Origin: Alitta virens
Taxonomy: Eukaryota; Annelida; Polychaeta; Phyllodocida; Nereididae
NCBI GenBank assembly: GCA_932294295.1
Contig: OW028576.1
Location: 27,969,227-28,033,226 of the forward strand
Length of the DNA: 64,000 bases
Direction of reading: 5' to 3'
Positions 1 through 64,000 of the stretch are shown piece after piece. Every line of letters starts with the position of its first letter. Position 1 is the stretch's first letter. The notes beneath the pieces were generated by a model. It worked only from the letters and a program-made list of their open reading frames with translations, did not search any database and was not told the origin of the DNA. A program made the position numbers and the translations under genes.

Positions 1-2455
1 CAGGCATCAGCTGGTTATTTAATCATTGAATTACACAGAATACCAATTTATCCTAGATATGGCTGCATCACTACACTCAGATTCCCTGAAGAATACTTCT
101 AATTGATACAAAGAGTCACCACACTTGCTATTTTGTGAGTCAAATCTTGGGAACATCTAGGTGGAGTAATTAAGGTCATCATTATTCATATTTTGAATAG
201 TTCAATGTTTAAATTCACTGGCTGACAGGTGAAACTAGCAGTAATGTTGGATTAAAAAGATAGATCATACTAAAATATTAAAGTGTATTATGTAGTATTA
301 CATACATCAGATATTCTGTACATTGTTGAAATTAATGTGCAGCCACACCAAAAATTCTACCAAATTTATAAAATTATGCCACAGCTTAAAGGCTATCCAA
401 TATGTTTATAGGTAAGCAGTCAAATGTTACTCATTCCTGGGAATGTCAATGACATTTTGGGTTTAAACGTCATTAACTTCAATTACCCCATAACAACCCC
501 CCTCCCCCATCAACTAATTAGCTTTGATGTGACTGCAATTATCGAGGTAGTACACAAATTAAAATATAAAACTAATATACATTAGACATGCAGTACATAA
601 TGAAAATAATCAAGCAGTCAAACCACAAACTGTTCAGACACTTTCAAATTCTATATCAGTTTACCCTGATACTAATGTATTATAATTATTGACAGTATTA
701 TCCCATATCAAGGTGCATTTTCCCCTTATACTGGTTTTTTGCCTGGCAGATATATGAAGGGAAAATTAGCAGTATACTGGCATGTACTGGAATTGACCAA
801 TAAGAGGACAGAACTCTTTTAAAGAAAACGAACATCATCAACAAAATCATGCATACAGATTTGAGGCAGTTTAGTTATTTAATGAAAGGGTGTGTGACAT
901 TCTTAGTAACCCAAACTTTATTATATTTTTAGAAATGTTAATTTCATTCATGACTAAGACCAGAAAATGTGTGTTTTTATCGGTATTTTAACCGACAGAA
1001 GCAATTGGAGGCGTGGCCAGGATGTAGCTTACTATACAGTTGCCCTTAGCAACTGTAGACATAGAAGACAATCAACTGATTTCTTGTCATTCTCTGAGTC
1101 ACATTTGCAGAGGTGCTGTGTCGCCAAGACTTTACTTATGAAGGTGAAAATTAATAGGCTTATCAAAAATCATGTGAAGAATCTTCTATATATTTAAATT
1201 AAACATTTGAGACCAAACATACAAGGATTACCGGAGTTATGAACAATGGTATAAAAAGATCATCTCATGGCTATTCGCAATATATCCCAGGAATACTCTC
1301 CCTCAATCCTTCAGAACAATTGGTTTGCATTATCATTGATGTTTGATAATATAATGTTTGCTGTTCAAAAAAAAACAACAGAAGAGCAGGTTGATGCCAA
1401 AAGTGGAGTTGATCCCCCCCCCCCTTGTCCAACAAAGGAGTAACTTTCTAAATCCCACGGATGGAAATTGCTCCGTATGTGATCATAATAGCTCCACTGA
1501 AATTTCTGTGCTAAATATAACTCTTTATCCTTCTGACATTAAACGTGCATATCATTTCATCAATTCAAATTGATATCAATTCTGTAATGTCAAATTGATA
1601 AAGTGGCTCTCAGAAGCGAAATACAATTATCTCATCTGGGTCTCCTTGCCTTTTTTTTCCCTCAGGGGGCTTATGAATGTCATTGCTATCGTCATTGTCA
1701 ATCCCTCTGAGGGAAGTGAAGTTAGTGATTAGTGTCTACTGTGAATACCTATAGGTTTCGTTTGCTACTGATGCCAACACAGTTAGTTCATATGTGACAG
1801 ATAACTAAATATTGGTAACCCTTAAGTATCTAAATCATTTGTGGAATAACCGTCATTATACAAAAATCACAAAAAATCTAAACAAAAAATATATATTCAT
1901 GCACAAGATATATTAACCATGCACAATTACTGCAAAAAGGGAACAACCTGTACATTAATATGAAAATAAACCTGTTGTCACACCACAATATTTTCAGACA
2001 CTTCCAAGTATTTATTTGAAGGGTAAATTGCAATTGAAGTAAGATGCCACCATATTCTCTAAGTTTATAAAATTTATTAAACCAGTTTCTATCTACAACT
2101 GCGACTTTCCAACTAGCACCATCATATATTACATTTTTGGAATTTTCCAGCGCATCTGACTTACATTTTGGTGTGACAGAAATTATCTATACAACAATAA
2201 TTTTAAAAGATAACCATGCACAATATTTTATGATAAATACAACACGTGTCCTACTTGGAGATATCAATGAAACTGACAACATAAATTTCCTCAATCTCTG
2301 TTGTCCAAATGTCCATTTTATGAAAAATCTATTTGTTTTAACTCCTTAAAATGGTAGGTTTCTTAATCTTTACCTATATTTTCTTTCAATAGCCATTAAT
2401 ACTTTTAGCATAAGTCACTTGCCTTTGTGACCTCTACTGTTTTCCCTGATGAGCA
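1..2455. other. 3' flank of receptor gene copy 1, no gene seen
   Basis: This AT-rich sequence lies downstream of the minus-strand receptor gene. Short open frames (for example 967-1197 and 1358-1573) are broken by indels in the matching part of copy 2, so they are not supported as genes. Reverse-complement AATAAA signals at about 2,014 and 2,073 could end the receptor transcript. A perfect RFX-type palindrome lies at 1,039. Confidence 0.6.
1039..1053. promoter_or_regulatory. RFX X-box-like palindrome
   Basis: GTTGCCCTTAGCAAC matches the RFX consensus (GTNRCC, short spacer, RGYAAC) with complete half-sites and sits inside a slightly longer inverted repeat. It is unchanged in the duplicate at 11,084. 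It lies about 1.4 kb beyond the receptor stop codon, so any role as an enhancer is a guess; it may only be part of an old repeat. Confidence 0.4.
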
Positions 2456-5400
2456 TCAACCAACCAAGATGAGATAATCGTTCTCATCTTTGTCGTCATC
2501 TTTTGATTTGCCATGTTCTTCAGTTTCCTTTGCATTTTCCACACCAGTTTGAACACCATCAGGACTGTGTTTAGAGTTAGCACATTCTGTAGTCTCACTT
2601 GTGGCTTTATCTTCAATAGATTCTTCATCCTCAGCCATTGTCTGCTTCACTCCAGATTCCATGTCTGGTTCAAAAGATATATCAAATAAATTGTGACAGT
2701 TATTCAGGCTACCTCTCTGGTTATTATTAAGTTCATACACTATGTTAATTATTAAGTTCACATACTCTTTAAATCATACCATAAGCATGCAAATGAGGTC
2801 ATATTGCCATTCATTGATTTCTCTAAACAATAATTGCAGGAAGGATGCCTCAAAACCCATAATGACATTATCTTAGAGATATCCTACTATATTATTGTAA
2901 ACCCATAGAAAATATATAGCAGAAAAGAACAGAGAGAATCTGAGCTTGAGCTTGGAAATCTTACTTTGCTTACCTTTAGTGGTGGGGTCAGCTTTGGTAA
3001 CCTTAGGCTGTTCAGTCTTGATATCCTCAAGTAGGCGACAATTTTCATCAAGGGTTTCATTCAGATCTATTTTTTCATTGATCTTGTCAGTAGTTCTATA
3101 AAGTAATATCAATAACAAATATATATATTATGAGTTTTTTGTCATTGCGTTTTTTTGTTGATTGTTTTTTTTTTGTTGTATATCTTTGTCCTATCTCGGG
3201 ACATACCTTGTTTTGCCATCCAGCAGTGTGTATAAAGTCCCAGATGAGCTCTTGGAGCTGTTGTCATCGTCATTGAGATTTTCCTTGCTTAGACCCATGT
3301 ATTCATTTTTCGTGCTTTCCTCACTTGTATCTGAATCCCCATCCTGGCTTTTGTTACTTTGGTTGTCATTCTCATTGGGGTCAATTTTGTCCTCAACAAC
3401 TTCATCTGGAGCATCTTCATTGAGCTGTGCCAGAATGTCCTCATCAGGTGGTACACTTACGCAAACAGAAAAATAATCCAATAAAATGGCTGTTTTCATT
3501 ATGTTTATGTTGACAAAGAAGGTCCTATAAGTAACATACCAGTTTATGCACACCAATCAATATAGTTTAAGGATTTTTGTTTTGGCTGAGATTAAATCTA
3601 GTGGCATCTTAATCTGGGAATAATTTAAAGTATCAGATATAGAGTTTGCAGCATTAGATGAAGTATATTAAATTTTACTCACCTTGGGGGGAGATACACT
3701 TCATCTTTGTCTGAATCTGAAGATGACTGATCCCACCAGGCGTCAACAACATTCGTTTCATGGCACACTGGAGCACGCAGCAAAGATGGTGTTAGTCTTT
3801 TGCTTTGGTCACCTAGAATTGCCCTGTAAAAAATATGCAATATATCCGAAATTATAAGTTTGACTATGCAGCAATATAATTAAATTAGGTACAGACAAAG
3901 TTATGCACTATAAGTATACACTATAAACTTTGGAGGCTTGCTGTGAGAATTTGTTTATGATTTTTTGCATGTAGCATTGCTATAAATATCATAAGATGAT
4001 TTAAAAAGGTTGGTATGAGATCAACAATAAAAACTATAATACCTGGATGGCAGCAGTAATTCTCCTCCTTTTGCATTTGATCCAATGGATTTCTCCCTTC
4101 TCTGGCTGACTTGACGTATTTCCCATTTGCGGGGAATGTAAAGGATGTCAAGGTCTTCGCTTAATATTTTAAAGAAAATGTCATGTAAATATCATGGGTA
4201 TTAGTTAGAATCAATAGGTAGTGAATATGCTTGAAACAAGTAATATTAGTATTATTGTTACCTGGGTGGCAAGGGCAATTCTCGCTTTAGCATAGTTGAT
4301 CCAGCACTTCGCACCAACGCCTGGCACACTGGAGATGCTTCAACACCGATGCTGTCAGTGTTTGAGAGTTCTCTGGAAACACTAAAAAGTGACATTTTTA
4401 GATATTTTGTTTTGAGAGAAAACTCATTCCAGCCACCATATTGTATCACTCTATTTCAATTTTGTAAAGATGTTTAGGTTCTGATTAGAAAAGTTCTCAC
4501 AATGAAAGTCACATTAATTTGTACCTGGGTGTTTGGGGAAGCTCACGTTTCTTCATAGTTGACTGCGCACTTGGAGTCAAACCTTGACACTCAGGGAATG
4601 CTTCAACCTGAACATTTGGGATGCTATGTATGCTTTGAAAGATTGGCGATCCCCTGGAAAAAGTTAAAGACTCTTATTACTGTTATAGCTTCACAAAGTA
4701 GAAAAATGTGTGGAATAATATCATGTATTTGCTAACATAGAAATGTTACAGTCAAAACGTTGTTTGTGTTATTATGTTTCACTTACCTTTGACTTTTGTC
4801 TCTCAGATCCATGCTCTTGACATCAATGTAGTTGTAGTCTTGTTCTTGCATTGCAGATTGCTTCCTTAGACATTTGACTTTGTGTTTCCTGACAATAATT
4901 AGTTAACATTACTCACTGCTGGCATGTCACACAAATGGAAAATATAACCAAATAGCACTTGCCACCAGATGTTCTACCTTCTTACATTTCTGACCCCATC
5001 AATATAAATTATATATGTCAATTTCACCTGCACAAGAAGACTGCAGCTATGATGAATGCAAGGACAGCAACTAACAACAGTCCTCCAAGTACTGGCTCAA
5101 CCAAACTGGTGCCTGAAACTGTATATAACATGTTTATGCCATGTACACCAATGATTTTCTGATCATCATTAAAACTATCACCAAATAGAGAGAGAACTTT
5201 TTGAAAGAGAAAAATATACCACCACACTATATCATGTTACATAACACCTAATCGTTCTCAATCCCATCTATGCAGAAATATATGGAACTTCAAATTACCT
5301 TCAGTTGTATAAGCATCAATTGATGTAGGCTCAACTCCTGAAGAATAATAGATAAGGTTTAAAACCCACAAAAAAATATGGAAATGTATGAAGCCAAATT

Positions 5401-7107
5401 AAGAATCTAAGCATGAGTTATTTTCAAGAAATGTGTTTTCAGCGAATGGAGGAACAGCATGAGGCTGATAAATGTTGGTTGTGTGTTGATATCCTGCATA
5501 CCAATTATTAACAATTATTTGTTAAACAAATGTGTAACCTACCTGGTTGTGATGCTCTGTAAATTATGGTGGGCTCTGTTAAAAGGGAGAGAGTGCAAGC
5601 TTAAAATATATGTCAACAACAAGCAATTTATTTTTGATTTTGTAGACCCATCAACTGACACACAGTAGCAAAGGCAAACAAATAAGAAAATCAAATAAAC
5701 AGGAAACTTAGTTTGTACCTGGTTTGGATGTGCAACAGAGCTTCTTATTCTCATCTTCTTGACTGTCAACTATGTGATTAATGAATACAGTAAAATTAAT
5801 TACAAAAATGATGAGAAAAGAAAGTAATATTAAAGAATATATCTATTTCTTAAAAGTTTTCTGATGACTAATGCATATGTTGCCAACTACCAAGACATGC
5901 TTAAGAACTGCTACATGGAAAGGCTATCATTTCATAATGAAAGTAATAATATTTACCTAATAGTTCAATCCAGTACCTCACTTTTGAGATACAGCTTGCT
6001 GGACTTGTAAATGTAAGGTTAAATCTCCAAAAACCAACTCCATGGAAGGACATGTCTGGGGTGTAAATTTGTCTTGAGTTATAGCAGAATGGTGGCCTGG
6101 GGGACTTTTCCACACTGAGACAAAGTTGTGTACAGCTCCAGTAAGGTGTAAATTCATAAATCCTGATCTTCATTGTAATATTTTTACCAGCTCCTTGTCC
6201 ATTTGCTTGAAGTGAACAGTTGACATTCTGAGACTCTGAATATTCTCCTTCCTTAAATTGCTCATTCATCAGAGTAATTGTTGATGATTTGAATGTAAGA
6301 GGGAGAGTGGATGATTTTGCTATCTCCAACATTTGTATGTCTGAAATATTAAACAAACTTCTGTCACTTAAGTCTTCAATGTTATATTGCTTTCAGCAGC
6401 AAAGTAAATCCTATACATCAGGAAAGTGGTTATATATGAACCAATTGCCTAGAAAATGTGAGATGTGCAAGATAAGGTAATCTAAAACTATACAAAAATC
6501 ATTTAGATTTTAAGTTCTCTTGTTATCAAGTCAACACAATGAAACCTTTAGGGTATCTACAATGCATTGTATACTATACAACCTATCAGGCTTATCGTAC
6601 TCACCCATCTTACACCAATATTGCACATGCATACATTCTTTATGCTTGTTGGTGACCTCACACTGTCGATGAGCATTGCACTTCAACAATATGTCAGATG
6701 AGAGATCTGATGTAATGTTGACATCAACAATTACTATTTGATATGCAGAGCACTGAATGTGAACTGTTTCATTACATGTTGATACATTTATGCTGTTCAC
6801 CACATTGCCTGAAATTTCAAAAAAGACATAAATGTGTATTATTTAAAGAATATGACACCAAGCTCTAATTATGAGAAATTTCATTACATATATATTTTTT
6901 TAATAGTAAGCTATGACATTAAAAGGGCAAAAAAAAGGAAGGCAAACTATTCTTTCAGAACCATTGACAAGGAAATCATTTATTAAAATAAAAGGGAACA
7001 CCACAACCCTTCAACATTTTCTGTTAAAAAAACCATAATAAAATATATTATAATCACTTACAAATAAGTAAGAGCAAAAACCAAATGTCCCAAGATAAGA
7101 CCCTCAT
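2456..7107 (-). CDS. SUEL-lectin-like single-pass receptor, copy 1 (675 aa, 15 exons)
   Basis: Exons: 7107-7062, 6808-6605, 6340-5957, 5769-5719, 5575-5543, 5337-5299, 5118-5028, 4888-4787, 4653-4525, 4372-4262, 4159-4043, 3823-3683, 3455-3207, 3095-2974, 2664-2456. Every junction is GT-AG and every phase agrees. Order: signal peptide (about 1-16); a six-cysteine domain (16-84) resembling the C-terminal half of SUEL galactose/rhamnose-binding lectins (KC..QCEV...C..VQYWC) but lacking the usual YGR and DPC sugar motifs; an unrecognised cysteine-bearing domain (84-212); three tiny stalk exons; a transmembrane helix (262-282); and an acidic cytoplasmic tail of about 390 residues. The tail has candidate phosphotyrosines at Y301/Y303 (YIDV), Y404, Y479, Y535 (YMGL), Y558 (YTLL) and Y670 (YLIL, just before the stop). 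Exons 9-12 end in related Pro/Leu motifs. A role in surface recognition and SH2-type signalling is inferred; the ligand is unknown. Confidence 0.87.
5028..5118 (-). other. Transmembrane exon of receptor copy 1
   Basis: This exon encodes the whole membrane segment LGGLLLVAVLAFIIAAVFLC followed by a basic stop-transfer stretch in the next exon (RKHKVKCLRK). The helix is uncharged, unlike the paralogue, which has a lysine at the position of the second Ile of FII. Confidence 0.85.
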
Positions 7108-10100
7108 CCTGGGTGCTTGGTCCACATTCAAATGGACAGCTTTGCATCATAGTCCCAAATGTTTGGTTAAAGTTGTGATATGATTCTAGCTTGATGGAGG
7201 AAGTTATCATTAGTGCTGCATGTAAAAACAAATCCCATGATCAGAACAATTTCCTTTCTATTTTTTTAGGGATGATATTATGGTATATTTTAATTGTATA
7301 TTTATCTAATTTCCTAGTTAGATGTTTGGAAGGGATTTGTTTGCCATTCAGGCAGAAAGCTGTCAATGCCTACTTAATAGAGAGTCTCCTTATTTGTTCA
7401 GCAAGTGTGAGACCCATCAAAAATAGGGTCAATACAAAGATCAAATACTTTTGATGCTGCAGTTCATTGGTTCCTTTTTTAATTTATTTTTCAATATCCC
7501 AATATTTATAGTATTGTTTCACCTCTCCATCTAAGCATTGTAAAGTGCAAATAAATGAATACAAAATTGTACAAAAAGAATGGTGCACAAGAGAACAGAT
7601 GTCTGAGTCTGAAATTTAATCAATATTGTCTGATATTGATAAATTTAGTTCATGAGAACATCATTTTAAATGTATTGTTGATTATGATAACCAAACCATC
7701 TACTAGATCAGATAATATGAATATTTCTTATATAAATCTAGACGATGAATAAAGAAATTTACACTAACTGAAAAGAGGAAATAAAAGGAAGTGCTTTACT
7801 TGATATCTAAAATGTCAGTTGATTCAGCAAAACTATCTTCATATGGTCCCTACATTATAATTATGTCCTGTTATAAAACTTTATATTCTACACCTAAATT
7901 GTAATAGCCAATCAGCATGCACAGAGGGCATCACATGACAGGACCAATAAATCCTGATATTGGTTGGAAATATTCATCATGTAAAAGTGAAAGTGAAGGA
8001 TGTGTTTTTAATGTTTCAAGTTGTACCATTTAATAAACCACCAATTTGATATTATTCATACCATTATTTTGAGGAAAAATCTTGCACATGATTATCATTT
8101 GGTGTCAAAGGGCATAAAATCAAATGTAGTTTTGTAACTCATTGATGTGAATGAACTGAAGTATTTTGGGCACATTTTCAAAAGAGATCTTTCATTTACT
8201 TACTGACAAAACCATTAATTCTTGAACTTTCCTGCCTCAATGCATTTTCGCCTCTGTGTCATTTTGTTACACAGGCTGCCTTCTTTCGTACAGGTTTAAA
8301 TAGCCATTCTTGTTATCTAGAATGGGAATTTCCTATGTTCATGGTATCATAAACGATGCCTTGCTAAGAGATATAGTGCCAAGTTATACTGTACAATTTC
8401 TACAATTACGCGCGTTTGTTCAGATAGATAGAAATAGATAGATAGATAGATATGGATAGTACAGCCCTGTTATACAGTTCTTGTCACTCACAAGGTTTGA
8501 TTGATGGGGTGTGACAGAAAGGTGTGCTGAGAGACAGACAGAAAGACAGACAGAAAGACAGACAGCTAGACAGCGCGACAGACTGACAGAGAGACTGACA
8601 GACAGACTGACAGACAAACAGACGGACAGCTCAGCTAGCTAGACAGACAGACAGACAGATATGTAATCATAGACCAGATATTTTATTTCCTTACTGAGGA
8701 ACAGGCCAATGACTTCTCCATACGGTTGCTGATCAATCCTTCTGTAAATGATCAATACACGCACCAACTTTTCAAGAAAGCTAGACAATTTGGGTAATTA
8801 ACTATGCCTAAATGCTAATTCTTAATTCAATAAAACTAGCTCAATAAGTGAATCAGTCTGACATATCAGTCTGTTCAAAGTACATGTACCATGTCTAGAC
8901 AGTGATTAAATAAATATATATGAGAGATAAGATGTTTTTTTCAAAAATTATTTTGGACCCCAGTTGTACTGCTCTGCCAATATAGTCCCTACTGATAAGA
9001 TTTAAGTATCCATTATCAATGGCTTAGTTATCACTGTGTCTAATATACTTCAACTGCTCAGTGTCAGAACATTTCAGAACGAGAATGTAAGCTTTCACAT
9101 CATGTCATCAAACAACCCACTTGATGTTTCAGAATCACCCTTGTTTTATTGTTACTTAAATGTGGCAGAATATCTGCAATATTGTCTAAATTCTTCCATG
9201 GAACTTTCCTATTATGTTTTTTCTTGTTTGTTATAATAGTCACTGGATTCCAATACTAGGACATCACTGTAATAAGTTATACTAAGGTATCTAGGTCATC
9301 CATGTGGCCTTATGGGTCATTCCACATTGGCCAGCTGGGCACTGTTTCAGAGCTACTTCTCTAATGTTTTTCGATTGGTTGGCAAGATTTATCTCATAAT
9401 TATGTCTGCATTAGACAGCCGGTCATATCAGCTTGCTACATTATCACTGAGATTGAGGCATTCAAATCTATATTTTTTCTTTATCATAGTCTCTGCAGAT
9501 ATATTTTCATTCATTCAGAAATATTCTAATGGCTTTCTCAAGGTTGTTCTATAATATTAGGCATCTTCAAAAATGAAACTTAAGCATTGTTTTTTTTCTT
9601 AAGAACTTTATTTGAAGTATAAAAGTATCTACAGTTTTGTGATAATATAACATATTTTATTAACATGCAACTAACAAAATTAATTTCCAAAAATGGTATT
9701 GTAGCGCATAAGCTTTAGATAATAGATAACAGAAACTATATCCTAAAAATAAAGTTGATAATGACGTACTGACCAGATATATGTAAACTATATCATACTG
9801 TTAAGTACATGTAATATAGTAGATAACATATAAATCACTACATGGAAAAGCATGCATATTCTAGAAACTTTTAAAAGCCCCTGGAAACATACAAAATTTT
9901 AATCATATGTCAATCTGTGTTAAAATCCCATGAATGTATAAATAGCATTTTAGTTATTTCCTTATCCATTGTTGGCACATCCACTGGACTTCCCTACATG
10001 CAAAATAATAAAATTCATACATATATCTGACTTAAACATGCTTTAATAATAATAAAATACCAAATAAACAGAATTATACATACTTTTCAAATAATTTACA

Positions 10101-10776
10101 AAATATTTGAGGAAATACTCTCGAAAAATTGATGAAAATGTTATGTTTACATGGCATGTATTATTACTTTAATTTCCTCAATCACTACGCATGTTGAAAT
10201 TCTCTAATTCTACATTTCTGAAAACCGACCATAATCATGCATCGATTCACGCTTCTATCACGTATCACAAATATATCAACAACAGTTGTCATCACAAAAA
10301 ATTTAAAAAATCTATCTTACAGCAATTGAATATTTCTGAAATCAATCACATTGCAGAAAGTGATGGCAAATTAAATGAAAATGGCTGTTGATTCAGGTGT
10401 TGAAATAAAATTGTCTTTAGCTTTGAAGAAATAAAATCTGTACAGCTTATATATTACATATATATATAAACTTAAAGTTACAATGCTTGCCCTCATCTCA
10501 TAAAATTCCTAAACCTCCTGCAAATATGGGTTAACTGCCAGAAATATATCATAAAAACATGGATGTATTTAATGAAAGATTAACATATTGAAATATGTAA
10601 TTAAGTTTTTCTTAAGTACTAAATGATAAATATTGACAATGATTGGATTACAAAACCTTCACTGCAAAACAAATAAATACAAATGAACATTTTGCACCTT
10701 TGAGGCAAAGTCAAACCGCTGCTGACATACTAATCATATATTTTTGTCAAATTGTTTGAAATACATTTAGGTGCAA
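7108..10776. other. Spacer between the duplicated receptor genes, no gene seen
   Basis: I see no exon, RNA gene or recognisable transposon protein in this 3.7-kb stretch. It is AT-rich and holds a compound GATA/GACA microsatellite at about 8,423-8,660. The promoter of the copy 1 receptor gene should lie near 7,108-7,400, but I recognise no core element there. Confidence 0.6.
8423..8660. repeat. Compound (GATA)n/(GACA)n microsatellite
   Basis: Imperfect GATA units are followed after a short gap by a longer run of GACA/GAAA/GACT variants. The minus-strand open frame over it, rich in Ser-Val-Cys, is an artefact of the repeat. Confidence 0.9.
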
Positions 10777-12500
10777 CAGGCGTCAGCTGGTTTATTAATC
10801 ATTGAACTACACAGAATATCAATTAATCCTAGATATGGCTGCATCACTACACTCAGATTCCCTGTAGAAGACTTCTAATTGATTCAAAGAGTCATTGACC
10901 CGAGAAGAGATGACAGTTTTGTTATTTAATGAAAGGGTGTGTGACATTCTTAGTAACCCAAACTTTATTATATTTTTAGTATGTACATTTTATTCATGAC
11001 TAAGACCAGAAAATGTGTGTTTATATTTGTATTTAACCGACAGAAGCAATTGGAGGTGTGGCCAGGATGTAGCTTAATATACAGTTGCCCTTAGCAACTG
11101 TAAACACAAAAGACGATCAACTGATTTCTGGTTAATCTCTGAGTCACATTTGCAGAGGTGCTGTGTCGCCAATACTTTACTTATGAAGGATTAATAGGCT
11201 TATCGAAAGTATGTGAAGAATGTTCTTTAAACATTTGAGGCCAAACGGCCAAGGATTAGTGGAGGTATGAACATTGATCCTACACAACATTGTCATGCTA
11301 AAAGATCATATTAAATATATACCCGGAATACTCTCCCTCGACCCTTCAGAACAATTAGTTTGCATTATCATTGATGTTTGATAATATTATGTTTGATGTT
11401 CAAAAAAATAATAATAGAAGAGCAGGTTGATGCCACAAGTGGAGTTAATCCCCTCGTCCAACAAAGGAGTAACTTTCTACCCCCCCCCCCCCCCATCGAA
11501 AGGAAATTGCTCCGTATGTGATCATAATAGCTCCATTGAAATTTATGTGCCTATTGTCACTCTTTATCTCATTTCATCAATTCAAATTTATATCAATTCT
11601 GTAATGTCAAAATTATAAAGTGGCCTCTCAGAAGCGAAATACAATTATCTCAGCTGGGTCTCCTTGCCTCTTTTTTCCCCCATGGGGCTTAAGAATGTCA
11701 TTGCCATCGTCATTGTCAATCCCTCTGAGAGAATTAAAGTTCGTTATTAGTGGCTACTGTGAATACCTATGGGGTTTTTTTTGCTACTGATGCCAACACA
11801 GTTAGTTCATATGTGACAGATAACTAAATATTGGTAACCCTTAAGTATCTCAATCATTTGCGGTGTAACTGTAATTATACAAAAATCACAAAAAATCTAA
11901 ACAAAAAATATATATTCATGCTCAAGATATATAAACACAATTACTGCAAAAAAGGAACAACCTTTACATTAATATGAAAATAAACATTTTGTCACATCAC
12001 AATATATTCAGACACTTCCAAATATTTAAAAGAAGGGTAAATTGCAATAGAAATAAAATAGTTAAAGATGCCATCATAGTCTCTTATTTTATACAATTTA
12101 CTAAACCAGTGCCTATCTTCAACTGTGACTTTCCAACTAGCACCATCACATATTACATTTTTGGAATTTTCCAGCGTGTCTGACTTACATTTTGGCATGA
12201 CATCGATTATCTATACAACAATAATTTTAAAAGATAACCATGCACAATATTTTATGATAAATACAACATGTGTCCTACTTGGAGATATCAATGAAATTTA
12301 CCACAGCAATTTCCTCAATCTCTGTTGTATTAGGTGTATAGTCCCAGCAGTCCAAATGTCCATTTTATGAGACATCTATTTGTTGTATCTCCTCAAAAAG
12401 TAGGTTTCTTATTCTTTACCTATATTTTCTTCCACTAGCCATTAATACTTTAACATAAGTCACTTGCCTTTGTGACCTCTACTGTTTTCCCTGATGAACA
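10777..12500. other. 3' flank of receptor gene copy 2, no gene seen
   Basis: This aligns with the flank of copy 1 downstream of the stop codon and includes a second RFX-like palindrome at 11,084. Small open frames here differ in frame and length from those in copy 1 and are judged non-coding. Confidence 0.6.
11084..11098. promoter_or_regulatory. RFX X-box-like palindrome, duplicate
   Basis: GTTGCCCTTAGCAAC is identical to the copy at 1,039, although neighbouring bases have changed. Function is not shown. Confidence 0.4.
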
Positions 12501-15500
12501 TCAACCAACCAAGATGAGATAATCGTTCTCATCTTTGTCGTCATCTTTTGTTTTGCCATGTTCTTCAGTGTCATTTGCATTTTCCACACCAGTTTTAACA
12601 CCATCAGGACTGTGTTTAGAGTCACCACATTCTGTAGTCTCACTTGTGGCTTTATCTTCAATAGATTCTCCATCCTCAGCCATTGTCTGCTTCACTCCAG
12701 ATTCCATGTCTGGTTCAAAAGATATATCAAATAAATTGTGACAGTTATTCAGGCACCTCTATGGTTATTATTAAGTTCATACACTATGTTAATTATTAAG
12801 TTCACATACTCTTTAAATCATACCATAAGCATGCAAATGAGGTCATATTGCCATTCATTGATTTCTCGGAACAATAATTGCAGGAAGGATGCCTCAAAAC
12901 CCATAATGACATTATCTTAGAGATATCCTACTATATTATTGTAAACCCATAGAAAATATATAGCAGAAAAGAACAGAGAGAATCTGAGCTTGAGCTTGAA
13001 AATCTTACTTTACTTACCTTTAGTGGTGGGGTCAGCTTTGGTAACCTTAGGCTGTTCAGTCTTGATATCCTCAAGTAAGGGACAATTTTCATCAAGGGTT
13101 TCATTCAGATCTATTTTTTCATTGTTCTTGTCAGTAGTTCTATAAAGTAATATCAATAACAAATATATATATTATGAGTTTTTTGTCATTGTGTTTTTTT
13201 GTTGATTGTTTTTTTTTGTTGTATATCTTTGTCCTATCTCGGGACATACCTTTTTTTGCCATCCAGCAGTGTGTATAAAGTCCCAGATGAGCTCTTGGAG
13301 CTGTTGTCATCATCATTAAGATTTTCCTTGCTTAGACCCATGTATTCATTTTTTGTGCTTTCCTCACTTGTATCTGAATCCCCATCCTGGCTTTTGTTAC
13401 TTTGGTTGTCAGTCTCATTGGAGTCCTTTTTGTCCTCAACAACTTCATCTGGGGCATCTTCATCAAGCTGTGCCAGAATCTTCTCATCAGGTGGTGCACT
13501 TACGTGAACAGAAAAATATATCCAATAAATATGGCTGTTTTCATAGGGATTATGTTGACAAAGAAGGTACTATAAGTAAAAGGGCCTAGGCTTTGCCTGA
13601 TGATACCAGTTTATGTACACCATTCAATATAGTTTAAGAAGTTTTCTTTCTGAGATTGGCTGAGATTAAATGTATGGCATCTTAATCTGAGAACATTTAA
13701 GGGATCAGATATAGAGTTTGCAGCATAAGATGTAATGGGATGCGTGTATGAACCCGTAGTGGTTTACACGCCCGTTATCTCAACCTACTACTTCTACAAA
13801 CACAAGTATGTTCAATTTTACTAACCTTGGGGGGAGATACACTTCATCTTTGTCTGAATCTGAAGATGACTGATCCCACCAGGCATCAACAACATTTGTT
13901 TCATGGCACACTGGAGCACGCAGCAAAGATGGCGTTAGTCTTTTGCTTTGGTCTCCTAGAGTTGCCCTGTAAGAAATATGCAATATATCCAAAATAATAA
14001 TTTTGACTATAAAGCAGAAATATAATAGAATGAGGTGCAAACAAAGTTATGCACCATAAGTATAAACTATAAACTGTGAAGGCTTGCTGTAAGAATTTGT
14101 TAATAATTTTTTGCATGTAGCAGTGCCACAAATATCATAAGATGAGATATGAAAGTTTGGTATGAGGTCAACAATAAACACTATAATACCTGGATGGCAG
14201 CAGTAATTCTCCTCCTTTGGCATTTGATCCAATGGATTTCTCCCTTCTCTGGCTGATTTGATGTATTTCCCATTTGCGTGGAATGTAAAGGATGTCAAGG
14301 TCTTCCCTTAAATATTTGTTTAAGAAAATATCATGTAAATATCCTGGGTATTAGTTAGAATCAATTTGTAGTGAATATATGCTGATGTGCCATTGTTTAT
14401 ATGTTTGAAACAAGTGATATTAGTATTATTATTACTTGGGTGGCAAGGGCAATTCGCGCTTTAGCATAGTTGATCCAGCACTTTGCACCAATGCCTGGCA
14501 CATTGGAGATGCTTCAACACCGACGCTCTCTACGCTGTAAGTGCTTGAGAATTCTCTGAAAACACTAATAAGTGACATTTTCAGATATTTTGTTCTGAGA
14601 GAAAACTCATTCCAGCCAACAGATTATATCACTCTATTTCATTTTCGTAAAGATGTTCAAGTTCTAATTAGAAACATAGTCACTTATGATGAAAGTCACA
14701 TTAGTTTGTACCTGGGTGGTTGGGGAAGCTCACGTTTCTTCATAGTGGACTCTGCACTTGGACTCAAACCTTGGCACTCAGGGAATGCTTCAACCTGAAC
14801 ATTTGGGATGCTATGTATACTTCGAAAGATTGGTGATCCCCTGGAAAAATTAGAGACTTTTAATGACTGTTATAGCTTTATGTATTTGCTAACATAGAAA
14901 TGTTACATTTAAACATTGTTTGTGTTATTATGTTTCATTTACCTTTGACTTTTGTCCCCCAGATCCATGCTCTTGACATCGATGTAGTTGTAGTCTTGTT
15001 CTTGCATTGTAGATCGTTTCCTAAGACATTTGACTTTGTGTTTCCTGAAGATAAAGAGTTAGGATTACTCACCACTGGCATATCACACAAATGGAAAATA
15101 TTTACATGGTATATTTTGACAGTACATGGTCATCTCCAAAAGTGAAAGTTATCCACAATATTTCAAATGGCATTTGCCACCAGATGTTCTACCTTCTTAC
15201 AATTCTGAGCCCCATCAATATCAATTATATATGTTAATTTCACCTGCAAAATAAGACTGCAGCCTTGATGAATGCAAGGACAGCAGCTAACAACAGTCCT
15301 CCAAGGACTGGTGCGACCATACTGGTGCCTGAAACTGTAACAATAACACCCTATTTAGTAAATTGCTATCAGTATATAAAATGTTTATGCCATGTTCACA
15401 CCCCACTATCACCAAATAGAGAGAGACAATTTTGAAAGATAACAAAAAAACACCCAACTATATCATGTTCCAACAACACCTAATCTTACTCAATCCCACC

Positions 15501-17819
15501 TATGTAGAATAATATGGAACTTCAAATTACCTTCAGTTGGAGTAAGCTCAAATCCTGAAGAATAATGACAATGATAGATAAGGTTGAAAACCCACCAAAA
15601 ATATGAAAATGTATTGCCAAATTAAGAATCTAAGCATGAATTATTTTTAAGAAATGTTTTTTCAGCAAACCCAGGAACAGCATGAGGCTGATAAATGTTG
15701 GTTGTGTGTTAATATCCTGCATACCATTTATTAACAATTATTTATTTGAAAAAATGTATGACCTACCTGGTTGCGATGTTCTGGCAATTATGGTGGGCAC
15801 TGCTAAAAGGGAGAGAGCGCAAGCTTAAAATCTAGGTCAACAAATTTTTTTTTATTTGCAGACCCATCAACTGACACACAGTAGCAAAGGCAAACAAATA
15901 AGAAAATCAAATGAACAGCAGGGCACAAAAATGTAAAAATCGTTTCAATTAAAGACCCAAAATAAACCTACCTGGTTGTGAAGTGTGGGCAATTATGGTT
16001 GGCACTGTAAAAAGGGAGGAAATGCTAACTTGAAATTGAATGGCAACAAGCAACTGACATACAGAAGCAAAGGCAAACAAATAAGAAAATCAAATAAACA
16101 GGAAACTTAGTTTGTACCTGGTTTAGATGTGCAACGGACCTTCTTATTCTCATCTCCCTGACTGTCAACTATATGAATAATAAATACAGTAAAATTGATT
16201 GCAAAAACACTGAGAAAAAAAGAAAGTAATATTAAAGAATATATCTATTTCTTAAAACTTTACTTATGACTAATGCATATGTTGCCAACCACCACGACAT
16301 GCTTAATAATTGCTCCATGGAAAGGCTATCATTTCATAATAAAAGTAGTAATATTTACCTAATAGTTCAATCCAGTACCTCACTTTTGAGATACAGCTTG
16401 CTGGACTTGTAAATGTAAGGTTAAATATCCAAAGACCGTCTCCATTGAAAGACTTGTATGGGGTGTAAAGTTGTCTTGAGTTTTGACACAATTTTGGCCC
16501 GGGAGAATTTTTCACGCCACGACAAAATTGTGTACAGCTCCAATAAGGTGTAAATTCATAAATCCTGATCTTCATTGTCATATTATTCCCAGATCCTTGT
16601 CCATCTGCTTGAAGTGAACAGTCGACATTCTGAGAATCTGAATATTCTCCTTTCTTAAAATTCTCATTCATCAGAGTTATCGTTGATGATTTGAAGGTAA
16701 GAGGGAGAGTGGATGATTTTGCTATCTCCAACATCTGTATGTCTGAAATATTGTATGAACTTCTGTCACTCTAATCTTAAATGTTATTTTGCTGTCAGCA
16801 GCAAGGTAAATCCTAGACATCAGGGAAGTGATTATATATATGAACGAATTGCCTTGAAAATGTGAGATGTGCAACATAAGGTAATCTAAAACTATACAAA
16901 AATCATTTAGAGTTAAAGTTCTCTTGTTATCAAGTCAACACAATGAATCTTTAGGGTATTTGCAATGCATATTATACTATACAACCTATCAAGCTTATCG
17001 TACGTACCCATTGTACACCAGTATTCCACATGCACACATTCTTTGTGCTTGTTGGGGACCTCACATTGTTGATGAGCATTGCACTTCTGTAATATGTAGG
17101 AGGTCAGATTTGATGTAGTTTTGACATCCACAATTACTATTTGAAATGAAGAGCACTGAATGCGGACTGTTTCTTCACAGTTTGATATACTATTACTGTT
17201 CACCACATCCCCTGAAAGGAAATATATGTGTACATTTTGCTGTTTTTTTTTTCTAAATCACAATCTATGATGTTTTTGATGAAAGTCTTTAAAACATTTC
17301 ATCTGCATTGACAGAATGACTGCATTCAGTTTTTTCCATGCAGCATGTGTAGTAGAACCTGGCAAAAATTGATATATCAGACTATCAGTATTTTATTTTT
17401 ATTTTTCAGTTCCTATGGTAAAATTTGGGGGTTCTGTCGATCATTTTGATATATGTAGGTTTTCAATATGGTCATGTTTGTTGTAAATAGGAAGCTTTAT
17501 GTGCTTTATATAGGATAAAAACCCTTTCTGAAGAGCTTCCTTGCTCTAATTAGACTCGTACCTATGCATGCTCATTATAAGTCGGCTGACTTGAATAGAA
17601 CCTATTTAACAAAATGTCACATGATTTTCTTGGCGAAGCAGTAAAGTTTTAAAATTGGAATTACAAAATAAATATTGGAATTTTGTTATTTAGAATATTT
17701 GATGAAGTAAATTAATAACAGCAAGCACTGAAATAAAAACAAAGCATTACCAAAATATGTCATAACCACTTACCAATCAATAAGAGCAAAAATAAGGTGT
17801 CCCAAGATATGGCCCTCAT
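12501..17819 (-). CDS. SUEL-lectin-like single-pass receptor, copy 2 (684 aa, 16 exons)
   Basis: Exons: 17819-17774, 17211-17008, 16742-16359, 16168-16118, 16004-15972, 15799-15767, 15554-15531, 15334-15244, 15044-14943, 14840-14712, 14555-14436, 14306-14190, 13966-13826, 13498-13250, 13139-13018, 12709-12501. All phases agree. The domain order matches copy 1: signal peptide, SUEL-like domain with the same six cysteines, a second extracellular domain, stalk, transmembrane helix, and a long acidic tail with the YIDV, YMGL, YTLL and C-terminal YLIL motifs kept. Differences: the 33-nt stalk exon is present twice, the next stalk exon is 15 nt shorter, the tenth coding block of copy 1 is 9 nt longer here and adds a tyrosine (STYSVESV), and the transmembrane helix carries a lysine (K282). 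By hand count the extracellular exons differ far more between copies than the tail exons do. It sits head to head with the Ig-CARD receptor gene. Confidence 0.87.
15244..15334 (-). other. Transmembrane exon with central lysine
   Basis: The exon encodes GGLLLAAVLAFIKAAVLFC. The lysine codon (AAG, 15,264-15,266) replaces the ATA of copy 1. In vertebrate immune receptors a basic residue here usually pairs with an acidic residue in a signalling adaptor. That parallel is inference, and this receptor also keeps its own tyrosine-bearing tail. Confidence 0.8.
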
Positions 17820-18327
17820 CCTTGGTAAGGGTGCAACTGTTCATCATGCAGGATGCAGGCCCAGATATATGGTATTAACCATTATAAATGCATTTCTAAT
17901 TCATTTTTGAGGAAATTATCTTTAACGAAGCATGTAAAACAAGGTTCATGATCCATGATAATCATGTTGCCTTATCTTTATTTGGCACATACCATAACAT
18001 AGATGCAGAGTAGTTTCCTCATATTTAGTGCCACTATATCTACAGCACTTAAAAGTCCTCGGCCTCATAATGCCAAAGGTTGTAACACTGTGGGTCAATA
18101 CCTCAAACCAAGTGACCAACACATACCAGTCCAAGAGCTAGGGCCAACACAGATCCGCACCCCAATATCTAGCACTTCAGTTATACCTGTCTAGGTCTCC
18201 CCTGTTGTTTATAAGTCAACTTATTCTCTCTCATTGTGCAGCAGCTCAAATTAACAAAAACTGTGGATCTTGGTAAACTGTCTAGCACTGAATGACCTCT
18301 CAAATTGATATGTCATTAAATATAATA

Positions 18328-18328
<1 letters not shown>

Positions 18329-18371
<43 letters not shown>
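18329..18371. repeat. (CA)n microsatellite
   Basis: This is an uninterrupted run of about 21 CA units. Confidence 0.97.
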
Positions 18372-18376
<5 letters not shown>

Positions 18377-18521
18377 CTGCAGAGATTATTAAAAAATGTA
18401 TTCAAAATATAATATAATTCAAAGACAGTCTCCGAAATGTCTCATCAGGATGGTTCATAACAGAGGTCCACTCATCCCATAGCAAGATAGTAATAATATG
18501 TGTTCATCTAAAAATTCACAT

Positions 18522-18790
18522 TGGCCAGCACTGCTGAAGGTCCTGGGTTCGATCTCAGGCCTGGGCACTCCTTATGAGCTACATCCCAGCTATTTGTCGT
18601 TCGGATGAGACGTTAAATTGGAGGTCCCTTGTACTCAGTGTCTATGGTGAGGCAAGTAATCGATCTCATCCATAGGGTAAATGTGTAACATGGGTGGACT
18701 CTCTCTCTCACTTCATCAATCAACCCTCGATAGCAGCAAGAGCTTACCTTAGAGGGCTGCATATTCCATCTGTCTATCTGTCAATGTACA
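18522..18790 (+). mobile_element. tRNA-derived SINE fragment
   Basis: A polymerase III B box (GGTTCGATCTC) lies near 18,547, followed by the block CGGATGAGACGTTAAATTGG, which resembles a conserved core of several marine invertebrate SINE families. I do not see a complete A box, so the 5' end is probably truncated. Limits are approximate. Confidence 0.65.
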
Positions 18791-19027
18791 CTATATTATA
18801 ATCATTTGGTTGGAAGTATTCATTAATTTGTTGCTGTCTTAGCATACCATTTACACTTTTTTTCATGTAAATAAGGAATAAAAATAAGAATTTTTTGAAA
18901 AGAAATAAACATTTTATAAAAACCAACTGTTTGGATTGGGTGATGTTTTTTCAGTTGTTGACACCAAAATGATATTGTTTATTATTGGTACCTTTAGATC
19001 AAGGAAGTCTGATGCAATGAGCCTGAA

Positions 19028-22000
19028 ATGAAAACATTTAGTGGAGTCATGTTGAGACAACACATAATTGTCCTCATCATTGCGATTTTTCCCTTGGCAG
19101 GTGAGCAAATCAGGTTTTGGTTCTCTCTCTCCCTCTCAAAATAAATATGAAGTCAATTGAACTTTGATTTTGCTCCTTTATTTGTAAACCATATTCATGA
19201 GGTTTTAACAAATCAGCCACATTGAAAATTTTATATTGGAAATAATATTATATGAACCAGTAATCCAGTTGTTGGCAACTGTGGAGAAATGCTAACACAA
19301 TATATATTTTTTTCTGATAATTAATAATAATATCAGAGGGTAAGGTGATCCTTCTTCATATTATATTAAAGCATTTTGGGGATTACTGACTACTAAGATT
19401 TTTTGATGTAGGCAAACTTCTCCAAAACCAACTTGTGAGGTTTAATTTTCATCCCAAGCAAAAACTTGGCCAATGATGTGAGAAAACACATTAGCAGGGA
19501 TGACGGTGTAATACTATGAAAGATTTAACAATGCGATATGCATGCAAATTGTTCTATACATTTTCAGAACCAGCTGAGGAAATAATCACCCCTCCTGCAA
19601 ATGCAGCACAAATATTAGGAGGAACAGCTCAGTTCAAATGTCAAGTGAATCTCGACAAAGAACCCAAAATGCAATGGTCATTCAACAATCTCATAATCTA
19701 TAACTATCAAAGTGGCGAAGAAGATTATCCAAAAAGGCCCAATCAGGGTTATTATGCGGTAAAAAGAGATGCTTTTTTCTTCACACTTTCAATAAACAAC
19801 TTGAGGTATGAAGATGGTGGAAATTACACGTGCTCCATAGTCAAGAACCAAAAAAGTGCAGTGTTGGTAGTTATAGGTATGTATAAATTTCCATTATTCT
19901 TGTCATGATGTAAATATCCAAACCTGTACCAGTACTTTCTGTACTTTATTTCACCACTACTCATTTTGTCAAGGTTTTTTTTTGTAAGTTTATTTGCCAG
20001 ACTACTATATATGCTTAGCGATCTGATACAAATTAAAGATAGAGAATTTAGAGAAATATATTGTGATATTGAGATAATAATTACTTTAAATTATGATGAA
20101 ACATAGTTGAATTAAGTAAATTGTATGCTATTAAATGGTAGTTAGAAGCAAAGCTTTGATAATTTGGAAATATTTTTTGAAATTAAGGTTGTTGATAATT
20201 TATGTATATAAGATAATTCTTTGTCGTTCTACTACATGCCTTTGATAAAACTTTCCCCGCTTCAAAATGAGACAACTGTTGTGAAATAATGTCATTCCAT
20301 ATGCATGCTCCCTGATATTTTGTCTTTTTTTTTGCATTGTTCTGTTCTTACCCTGGGCATTATATTTCTTGTATTTGGATAATTGTTATCTGCTAATTCT
20401 TGGAAATAGTTTTCATACTGTATGTGCGGAAATATCTTCATTTTATGCTGGTACACTATAAGTTGATTAATATAAAAATCATCACTTTCAGCAATTAAGC
20501 AAGTTTTCCTGCATAATAAACTTTTGAAGAAAAAAAAAGTGACTTTATCAGTAATTCCCCATCCCAACAGCCGGCTTCAATTATATTTCTATTTGATATA
20601 TAGAATGAAGGTTAATAGCAACGCTGATTATGCATAATAATAAAATATGGTACAAGGGACCTCTCCATAACAGTTGGTATTATAAATAGATTAAAAAATG
20701 TACTGCCATTCAACACCCTATTACATAAACATAATTCTCTCATTGTGTCTCATTTAAGTTTTCGTGTAATCCATTGGGGATGGCAATGTAAGAATATATC
20801 TGTGTTACAAAAGAAAGCTGTGAGGTTTCTCACTAACTGCAAATACAATTGCCATATAAATTGCTTATTTAAGAAACTAAAACTTCTAAAATTATATGAT
20901 ATTTGTGCACTGTATGACCTGAAATTATGTTGTAAATGAATTAATAATGTTTTACCCTCGTGTCTTATTGATCTATAATCAGTGTATAGAGATGATCCAC
21001 ATAATTATGAAATTCGTCAGAGAGCAATCGAGAACTCCACAAATTAGCCATGAGTTTGCAGGACAGAGTATTAAATACAGATACATTAAACCCTTAATGA
21101 TATGCCCATAGTTTGTAGAGAAAAACTAAATACACATATTTAAGGTGGTTTCAAGAAGTATATAAAAAATTGAATAGTTGCATCATATGTGCGGAATGTA
21201 CTATTGATAATTGTTATATCTGCTTGCATATTGTAAATATATAAGCCATGTTATCACCTCACTTTGTTAATTTATGTATTTATCTCTTCAATTGGAAGTT
21301 AGTCCTGTTCAAACCAACACCGATGAGAGCAGTTTTTACACTTTCCTTATATAACGCAATGGCATCTCTCTAGGTGGCCCCACGGTAGCCAAAACTCAAG
21401 TTTTCTTAGTTGGTTCTCCCACCTAAATATATAATTGTTGTTATTGTAATGCTCATTTTCATGTAAATTGCAAATAAATGTATCTGATTCTGAATCTGGC
21501 ATTTAAAAAAAATTTCATCGGTTTTCAGGAGAACCTGCTTTGGTACCTCCACCATCTATTCCTGTAGAAGGGGAAACATCAAATTACACTTGTAGAGCCT
21601 GTTTTAGTGGACCTTATCAAGATAAAATAGCAAAAGAAAATTTTCCACAGCTAACTGTGAGCGTGGAGAATTCAGAACAACTGCCTCTGAGTAATCCAAC
21701 CAAAGTAACACGCGAAGATGACCGCTATTGCCTGGTTAAGGTACGCTGGAACTTTATTTGCTGAAATAAATATTATGAAATTTTATTATTCACTGTCCTT
21801 CATTTGTATTTATTAGGAAATAAGTTTCTGCAATATTTTATTTTGTAAACCCTATTGACCCGTTTTTGGATTGTGTTTAGTGACGAACAATGTTGGGATT
21901 GTGCGTACAGAGCACTGTCCTGTAATAAAATATTAACAATCAAATAAGTTCACATAAACTAATTTAAAAGTATTATTTATTGTGAAGGTCATATATATGT

Positions 22001-25000
22001 CTTACAGAAGGCCACCATATATTGTGGTATGCTTTAAAGAAGGTACGGGGGTGAAACTTTTTAAACAATAATTTTTGGCTAATAAATCTAATGGGAAATG
22101 TTTAGTTGTTGTAGTTATTTCAGTGTAATCATCTCATTAAAACATTCCTTGATTTTAGGTCTTACCTCTGACAGTTGATGCCAGCATGCATGGAGAAAAA
22201 ATGACATGTGAAATAGCAACTGAAAAACCAGCAATGAAAGTTATTAATTCCACCGATATTTTTGTGCATTGTAAGTCATTTATTTGCTCAATTTACCTTC
22301 CATATGCCTCAACACTAGAGTGATATTTAAATTGTATAATACCTTAAGAAATCTGTAATTTTTTTCTTCCTTTTTGTTTAATTGAAATTCTTTTGGATAC
22401 ATGATGTTCAATTCCATGTTACAATAAATTATATTGTGGATTTCTATTATATTTCTGTCACCCTGAGTTTTATTCAGAAGCACTGTGCTTTGGTATTGTG
22501 ATTTACAGACCCTGTGCGTAATATCACCTACATCCCGAACAAGGATAAGTATGATGTAGGAAGCAGCATTTCCTGCACGGCAGATGGCAATCCACCTCCA
22601 TCAATAGTATGGAAAAAGTTGGAAGGTCAGTGTCAGGAAAAATTACCTGTTTGACTTATAGCTTCTAGTTTGTAAATTAGCTTTGTGACAAGTTTATTTC
22701 AACATATAATTATATGAGTGTTTGTGTAGGAAAAGCGATCACTAGCACCCGGCTGAATATCACAGAAGACTTGATCGGACATACATTTTGGAGGTGCACT
22801 GCAACAAATACAATACAAGGAGAAGTATATGAGGTCAACATAACAGTTATGGTTAATGCTGGTGAGTTACATTTAATTATTTTGCATCTATTGAGTGGAA
22901 AAAACAAGTCATAATCAGGCAAGTAAAGCTTTTGTAGAAGGTACTTTTTTGCATACTTTGCGTACATGCACTTCAAGGCAAGGGATACTTGACTACAATA
23001 ATAAACAGATTTATTTCATTATCATCTGGATTCTCCTTTGATGCCAAAGAACAGCACACAAGCAATATTTTTACTGAGTTTGACTGAATAAGTGCTTTCA
23101 TGATATATTTGTAGTATTAGACATTGCTGACACTGGAGAACAAAATGATAATACAAATGGTGAGTAAATTTTTTTATGCTAAATTATCAATACTTTTTAC
23201 ACACAGCTTGCTTAAATGTTGCAGCATGGGCCAAAAACTTATTGAACACTTGCAAGGATGCAACTAAAAATCTTGACCATAATCAAAGTATTAGGTCATA
23301 TTATGCCCCGAAATATTTGTGGACTGAAAAAAACAAGTCTTTACCTTAAATGTTACAGTTAAAAAATAATAATAATAGATAAGATAATCATAAATAGAAT
23401 GGACCAGTGAGTTCAAGCATACTAAGCCTTGTGTTAAGTTTGCTCTATAAATAATGGTTTGCATGTCAAGATGATATTCAGGTCTTGATGTTATTTGATT
23501 TTTTTCTCCTTTTACTTAGCTGGCACATATGCATCGGCAATCATTATAACCTTGTTGGTCATCTTTGTGATTGTAATTGGACTTTCCATGGCGTGTAAGA
23601 TAATTTAGCTTTTTACATAATTATATACGATTATATGCAATTTTTAAAATAAAAAGTAAGCTTCATTTCAAATGAATATTATTTCAACTACAGGGAGATG
23701 CAAGCAAAAGAGGCCATATAAGGTTGGATATTTGAATTCCATATTTGTATATGTGCTATGTAAAACATTGAGTTACCAAATTTTGGGCAAAAAAAAATTA
23801 TATTTATTGTGTATATTTACATTTTTTCATGATTTGATGCCTTTTTAATGTCCTAATAATTTTGCCATTACTGTTTCAGCTTTTATCACAGTAAGTATTA
23901 TAATAAGACCCAATGGTTATGTGGTATATTTTTATATTCCCCACGAGTGGACAGATTGGCCAGGATTCACGAGTGGCGTTATACCACATATATCCACTTG
24001 GGTCTTATTTATACCCCACAATTTTCACTTTTAGTTGAGCTGCCTGGCTATGCATTCATGTAGTATAGAAAAAATTCATGAATAACAATTTTTGCCATTG
24101 ACCAATCAGAGCATTGCATAACTGTCAACAACGTCATCACCTCAAAACTTTCTGGGACATTTTGAGGTTAATAAAAAAATTTACGAATGATATTTACAAA
24201 CCAGTTGTTAAATATTTCTTGTCAGAACTGTTTTTTATACTAGATTTGGACAGAAAATATTTTATTGTTCCGTATTATCCGATTGTATTACCGAAGCGAT
24301 GACGCTCCTGTGACGTTGCCCATAGCAACACAGCCACATAATGGATTGCATCTGTGGACTGAACAGACCATTGACTTTCTGTTACGTTTTTTGGTCCTAG
24401 AATCGTTAATTCTTGTCCGATTTCAAAAATTCTAACCTTTTTAGAGAGCTGACAATTTTATCTTTTAAATAGTGGTAACCCCGAATGTTGTTTTAAAGGG
24501 GCGGCGTTAGTTTAAACGGCGAAGCGCTTAGCTGCCAAAAGTGATTTTTTGTCATAGGCCTGCCATACATAGAAGTATGTGGTATACATTTCCCATCCTT
24601 GTAAGGTAAGTCATGTAGTATACACATGTAAACCACATAGGCTATACCACATGGCTTTTCTATGTGGTATACAACTGATTGTGGAGTATCAGCATTTTCT
24701 TTTCAGAAACTCTGGAAAAACATATTGAGAGGCAAAATAATCAATTAGTCTAGTCTGTATGTATATGGCCTCTGCAACAGTTGTCCATTGCTTGTTGTAA
24801 TATATTTTTACCTTTGATATAGGACATTTAGGATGCACTAATCTTTGAAAACTGAACACTGTGTCAATTTTCAGTTTGATACATTGTGCAACCCAAAAAT
24901 TAAATCATTTATTTTACAGATCTATAAACAAATATGAGGACCTAGAAAAGAATGGAAATACGATTGTTAAAATGCTCCCAAGAGAAGGAAAGAAGATACT

Positions 25001-28000
25001 AGAGCGTGATCCAAAGATTTTCCTGGAAATGACTAAGAGTGCCAGCACCTTGATCAAATCTGACCATTACACTAAAGTGATGAAGGTGAATTGATTCAAT
25101 TTTATGTACTAAGATGCTGTGCTACATCAGCTTATCACCTTTTTCTGATGTTATTACAAGCATTTTCCATAAGCCATGAAATAATATATGGTTTGCAGAT
25201 TATGGCCGATATTTATAAAGATGAAGCAATTTCGAAGAAACTAAAAGAAGGGCCATTAGATTGTTTGATTCAAATGATGGATGAAAAAGAACAGCTTCAG
25301 GTTCTGGTTGAAAATCAAGAAAAGACACTTTCACTAATCCAGGTAGGTCTATTTGAAAAATAATCAAAAAATAAACACGTTTCTCATGGTTTAACTGAAA
25401 AGATGGTCGTAAGTCATTATTCTAACTTGCAAAATTGGTTCCATAATAAATATATAATAATGAATATAGGGAGTAACACAAAATAACTGCAATCTCCCTT
25501 TCCCCCAAAATAGAGCAGTAAAAATATCTACACAATTTGACTGATATCTTTATTTTGCTTGAAAAAATCAGCTGTCCGCAAGTAGATATTATTGTAAAAA
25601 ACCCTAATGCACATTTGAGTGCAATAAAATGATGAATAAATAAAAACGTAACAAAGACGAACAAAAACTTTTGGGAACTATTCTTGACATAACATGCAGA
25701 GAGTGTATATCTTGTAAGGTTGATGACTCTTGCAATTAAGAACATATAAATTCAGGGCTTCCTGACTGAAACCCAGTAAATAGTTGGTATAGATTATTCA
25801 CTTTGTGGCAATTATCTTGTGATTCTACTTCATACTTACTAATAATCACACCAGAGGCTTCTTTAAAAATCGTTATAGCATTTTGTTGGCCAAACTGCCA
25901 GACCATATTATTTCCATTTTGTAATTTTTCTATATTTATGTCATTTGCTATTGCATGCTACAGATGCTTATAGAAGCTGAGGATGCTCATAGTAATCCAG
26001 AGTGCATTCAGAAGGTCGTAAAGGCTGATCTTAGTGATTCAGAGAGCGTTCAGATGACCAAAGAAGCTGATGATCACAGCCGTTCAAAGTGTGTTTATTA
26101 CGAATGGTTTTGTAACATTATTAAATAATCATTTTGCACCAACTAAACCAAGAGTAAAATCCTGCAATTACAAAATAAATTAATGTGTTATATATATAAA
26201 TTATATAATACTAATAGATGCACTAGATAACTATATTTGCATCGGGTGATACTGAATTCTTGGACAGCATTGTGAAATGCAAGATGCATAAAAGAACCTG
26301 GTCAACCTCAGGCAAATTTAAATCACTTTTAATTTCAGGAATCAGTTGCTGTTATACCTCATCACAAATTCCGAGTATTGCTCATATTCAAAGCATACTT
26401 TTAAATGGACGGAAGAATTGTTTTCAACTTTGAAACTTCTGCTTGAGAAAGGAGCAGATCCGACATGGATAATGGAAGGATCAGATCCAAAGAAAACAGA
26501 CCTGTCACTCACTGCCATGTATCATTTCTGCTCAGTCACCTGTAGACTCTTGCTCGAGAATAACTATGTCGATCAAATACAGGATGTCATGTTATCGTTC
26601 ATGAAATATATCTCCCCAACCACTGAGTATCATAAAAACACTCCATTACATGCCCTTGCACAATTTGATTGGAAAGTTCTAAATCAGCACCTTGAAAAAA
26701 AAGGTCAACTACCAATACATTTGTTTGAACATTACAAAACAAATATTGATGCAATGAAAAATAAAATTCCCGGAATATGTGATACAGAAGATTCGCGTGG
26801 AAGAACCCCTATGCAGCTATTCCTGGAAAAGATTACAGTACATGAGGAAATTTTAAAAGATGTTATTGATATTGTAGAGTGTTTGAAATCAAAAACCAAC
26901 ATAGAAAATCCTGGTAAAGATGGCCGCAATGTTATGCATTTCCTAGCTGATGCATATCCTGTACTCTATCAAGGATCTCCCGAAAAGGTACAAGAAACCC
27001 ACGCATCTGATGACAGACCTAAAGTCAATTTGGATGAGGATGAAAAAACTGAAAATGAACATAGTTGCCAGAAAGACAAAGAGCGATGTAAGGAACTTCT
27101 TTCAAAGCTCTTCAGAACCTTGGAAACTGAAAAAAATGTTGGTATGCAAGACTATGGCGGACAAACTGCTCTGCATATATTAGCAATGAAATTGAATAGA
27201 GTCATACTTGATGAACACCATGAAATATTCAGAGAGCTTGTAAAAATATTTGTAAGCACTGAATATAACAAAGTATCTGCAGATCATGAGGGGAACACAG
27301 TCTTGCACATTTTAGCGAGCCAAGTATATGAGGAGCCTGAATTGGGAAAAGGCCTCCTACCTGTCTTTGAGATGCTCACAACAGCTCAAAATGTGAATGC
27401 TAGGAACATGCAATGTAACACACCATACAACTGGATCATGCAAGGTTTATTACGGAATCACAAAGTTCAATCTGATGCAACGGTTTTCTACAAGATTCAA
27501 GAAATCTTCAAAAAATATGGGACTGTTTACAATGAATTGCCACCTATTCAGTATGTACAAATAATTTATCATTTCATTGTGTGTTCCACATAAAATATTG
27601 TATGATCCTCAATGATGCACTTTATTTGCCAAGTCAATATCCTAATTAAATATTGATCATGATTTCAAAGACACTATCCTCTTGATTATGTATTTTGTTT
27701 ATAAACTCACTGTTTCAATGTCATAATAATTCATACTGCTGTTAAACACCCCCATCATAATAACATTGATTTTATTCAGTAAAACTGATTCAACACAAAG
27801 TGTTTAATTATGAATGTTGCAGGAACCATGAAGAAACCAATGAAAAGGAGAAAACACAGGTACGTTGCACCTCCCACCTATGCTGCTGCCCTGCCCTCTA
27901 CAAGCAAAAACAGGCTAATCTAATTAAAAAGCAGTTCAATCTAAGAAGGGTGCTTGTGAAGGGTGTTACCTGTTCTTATTATCATTTAGCGTAACACTTT

Positions 28001-30419
28001 GAAGTAATTTGTTGTACTTCAACAATTATCATAATTGTATTAATTGTTGCAAAATAAATATACTTTGCTACAACCAATAGCATTTACTTCCAAATTAGCC
28101 AACCCGGCAGGTTATTTAGTTTATTTGGCAAAAATTTAAGTTTGCTGTTGACAAATACCAGTAAGTGTTCTGCATGAATGGTTTTTGCCAAATAAACTAA
28201 AATAACCTGCCAGGTCAACTAATTTGACAGTAAGTGCTACTGGTTGTAACAACCATAACATTTGTCAGTGATATTTGGTATTCTAAAATAAAATGGTGAT
28301 ATTAGTTTATTTGCCGTAAACACCATTGGATGCAGCACACAGCATGAAATATTATGCAATATCACACAACAGATAACAATGAAATTTCACCGATATATGT
28401 TCTGAGTGCCTACAGCTATTCTATGTATTGTAATAAAGATAACAGTGAAAGTCTCATTTAACTGATCTTCGAAATCTTTCAGACCGAGAAACAGCAATCT
28501 TCATTGGCAACATCAGAAGAAACGGTGGGTATTTTTTTTTTAAGAAGATCAGTACGCCTTTAATTAGTTTGAAGTAAACCTTTAAACTTAATTTATCATG
28601 TATTTTTCCTCTGTAAACAGTATATATTCGGAAATAACCCAACTATTATGTGCCAAACCAATTCCTCCCCCCCCCCAAAAAAAAAACTGTTGTCATCATT
28701 GCTGTACATACAAATTTGAATATATTTCATATTTTAGACTGTGGAAAAGCTTAAGAGATTGGACGAGTATATTAGACTTCCCAAAAGGCAAGAATACATC
28801 CGTGCCTATCAAAAGGACCTCAGACACTATCTTATGTTAGATGAAGAGTTCCTGGATGATCTGAAGGACGAACAAGTGATAACGCCTAAGGAAAAAAAAT
28901 TAATACAGGTTGGTACTTTGTCTCAGTACACCAGTGATACTGAAATAATGTTTCATCATCATCATAATAACTTGATAGCATGCCATTGTTTACTTTGGTC
29001 ATTCAGGTATAAACCAGTAATGGTAGTTTAACTGTGCTACTGATGTTAAAATAAATATATCCAAATTGACTATGAAGGAGTTGAGTGTTTAGTTTATAAC
29101 AAGGATTTACATCCAGCTGCATACATCTTGGCCAATATCAATGTTTTGATCGAATGGGTATGACATATTTGTACCCTGTATACTTCCAGTGATTATTGCT
29201 ACTGTATTATACCATTGTTACTGATGCCTTAGTACAAATATATACCACTGCTTTAGTTACTTATTATCTGTTGAGTAATGCTTTCCATGCTTATGATCTC
29301 AAAAAGGCTTTGCATAAGTTAAGCATACTCATTTCTAAAAGTGTTATTGATTCTCTGAAAAAAAAATTCAACAAATTCTTCAGCTATTGTCTGTTTACAA
29401 TTATGTATGAAGTATAATGTCTGAAATGTATATATCTAGTGTCCTTGAGAGCATGTATATGACCCTGAAAGTCAAATTGATTTTCAGATTGCTTCTATCT
29501 TTTCTTAAGCCAATGGAGCAATGTCTTTTCTTCTTTTATTTAACTTTCTTCTTTATTTGAAGAGTATTATTTTCTGTTTTTAGCCAGATACACAATGGCA
29601 TTATTACAAATATTCCCAATGCCATATTTTAACCAAAACCTAGTGAATGGATGGAATGAGTCATATAAAATGTTTGTGCCCTTAGTTTTATTAGAATTAT
29701 CAGAACTATTTGTAGGTGCTGTCTGTTATTTGTATAAGTTTATTTTATTTACTCAATACCTTTAGAACCCCTTTTTCCATTTTTATTTCCTTCTATTTAA
29801 GTTTACAAGGAGACCTGGACAAAACAATTTTCCAAGCAATGCAATAGTGGCTCAAGCATGAATTTCCCATAAATTATTCTTATTAGTTATTTTTTACTTT
29901 CACGTTCTTCCTAGTAGTTTTAATTTTGTGTTGTTGATTTCAGTTACACTGAGTGATATCCTTTGTCATAACAGCTAGCATTCTGAATATTACAATTTTT
30001 TCTTTGACATTACAGGGAGGACCAAACAAAAGTGAGGATGAACGAATAACAGATATGATTACAATCATGTGGAATGTTGAAGATAATGAAAAATACTTGA
30101 AGCTTCTGGAAGCTTTTGCTGAGGAGTATGATGAATTGGTGGATTTGTTAACAGGTATGGATACTTGGTTATTGGTTCTTCCTTTTTAATTTACACCATA
30201 TGATATTAAGTATTGCATCTGAAAGTGCTTTGTTTCATTCATGGTAAAAACAGTATTGTCTAAAGTCAGAGTCCACAGTTTAATATGTGTGATGATGTGT
30301 TGGATGTGCAAGGATTGCTTAGAAATGTAAAATAAAAAAAATATTAAATTTAAATGTTGCAGTTCACCGTTCCTGTTGTTATTTCAGGTGGCAATTGGAG
30401 AAGGAAAACTTTTTCATAA
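19028..30419 (+). CDS. Ig-domain receptor with cytoplasmic ankyrin repeats and CARD (1,060 aa, 19 exons)
   Basis: Exons: 19028-19100, 19568-19876, 21529-21740, 22159-22270, 22509-22625, 22730-22861, 23115-23159, 23520-23594, 23694-23722, 23880-23890, 24920-25085, 25199-25342, 25964-26088, 26339-27550, 27823-27859, 28483-28524, 28738-28908, 30016-30154, 30388-30419. All phases agree. Order: signal peptide (1-24; a second in-frame Met at 19,049); three Ig-like domains (25-127, 128-235, 236-318) with paired Cys and Trp; stalk; transmembrane helix (about 338-357); a helical membrane-proximal region (372-475); degenerate ankyrin repeats in one large exon (517-921; TPLHALA, GQTALHILA, GNTVLHILA); a linker; and a C-terminal CARD (about 965-1050) with the six-helix pattern and a closing LVDLLTG. 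By family knowledge a CARD binds other CARDs to nucleate signalling complexes, so a surface sensor feeding NF-kB or cell-death signalling is inferred. Both terminal exons are tiny, so the exact ends are less sure. Confidence 0.85.
20740..21500 (+). mobile_element. LINE 3'-end fragment in an intron
   Basis: The segment encodes the carboxy end of a Jockey/CR1-like polyprotein (a region matching LQKKAVRFLTNCKYN, then LFKKLKLLKLYDICALYDLK), continues with frameshifts, and ends in an A/T-rich tail with AATAAATGTATCTGATTCTG. It lies between the first and second Ig-domain exons of the receptor gene, in the same orientation. Confidence 0.7.
23520..23594 (+). other. Transmembrane exon of the Ig-CARD receptor
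   Basis: The exon encodes SAIIITLLVIFVIVIGLSMA with a Thr/Tyr-containing outer flank. The next exon supplies the basic stop-transfer sequence WRCKQKRPYK. This places the Ig domains outside and the ankyrin-CARD part inside. Confidence 0.88.
23880..23890 (+). other. 11-nt microexon of the Ig-CARD receptor
   Basis: The 11 bases CTTTTATCACA are flanked by a strong acceptor (ctgtttcag) and a strong donor (gtaagtatt). The exon before ends in phase 0 and the exon after begins in phase 2. Joining them directly gives an early stop, while including this microexon restores the frame exactly. Confidence 0.7.
23893..24690. repeat. Intronic repeat with internal inverted repeats
   Basis: An arm near 23,902-23,929 (AATAAGACCC...GTGGTATA) returns inverted near 23,985-24,013. 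Further copies of the TGTGGTATA unit recur near 24,580-24,675 in both orientations. No coding capacity is seen. It looks like a non-autonomous repeat or several nested copies; limits are approximate. Confidence 0.5.
24315..24329. promoter_or_regulatory. RFX X-box-like palindrome in an intron
   Basis: GTTGCCCATAGCAAC has full RFX half-sites and is preceded by a TGACG half-CRE. It lies inside the repeat-rich intron after the microexon, so it may belong to a repeat rather than to the gene. Confidence 0.35.
28065..28252. mobile_element. Palindromic MITE-like element
   Basis: The two ends are inverted copies of each other for about 70 bp: the left arm starts TTGCTACAACCAATAGC and the right arm, read in reverse complement, starts TTGTTACAACCAGTAGC. 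The arms flank a short unique centre. It lies in a receptor intron. No clear target duplication is seen. Confidence 0.7.
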
Positions 30420-30635
30420 GATGAAATCTGGTATTGACTGGAATTTGTATGTGACTTGAATTTGTGGGACATAAATATGTTGTTTTAACACTGTTTAAGA
30501 GTGTGTACAAATATTAACTTTTGTTAATTTGTTTTTATTTTCTGCATTATCCAACAATGTATATGTGTACTGTCTTGACTGCATGCTTAAACTGTATATG
30601 TAGTTTCTTGTTGTTTTTTGAAAATTGTACATACA

Positions 30636-30641
30636 AATAAA
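30636..30641 (+). terminator. Polyadenylation signal of the Ig-CARD receptor
   Basis: AATAAA lies about 217 nt downstream of the stop codon in an AT-rich 3' untranslated region. Confidence 0.6.
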
Positions 30642-31714
30642 TATATTACATCTTATTTTACTTGAATTTGTTTGAAATGTGTATAGAAAATCGATGAACC
30701 TTCTTCATTTTTTTCAATAACAATGTTCAATGATATGGTGTTATTGGCCTTCTTCCAAATGGCCATCAGTTAGAATCTCTACTCCCTTTAAAGTCAGGGT
30801 GCTAATAAATATAAATTTTTTGTTATCACTGCTTAACCAGATGTATTCAATATGAGCTACATCACTCAGGCTTACTATTCCCCTAGCGGGCGCAGGCAGT
30901 CATCACCCGTTATGTCACAATATATGATATTGTGCTCTGTGTTGTGACATTATCAACTTTTTTTATCTAAGGCTGCCTATGGCTACCAGGGGGAAAAAGA
31001 GTGCTGCTGCTAAATCACAGATTAAACTGATCCTGCACTCTCATAATTAGCATATGCTTTGTTTGATGGGTGATTTTTTTAAGGCCTGAAATATGTCACC
31101 AACAGTTGATTTTGAAATACTGAAGAGTAAATTAAAGCAGTATGGTATACAAGGACAAGCCCACAAGTGCTGAAACTGCGAAAATGTCTTCCCATGAAAC
31201 TTAACAGAAAATAAGTCTTCAAATGAATTCTTACCAAATTGAACAGGCCCTGCCATGGCACTGTCATTCTTTCAAAAACTCTCATGTTTAAGCTAGAAAT
31301 GTGAGCGCAACACAGCTGCAGGCTGCTGAAGGATTATTTACCATAGCATTTATAGATGGCTCTTTTCTTCTCTTTTTTTTCAACTGATACAAATAATTTA
31401 CTTTGGCAAAGAAAACATAAAAATTGGGTTAATTCCCAATTGCTTCTGGTTCTTTTTGACAATTGTCAGATTATAATTAGATGAATAGTCTATTATTAAT
31501 ATATAAATTAGATCTAAATATTATATCACATTTTTTCCTCGATGCAATGCTTTTTATGCAATTTATTCTTGTATATGATGTTTGCCTAATGGACTGGACA
31601 AATTCACAGAAAAAAATCTATAACTGGCTTCAACAAAAACATAACATTTTACAGAATTCTAATTTTTGCTCCACCATACATTTGTTTTGTGCTGCAATTC
31701 ATGATGGTCTGTTC
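30642..31714. other. Intergenic stretch, nothing recognised
   Basis: No exon, RNA gene or known repeat protein is recognisable between the receptor's polyadenylation signal and the left LTR of element A. Short minus-strand frames near 31,047-31,285 have no recognisable domain. Confidence 0.5.
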
Positions 31715-31718
31715 ATAT

Positions 31719-32613
31719 TGTAAAAAGCACTAGGCTTTTGCCTCAGCCTTAAAACTGAATTAATTGTATTCTATGTGTTTCTGCCTTAAAACTGAATTAA
31801 TTGTATTCTATGTGTTTCTGATATTCCTATTCTATGTGTTTGAAATTTATGTTTATATTAGTGTTTTATAGTTGCCTGTGGAATTCCTTCTCATATTGTA
31901 TGAATGTAAATATGTAAACTTAGTAAATGTATGTTTGAGTTAAGGCATTTAAAATTAAGATTTGAATGTAATTTATTCACTGGAGGGGTTTCCAAATGAA
32001 CAAAGAGAACTCAGACAATGGCCACTGGGTTGGCTGGACAATGGCAACTTGGACAATGGTCACTGGGGTGGCTGGACAATGGCTGTGGCTGACCAGGTGG
32101 GCAGTAAGGTACTTTGGATTCTAAATTTAGATTCAGGTACAATGGGGTCCTTTTGGTCAAAAGGGTTTGGAAAGAATGGAGTGGCATCCTTTTGCCCCCA
32201 TTAATTAAACCCCAAGTGTCACAATAGCCATTGCCACCCAGGGGGCATTTTGGTCAGTTGGAGATGCTGGAAATGGTGGGAAAATGTCTCCAGTGAAATT
32301 ATGTAATGAGAAGGGGTTTTGGAATTGCAGGAATTGTGTGTTGAATGTTGTAGAGTTGTGATTTGATGTGGGCCTTGGGCCAATGGAGAGATAGAGGAGT
32401 GACTGGAAGAAAGTCACTTCCTATAAAAGCAATAAACAGAGGAAATTCTTTATCTTTGATTTGAGCAAGGAAAGACCAATCTTACAACTTACCTTTGATT
32501 TTGTCTTACTTATTTGGAGAGAAGAAATCTATACTTTTACAACATACTGAATTGTGGACTATGCTGAGTTTTCACCCAAGTACCTAAGCTTGGAGATGGT
32601 GATGAAACTTACA
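31719..32613 (+). repeat. Element A 5' LTR (895 bp)
   Basis: The LTR starts TGTAAAAAGC and ends ACTTACA. It contains an internal tandem duplication near its start, a TATAAAA box at 32,422 and an AATAAA at 32,431. It lacks 60 bp present in the 3' LTR. Confidence 0.95.
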
Positions 32614-32614
32614 T

Positions 32615-32632
32615 TGGTGACCCTGACGTGAT
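32615..32632 (+). other. Element A primer-binding site (tRNA-Trp)
   Basis: TGGTGACCCTGACGTGAT starts one base after the LTR and matches the complement of the tRNA-Trp 3' end in 17 of 18 positions, using the animal tRNA-Trp end as I know it. The related element C has TGGTGACCCCAACGTGAT, with a different single mismatch. Confidence 0.85.
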
Positions 32633-32913
32633 GATTTAGTCTCAAGGATAAATGACTAAGTTATCAAGGAATTATTGTGATTTTAACATGGAAGCTAGGA
32701 AGCTATCCACGGAACATTTTGACGAAGAAAGGAAGTCCCTTCTTATTTAACTTATTGAAGGAATTCATGTCAAAGCCCATGGCAGACAAGCAAGCGCCAC
32801 TTCATCACTCAAGTGCGTAACAACACGGAAATGAACGCAGCCAGGTTGGTGTTGTACATGAATTAGTAAAAGAAAATACAGTCTCGCACCAAGGCACTCC
32901 TCCGCTTGCCAAG

Positions 32914-33987
32914 ATGAATGAAGACCAATTCCGACAGTTCCTGAGGAGCCAAACTGATGGGCATGGAAATACGGCAGTTCTGTTGCAAAATCAGGAGAAA
33001 CAGTTAAAAGAAAATGGAGAGAGGAGCAAGGCAGATTCCCAAGCTAAGAGAGTCACCGCTTGTGACGGCTCTTCCACACGCCGGTTACGACAATGGTTCC
33101 AGGAAGTGGAACTGACCTTGCCTTATACAGAGAGAACTGTGTATGTGGCTGGACAGACAGCTGAAGGACCTCTACGAGCGGAAGTGGAGATATATCTGTC
33201 TTCATTGCCCGACCGGAAGACTGCGGATTGGGCGGGACTGAGAAAATACCTGTCTGACAATTTTCTGTCCAAACACGAGGTGGACCGACTACGAGATGAG
33301 GTCGAGAAAGTGCAGCAAGGGGCCTATGAGTCCACCGCTGCTTATGGGAGAAGGTACAGGGAAGCGGCCATTTTGGGCTACCCTGTGGGAACCAGGAATG
33401 CTGACCAAGAAAGAGCCATGCTGGGGGCGTATCTCTATGGCCTCCGGGACAAACACATGGTGGAGAGAATGGTGAGGGAAACCAAGCCCACCACGTGTGA
33501 AGAGGCGATGAAGGCAGTGGCGGAGTATGAGGGGGATGAATATCGAGTTTATCGAGCCCTTCATCGCTCCGCCCCTGAAGACAATACAGAGGAGCCCATG
33601 GAGGTTGGGGCTCTGGGGACGTTTACCAAGGAAGGGGCAAGAAAGAAAGACCCAGTGGAGGACTTGAATCGAAAGGTGGATGGGCTTGCTGCCCAGTTCA
33701 CTAAGTTGATGGCATCACTGGCCAAACCCAGCCTCCCCAGAGAGCGTGCCTACCAAGGAGGAGGTGGTCCTCCTCTAGGCAGAGGACAGAGGGGGCGAGG
33801 AGGTCAGTCAGGTGGACGAGAGAGGTCCACATTGCAGTACACGGAGGATGGGAAGCCCATATGCGCACACTGTGGAAAGATCGGCCATATTCGTCGAGAG
33901 TGCAGGACCCGCTGGAGCGAAGCTCGGGGCGGAGCAAGAGGTGCAGTCAGGGGCGGATATGGTCAAAATGCCCAGGGGGGGCGATAA
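32914..33987 (+). CDS. gag: Element A Gag (357 aa)
   Basis: This is the structural polyprotein of the retroelement. It has a capsid-like helical region (YLYGLRD near the middle), a Gly/Arg-rich stretch, and one CCHC zinc knuckle (CAHCGKIGHIRREC) near the C-terminus for RNA binding. The frame is open from ATG to TAA, with a run of seven G just before the stop that probably serves as the gag-pol shift site. Element C carries a broken relative. Confidence 0.9.
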   Translation: MNEDQFRQFLRSQTDGHGNTAVLLQNQEKQLKENGERSKADSQAKRVTACDGSSTRRLRQWFQEVELTLPYTERTVYVAGQTAEGPLRAEVEIYLSSLPDRKTADWAGLRKYLSDNFLSKHEVDRLRDEVEKVQQGAYESTAAYGRRYREAAILGYPVGTRNADQERAMLGAYLYGLRDKHMVERMVRETKPTTCEEAMKAVAEYEGDEYRVYRALHRSAPEDNTEEPMEVGALGTFTKEGARKKDPVEDLNRKVDGLAAQFTKLMASLAKPSLPRERAYQGGGGPPLGRGQRGRGGQSGGRERSTLQYTEDGKPICAHCGKIGHIRRECRTRWSEARGGARGAVRGGYGQNAQGGR

Positions 33988-34002
33988 GCGCCGCAGCGGA
34001 CT
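33975..34002 (+). promoter_or_regulatory. Probable -1 ribosomal frameshift site
   Basis: The run G GGG GGG (33,975-33,981) is in register for tandem slippage from the gag frame into the pol frame one base back. It lies two codons before the gag stop. The following GGCG-ATAAG-CGCC and CCGCAGCGG can form small hairpins. Element C keeps a longer G run followed by the same 12 bases GCGCCGCAGCGG. Confidence 0.65.
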
Positions 34003-37000
34003 GCCAGGCCTATGTGGAATTAAAATTCCATGGACAATGTTTATGGGCCTTGGTGGACACAGGTGCCAGTAGGACTGTGCTGCGGCGCCAGGAATTTGAA
34101 ACAATTTGTAAACAATTGGGGAGACCCACCATCCTGAGGGCCACTCGAGGATTACAAGGAGTAACTGGCCATGATTTAAAGGTGTGGGGATCCACAGAAA
34201 TGTGTGAGGACAAAGTGGGGACTATACCCGTAATAATTGTGGATAAAATTGCACACCAGGTGATATTGGGAAGAGATGTGTTGAGTACCGAGGGGGCCAA
34301 AGTGGATTATGAGAGAGGAGAGCTCCATTGGAGAGGACTATGTCTCCCACTTGTGTCTGGCCCACCTCCGGGAATTGTGAATGGAATTGCGAGTGAAAAG
34401 GCAGTGAGCCTGACCCCAGAGGAAGTGGAGGCAGCTAAGGTCATATCTGAGTGCATGAGACGCAACCCAGACGTCTTCAGTGCGGTAGGACAGCCTCTGG
34501 GACGACACTCGGCGATAGAGGTCAAAATAGAAACAACAGGACCTCCAATAAAGCAAAGGGCATATCGAATGCCTTTTATGAAAAGGGAGGCACTTGGGAA
34601 GAAACTGGATGAGTTGTTAGAGCAGGGCATCATAGTGCCCTACAACTCTCCTTGGGCCTCTCCAGTTGTGTTAGTGGAGAAAAAGGATCCATCAGAGGGC
34701 CCCCGGTTTTGCATAGACTTTACCAAGGTCAACACTGTGACCAAGAAAGATTGCTATCCGGTCCCTCTGATACAGGATGTTTTTGATCAGCTGCATGGTT
34801 CCACCATCTACTCCACTCTGGATCTGAAGTCTGGTTTTTACCAACTCCCACTAGAAGAATCTAGTCAAGAGAAGACCGCCTTTACGTGCTTCCGGGGGCA
34901 ATATGAGTTCACTACGATGCCGATGGGGTTGTCGAACGCGACCAGTGCTTTTCAAAGGGCCATGGACGAGGTCCTGCGAGGCCTCATCGGTGAGTGCTGC
35001 ATGATATATGTGGACGATGTAGTGGTTTACAGCCCGGACGTGGTCAGTCATCAACATCACCTCCAAGCGGTAATGGAAAGGTTTCGGACCTACAACCTGA
35101 CGCTAAATCCCAAGAAATGTGTTTTTGGCCAAGAGGAAGTCAAGCTGTTAGGTTTCGTAGTGAGTGGAAAAGGGTTGAAAGCTGATCCTGATAAAGTGAA
35201 GGCCATAGCAAAAATGAGCCCCCCAGACAGCGTCAAGCAGGTCAGATCTTTCCTGGGCATGACAGGTTATTACCGGACCTGCATGCCAAGTTATGCTCAT
35301 GTGTCAGAGCCATTAGTGGAGCTAACGAGGAAACATTCACGCTTCCACTGGGGAGAGAACCAGCAAAGGAGTTTTGAGACTCTCAAGGATTTATTGATTA
35401 GTGAGCATGTGATGGCACATCCTCGAACCCGGGACCCATATTTACTGTACACTGACGCCAGTGATCTAGCCATTGGTGCTGTTCTTTGCCAGATAGACCC
35501 TGTCTCAGGAGTGGAGAGACCTATAAGTTACCTATCTAGATTACTGTCTCCCACTCAGAGACGCTGGGCGGCAATAGAGCGAGAGGCATACGGGCTGATC
35601 ACAGCGTTAAAGGTGTTCAGGCCTTATCTGTGGGGTGCCAGGTTTGATGCCTTCACTGATCATAAACCATTGGTATCTCTCTTCACGAAGGAGATGCAAA
35701 ACACTAAAATTCAGCGCTGGGCTGTGCTTCTGGCCGAGTTTGGATGCAAGGTGCAATACAGGAAGGGAAAGCTGAACGTGAGGGCAGACATGCTGTCTAG
35801 AATTAAACCTGAACGAATTGACACTTTTGACCTCGAAGAATGGAAAATGGGGGATGAGCTACCTCCTGGATTGCCGGTTGACCTCCCTCTGCCTATATTG
35901 GACAGTGGGCTCATCTCGGAGGATGTCCAGAAGGAACAACAGCTCATGGGTGAATGGGGCGAGGGCCACGACCCGGAAGGTCCTTACGAGGTCCTCCAGG
36001 GACTGCTCTACTCCATACTCAGGCCCTACCCCCATGCGGCAGAGTATCACCGTTTGGTGCTGCCTCCCAAGTTCAGGGATGACATCATAAGACAAGCTCA
36101 TCAGGAAGTCGGCCACATGGCACACATCAAGACAATGAGGAAAATACAGGAAGCTTATGTGTGGCCAGGGATGAGGACAGAAGTGAAACTATGGATCCAG
36201 AAATGCCCAGTGTGTCTTACTCACAGCAAGAGGAAATTACATGCGCCCATGGGAGAGATGCCCATAGCTACCAGTGTTGGGCAACTTATATCCTTAGACC
36301 TCGTAGGACCACTCGTGACATCTCCGCAAGACAATAATTATATTTTGACCATTATTGATCATGCGTCTGGATATGCAGAGTGTCACCCTCTAGCTCGCAA
36401 AACGAGCGAGTGCGTCTGGCGAAAATTACACCAGGAATATTTCTCTCGTCATGGCTATGTGGAGATGCTGCTGTCTGATCTGGGGAAAGAGTTTAATGCT
36501 GCTGCCTTCACCCAATACCTGGCGAATGTCGGAGTAAAGCATAAGAGGACAACGCCATATCACCCCCAGTCCAATGGCAGGATTGAACGATTTAATCGAA
36601 CTCTCAAAGAAATTCTGGCCAAGTTGGTAAACAATGACACCTCGTTATGGCAAGAACAATTAGGCCCAGCCGTACTCTGCTATAATTGTGCGGTGTCAGA
36701 CGTGACCCATCACACTCCATACTTTCTTCATTTTGGACGAAGACCTAGGCTTCCTTTCAACAAAGCCCTGCAAGGAGGAGAGGCCATCTTTGGTCGTCTG
36801 CATGACCTGTACGAGGCACTCCGCACGGCACAACACCTCACCCTGGATTCAAGAAAGCACAACAGGGAAAGGTTGGCCAGGAAGGCCAATGTGGGCAAAG
36901 TGGAAGTGGGTGATAATGTCATTATTAAGGCGGAGGAACCTCTGACGCTAACGAGCCGGTGGGAGCCTCAGTGGCTAGTAACCCAAGTACGAGGAAAGGC

Positions 37001-37784
37001 CCTGTGGTTAACCCATCAGCACACAGGGAAGTTGAAGGTTCTCAACAGAGAGAAAGTACGAGTGGTAGACCCGGAAGTTGTGTGGGATGAGCTGCGCCCC
37101 AGGCCTAAGCGAAAGACAAATGCCAAAGGGAGGGCCACTCGTCCATGGCAACTGCCTCCACCAGTACCAGGCCCCACCCCAGCTCCGCCAGCGAACCCTG
37201 GTGGCGATGTTCAGCCATCCGGATCAGAGACAGGTCTCCCTGGAGAGGCTGACCCCACCCCACCCAGAGATGCTGACCACTCATCCATGGAGGAGGCGGA
37301 GTTGCCAATTCCAGGAGCAGAGCTACCCCTACCAGAGAGCGAGGATTGGACGACGTCAGATGATGAGCCCCTGGCGCCCAGTGCCAGGGGGAGGCGTCGT
37401 CCACACTCGACTGATTCAGGGGGAGACAAAACAGAGGGCAGGGTAGAGACTCGTCACTCGGACAAGCGCTTGAGACCTTTCCTACCAAGAGGAACTAAGC
37501 GCACGCAGAGGTACCAGGACGAAGACTCCCCACCGCCAAGACGCCGTCGCAGAAGAAGACGCAAGAAAGTGAAGCCCGGAGAGCTGTTGCCAGGCCAGTC
37601 GGCCCACCCGGAAGACGTAGTCAAGAGGAAGGCAAACAGCGACCCCGGCTACTCAGACGACCACCGAAGAGAGCCCAAGGACGTGCACAAAGATTTCACA
37701 TTGATTAAGAGAGCTCATCCTTCATCCAGTGATGAACACCCTAAGCACCGGCGGGGTGGAGACAACACCTCTGACAGTCTTTAG
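33975..37784 (+). CDS. pol: Element A Pol polyprotein
   Basis: This is read in the -1 frame from gag. Domains in order: aspartic protease (LVDTGASRTVL, about 34,050-34,080); reverse transcriptase with the catalytic YVDDVVV near 35,010; RNase H (LYTDASDLAIGAVL, about 35,445); integrase with an HHCC zinc finger (about 36,085-36,220) and the DDE core (LDLVGPL, LLSDLGKEF, then the E in SNGRIERFNRT); and a long Pro-rich, charged C-terminal tail with a run of eight arginines. All catalytic residues I can check are present. The last 56 nt overlap env in another frame. The tail is longer than in typical gypsy Pol and may bind nucleic acid or chromatin; that is a guess. Confidence 0.93.
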   Translation, partial: GGAISAAADCQAYVELKFHGQCLWALVDTGASRTVLRRQEFETICKQLGRPTILRATRGLQGVTGHDLKVWGSTEMCEDKVGTIPVIIVDKIAHQVILGRDVLSTEGAKVDYERGELHWRGLCLPLVSGPPPGIVNGIASEKAVSLTPEEVEAAKVISECMRRNPDVFSAVGQPLGRHSAIEVKIETTGPPIKQRAYRMPFMKREALGKKLDELLEQGIIVPYNSPWASPVVLVEKKDPSEGPRFCIDFTKVNTVTKKDCYPVPLIQDVFDQLHGSTIYSTLDLKSGFYQLPLEESSQEKTAFTCFRGQYEFTTMPMGLSNATSAFQRAMDEVLRGLIGECCMIYVDDVVVYSPDVVSHQHHLQAVMERFRTYNLTLNPKKCVFGQEEVKLLGFVVSGKGLKADPDKVKAIAKMSPPDSVKQVRSFLGMTGYYRTCMPSYAHVSEPLVELTRKHSRFHWGENQQRSFETLKDLLISEHVMAHPRTRDPYLLYTDASDLAIGAVLCQIDPVSGVERPISYLSRLLSPTQRRWAAIEREAYGLITALKVFRPYLWGARFDAFTDHKPLVSLFTKEMQNTKIQRWAVLLAEFGCKVQYRKGKLNVRADMLSRIKPERIDTFDLEEWKMGDELPPGLPVDLPLPILDSGLISEDVQKEQQLMGEWGEGHDPEGPYEVLQGLLYSILRPYPHAAEYHRLVLPPKFRDDIIRQAHQEVGHMAHIKTMRKIQEAYVWPGMRTEVKLWIQKCPVCLTHSKRKLHAPMGEMPIATSVGQLISLDLVGPLVTSPQDNNYILTIIDHASGYAECHPLARKTSECVWRKLHQEYFSRHGYVEMLLSDLGKEFNAAAFTQYLANVGVKHKRTTPYHPQSNGRIERFNRTLKEILAKLVNNDTSLWQEQLGPAVLCYNCAVSDVTHHTPYFLHFGRRPRLPFNKALQGGEAIFGRLHDLYEALRTAQHLTLDSRKHNRERLARKANVGKVEVGDNVIIKAEEPLTLTSRWEPQWLVTQVRGKALWLTHQHTGKLKVLNREKVRVVDPEVVWDELRPRPKRKTNAKGRATRPWQLPPPVPGPTPAPPANPGGDVQPSGSETGLPGEADPTPPRDADHSSMEEAELPIPGAELPLPESEDWTTSDDEPLAPSARGRRRPHSTDSGGDKTEGRVETRHSDKRLRPFLPRGTKRTQRYQDEDSPPPRRRRRRRRKKVKPGELLPGQSAHPEDVVKRKANSDPGYSDDHRREPKDVHKDFTLIKRAHPSSSDEHPKHRRGGDNTSDSL

Positions 37785-39642
37785 AGGCTGGTGTATCCTG
37801 ATGGCCCTGGTGAGTTGGCACCGGCAGGTAGCCTCCCAGGACCTACTAGGTGATCCCCTACCGACAGCTTTAGCCGAAGAACCCACAGCCCCGTTCAGTT
37901 TACCTGATGGTGTGTTGGTACGAGGGGGGACAGCGTTGCGGACGTTAGAGGCATCATGGGTGGTTTTGGTGACCTTACAAACCCCAGACTTCCCGCCCCA
38001 GTTGGATGGCATGATCAAACTCATCAATGACAACCGCAGGCAGATACAAGTATTTGGATACATCCAGAGGACTTGGGAAGCTAGACTGAACAGACTACAC
38101 CGACTCGATGGAAGCTACTCTGGAAAGGGTAGACGAGGCCGCTCCTCGACTATGGGACGCCAGAAGAGGGGAGTGTTCGATTTCATTGGGTCTGGTTTGC
38201 ACGCCCTGTTTGGTGTGGCTACGGACCGACAAGTACAACAGTATACTCGGGCTACCGGAGAGCTCCAATCCCGGATGAAAGATGTAGTGCACTTGTCATC
38301 CCAGATGATGTCTGTCATCAATCAGAACCGGTTATACATAAAGAACAATTCCATCGCCATCACCCAACTGAGGGACCACGTCAACCAACTAGATATCTAC
38401 GTGAAGGGCCTGACGCAGAATCTCCAACGTCGTATCAATAATATTGAAATACGATTGGAGATTCAACGAGCAATAGAAGAATGTGAGTATTTGTATGAGA
38501 GTTACACTCAACAAATGCGGTTATTCCAACAGCAACGGAGTGCTCTGGAGCGAGGGGCTCTAACAGAGGATGTTGTGATGCCCAAGGTGTTGGGAGATAT
38601 TGTGGAGATAATAGCACAGTCAGGCTATGATGTCATACCAGACCTGACCTGGTACTATAGATATGTACAAATCGAAGCAGTGTCGATTTCAGATAATTAT
38701 TTAATATTTAGGTTCAACTTGCCAACCATTAATAAGGCTAATTACTTACTATATAATATTCAGAGCTATCCGGTGCCTATAAAGAGTTCCAACATGACTG
38801 TGCGTATTAAAGTTGGCAGCAGTTATGGGGTGGACACTACTACCGGCCAGTTGTTCGAACCGGAAGTGTGTGTGGGTGGTGACCCACTCGTCTGTAGGGC
38901 AGGACCTTTGTATGACTCCAGGCATCAACCATGTGCGAGGGGTCTCATCTTCAATCAGACAGAGCTGATCAGGGCATGTCGTTTTGACATTGTGAAAGAA
39001 TCAAACGTGACGATTGTGAAGAGAGTATCCCTCAAGACCATTGTGATAGTATCCTGGGGGGAGGCAGTATCAGCTAGATGCCCCGGAAAGGTCTACCCTC
39101 CGATCCATTTGCAACCTGGTACGTACGCCATGCACTGCCCAGCACCATGTAATGTTGCTGGTAAGGGATGGAGGGTACATTGCATTCCAGAGTTGCACCT
39201 ATCAAGGCGAGTGATAATGCCAACCATACGCCTGGAAGGTCAATTTAATTTCACTTCTAGTTTAAGTCAGGAATCTCTTTCTAAAACATTTCCACAATTA
39301 AAAGGGGGCATTGCGGCCCAGGTTAAGGATGTAAACCAAGATGTGCTTTTAAATGCTATTAGATTGAGTGAGACAACCTGGGTGAAGTTTCACAAACATG
39401 CACCCACAGTATCCTTTATGATCTCCATGTTGTTGTTAAGTTTAGCATTAGTGGGAATGCTTATATGGGTATTTTGGAAATACAACTGGGCCAGAGAGTT
39501 AGCAGTCAAAATTATTTGCTGCAAGAAAACGCTAAAGACCCCCAGCAGCAGTATCCGCTATACAAAGGCTAGGGATGATGCTGGGTTTCATTTGCCAGTC
39601 GGTACCTCCACATCATTGGAGGAGACCACTGAGATCGCTTGA
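37729..39642 (+). CDS. env: Element A Env, baculovirus-F/errantivirus-like fusion protein (637 aa)
   Basis: This is a type I membrane fusion glycoprotein. It has a hydrophobic signal segment (about 19-30), a furin-type site RQKR (144-147) directly followed by a Gly/Phe-rich fusion-peptide-like stretch (GVFDFIGSGLHALFG), a heptad-like coiled region after it, many cysteines and N-glycosylation sites in the large C-terminal part, and a transmembrane segment (about 561-583) with a tail of about 52 residues. The layout matches the insect errantivirus Env and baculovirus F family. The frame is unbroken. Expression presumably needs a spliced mRNA, since it overlaps the end of pol in a different frame. 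Element C has only a deleted remnant. Confidence 0.88.
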   Translation: MMNTLSTGGVETTPLTVFRGWCILMALVSWHRQVASQDLLGDPLPTALAEEPTAPFSLPDGVLVRGGTALRTLEASWVVLVTLQTPDFPPQLDGMIKLINDNRRQIQVFGYIQRTWEARLNRLHRLDGSYSGKGRRGRSSTMGRQKRGVFDFIGSGLHALFGVATDRQVQQYTRATGELQSRMKDVVHLSSQMMSVINQNRLYIKNNSIAITQLRDHVNQLDIYVKGLTQNLQRRINNIEIRLEIQRAIEECEYLYESYTQQMRLFQQQRSALERGALTEDVVMPKVLGDIVEIIAQSGYDVIPDLTWYYRYVQIEAVSISDNYLIFRFNLPTINKANYLLYNIQSYPVPIKSSNMTVRIKVGSSYGVDTTTGQLFEPEVCVGGDPLVCRAGPLYDSRHQPCARGLIFNQTELIRACRFDIVKESNVTIVKRVSLKTIVIVSWGEAVSARCPGKVYPPIHLQPGTYAMHCPAPCNVAGKGWRVHCIPELHLSRRVIMPTIRLEGQFNFTSSLSQESLSKTFPQLKGGIAAQVKDVNQDVLLNAIRLSETTWVKFHKHAPTVSFMISMLLLSLALVGMLIWVFWKYNWARELAVKIICCKKTLKTPSSSIRYTKARDDAGFHLPVGTSTSLEETTEIA

Positions 39643-40270
39643 TCCCAGGTATACTTAGAATTAAACTAGGCCAGCATCTGTAGTAATGTGCCCTTTAAAT
39701 TGTTTATTTTTTAGTTGTTTTTGTCTTGTCTGTATGTTCTATATGTTAGATATGAGAGGGCACTTTTCTGAGTTGGACCTTGGTTTATCTGTGGCAGCCC
39801 AGACATCATGCCCTAGGGTCCTAGATATAGTGTTCTTGGCACTCATATGTGCCAATGATGACGTTAAAACAGTCAAGTGATGCCGGACCATCACAAAATG
39901 GCTGAGGGAGTGCAGCACTCCAGGATGTATCATAATGTGTATGCCATGATGATATTGATGTGTGGTCAATAATGGCTATGTGTACTGTTGTGTCAGTACA
40001 AAGATACAGAGAATGAACACGGTGGTTCACTCTTTCAGTATGTATATTTTTCTTCTAGTAATGTGTAGGTTTGCTTTAAGTAATGTGTGAATGTTTAAAA
40101 TTCAGCAAGTGCAGATTGGCGGAGGGTCATGTAACCTAGCCTCTGACTTGAATCGCTATCCAGTTTTAAGTATATCAGTTAGTGAATATGCTTCACTTAG
40201 TCAGGAATCTGATGTTTGTTACTTTAGGGATTCATCTAGGGCATTTCACTAACTCCGTAGGGTGAGGCAG
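39643..40270 (+). other. Element A region between env and 3' LTR
   Basis: No gene is seen. The last bases before the LTR (GGGTGAGGCAG) are purine-rich and are the likely polypurine tract. Confidence 0.6.
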
Positions 40271-41225
40271 TGTAAAAAGCACTAGGCTTTTGCCTCAGCC
40301 TTAAAACTGAATTAATTGTATTCTATGTGTTTCTGCCTTAAAACTGAATTAATTGTATTCTATGTGTTTCTGATATTCCTATTCTATGTGTTTGAAATTT
40401 ATGTTTATATGTGTCAACTTTAGGTGCATTATTTTAGTGTATTATTTGTGTCTATGTATTTTGACATTATTAGTGTTTTATAGTTGCCTGTGGAATTCCT
40501 TCTCATATTGTATGAATGTAAATATGTAAACTTAGTAAATGTATGTTTGAGTTAAGGCATTTAAAATTAAGATTTGAATGTAATTTATTCACTGGAGGGG
40601 TTACCAAATGATCAAAGAGAACTCAGACAATGGCCACTGGGTTGGCTGGACAATGGCAACTTGGACAATGGTCACTGGGGTGGCTGGACAATGGCTGTGG
40701 CTGACCAGGTGGGCAGTAAGGTACTTTGGATTCTAAATTTAGATTCAGGTACAATGGGGTCCTTTTGGTCAAAAGGGTTTGGAAAGAATGGAGTGGCATC
40801 CTTTTGCCCCCATTAATTAAACCCCAAGTGCCACAATAGCCATTGCCACCCAGGGGGCATTTTGGTCAGTTGGAGATGCTGGAAATGGTGGGAAAATGTC
40901 TCCAGTGAAATTATGTAATGAGAAGGGGTTTTGGAATTGCAGGAATTGTGTGTTGAATGTTGTAGAGTTGTGATTGGATGTGGGCCTTGGGCCAATGGAG
41001 AGATAGAGGAGTGACTGGAAGAAAGTCACTTCCTATAAAAGCAATAAACAGAGGAAATTCTTTATCTTTGATTTGAGCAAGGAAAGACCAATCTTACAAC
41101 TTACCTTTGATTTTGTCTTACTTATTTGGAGAGAAGAAATCTATACTTTTACAACATACTGAATTGTGGACTATGCTGAGTTTTCACCCAAGTACCTAAG
41201 CTTGGAGATGGTGATGAAACTTACA
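40271..41225 (+). repeat. Element A 3' LTR (955 bp)
   Basis: This has the same termini as the 5' LTR, with a TATAAAA box at 41,034. It keeps the 60-bp block (about 40,409-40,470) that is missing from the 5' LTR, where short ATAT/TTAT homologies flank the deletion. Confidence 0.95.
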
Positions 41226-41229
41226 ATAT

Positions 41230-42058
41230 GACATCACTGTTATTTTTTTTGTACCAAAATAAGACAAAATAAATACATCAATCATAAAGAAAACTTAGGG
41301 ACAACACAAAATATACCATAGAACATCATCATAGCTTTAATTCTGAAGTCATCATCCCATAATGACAATAACAATGACAAAGCATTTATTAGCCCTATGG
41401 GGAGAGTCAGTTACAAAAAGAGGCAAGACCCCCTCTAAGACAATTATATGTTTCTCCCGAGGGGCCACCTTATAATTTTGTCATATAATTTTGGAAATAA
41501 CTTAAATTTGGATTGGAGGAATGATGACATACATTTTTGAAATACATAACTATCATGATAAAATAGTGTCATTTGGCACAGTCGATGTAGCAATTTTTTA
41601 TAAAGCAAACTTCATCGTAATAACAACTGTTTTCTAGGAACTGTAAACAGGGAAATACTAATTCATTTAGCTTTTAAATTTAAGATTTAACTCTATACAT
41701 TTGTATTGCATCACCCCACACCAGAACCTCAGGAGTTCCCATAATTTAGATGGGTTAATTTGCTCATCTCTCGCACCAAAGCTGAGAAACAGTATCCATT
41801 ATTTATGACAAAATTCACCAAAAAATGCACAATTACACTTCAAGTATCAAATATGGCTAGCGAACTTCCCTTTCCTAATCTGACAGATTATAAACTAATT
41901 TTAACTTTAAAAACATCTACCATTAGAATCCATAACATCCTTAAACAAAATTAACTAGAGAACTTCATTAAAAACACAACTTTTCCGAGCTGTCAAACTG
42001 GAATAAACTGCAATTATTATAATGAAGAATCACTGAACACTTTGCTTAAAAATAGTAA
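41230..42058. other. Stretch without recognised genes
   Basis: AT-rich sequence. The part at about 41,380-41,480, with GGGGAGAGTC and CCCGAGGGGCC blocks, looks like an inverted fragment of a LINE 3' end, but I cannot place it firmly. Confidence 0.4.
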
Positions 42059-44640
42059 TTATGATCTGATTTTATTGCATTTGATAATTAGAAGTTTAGA
42101 TAAACACAGTGCAGAATTACTGGCACTACTTGCACATTTTGAAAAAAAATTTTGACATAATAGCAATTACTGAAACCGGCACCACAAAATTCAAAACAGA
42201 GCAGCATTCTTTTCAAAAGAGTACAATCTCTATTACGATTTACCACAAAATAACCAAATTTGGAGGGACTGGAATTTTTATTAAGAATACTTATGCATGC
42301 CATGAAGGACATGACCTGAAAATTATGAAAAATGAAATTGAAACTGAAAATGTCTGGATTTAAATTGATGATGGAAATGAAAAGCTAGTTGTAGCTGCAT
42401 TAATAGACATCTAGGATGTCACTGAATTTACCGAATCTTTAGAAAATAAATTAGGAAATTGTATGATGAAAAGGTTAGATGTGTAATACGTGGAGATTTG
42501 GATATTGACAGACTAAAAGTAGGAATGCACAACACAACTACTGACTTCTTTATTACATTAATCAGTAATGGTTTTATACCCCAGATTACACTACCGACAA
42601 GAATCACAGAAAACTCTATTACATGAGATTTCAGACCACCTTCCGAATTGTATAACTATAAAATATCAGAAGAAAAATCAACCTAAGTATGCAGCTGATC
42701 GACCCCTTATAAGAATCTATGGACCAAAAAACGAAGAAAAGTTTAAGCAAACCTTACAAAATGAAAACTGGGGCATAATATTCAAAATGAATGACCCTAA
42801 TGTCACCCTACTTATATTCCTCAAGAAATTCAAAAATGCCTTTGACTCTTGCTTTCCTCTGAAAAGAATATCAAGACAAAGAGCAAGAGATAAGAAATGG
42901 ATAACAAGTGGATTGCTCAAAAGTATTAAATACAAAAACAAATTATACCGGACATATTTGAAACATCCAGATGATGTAAAGACAGATTTATAAACAGTAC
43001 AGAAATATACTGACTAAATGTCTGAGGAAAAGTGAATATAACTACTATGAGACCCTGATAAATGAAAAAAAAGAAACACTATTCTCTTTGGGAGATATTT
43101 AGACCTACAAAAAATCCAGAAATATAATATAAGTAGAAGATGAACACCAAGTATATATAACAAATGAACGAGAAATTGCAGAACAATTTAACAACTACTT
43201 TACATCCATTGCTACAAGACTCACTGAGCATTGCTTGGTCATGATAATTTCAAAAAGTAACCAGAAAATCCAAATTCGAGTACCATGTTCATTTTTCCTA
43301 CAAATCCACATGAAATTAATAACATTATAAAACAGCTAAAGATAAATAAATCTCCTGGTGCAGACAATGCGCACCCTAAAAATATAAAAGGAAATACTGC
43401 TGTAATATCACCTTTACTGAACCACTTAGTGTTCATAACCGGAGAGTACCCCGAATAATTAAAAAAGGCAAAAGTTATACCAGTATACAAAAAGGATGAT
43501 CCCACTAATTTGACAAATTATCGACCAATAAGCCTTCTATCTTGCATCAATAAAATCTTAGAAAAACTAATCCACACAAGAACCTGAAATTTTATAAACA
43601 AACACAATTTATTATATCCGTACCAATTTGGGTTCAGAGAAAATTATTCTTGCAAACTGGCTCTAACTGAAATTGTTGATAAACTAAGAAAGTATATTGA
43701 TGAAAACTTCTACACATTAGTAATATTCATTGATCTAACTAAGGCTTTTGGCTTAGTAAATCATTCGATACTACTTCATAAATTGGAGCATTATGGTATC
43801 CGAGGAGCCAGCAATAGACTATTTGACAAATGGTTTAAAAGCAACAAGTTATTATTGAATCACTCCAAAACACAATTTAGTGTGTTAGTAAAATTGTACC
43901 TAATTACTTAAACAATATCAAAGTAAATGACATGGTAATAAAAAGATCTCCCCAAGTTAAATATCTTGGAATAATACCAGACAACAAGTTACAATGGAAA
44001 CAACATATAATAAAAATAGAAAGAGACTTGGTAAAAAATTACAAATTCTTTCAAAATAATTAAAAACCTTGTACTTGAATCTGAAAAACAAAAACTTTAT
44101 TTTGCGTATGTTCACTCAAAAATAAAATATGGAATCCAAGTCTATGGTACAGCTGCAATTAAAATCGCATATAATGAGACTCCAAATATTACAAAATAAA
44201 GCAGTACAAATTCTGTATAGATTTACGGATGTCAACAAAAGAAATATAATTTAAATATAATATTATGATGGTAAAAGATATGTACAAGGCTAGCATGATT
44301 AAATTTGTGGTCAAAGTGATAAAAAACCTTGTTCCTCCTATTTCTTAAATTATTATATATTTAATGCCTGGCCCAGAAGAGTCACTAGACAAAATAACAA
44401 ACTATTCATAAGCAGAGTAAAGACAGAGCAAGCCAAAAAAAAACAGCAGTTTCTGAAACCGCGATACTATGGAATAATTTTCAGCAACAAAACAATTATC
44501 ATTTCAAGACATTAAAAGCATTACACAAAAGCATCAAAAAATACTTCCTCAGTGGTAACATACCTGTTATAAATGGATATTTTGTTTTATTTACAAACGA
44601 AGGGGGCCTATAAATTCAGGCCTGGGAATTACTGGCTTAA
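42059..44640 (+). mobile_element. Decayed Jockey/CR1-like LINE
   Basis: Fragments in three frames give an apurinic-type endonuclease region (FDIIAITETG, GGTGIFIKN; 42,062-42,363) and a reverse transcriptase. The latter has SPGADN, VIPVYKKDDPTNLTNYRPIS, YQFGFRENYS and VIFIDLTKAF (about 43,340-43,760). The stretch that should hold the catalytic YADD is missing, consistent with an internal deletion near 43,850. Later pieces (PQVKYLGI, about 43,950) match the region after it. Many stops and frameshifts make it dead. Confidence 0.8.
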
Positions 44641-44999
44641 ACTCTATAGTTCCAATGTGAATATTATAATTATCTAAACCTTGATTTCCATGTTTATTTC
44701 TTAATAACCGATTTGATTATTTCCTTTTAAATATGCTAATCTTGACATGTCACTAGAATAAGGGGGATAAGAAACAAAACATATGAAAGGAATTGTATTT
44801 CCCTATCTTTCTTGCTGTGTTTGAAAGAGATCCTAGTTCAAATGACTTGTTCCTGCAATTACTTTCATCATCTCCATTATTTCATATAATTAAAAAGTAA
44901 CCTAAATTAAAGAAATGCTATTCTAGTATTTTCTGTTTGATTACTGGTAATTTAAAAGTGAGCATTGATGAGGTATCATGGAAGTAATAATTTAGAGAT

Positions 45000-45454
45000 C
45001 TTGCATCAGAGAGTGCCTCCAGCCAAATGAGCTCCCTGCCACCAGGGGCAGCACCTGCTGGCTTTTCATTGGTTAGCCTGGTCAGGTGACCAGTGGTCAT
45101 GTGACCAGGGGAGCATAAATACCCCAGCCCACTGGTGTTCTGAGCCAGACCTGTCTAGAGTGACACAGCTACCTGTGTAAGATCCTCTGTTTGGCCCCAG
45201 ACTTGCTAGAGTCATACAGCTTCCTGTATAATACTCTGTCTGAGCAGATCCATCTAGTCATTCACTAGAACTTATAGTCAGCCACCTGACTGCCCCAGCA
45301 TAGGACATGTTGTAGTAGATCTTAGCACTGTTGAAGTCAGACACCTGGCTGCCCAAGCATAGGTCATGCTGTAGTGGGCACCACTGTACTTTTATACTTG
45401 ATGTGTGTTAATAAATGTATAAACTCAATGACTGAGTTGCTCAGAACCACTACA
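45000..45454 (+). repeat. Probable 5' LTR of element B
   Basis: This lies directly before a primer-site-like sequence and ends CACTACA. It has a CATAAATACC promoter-like box near 45,113 and two sets of internal tandem repeats (about 45,150-45,250 and 45,278-45,390). No matching 3' copy is found, so the left limit is a guess. Confidence 0.45.
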
Positions 45455-45458
45455 GATT

Positions 45459-45476
45459 TGGTGCCCGATGTGGGAC
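45459..45476 (+). other. Element B primer-binding-site-like sequence
   Basis: TGGTGCCCGATGTGGGAC begins with the required TGG and agrees with the common tRNA-Lys site in 14 of 18 positions; all four differences are transitions. This suggests a decayed tRNA-Lys site. Confidence 0.45.
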
Positions 45477-45507
45477 CCTAGCCTCTGATTAGCTACCTTC
45501 TAACAAT

Positions 45508-45703
45508 TGTACTTTGTCAATACACTTCTGTGCTTTTCAGTGCAGAAAAACCAGAATAAGTGTTTGTACTTCGTCAGTACAGCCTTTATTTTCAGAAGCC
45601 AACTGCTGATATATTGCACTTTGGCAGTGCAAATGTGTACTTAGTCAGTACAAGAAAAGCAGAACTGTACTTTTTCAGTACAAACAAATGCTAAGTCAGC
45701 ACA
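45508..45703 (+). repeat. Array of small inverted-symmetric hairpin motifs
   Basis: A 17-nt unit with arms TGTACT and AGTACA recurs at 45,508, 45,565, 45,615, 45,636 and 45,666, with a shortened unit at 45,689. The unit at 45,615 has TGCACT pairing with AGTGCA, a two-sided change that keeps the stem. It lies in the leader between the primer site and gag of element B. Confidence 0.75.
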
Positions 45704-46242
45704 AATAGTCAGTGACACAACATGACTTATCTGCACAAACTTTTGGGAGCACCCCCTATATGACCTTGAGATCAAGGACTGTAGGCCGTCCTACAGAAGC
45801 CTCAAATTTGCCTAGAAACTTAAGAGACTCTCTGTGAAGGCCTGAAGATTTCCAGAGGACGCCTGCAAGACTTTTTCCAATGAGCCATGGGTCAAAATCT
45901 TCCTAAGAAGGGATCAGGGAACTGGATCAAGATGAAAGACACAGGCAGATAGGACCTAGTTCATTAACTCCAGCTAAACTCCAGCCCAGCACACATAGTT
46001 AGGTACCAGCATCCTGGGCTCCTTTCTCAGTCAGACAGGACTCAGGCAGACAGGACTCTGTTGCTAGTTACTGGCACCCTGGATCTACATCAGACCTATT
46101 TCACAGATGGCAGAATAGACCTCTGCTACCAGAGAGACCAACAGACCATGACTTCATTAGACATGAGTCAAGAGAGCCCCAAGACTGGGATGTATACAGA
46201 CACCAGCTCATTAGACAGTCACTGACTGACTGGCCATTACCC

Positions 46243-47143
46243 ATGCACCATGTCCATGCACCTGTTGTCAGGCCATATCTAGGTCTTGATGCCCATGCCT
46301 CTGCAGATAATAGGTCATATAGCTACCCAATTCATGGTCCGTCTAATATACACAGACCAATGTCTCCCATTTCTGGAGGTCAAAAGGTCAGACGGAGGCC
46401 CATAAAAGAAGTGTTGCCCCCATCCTTTAATGGGAAGTCTAACTAATTGCTGAGTTTGTAGAAGACTTTACCAGGGTAGCTGACTATAATAGCTGGGATA
46501 GTGAAAACAGGAAATTCCATTTGTGAATAATATAGTGGGAAAACAATGCCCACTCCTGCAACTTTTGAAGATCTTTTGCATAAACTGCTGTCAGTTTCTA
46601 ATAATGAGAGATCTTTGGAGACTTACAGGGATCAATTAGCCGTGATCAAGAGAGATCAATCCATAGATCTTGAGACCTTTGGTCATTACCTGTATGATCT
46701 TGTAAGAAAGGCCCATCCTCAGGCTGTACCTGATGAGCAGGAAAGAATAGCCAGAGATCGCTTCCTGGAGACAGCTGGATCCCACAATATTTTTGCGTGG
46801 CTGAAAGCTAACAAGCCTACGTAGAACTGTGCAGGGCGCCATTGACCTGGCTATACAGTTTCAGCAGGCTACTGCAGTTAACTGCACCAAGAAATCAAAA
46901 GGGGATGCTGCACAAGGTGAACTCTCACTTACCAACCTGTTAATATCACAAGAGGTAGGCCTGGCCACGCAGGTTGCTGCAATTGATAATCCCCAGGGCC
47001 CTGCATTGTCTGCAGACAGCTCTGTTCACCAGCAGCTGAAGACTTTAGCTGACCAGGTCAAAGCCCTCACAGAGCAGCTTCGATTCTGGCCCATGGGCAA
47101 GAACCCTCTAGGTGTTTTGGCTGTAACCAGCCAGGGCATTTAA
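46243..47143 (+). pseudogene. Element B gag remnant
   Basis: Two or three frames carry a gag-like capsid region (YRDQLAVIKRDQSIDLETFG, ERIARDRFLE). A zinc-knuckle remnant near 47,115 has lost part of its Cys/His set. In-frame stops and frameshifts occur near 46,443, 46,500 and 46,824. Confidence 0.7.
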
Positions 47144-47194
47144 AGTGAAATTGTCCAAACAATTCACAGCCCAAGCCTTTTAAACTAAAAACTG

Positions 47195-50100
47195 TTGTCT
47201 GGAAGGGAGGATGAATGTTGGCCAGGTTTTCAACTGGGGCAGTTTTGGCCAGTTGCTACAGTCTTAGACCAGCATGTCGCGTGGTATTTGACTGTTTATT
47301 TTGGGTCAAAAGCAGCAAACCTGCTAGTTGATTCTGGTGCTCAAGTCACCATGATGAGTAAAGCCATGTATGACCGGCTAGCCCCTAGTTATCGTCCTCA
47401 TTTGACTCCTATGAAATGGCCGATGAACACGGCCAATGCAGGTCAAATTACCACTGATGGGAATGCTACATTTGTCATAGAGTTAGCTAGATGTAGATTT
47501 ACAGCTGTAGTGCAGACATTATTGTAGCTGACATGGGTGGCCTTCCAGGAGTCTTTGATATCTACTTTTTAGTTAAACATGATGCTATTCTCCACTGTAG
47601 GACTGGATCCCTGGAAATTGGTCATGGGAGATGCCCAGATGAAGGTGGACAGGTGGCCCTCACAGAAGCCACAACTCTGTTGCCTGGGCATGTAAGGTGG
47701 GGAAATAGCACAGGATTTTATGATGTAATTGAACCTATTACAGAAGTCCGCAACATGGAGGGCATTTTGCTGCCCAAGTATGTGATAAACAGGTCATGTG
47801 AGTCCCTCCCACTAGAGCTCACCACTGTGAGTGGGAGTGTTAGGACTTTGGCTAAAGGACTTATGCTGGCCCATTTGGATCCAGTAGACATGGTCCATGA
47901 CAAGCCTGTTAATTCATCATCCATATTTGCATGCTCAGTGGATCCTGGCCCTTGTTAGGAGTTGCTTGAGCACTTACAGCCATTAATAGATGGGGCAGTT
48001 GATTTATCCAACACTAAGAAGCAGATAGTAAGCAAACTCTTGCTTGAATATGAACACTGCTTTGAGGGTGAAAAGTATGGACAGTCAAACACAGAATTAA
48101 TACAGGAGACCAAGCTCCAATCAATGTGCCACCTCAGAGGTTGGCCTGGGCCCAGCGATGTGCACTTGGGGAGAAGGTGGACAAGATGCCGGCTAGGGGG
48201 TTTATTGAGCCCAGTGACAGCCCATGGTCCTCTCCACCAGTGCTGGTGAAGAACCAGTGCTGGTGAAGAAGAAGGAAGCTATCATTTCTGTGTTGACTAA
48301 AGGAAATTAAATGGCGTCTGCCGCCGTGATGCATATCCACTCCCACGGATTGATGACTGCCTTGATAGTTTGGCTGGAGCAAAATGATTCTGCACCCTTG
48401 ATCTTTCATCAGGGTATTGGCAGGTTGCCATGGATGAGGCAGGAAAAGCAAAGACTGCTTTTACCACTCCCAGAGGTCACTGCCAGTTCAAGGTCATGCC
48501 ATGTGGGGTCACAAACGGACCTGCTACATTGGAGCGACTCATGGAGTTGGTTTTACGTGGTATGAACACTGAACAGTGCCTCTGCTACATGGATGATGTA
48601 ATAGTCTGTGGCCAGACTTTTGAAGCTACCATAGCCCACTTGAAAGAAGACTTTGACACACTGGGTGCTGAAGGCCTGCACTTAAAACCTAGCAAGTGTG
48701 AGCTATTTAGAACAGAAGTGGCTTTCTTAGGTCATGTGGTGGGTAGGCAAGGAGTGCGGCCTGATCCCAGGAAAATTGAAGTAATTTTCAAGTGGCCCCC
48801 ACCTGTGGATGTGCATGAACTCAGAAGCTTTATTGGCTTTGCATCCTACTACAGGAAATATGTGCCAGCTTCTCAGAAGTAGCTGCACCTCTAAATGCAC
48901 TGACACAGAAAGAGACAATTGGAACTCTGATTGCCAGAGTGCATTTGAAACACTGAAATAGGCTCTCGTCTCTGCTCCAGTGTTTGCACTACCAAGAGAG
49001 GGTTGTCAGGTGATACTGGACACTGAAAAGGTATTGCTCTACATACAAGGAGCTCTTGGCAATAGTCAAAATGGCTAAAATGTTTCGGCCACTTATATGG
49101 TCAGCCCAACGTCATCGTGTCTGGTTGCAACATTTCAATAATGTGGAAGGTTTGCTGGCCTATTGGATGGCTGCTCTCATGGAATATGACTTCAAGATAG
49201 AGCACAGGGAAGGCAAGGAACACATCAATGCAGATGGATGCTCTGGCATCACAGTCAGATCCTGATGAAGCTCATGAAACACCTGTTTGTGCACAGATTA
49301 AGGCCTGGAACATCAGGCATGGCTTTGACAGTCACAAGTATACACAAGTTGACATGCTACTGCAGTGCCACCACTAGGCAGAAGGCAGAACCTCAGTCAC
49401 CTGAGTGATCCAACTGGCTCTGACAGCCAAATAGGAGTGCCCCCAAGGTCTCTGTGATCCATGTCTGCAGTCAGCTCAAACAGAAGACAATGACCTCAGA
49501 CAGGTCAGGGAGTGGCTTAAGAAAGGTGAAAGACCTCCATTCAATACAATCACTCTTGCAGGGCCTCAGCTAAAAATTATCTGAGGTCAGTTTAATTGTC
49601 TCCAACCGAGCAATGGAAAAATTGCGCGCACTTGCAAAATACCCAATGGAGAAGCTCAGGAGGCAATTTTTTGAATTTCTCCACTCCTCACAACTCGGAG
49701 GTCACATGGGTATCAACAAAACCATTGCTAAAGTCAGGAGTCGTTTTTACTGGCCTGGGTATAGGGATGACATTTTCAGGTGGTGTCATTGGTGTGATCC
49801 ATGTCAAAAATGCAAAGTCAGCACCCAAAGTCTGCAGCAGACGCCAGTGGGGAATCCCCTAGAGCATGTCGTCATCGACATATTAGGCCCTCTCCCTGAA
49901 ACTGAAGCTGGCAAAAAGTACATAATGGTCATTGTAGACTACTTTACAAAATGGACTGAGGCTTATGCTTTGCCAGACAAGAAGTCTATGACTGTTGCTG
50001 ATGCACTTGTTCATTGTGCGATTTGGCTGTCCTCTGCAATTGCACTCAGACCAAGTTCCTTGTTTTGAAGCAGAACTTTTTAAAGACCTCTGTAAAACGC

Positions 50101-50639
50101 TAGGCATAGGCAAGCCCAGAACAACTCCCTATCACCCCCAGTTGGATGGTATGGTAGAGAGATTCAATAGGTCTTTACAAGACATGCTAGCTAAATTAGT
50201 TGATGAGGACAAATCTAATTGGGATGATCTCCTTCCATATGTAATGTGTGCTTATAGATCCTACCCCCATGAATCAACAGGTATAACACCCAACCGGATG
50301 ATGTTAGGTCGAGAATCCGACCTTTCTGTTGACCTTGTGTTTGGCTGTGATGTCCCGGATGAGAGGTCCTGCCCAGTGGAGCATGTGGAATGGGTGAGAG
50401 ATGCATTGGCGACCTCACATGATTTGGCTAGGCAAGAAAGAGAAGCCAGACATTACAACAAGCTGTCAGGTGATCCTGTCTACAAAATTGGGGGTACTTT
50501 TATTTTACCTATAGCCAACAGAAAGGTAGGCCTTAAATTTCTGGGGCCTTACAAGGTGATAAGACAGGTTAATGAAGTCTCCTATGAGATTGAAGCCCAT
50601 GGATCAGGGAAGAGAAAGACTGTGTATGTCAAAAGCTGA
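47195..50639 (+). pseudogene. Element B pol remnant
   Basis: Protease, reverse transcriptase, RNase H and integrase pieces appear in order but in changing frames. Breaks lie near 47,527, 47,958, 48,300, 48,882 and 50,020. The RT palm is best kept at 48,430-48,882 (YMDD, FLGHVVG, LRSFIGFASYYRKY). The integrase part at 49,613-50,639 shows HMGINKT, the CDPCQKC finger, DILGPLPETEAGK and HPQLDGMVERFNRSL. It cannot be expressed as one protein. Confidence 0.85.
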
Positions 50640-51270
50640 CTATTATTGTGTAGTGTGATTATGCATGATTGCATAATAGGAACGTGACCGGCTCACTTGT
50701 TGAACACCCCAACCAGCCCCACCCTTGCAGAGGTTGCTAAAAACTTGTCCTAAAAGTTGAACTCTTGCATTAATCTTATGATCAAGTCGGGTAAAAGATG
50801 TAAGTATTGTGAAAATGCTCAAAGTTTGTTTGTGTCATATAGAGTTAGATAAACAGCTAGAATAAACAAAACCATTTTGCTGCTTAAATAACCACCTAAA
50901 ATGCACTTTTCAGTTTATAAATCTTATGCCCTTAATAATTTTATGATGCTTAGCCAGCATCTGCAATTACATAACAGGTGAGTCGAAAACAAGACAGACA
51001 TTTACGGTCTAATAAACCCATCTATTGTTTATGACTCTCCTTGAGTGTCTCAAAGGGCTAGCTCACTTTGAGGACAGGAGGGGTTATGTGAGTTAATATG
51101 TCATAGGATGCTGGTGGCTGATCGGCATCCCTGTGATGTATGACAGACTTGGGGTGGTCAAGCGGAACGGGGAATTAAGTGACATCAGCCCCAGGGGTGG
51201 TTACAGGGAATCATGTAACCAATCAAATTGGTCATATTTTGATTGACCCTAGATGGAGCTCAGCTTGACC
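50640..51270. other. Element B tail and flank
   Basis: No gene is seen. The sequence around 50,640-51,060 is presumably the 3' untranslated part of element B. The stretch 51,080-51,270 may be a truncated LTR but shows no match to the 5' side. Confidence 0.4.
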
Positions 51271-51325
51271 AATGAGGTTGTCACGCGAAATTTCCGCGGG
51301 GAGGCGCTGCGACCGATCCTACCGT
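51271..51325. repeat. Left terminal inverted repeat
   Basis: The inner 12 bases CGATCCTACCG plus neighbours and the outer AATGAGGTT match the right end in reverse complement. The middle part has mismatches and small gaps. Confidence 0.75.
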
Positions 51326-51418
51326 GCGCATTATCGCTCGATTGTAGAACGTATGTAAACAAGCTTGTGTAGCTGAAGTGTTGTGTTCGTTTTTTCAAGT
51401 AACCTTTGACCAAACACA

Positions 51419-54064
51419 ATGACAACTAAATATACTGAGTGGAAGTGTTTAGAACTGATAGCAGAGCTCAAGAACAGGGGAAAATCCACGTCGGGAAGAA
51501 AGAAAGATTTGATTACAAGGTAAATAAACACGGTCTATGTCTATGTACTAAGATAACAACATGTGTTTACTCACATAACACATGGCATCAACAAACGAAA
51601 TTTAACATCATTGCACAAAATATATTTACAACTATGGTCATTGTATGTGTTTTATTGCCTTTATAAATTCAATAATAATGCATATTTATATTTATTTATT
51701 AATTGTTATTGACATGTGGTTTTGCATCATAACAATACACGTACAGCAATGCCAGCATGCATGGATATCAATATTTCATCATGTATTTATTATGGGTGCA
51801 TGTACTGTACACTGCACAGTCTGAAAGCTGTGAAATACTTATAAATTACTTAATATGGATTTCTAAAAAATTTTTTTATTATTATACACAGACTGGAGTC
51901 ACTGGACAAGATGGGCATTTCTGAGAAAGTGGGAGAAAAGGCCAGAGAATTTTGGATGACAGTGCCAGGTCCAGAACTATTTACTGATGTACACAATGGC
52001 ACAGAAATTCCAAATGTTCTCATGAAGAGAATACAAGAATATCTTCAATCCAATGAAAAACAATTTGAAGAAAAGTGCAAAGACATGTATGAAGAAAGGT
52101 AATTCTGCAGTTCTCCAAAATCTTTTTGTTTGCTTAATATGGACATATATACTTATTTTACATTTTTACTACTGGTGTGTTGATAATTTTACACCAATTA
52201 CATTAACCAAAAGTATTTTTTACTTTATTTGATGTTTATATCTATACAATAAATGGTATAACTCCGTTTCAGATACATTCGGTATGTGCGTCAAGCAAAA
52301 CAGGGTACCACTTCATTTTTGAAAGGACAAGTGTGGTCCGAATACCCCAAGTCTACCTCTTATACAGTTGATGTCAGAGTTGATGCCTTTGGAGTTATTG
52401 AGGAATGTCAGTGTACATGCACCGCAGGAGAAGGACCATCTGGGCATTGCAAACATATTGCTACCTTACTCTATGGCCTAATGATATTTTCCTCTACTGG
52501 TGATATGCTGACAGAACAGACCTGCACACAAGTAAGTTGTGATATTCTTATGGAATATATTGGTAAATGAATAAAAGCAGCACCAAATAAGAATAAAATC
52601 AATATTAGGATTAAGCAAATTTATGATTAACACCCAAAAACTATTTTTCTAGAGACTTCAAACCTTTCACCACGCAAAACCCTACAAAGGTTCCCCTATG
52701 AAGACCAGCCACCTCGCAATGCTCAGAAAAAAGGAATGGGAGTTTGATCCACAGCCTGTGCAGAGGAGGAACATGACTGGCTATCCAGATTTGTTCAGGA
52801 ACAAAGTATTAAATTTTGTTGTGAGTATCTTTCAATGCAGTTGTTCAAAGTTTCAGCACTTAAGCTTTTGTTATCAGACATATGTATGCTGTTTAAAATT
52901 ATAAATGAACTATTGGTAAATAGGCATTTGGAAAGTTAACTGCTGTGGCAAATAGATGGCTTTCATGTAAGGCTTTAATCAGTATATTACTGTGACAGAT
53001 AGGCCCATATGGTTGGCCCATATGGCTGGGTGTACTTGTTCAATTTGTATATGTTATGTTTTTGTGCACGTGTCACATAATTAAAAATACTCTCTACATA
53101 TGCAGAAAATTTACCACAAGGAATGCTTTAAGTATTCATCTGCGTCAAGCTAAACAGTGCTTTGCATAATTCTATACTTTCTTTTCAGGATGTTCGAAAA
53201 ATGCCCGTACAGATGTTGTACCCTCCAGCAAATCCCATAACAACAAATTTTATGCATGACTATGCTGGCAGAAGTGATGACCGCTTCTTTCAGGATAACA
53301 AGGTACTTGTCTGTTAAGATCACCTTAATAATAATCGAACAATGAATGCTAGATTTATTTAAGCTCAGACGAATGATTTTTTTCAGCCGGAATCAATTAC
53401 CAAGGAGGAAAAAACTTGCATCGAAGAAAATACACTCGGTCAAGTACAAAATAAGGAGTGGATGCTGCAACGACAACATCGGCTTACATCATCCAGTTTT
53501 GGCCGCATCTGGAAAGCTACATCTGCAAACAACCTTCATGCTTTGGCCAGAAGTTTCATACACAAAAAGCATTTTTCATCAAGGGCAACTTCTCATGGCA
53601 TTAAATATGAAAGTGTTGCCGTGGAGGCATTTGAGCGCATCACTGGACACAAAACTGTGGAATGTGGGCTTTTTGTGGATTCCACAAATCCATGGTTGGC
53701 GGCTTCTCCTGACCGACTGGTAGACAGTGACACCATCCTGGAGGTGAAATGTCCCTTCGCCGCCAAGGACAAGATGATTAATCCAACCAATGTACCTTAT
53801 GTAAAGTTTGGTGACAAAGGTATGACGCTATGACATGACCATCAGTATTACTATCAAGTACAAGGACAACTCATGTGTACCAACTACTCCAGATGCCTGT
53901 TCATTGTGTTTACCTTAGTGGACTTCAAAATCATTGAAATCGCCAGAGATGACCAGTTTATTATTTCCATGGTCAAGAACTTGGAGTCATTCTACAAACA
54001 ATACTTTAGATCAGCTCTTATAAGCAAGTTTGTATTTAAATCATATGATAAATACTTTGTGTAA
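51419..54064 (+). pseudogene. Transposon SAP-SWIM-YqaJ protein, one internal TGA
   Basis: Exons: 51419-51519, 51892-52098, 52273-52531, 52653-52820, 53189-53302, 53387-54064, all phase-consistent, giving about 508 codons. Order: SAP-like DNA-binding helix pair (LIAELKNRGKSTSGRKKDLI) at the N-terminus; a SWIM-type zinc finger (CTC...GHCKH, about 52,410-52,455); and a YqaJ-type nuclease domain (TSSSFGRIW, GIKYESVAVEAFE, WLAASPDRL, LEVKCP). The Glu, Asp and Glu-x-Lys residues expected of the nuclease core are visible. A TGA at 53,831-53,833 interrupts the domain shortly before a stretch containing YYYQVQGQL, which continues in the same frame. It is probably a nonsense mutation. In ISL2EU elements this protein is thought to assist transposition; its exact role is unknown. 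Confidence 0.78.
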
Positions 54065-54683
54065 TTGTTAAAACCAATAGACTTGGAATTTAAATGAAGG
54101 AAAATCCGTTCAACTTTCAGTTTGATAAGTACTTTATTATTGTAACAAAATACTTTGTTAATGTGCCTGTTAAGACACATTATATTTTACAATTTAAAGT
54201 GAAAAGTAAACACATAGCTTCCACGGTTTTACATTATATGTGAAAAAGAAGACAGTTGAGGATTATATTGAAGATTGCAATATACCAAATTGTTACTCAT
54301 GCCAATTTAATAGGCCTACAAATCAAAATTACCTGTCAGAATCTTCTACTTTTACGCAAATTTCCTTTTATTACATTAAACTTGTAACTGTATACTCTTC
54401 CCTAAAGCGGCATGTCATTAAGCCTTTGGGAAGAATAGCTTTATTCATTAAACAATAAAACAATCATGTTTACTTCTACTTTGTAATCATTGTATCTCAT
54501 CTGATTTATGCTCAGAGCGTGACAACTTTTTTAGATTGCTCTATTGAAATCATTAAAGGTCAATTAGATATTGTCGTACATTTTTTTAAAATTTATATTA
54601 CATATCTTGTTATAACAAACTCCAGAGTGTCATAAAAAATTAATGTTTTTTATAATCAGGCATCATCAGGTACGATGCACCTT
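54065..54683. other. Gap between the two convergent transposon genes
   Basis: AT-rich, with an AATAAA at about 54,455 that could serve the plus-strand gene. Nothing else is recognised. Confidence 0.5.
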
Positions 54684-56713
54684 CTAAAATTGCAGAGTAC
54701 AAATACAACTTTTATGATTCGTGATGCAAGAGAAGACTATGTGACTCATTGGCTGAGTAAGAATCTTATATGTTTTGGCCAGTCCGATTATCCGCTCCAC
54801 ATGTACTCTCTTGCTGGCTATCTTGCGGTCCTTCTTGACGTCTTCCGCAGCAAGTCTGTTTCTTTTCTTAACGAAAGTCAGAATGTTCAGGCGGACTTGA
54901 TATGGCAAGAAAAGGTCCTCGACATTAGAACCTTTATCCGTCATGATTTCATCAACCTGATCACACATTGTGGGCAGACCAGAACGTTCACAAATCTGTC
55001 TGTCACTTGTGGATCCACCGTAGGCTGGTGAAACATAGGACACAAGTCCTGCAGGAGTGATGCCAACTAAAACTTTGACTGTGTTGCGCTTTTTGTAGGT
55101 TGAAAAAGTCGCTTGCTGGGCCACTGGTTGCTTTGGTTTCATGATTGGGCATTCTGTGCCATCTATAATCACTCTGGTGTTAGGGAATTTCTCACTGAAT
55201 CCACTTGGAGCAAAATAATGAACCAGTTCCCTGGAAGGCCATCAGTTTATCTCCTCCCACTGCACATACATAAAATTAGTCCATGTGATGAACACATTGC
55301 TAACCTGCTTTTCAGGTATATCAAACTGAATGCTCAGTTCTGCATTTGCAGAGTGCAGTCTTAATTTGATTAATGTCAGGAGGAATCGGTCTTTCACAGA
55401 GAGTGCAGGTGGAGGTCCGTATAGGTAATTAAGCTTGAGTGCTGCAGGACCAAGGGTATCTAGTACGAGGCAAAACTTTCTATATGACTCCAGGCCGGTG
55501 AAGTAATGCAACTGGTCATCCGAAAATCGTTTTGCAGAGTAAAGCTGGACAGGTGACGTGATAGTTTGTGTGCTGGTGGTTGACGTAACATTCACAGGAG
55601 CTGAGCCTGTGTTATCCTCATCTGCAAGGTAAAATAACCGTTTTATAGAATGATGACAGAGTATTATTTACTCTCACAAAATAATAAATACAGAATAAAT
55701 GATGAAAGTAAAGACACGCACCTGGATGTATTTCTTCCATGGTGTCAATTCCTCATGACTTATGCTTTCCACAGCCAGTCGTGCCTCTTGCTTCTTTCTC
55801 ATCAGCAGCAACTTGCCTCTTCAAGGCTCGCAAGTTTCTTCTGCTTAGTTCCAGGCTGTCATTTTTGCTCCATGCAAATACAGTAGGCACAGCATTCTGC
55901 TTCAACTGTCGCTTAGCAGGGACCAGACCTGTCAAATTAAAAGTGAGCATACATCAATGTCATTGACTATAGTAGAGAATCGCGTACACTGTGAAAAAAT
56001 GAATACATTTAAAATAGGCCTGTACACCTTTATCTTTATAACAATACGGTAATATCAGGATACAGTACAGTAAAGCCAATACGATATGTGTCATGATACG
56101 TATCACTAAGCTATATCTATGAAAAATGCCTACAATACTGACAATCCACTATGAAATGTATTGAACTAATCTTAATGGAATAATTCAAACTGTTGTTTAA
56201 TGTCAATACAATTAAAAGTGCGACTGATCTTTTTCTAAAAGCATCAGAACATCTTGGTAGCAGGTGTCTTATTTACTCAAAATTTTTAAATATTACTGCT
56301 GTGCATAATTGTCAATAGGTGCATGTACCTGTAGGTATGTACTTAATATCTCGGAGATTCTCTTACCAGCTTACTGTGGTGTTTACAAATTACTACAATA
56401 CACAATGTGTAATACAAATTACATGAATTGTAATAATAACACAACAGGTATGTGCACTCCTCAATCTCCTAAACTAGTTAGAACATTACATTGTTTATTC
56501 ACACTTACCAAGGTAACTTGTCTGGACATAACTATCTTCTGTGAAATGACTCCTGCACACAACAGCAGCTGGTCCAGGCACCCAAATTGTACCTTGTTTA
56601 TCAGGCCTATCACGCTTAATTTTGATGAGCCAGTCTCTCAAAACTTGTGGTCTAGCCTTGGGAAACCTGTGCCCCCCTTGGTTAGTGCATAACGGAACAG
56701 AACACTGAGGCAT
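54684..56713 (-). pseudogene. Transposon THAP-DDE transposase, two internal TGAs
   Basis: Exons: 56713-56509, 55928-55722, 55621-54684, phase-consistent, about 449 codons. Order: an N-terminal THAP zinc finger (MPQCSVPLC...VVCRSHF, C2CH) for binding the transposon ends, with the usual closing AVPTVF in the second exon; a helix-turn-helix region (about 55,560-55,290); and an RNase H-fold DDE_Tnp_4 domain with VIIDGTECP, IMTDKG and HVERIIG supplying the D, D and E. In-frame TGA codons at 55,753-55,755 and 55,242-55,244 break it, although reading continues in the same frame after each. The gene is convergent with the YqaJ gene. Confidence 0.8.
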
Positions 56714-56813
56714 AATTGATAATCAGAGCAGAACGACACAAGAGCTTTTCTATTCAACTGGGTCAGTCAGCCATGTAAACAAATAGCTACAAATACTGCT
56801 TCAGTAGCTTTCG

Positions 56814-56868
56814 GTAGGATCGCTAGTGGCGACGCCTGGGGGGAATTTTGGCAAGGCAGAACCTCATT
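56814..56868. repeat. Right terminal inverted repeat
   Basis: In reverse complement this matches the left end at its outermost nine bases and at CGATCCTACCG on the inner side. I could not settle a target-site duplication. Confidence 0.75.
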
Positions 56869-56918
56869 AGAAAGCATCAGTGGGAATTTCTGGTTGAGGT
56901 CCAGCATGCCAAGATCAG

Positions 56919-57523
56919 AGTTTAAAAGGCATAGGCCTTTTGCTCTTTTGTTTAGCTAAATAATTATTAGTGAATTTAAATGTGGCAGATGGCCATCACT
57001 GATTACAGTTTCATCTGAACAATGAGAAGGTCATTTCATGTGGCAGGGGATCCATCACTGGGCCCTGGCCAGCTGGTCAGATTGTGCACCACTGCTTGAT
57101 CTTGATCCTGTTGGCAGAAGTGGGATCAAGGATGGATGGATCTTCTTGTCCTAATGACTGTGCACTCTCCAGGGAGGTGGAGTTAATGAGGAGAGGAGGG
57201 TGCAGGTCTGATTGCCTACCACCTGTCCTGTGTGACCAAGGGAACTGTAAAATGAATGGTTTGCACTTGGCTGCTTGGTTGTGGGGGGTGTGCATGGTAT
57301 ACTGATGAGGAAGTTGATTGATGATTGAGATTGATGGCCCCTCAATTGAGGAGGGGCATGTGCATTGTTGAAATGGTATAAATAATAAACATGGAAAGTT
57401 TTGGCATCTTGCAGAGCAGAGCAGCTTGACACAACTTATTGTTTGAGTTATCATTTTGTTGATGAGACCATGAACAACTGGAAGGAGACATAACATGTCA
57501 CTAACTACACTGAGGATTTTACA
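56919..57523 (+). repeat. Element C 5' LTR (about 605 bp)
   Basis: It starts near TTTAAAAGGCATAGGCC, similar to the start of the element A LTR, and ends GATTTTACA. A TATAAAT box lies at 57,377. It begins only about 50 bp beyond the ISL2EU-like transposon. Confidence 0.75.
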
Positions 57524-57524
57524 T

Positions 57525-57542
57525 TGGTGACCCCAACGTGAT
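57525..57542 (+). other. Element C primer-binding site (tRNA-Trp)
   Basis: TGGTGACCCCAACGTGAT matches the tRNA-Trp complement in 17 of 18 positions. Confidence 0.85.
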
Positions 57543-57872
57543 CTGTTTGGAATTGGAAATCACAGAAGAGGAAAGAAAGGTCATGGAGAAAATGGACATC
57601 ACTTTGGACATTCAATAATTACAGATTGAGATACAATCAAGACTGCAAGGTCTGAATGCTAAGGAACTAGAGGAATTAATGAGCTATATTGACCTGCAAA
57701 TGAGGAGTCAGAACTTGGAAATTCCCACTCTTCATCACTCAAGGGTGCCTGAGGCTGTTTTTATGCTGGTATGTTTGGCACAAGTACGAATGGGCATATG
57801 ATAAAATTGGACAGTGAGTAAACAATCTAGAAAAATTGTCGCAATAGGAATGCCTATTTGAAAGCGGTCAGG

Positions 57873-58909
57873 ATGAATCTCGAGCAGTTCCAAGAGTTCC
57901 TGAGGGTGCAGAAGGCAAGCAATGGATCCACTGCTTCTATGATAGAGACTCAGGCCAGGCATATACAGGAAAATGGGGAGAAACATGAGGCCCAGGCTCA
58001 GGCAAAAAGAGTGGCTTGGTGTGATGGATCTACCACCAGGAGGCTTAGACAGTGGTTCAGGGATGTGGAATTGACCACGCCCTGTATTAAGCGGACGATA
58101 TATATGAGGATGCACAGACAGCGGAAGGGGCTCTGAGAGTAGAATTAGAGAGGTTCCTGGAGAGTGCTGAGGATCGCACCATAGTGGATTGGAATGCTCT
58201 GAAGGCTCGTCTGACTACCACATTTTTGTCAAAACATGAAGCGGAACGGATGCAAGATGAGATTGATAAGGTTCAATAAGGAGCCTACGAGACACCACAG
58301 CTTCATACGGCCGCAGGTTCAGAGAAGCAGCCAACATTGGCTATCCTAAAGACAGCAGAAACGTGGACCAGCAGCGCACTATGCTTGGAGCCTATTTTAG
58401 GGGCATGCGGGATCGGAAGGTGGTGGAAAGAGTGGTCCGAGAAGGAAGACCTAAGGACTGTGTAGATGCCATGGAGCAGGTAGCTCAGTATTAGGGAGAC
58501 GAGTACCGCCTGTATCGAGCGTTGAATGGATGCACTCCGCAAGACATCCCTGATGTGCCCATGGAGATTGGAGCTGTCAGGAGTGGAGTGCCTGACAGGA
58601 GAGGGAAGGAGACAAGTAGTCAATTAACAGAAGGGACCCGGAGTGTCAATGTATTGTCAAAGGATTCACAAAACTCATAGCCGCAACAAGGGGACCAAAA
58701 CCCACGGGGAGAACGGAGAGTGCTTCAGAGAATCCGTGCAGGTATGGAGGATCGAGCAGACCAGCGGGCACTCGGGCCGGCCACCCTTAAGATTTACAGA
58801 GGAAGGACGTCCCATTTGTGCGTCTTGTGGGAAGGCAGAACACCTGCCCCGGGAGTGTCGAGAAGGTCGACCTGGAAATGGGATACGGGGGGGGGGGGGC
58901 GCTAAGCGC
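57873..58909 (+). pseudogene. Element C gag remnant
   Basis: This is clearly homologous to element A Gag from its ATG. The frame is lost near 58,136, with further in-frame stops near 58,278 and 58,493. The zinc knuckle (CASCGKAEHLPREC) survives near 58,820-58,862. Confidence 0.85.
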
Positions 58910-61900
58910 CGCAGCGGATTGCCGGGCCTTTGTGGAGTTGAAACTTCATGGACATGACATAAGGGCTCTGGTAGACACCGGGGCATCACGCACTGTGCTG
59001 TGGCGCAGGGAATTTGGAGAAATTTGTAGGACTATTGGGAGACTTCCCATATTGAGGGCCTCAAGAGGCCTAATGGGAGTCACTGGACATGACTTAAGGT
59101 GTGTGGGGTGACTCAGATGAGAGAAGATGCTGTGGAAGCATTGGAAATGATTGTGGTAGATGGCCTACCACATCAAGCCATCCTGGGGAGGGATGTGATG
59201 AGGCAAGAGGAAACTCACATAGACTATTCCGAGGGAATGTTGAGATGACGTGGTTCTGATCTTGCCTTGATCCCTGCTCCAGGAAAATATTAAATGGAGG
59301 GCATCCTGGAAATAATGGAGAGGCCGCACTAATGAGGAGCAAAGAGCAGTGGTGGAAATATCTGAGTGCATTCAGCAGAACCCAGAGGCCTTCAGTGCTT
59401 CAGGGCAAGACTTAGGATGCCATAAAGAAATAGAGGTGAGGATCGAGACTACTGGTTTGCACATAAAGCAAAGGGCTTATAGAGTACCACTTATGAAAGA
59501 TCGATGAATTATTGGCCCAAGGAGTAATTGTGCCTTCTAAATTGCCCTGACCTCACCGGTAGTATTGGTGGAAAAGAAGGATCCCTCGGATGGTCCCAGG
59601 TTCTGTATTCACTTTACCAGACTCAATGCGGTGCCCGAGAAGGACTGCTATCCAGTGCCTCTGATACAGGACATGTTTGATCAGTTGCATGGGTCCACCA
59701 TATACTCTACGCTGGATCTCAAATCGGGATTCTACCAGCTACCATTGGAGGAGTCCAACATGGAGAAGACAGCATTTACCTGCTTCCGAGGGCTGTTTGA
59801 ATTTACAACTATGTCAATGGGCCTTTCGAATGTGACCGGCGCTTTTCAAAGGGCCATGGACGAAGTGCTCAGGGGCCTGATAGGCCAGTGTTGTATGATA
59901 TATGTTGATGACATTGTTGGTCTACAGCCCGGATGTGGTGTTGCACGCTAGACATCTGCAAACAGTAGTGGACAGATTCAAAGACCACAACCTGACCTTG
60001 AACCCTAAGAAATGTACACTCGGGCAAAGTGAGGTGAAGTTGCTGGGCTATGCGGTTGCAGGCAAAGGACTATGAGCAGACCTGGACAAGGACTCTGCCA
60101 TGAATCGGATGAGCCCGCCACAGACTGTCAAAGACATCAGATCATTTTTTGGCATGACAGGATATTATCGCTCATGCATGCCCAACTATGCGGAGATATG
60201 GGAGTCCCTAGTGGCCATGACCAGGAAGCATTCTAGATTTCACTGGGGAGAGCTAGAAAAGAAAGGCTTCGAGTAGCTCAAGGAATTGCTGGTTAGCGAG
60301 CATGTAATGGCACATCCACGCACGAAGACCCTATTTGCTGTATACAGACGCCAGGGATATAGAGTAGAATGGCCCATAAGTTACCTGTCCAGGTTGCTCT
60401 CGCCTCCACAGAGCAGGTGGGCGGCCATAGAGTGTGAAGCTTTCGCCCTGATAACTGGCCTGAAGGTGTTTAGACCTTATTTGTGGGGTGCTAAGTTTGA
60501 AGCCTACACTGACCATAAGCCACTGACATCACTGTTCACCAAGGAGATGCAAAACACTAAGATTCAGACATAAAATAATGGGTTCAGAAGTGCGCCACCT
60601 GTCTGGTCCACAGAAAGAAGAAAGAGCACGCCCCGATTGGAGAAATGCCTCTGGCTAAAAGTATAGGACAGTACGTCTCGCTGGACCTAGTGGGACCTCT
60701 AGTGACATCAAATCAAGGAAATAATTATGAGTTGACCATAATTGACCACGCCTCTGGTTATGCTGAATGCTATCCACTCCCCAGGAAGACTAGCACGGTT
60801 TCACAGGATAGGGAAATTCTACCAAATTGTTTTAACTTGCGCTTTTGTACAGTTTTAGGAGTACAGCTATACATGACACCATTAGAACCGCGATAAAAAA
60901 GCGCAACTTAAAATCCAAATTTGATGAAGATCCGACCAGTAGAAGCCAAGAAAAGTTGACTTATAGTACAAATTCAGGCCTCTTAAAATCCATGATTTTT
61001 TGATGTCGTACAAATCGTCCACACACAATTCGTCTAACATGACACAAGTAAAACAAAGTTGACGCTGGTTGTTTTTTCGAACAACAGACCTTGTTTCCGT
61101 TTTATTTTGATCTAGAATTGTTACAATAAATTAAATCCACTCTATTATTGCTACTTTACACATTTAAGAGCTAAAAATCGTATATTTCAGGAAATTTATT
61201 GTATGCGTGGCGGCGCACCAGTTACTGCACTGCAGTGCCATCTGTGAAAATATAATCTCCGTCGTTTTAGCAAAATATTATAATTTGCCGTGCGTCGTGG
61301 TAGATATATTCTTAACTTAGTTAATAAATTTATAAGCTGTTGTTTAGTTCATAGATGATCTCTATTCATGCTTTCTGTCTTTTTAAACTTTTTTTAATCT
61401 ATAAATTTCCCGCATGTGCTACCACGACGTTGTGTCATGAGCAAGTAAATAAAATGGAACACTGTCTATTTGCATCTTTAAATGAGCAATGACTGCTTTT
61501 CAAGGTATGTTCAATATGTTTGACGGGTGTCATTTTCAAATAAGAACACGTTAGGATATTCACTGTGGTTTTGTGGTGCAAAATCTTGTCTAATAAGGAG
61601 TTATTCCTTTGACGTCACTGGCGCCGATTTGTTTTTCTGTTGATATTTTTATGGACAACATGACCATCTCATCTTTTTTAGTGTGATTTCATAGCAAATA
61701 TTTTATTTTAGGATTATCAAGATAGCTTTGTTGGTTATTATTACACACGGAGGCAGAGAAATACATTGCCTACAGCTTTGCCTGAACAAATTTTGGTCGA
61801 AAATAGGGATTATTCCAAAAATCGACATTGTTGACTCAGGTAACTTTTTGAAAGTGCCTTATGGGCTGACAAAACCTATGGTTTGGAATCAGTCCCTACA

Positions 61901-63015
61901 TCTACATGTAGGGACTGATAGATCGGTCTACAGGAAGACCAGCGAATGTGTGTGGGACCGATTACATCAAGAGTATTTCCCCAGACATGGCTATGTGGAC
62001 ACTGTACTGACGGACCAAGAAAAGGAATTCAATGCTATGGCTTTAACGGAATATTTAGCAGCCATGGGGTGAAACATGAGCAAACGATTCCCTACCATCC
62101 ACAGTCTAATGGGAGAATTGAGAGGTTCAACCGGACCTTTTAGGAGATTGTTGGGAAATTGGTCAATAATGACACGGCGTTGTGGCAGGAACGATTGGGT
62201 CCTGCGGTGCTCTATTACAATTGTGTCGTGTCTGATATGACACAATACTCACCATTTTTCTTGCACTGCATAGAGCCCTGTCTTCAGGGGACATGATCTC
62301 TGGGAGACCCCATGAGCTGTATGAGGCTATACGAACAGCTCAGTGACTCGCGGAGGAGTCCAGAAAATATAACAGGGAGAGACTCGCCTTGAGAGCAAAT
62401 GCTGCAGAGGTAAAAGTGGGAGATGCTGTGGTGATCAAGGCTGAAGAGCCCTTGACTCTGACCAGCAGGTGGGATCCAGAGTGGCTGGTGACTCAGATGC
62501 GTGGAAAGGTGGTATGGATCACCCACCAGCCCACAGGCAAGCAGAAAGTGTTGAATCGCGAAAAAGTGTACGTGGTGGACGCCGAGGTAGTGTGGGGCCG
62601 GATACGCCCCAAACCTCGATGGAAGATTGCTAATAAGCCCAACACTCCCAGGCCCTGGCAGCTGCCCCCTGCTCTGCCTGGAGAGATTCAGGATCTGCCC
62701 CCTAAGCCGATAGGGGAGGGGCAGAGGTCGGGTACAAACTCTGCCCAATCCCATCATGGGGCGGATCAACCTTTGCCTGACCATGAGTGGAGCATGTCAG
62801 ATGACCAGCCACTGCAGCCAGCAGCCAATAGGAAGCGTCGGCTAAGGTCCTCTGATATGAGTGAGGGTGACTATACTAGCCCTCCTCAGACCAGGCGAAG
62901 GAACCGGAAGAGGAAGGGATCCAGTGATAGACAAGGGAAGTCTGAAAAGACAATGCATCTGGACCACTCTCTCCACAAGAGACAAGGGGACCAGGACGAG
63001 CTGGTGGGTGGGTGA
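58887..63015 (+). pseudogene. Element C pol remnant
   Basis: Pieces of protease (ALVDTGASRTVL, about 58,967), reverse transcriptase (59,565-59,951, with YVDDI followed by a frameshift), RNase H (60,286-60,573), integrase (60,645-60,780 and 61,930-62,143) and the C-terminal tail (62,389-63,015) follow the order of element A. The integrase zinc finger and the end of RNase H are deleted. A foreign insertion separates the first catalytic Asp region of integrase from the rest. Confidence 0.87.
60782..61939. mobile_element. 1,140-bp insertion in integrase with a 9-bp target duplication
   Basis: The 9-mer CAGGAAGAC occurs at 60,782-60,790 and again at 61,931-61,939. The sequence between starts TAGCACGG and ends CGGTCTA, a short inverted match (TAG...CTA). 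Removing the insert and one 9-mer leaves the host element's reading frame continuous. No transposase is encoded. A 14-bp stem hairpin lies near the right end (61,888-61,919). It is probably a non-autonomous DNA transposon; the family is unknown. Confidence 0.75.
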
Positions 63016-63193
63016 TTAGGGCTTTACGTCCTGTATTTCTGCACCAGTTGGGCTAATTAGGACAGGCAGAGACCATGGCAATGAGACGAAGGATGAAACA
63101 GCCATCCAACTTAGGCTCGACCGGGAATCGAACCCAGGACCCATTTGTTGAAAGCCCAGAGCGCTACCTCCAAGCTAGGCACCAGGACGAGCT
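62990..63193 (-). mobile_element. tRNA-derived SINE with a 13-bp target duplication
   Basis: The 13-mer ACCAGGACGAGCT flanks the insert on both sides (62,990-63,002 and 63,181-63,193). Read on the minus strand, the insert has an A box (TAGCTTGGAGG) and a B box (GGTTCGATTCC) in a tRNA-like head of about 70 nt near 63,180, then a body, and a short CACC-repeat tail at the 63,003 end. Confidence 0.88.
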
Positions 63194-63434
63194 AGGTGGC
63201 AGACACCGCAAGTCAGTGCACATTGACTATAGCCTGAGGAAGCGAAGGACAGGAGGCACTTCAACGTACTTCAAAAGAGTCTCACAAAGACACTTTGATT
63301 TGATAAAACGCCATCATTCTATGTCGAAAAGTGACAGAGAAGTCAAACATGCCAGAGAAGATGGCTCTCCTCTTGACGACTCAGTCCAGGAGGCACTATA
63401 AGGTGGGACTAGCAGTAATTGTATATTTATTGCT

Positions 63435-64000
63435 GTTTACGGAGTCTGGGCCAGGGATGGATCCCAAGACTGCTTGAGGTCTTCCAGAGGCCTTTGAAGG
63501 AAGAGGAGTTGTCGGAGAGACTCACGCCACCAAGGGACTTGTTAGATGGAGTGTTGGTGCAAGGCGGGGCCTCTCTCAGGACCTTGGAGGCCTCTTGGGT
63601 GGTCCTGGTGACCATGGAGACTCCTCGCTATCCAGCACAATTATCCCACCTCATACAACTAGTAAGGGACAGCCGGTAGATTTCAAGATCGATGTGGGAA
63701 GCAGTCATGGAGTAGACACCACCACAGGCCTGTTGTTGGAGCCAGAGGCATGCATTGGAGGCGAGCCATTGGTCTGTGGTGCTGGTCCCCTGTTTAATGC
63801 AAGACACATGACGTGCGCCCGAGGGCTGATATTTAATCAGTCAGAGCTCATAAAAGGGTGCAGGTTTGACATTGTGAAGCAGGCCAATGTAACCAAGGTG
63901 AAGAGAGTGTCCTTGCGAACCATTGTGGTGATGACATGGGGGGAGTCGGTCTCGTCACGCTGTCCAGGGAAAGTCAATCCGCCAAGGGCATCGGGACCGT
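63435..64000 (+). pseudogene. Element C env remnant
   Basis: The N-terminal part resembles element A Env (LLDGVLVQGGASLRTLEASW). It then jumps, near 63,680, to a region matching about residue 360 of that protein (VGSSHGVDTTTG). The deletion removes the cleavage site, fusion peptide and coiled region, so no functional fusion protein can be made. The remnant continues past the window. Confidence 0.85.

Follow-up and report, generated by a model that had tools for sequence, protein, structure and literature searches.

CARD signalling is usually begun by cytosolic sensors or by adaptors recruited to membranes. Among surface receptors, the UNC5 netrin receptors combine an Ig ectodomain and one membrane helix with a C-terminal cytosolic death-fold domain, and receptors of the IL-1R/TLR type couple their ectodomain, which is of the Ig type in IL-1R, to an innate signalling domain. 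The vertebrate protein Caiap is described as a cytosolic CARD-ANK inflammasome adaptor, in which the ankyrin part reportedly binds active caspase and the CARD reportedly promotes self-oligomerisation. AjNLRC4 of the sea cucumber Apostichopus japonicus is described as an Ig-TM-NACHT membrane receptor that oligomerises and whose Ig part reportedly binds microbes (PMC8699970). The preliminary description of the gene reported here had noted that no Ig-TM-ANK-CARD receptor was known to it; none was found in the open-access literature searched, and within that literature the statement is uncontradicted.

The window, a 64,000-nucleotide stretch of the Alitta virens genome (C4:27969227-28033226), contains a gene that was rebuilt from the sequence as 19 exons between 19028 and 30419 on the + strand. 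The exons are phase-consistent throughout, all introns are GT-AG, and the reading frame runs from an ATG to a TAA at 30417-30419. Joined, they amount to 3183 nt encoding 1060 amino acids with no internal stops, in agreement with the 19 phase-consistent exons first proposed. The predicted architecture, in order from the N terminus, is a signal peptide, three Ig domains, one membrane helix, ankyrin repeats, and a CARD. It is well supported, as Ig_3 and Ank_2 exceeded their profile cut-offs and the CARD can be traced through related genes, so that the domain series given in the preliminary description stands. The features are listed below, with paralogous loci of the same genome designated by L numbers.

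19028-19100, + strand: exon E1, start codon and signal-peptide-like segment; 24 of 24 amino acids identical in paralogues L039 and L040
19568-19876, + strand: exon E2, Ig domain 1, phase 1-1; 77 to 80% amino acid identity to L039 and L040, 35% to L042
21529-21740 and 22159-22270, + strand: exons E3 and E4, divergent Ig-like domain 2; both exons present in four paralogues
22509-22625 and 22730-22861, + strand: exons E5 and E6, Ig domain 3; kept in four paralogues
23115-23159, + strand: exon E7, short stalk exon; DNA match at the equivalent position in L039 and L040
23520-23594, + strand: exon E8, membrane helix exon, 75 nt, phase 1-1; also 75 nt in L039, L040, and L042
23694-23722, + strand: exon E9, basic juxtamembrane exon, 29 nt; 29 nt in L039 and L040, 59 nt in L042, phases equal
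23880-23890, + strand: exon E10, 11-nt microexon by which the ankyrin part is brought into frame with the Ig-TM part; 17 nt in L039 and L040, 23 nt in L042, phases equal
23891-24919, + strand: intron 10, with repeat-like sequence inside; 23980-24084 matches another intron of L042
24920-25085 and 25199-25342, + strand: exons E11 and E12, helical cassette before the ankyrin exon; from the model and paralogues
25964-26088, + strand: exon E13, linker exon; from the exon model
26339-27550, + strand: exon E14, one large exon encoding divergent ankyrin repeats; Ank_2 at 1.3e-9
27823-27859 and 28483-28524, + strand: linker exons E15 and E16; from the exon model, E15 also from a null-intron test
28738-28908, + strand: exon E17, first half of the predicted CARD; 58 to 71% amino acid identity in five paralogues
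30016-30154, + strand: exon E18, second half of the predicted CARD; kept in paralogues
30388-30419, + strand: exon E19, C-terminus and stop; from the exon model
30636-30641, + strand: AATAAA, candidate poly(A) signal; from the sequence

The window protein belongs to the immunoglobulin superfamily by the curated Ig cut-off, as Pfam Ig_3 matched two stretches of the joined protein (7.2e-14, 52.5 bits versus a cut-off of 30). Ig domain 2 was assigned from a weak signal together with its position. The signal peptide and the single hydrophobic helix, with basic residues after it, were judged by eye; helix exons in the paralogues had hydropathy values of 3.1 to 3.4, the candidate for this exon in L041 being either 66 or 78 nt long. 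By profile cut-off the protein is also an ankyrin-repeat protein. Ank_2 matched the joined protein at 6e-8 (33.6 bits versus a cut-off of 27.3) and, over exon E14, at 1.3e-9 (38.9 bits), so the ankyrin assignment made earlier held when put to a profile. The repeats are irregular, and an AlphaFold model of E14 in isolation was uninformative (pLDDT 45). Across the family the signal was consistent, with Ank_2 found at E≤0.001 in all 12 aligned members. A profile of these ankyrin exons retrieved 44 sequences from PDB at E≤1e-4, with numerous designed ankyrin proteins among them, the top matches being at 7e-11 (chain RBL4) and then 2e-8 (a chain named "4 ankyrin repeats").

Searching the 671-Mb assembly (23 contigs) with the whole protein gave at least 74 matches, a number that is a lower bound. 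Ankyrin-exon loci picked from these matches numbered at least 39, of which 29 were on C4, and the matched piece was stop-free in 37 of the 39. A multigene family with at least 39 ankyrin-exon loci in the genome had gone unseen in the preliminary description. The CARD matches in this assembly all fell on C1 to C14. In the mitochondrial sequence, judged by eye, COX1 reads AGA as Ser, ATA as Met, and AAA as Lys at conserved positions, and open reading frames taken for ND3, ND2, COX1, and COX2 follow one another in this order; these features suit a lophotrochozoan protostome and speak against a cnidarian or an echinoderm.

A near-identical gene copy, with a 99% identical ankyrin exon, is found at C4:26.41 Mb, 1.58 Mb from the window gene. 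At four further loci (L039, L040, L041, and L042), the ankyrin exon is preceded by Ig exons and then E11 and E12, in the order and orientation of the window gene, and a hydrophobic-helix exon lies between the Ig exons and E11 in all four; the exon series of L041 begins within Ig1. Exon identities between the window and these four loci were about 28 to 79%, barring the identical E1 of L039 and L040. Ig, ankyrin, and both C-terminal exons were found ordered on one strand at five of six loci, namely the window, the C4:26.41 Mb copy (for which Ig1, ankyrin, and C-terminal exons were placed by position only), and the genes of L040, L041, and L042. At L039 only the first C-terminal exon was found and the second was not, and L040 has lost the second cysteine of Ig1, so some copies may be decaying. 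Among 21 matches of the E17 type, selected by hand from 42 rows, 12 follow a same-strand ankyrin exon at a distance of 0.6 to 8 kb, and the other 9 have no ankyrin exon within 15 kb upstream. As judged from these exon series, the window gene is a member of a predicted multigene Ig-ANK-CARD family duplicated in the same genome.

A key difficulty in the gene model was the join between the Ig-TM and ankyrin parts, where E10 is a weak link. From the window alone this microexon was no better than chance. Under a generic splice model with preset frequencies, an in-phase microexon as good as E10 turned up in 151 of the 1000 Markov introns and in 25 of the 69 antisense slices used as nulls, the null introns having the length and composition of the intron that holds E10. 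Null rates were unstable with small splice models fitted to 13 or 16 of the window gene's own introns (30/400 and 6/50, or 215/500 and 44/69).

The chance-level microexon is one of several observations that would suit a different reading, in which the region holds two genes in tandem that duplicate together, one for an Ig-TM adhesion receptor and the other for an ANK-CARD protein of the cytosol. An in-frame start codon lies inside E11 (KMLPREG), and elsewhere in the genome the E11-E12 cassette recurs beside further ankyrin exons of the family, with E11-E12-ANK cassettes adjoining one another. Ankyrin loci on C12, C13, C7, and C1 also have no Ig exons in the whole-protein match list, an absence that says little because the same search overlooked those that L041 and L042 do have. 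We consider the tandem-gene reading very improbable, however, for two reasons. The splice acceptor before E11 is among the strongest in the gene (99.5th percentile), which makes E11 unlikely to be a first exon. In addition, the chain from E8 through E9 and E10 to E11 has equal entry and exit phases in the window, L039, L040, and L042 even though lengths have changed, as if the exons were translated together. In that order of loci, E9 measures 29, 29, 29, and 59 nt, E10 measures 11, 17, 17, and 23 nt (all 2 mod 3), and E11 measures 166, 190, 190, and 178 nt.

Because L039 and L040 are 95 to 98% alike, this phase evidence comes from three lineages; exon lengths that vary while phases stay the same across the microexon are what would be expected under joint translation of E8 to E11. 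In L041, where the corresponding intron is 3.7 kb, several microexon candidates scored 11 to 17 and none was assignable. The second join, from the ankyrin part to the CARD via E15, is strong by itself. An in-frame bridge as good as E15 was found in 0 of 1000 and 0 of 69 nulls with the generic model, and in 1 of 500 and 0 of 69 with a gene-trained model. The phase chain that the paralogues keep from the membrane helix through E9 and the microexon to E11 argues for one gene in place of two, as had originally been claimed for the Ig-TM and ankyrin-CARD exons.

The case for a CARD at the C-terminus was built on the homology of two exons across the family, since none of the whole-architecture members scanned (the window, L040's gene, and L041's gene) scored above the Pfam CARD cut-off. 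On the joined protein, CARD matched residues 968-1051, covering profile positions 4-84 of 85, at E 0.034 with 14.6 bits versus a cut-off of 23.9. The C-terminal 127 amino acids scanned separately gave 18.7 bits (E 0.0018), also below the cut-off. No Death, DED, or PYRIN model matched the joined protein at E≤10. The CARD match disappeared in the reversed domain (0/1), in full shuffles (0/2), and in another helical part (0/1), and one of five shuffles that kept the hydrophobic pattern gave a partial CARD match of 15.1 bits. Among PDB sequences, CARD8 chains ranked highest for the domain, at E 0.13. An HMM of seven vertebrate CARDs gave the window domain 6.5 bits, which 10 of 2000 full shuffles equalled; 183 of 2000 shuffles that kept the hydrophobic pattern scored as high, so by this HMM the domain could not be told apart from them. 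Protein-database searches returned nothing at E≤1 for the tail among 7879 candidates or for the ectodomain among 1549 candidates, blanks that are uninformative on rarity because ordinary Ig proteins were missed as well. The ncbifam models likewise yielded no relevant match.

Extending the scan to the family strengthened the signal. Twelve C-termini were compared, a set that left out L068 (a close relative of L062) and the partnerless single exons L052, L054, L071, L075, and L077. CARD matched 10 of the 12 and was the best family in each of those 10, and three (L064, L066, and L067) exceeded the cut-off of 23.9, with 33.3, 27.5, and 25.9 bits, the best at 5e-8. These three were counted as family by their C-terminal exons and not by Ig or TM exons, and for L064 and L066 no ankyrin exon among the listed loci lies within 15 kb upstream. 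L040's gene (L022) reached 19.0 bits, below the cut-off, and no CARD match at E≤10 was obtained for L011 (L041's gene) or L062 (a near relative of L042's gene). Death and DED gave no Pfam match at E≤10 in the scanned family C-termini.

Death domains are common after ankyrin repeats, and a reader might take the C-terminus for a Death domain or some other helical or death-fold domain instead of a CARD. This reading could point to the cut-off missed by the window and by every scanned whole-architecture member, and to the 2 of 12 family C-termini that lacked a CARD match. We regard it as improbable, given the CARD rankings above and the outcome of profile-profile comparisons. When the 12-member family profile was aligned with eight CARD exons from the same genome, Prob was 93.6 and the score 42.2; none of 200 nulls, made by shuffling columns separately among hydrophobic and among polar positions, reached that score (maximum, 22.7). 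With six Death exons from this genome (a seventh, L084, was left out for want of an open frame), Prob was 0.47. Four members compared with 15 CARDs gave a Prob of 90.7, equalled in 0 of 300 nulls of each of two kinds. When the family was aligned with the seven vertebrate CARDs only, the comparison was weak (Prob 28.7; one of 200 nulls did as well), a further point for a domain other than CARD. Control comparisons gave a Prob of 99 for own-genome CARDs versus vertebrate CARDs and 0.4 for own-genome CARDs versus own-genome Death exons. The C-terminus of the window protein is, by homology, a CARD-like domain predicted to span two exons, and the Death domain reading was not borne out. For the CARD named in the preliminary description, the family profile stood above all 200 nulls in the comparison with own-genome CARDs, and the window domain fell short of the Pfam cut-off (18.7 versus 23.9 bits).

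Sequence comparison of the window with L039 revealed unequal divergence along the gene. From 18249, where the L039 sequence begins, to 22335, an interval that includes the upstream region, E1, Ig1, and Ig2, aligned pieces were 86 to 91% identical, introns included. Identity fell to 75% in Ig3; past 22874 the introns could not be aligned, and the ankyrin exon retained about 36% protein identity. A closely similar 5' half followed by a divergent remainder is what one expects where that half has recently been exchanged or converted between copies. For Ig1 plus Ig2, dN/dS between the window and L039 was 0.83 (dN 0.106, dS 0.127; three introns, 0.06 to 0.13), the two Ig3 exons gave unlike values of 0.10 and 0.99, and the ankyrin exon gave 0.38 between L039 and L040. 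No dN/dS value above 1 was found. These values indicate that much of the ectodomain is changing fast without exceeding neutrality and that the ankyrin exon is constrained. Fast change in Ig1 and Ig2, along with exchange between copies, would be compatible with a role in recognition.

Clustering, sequence exchange, and fast ectodomain change are also typical of allorecognition systems, and the clustered copies, exchange, and fast ectodomain seen here would equally suit a receptor for adhesion, guidance, or allorecognition. The architecture would then be right, with homophilic Ig domains outside and a CARD that serves as a generic oligomeriser or scaffold. The Ig domains of SYG-2, DSCAM, and FGFR, which are the ectodomain's closest relatives by sequence in PDB, lean the same way and carry little weight for adhesion, because Ig domains match one another broadly. 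On the whole we find the adhesion or allorecognition reading rather unlikely.

A function in CARD signalling is the reading we hold to be somewhat probable, in which the genes encode an expanded family of type I membrane Ig-ANK-CARD receptors whose CARDs, clustered by ligand, would recruit a CARD effector with an inflammatory or death output. The Ig ectodomain would bind a ligand, be it a microbial surface or a second receptor of the family, and binding would cluster the receptors. The ankyrin module may bind or present a partner, on the model of the ankyrin part of Caiap. Clustered CARDs could then nucleate homotypic CARD assembly and thereby recruit a CARD-bearing effector, with inflammatory or death signalling as the presumed result. 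Candidate partners in the same genome include an open reading frame that pairs a CARD with a protein kinase domain (L005) and one that pairs a CARD with Bcl-2 (L001). Two other open reading frames (L003 and L004) have two CARDs each, and at C3:66.21 Mb and C2:56.71 Mb a CARD match lies next to a Death match in a RAIDD-like arrangement.

A broader proposal, which we put forward tentatively, is that these genes represent an undescribed animal receptor class with a variable Ig ectodomain, ankyrin repeats, and a CARD in one polypeptide. Ligand-driven clustering at the plasma membrane might itself nucleate CARD signalling, with no need for a separate sensor in the cytosol, in an expanded and clustered family whose recognition exons may be exchanged across ankyrin-CARD backbones. 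If true, a CARD-bearing receptor would remove the sensor or adaptor step and provide another route from the outside to inflammasome- or apoptosome-like assemblies. The expanded family, recent exchange, and fast ectodomain together would make these genes a candidate recognition repertoire.

Each of the described systems differs from the window gene in several parts. UNC5 receptors have thrombospondin repeats outside and ZU5-UPA-Death inside, without ankyrin repeats or a CARD, and Pfam listed neither ZU5 nor Death on the window protein. Receptors of the IL-1R/TLR type have a TIR domain inside, and death-fold proteins join them through the adaptor MyD88. Caiap, as described, is like the window protein in having both a CARD and ankyrin repeats, in the reverse order: its CARD is N-terminal with 16 C-terminal ankyrin repeats, whereas the CARD of the window protein is C-terminal. 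The available part of Caiap's description includes no Ig domain or membrane helix, in contrast to the window gene, where Ig and TM exons come first. AjNLRC4 is an echinoderm protein described with a NACHT domain and two membrane helices and without a CARD, and the available part of its description does not mention ankyrin (PMC8699970); Pfam found no NACHT on the window protein. Because AjNLRC4 and Caiap each share part of this arrangement and miss the rest, an Ig-ANK-CARD receptor would be placed with the death-fold-coupled surface receptors.

The Ig-ANK-CARD gene has a near-identical copy 1.58 Mb away on the same contig (C4:26408279-26418885), which reflects either a segmental duplication of recent date or an error of the assembly. 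Relatives of its helical-cassette exons, E11 and E12, which precede ankyrin exon E14 in the gene, also come after ankyrin exons at other loci in the assembly (the overlapping L017 and L029, as well as L019 and L038). Because of this placement, the helical cassette plus an ankyrin exon seems to be a repeating unit across the wider family. Within the gene, intron 15 contains a fold-back inverted repeat (window 28065-28252) that is roughly 75% identical to itself when reverse-complemented.

The gene's neighbors in the window include receptor-like genes and mobile elements, as follows.

2437-17257, minus strand: two receptor-like genes in tandem, by eye single-pass with long tails carrying proline and tyrosine motifs
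32821-39642: LTR element that looks Gypsy-like by eye and encodes protease, RT, RNase H, and integrase
42100-55670: region with more mobile elements
43588-43908: RT fragment
46003-50639: second LTR-type element, read by eye
52262-53833: SWIM and YqaJ ORFs
54684-55241, minus strand: DDE_Tnp_4 transposase

One exon of the receptor-like pair (6534-6842) had a weak, below-cut-off match to V-set_CD47 in Pfam. The third ORF of the Gypsy-like element is possibly an envelope-like gene, since it matched Baculo_F slightly below the cut-off, and fragments related to this element were recognized by eye at about 57.8 to 64 kb. The first ORF of the second LTR-type element had no match in the Pfam scan.

Searching the whole assembly for CARD matches also revealed a CARD-encoding ORF of about 93 to 108 aa, near-identical copies of which are apparently dispersed over chromosomes. 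Identical scores recurred among the 150 scored rows (39.6 bits in 30, 43.3 bits in 19), and the single copy that was read (L085:884-1210) scored 39.7 bits against Pfam CARD. The pattern is as if a mobile element had captured a CARD.

Elsewhere in the assembly, CARDs occur in other combinations. One minus-strand ORF (L001:658-1773) encodes both a CARD (61.8 bits) and a Bcl-2 domain (77.6 bits), each far above the cut-off. A different ORF (L005:1318-3186) has its CARD at the N-terminus, together with a protein kinase domain. RIPK2 also combines a CARD with a protein kinase, in the reverse of this N-terminal-CARD arrangement, so that the L005 ORF resembles RIPK2 in domain content but is opposite in domain order.
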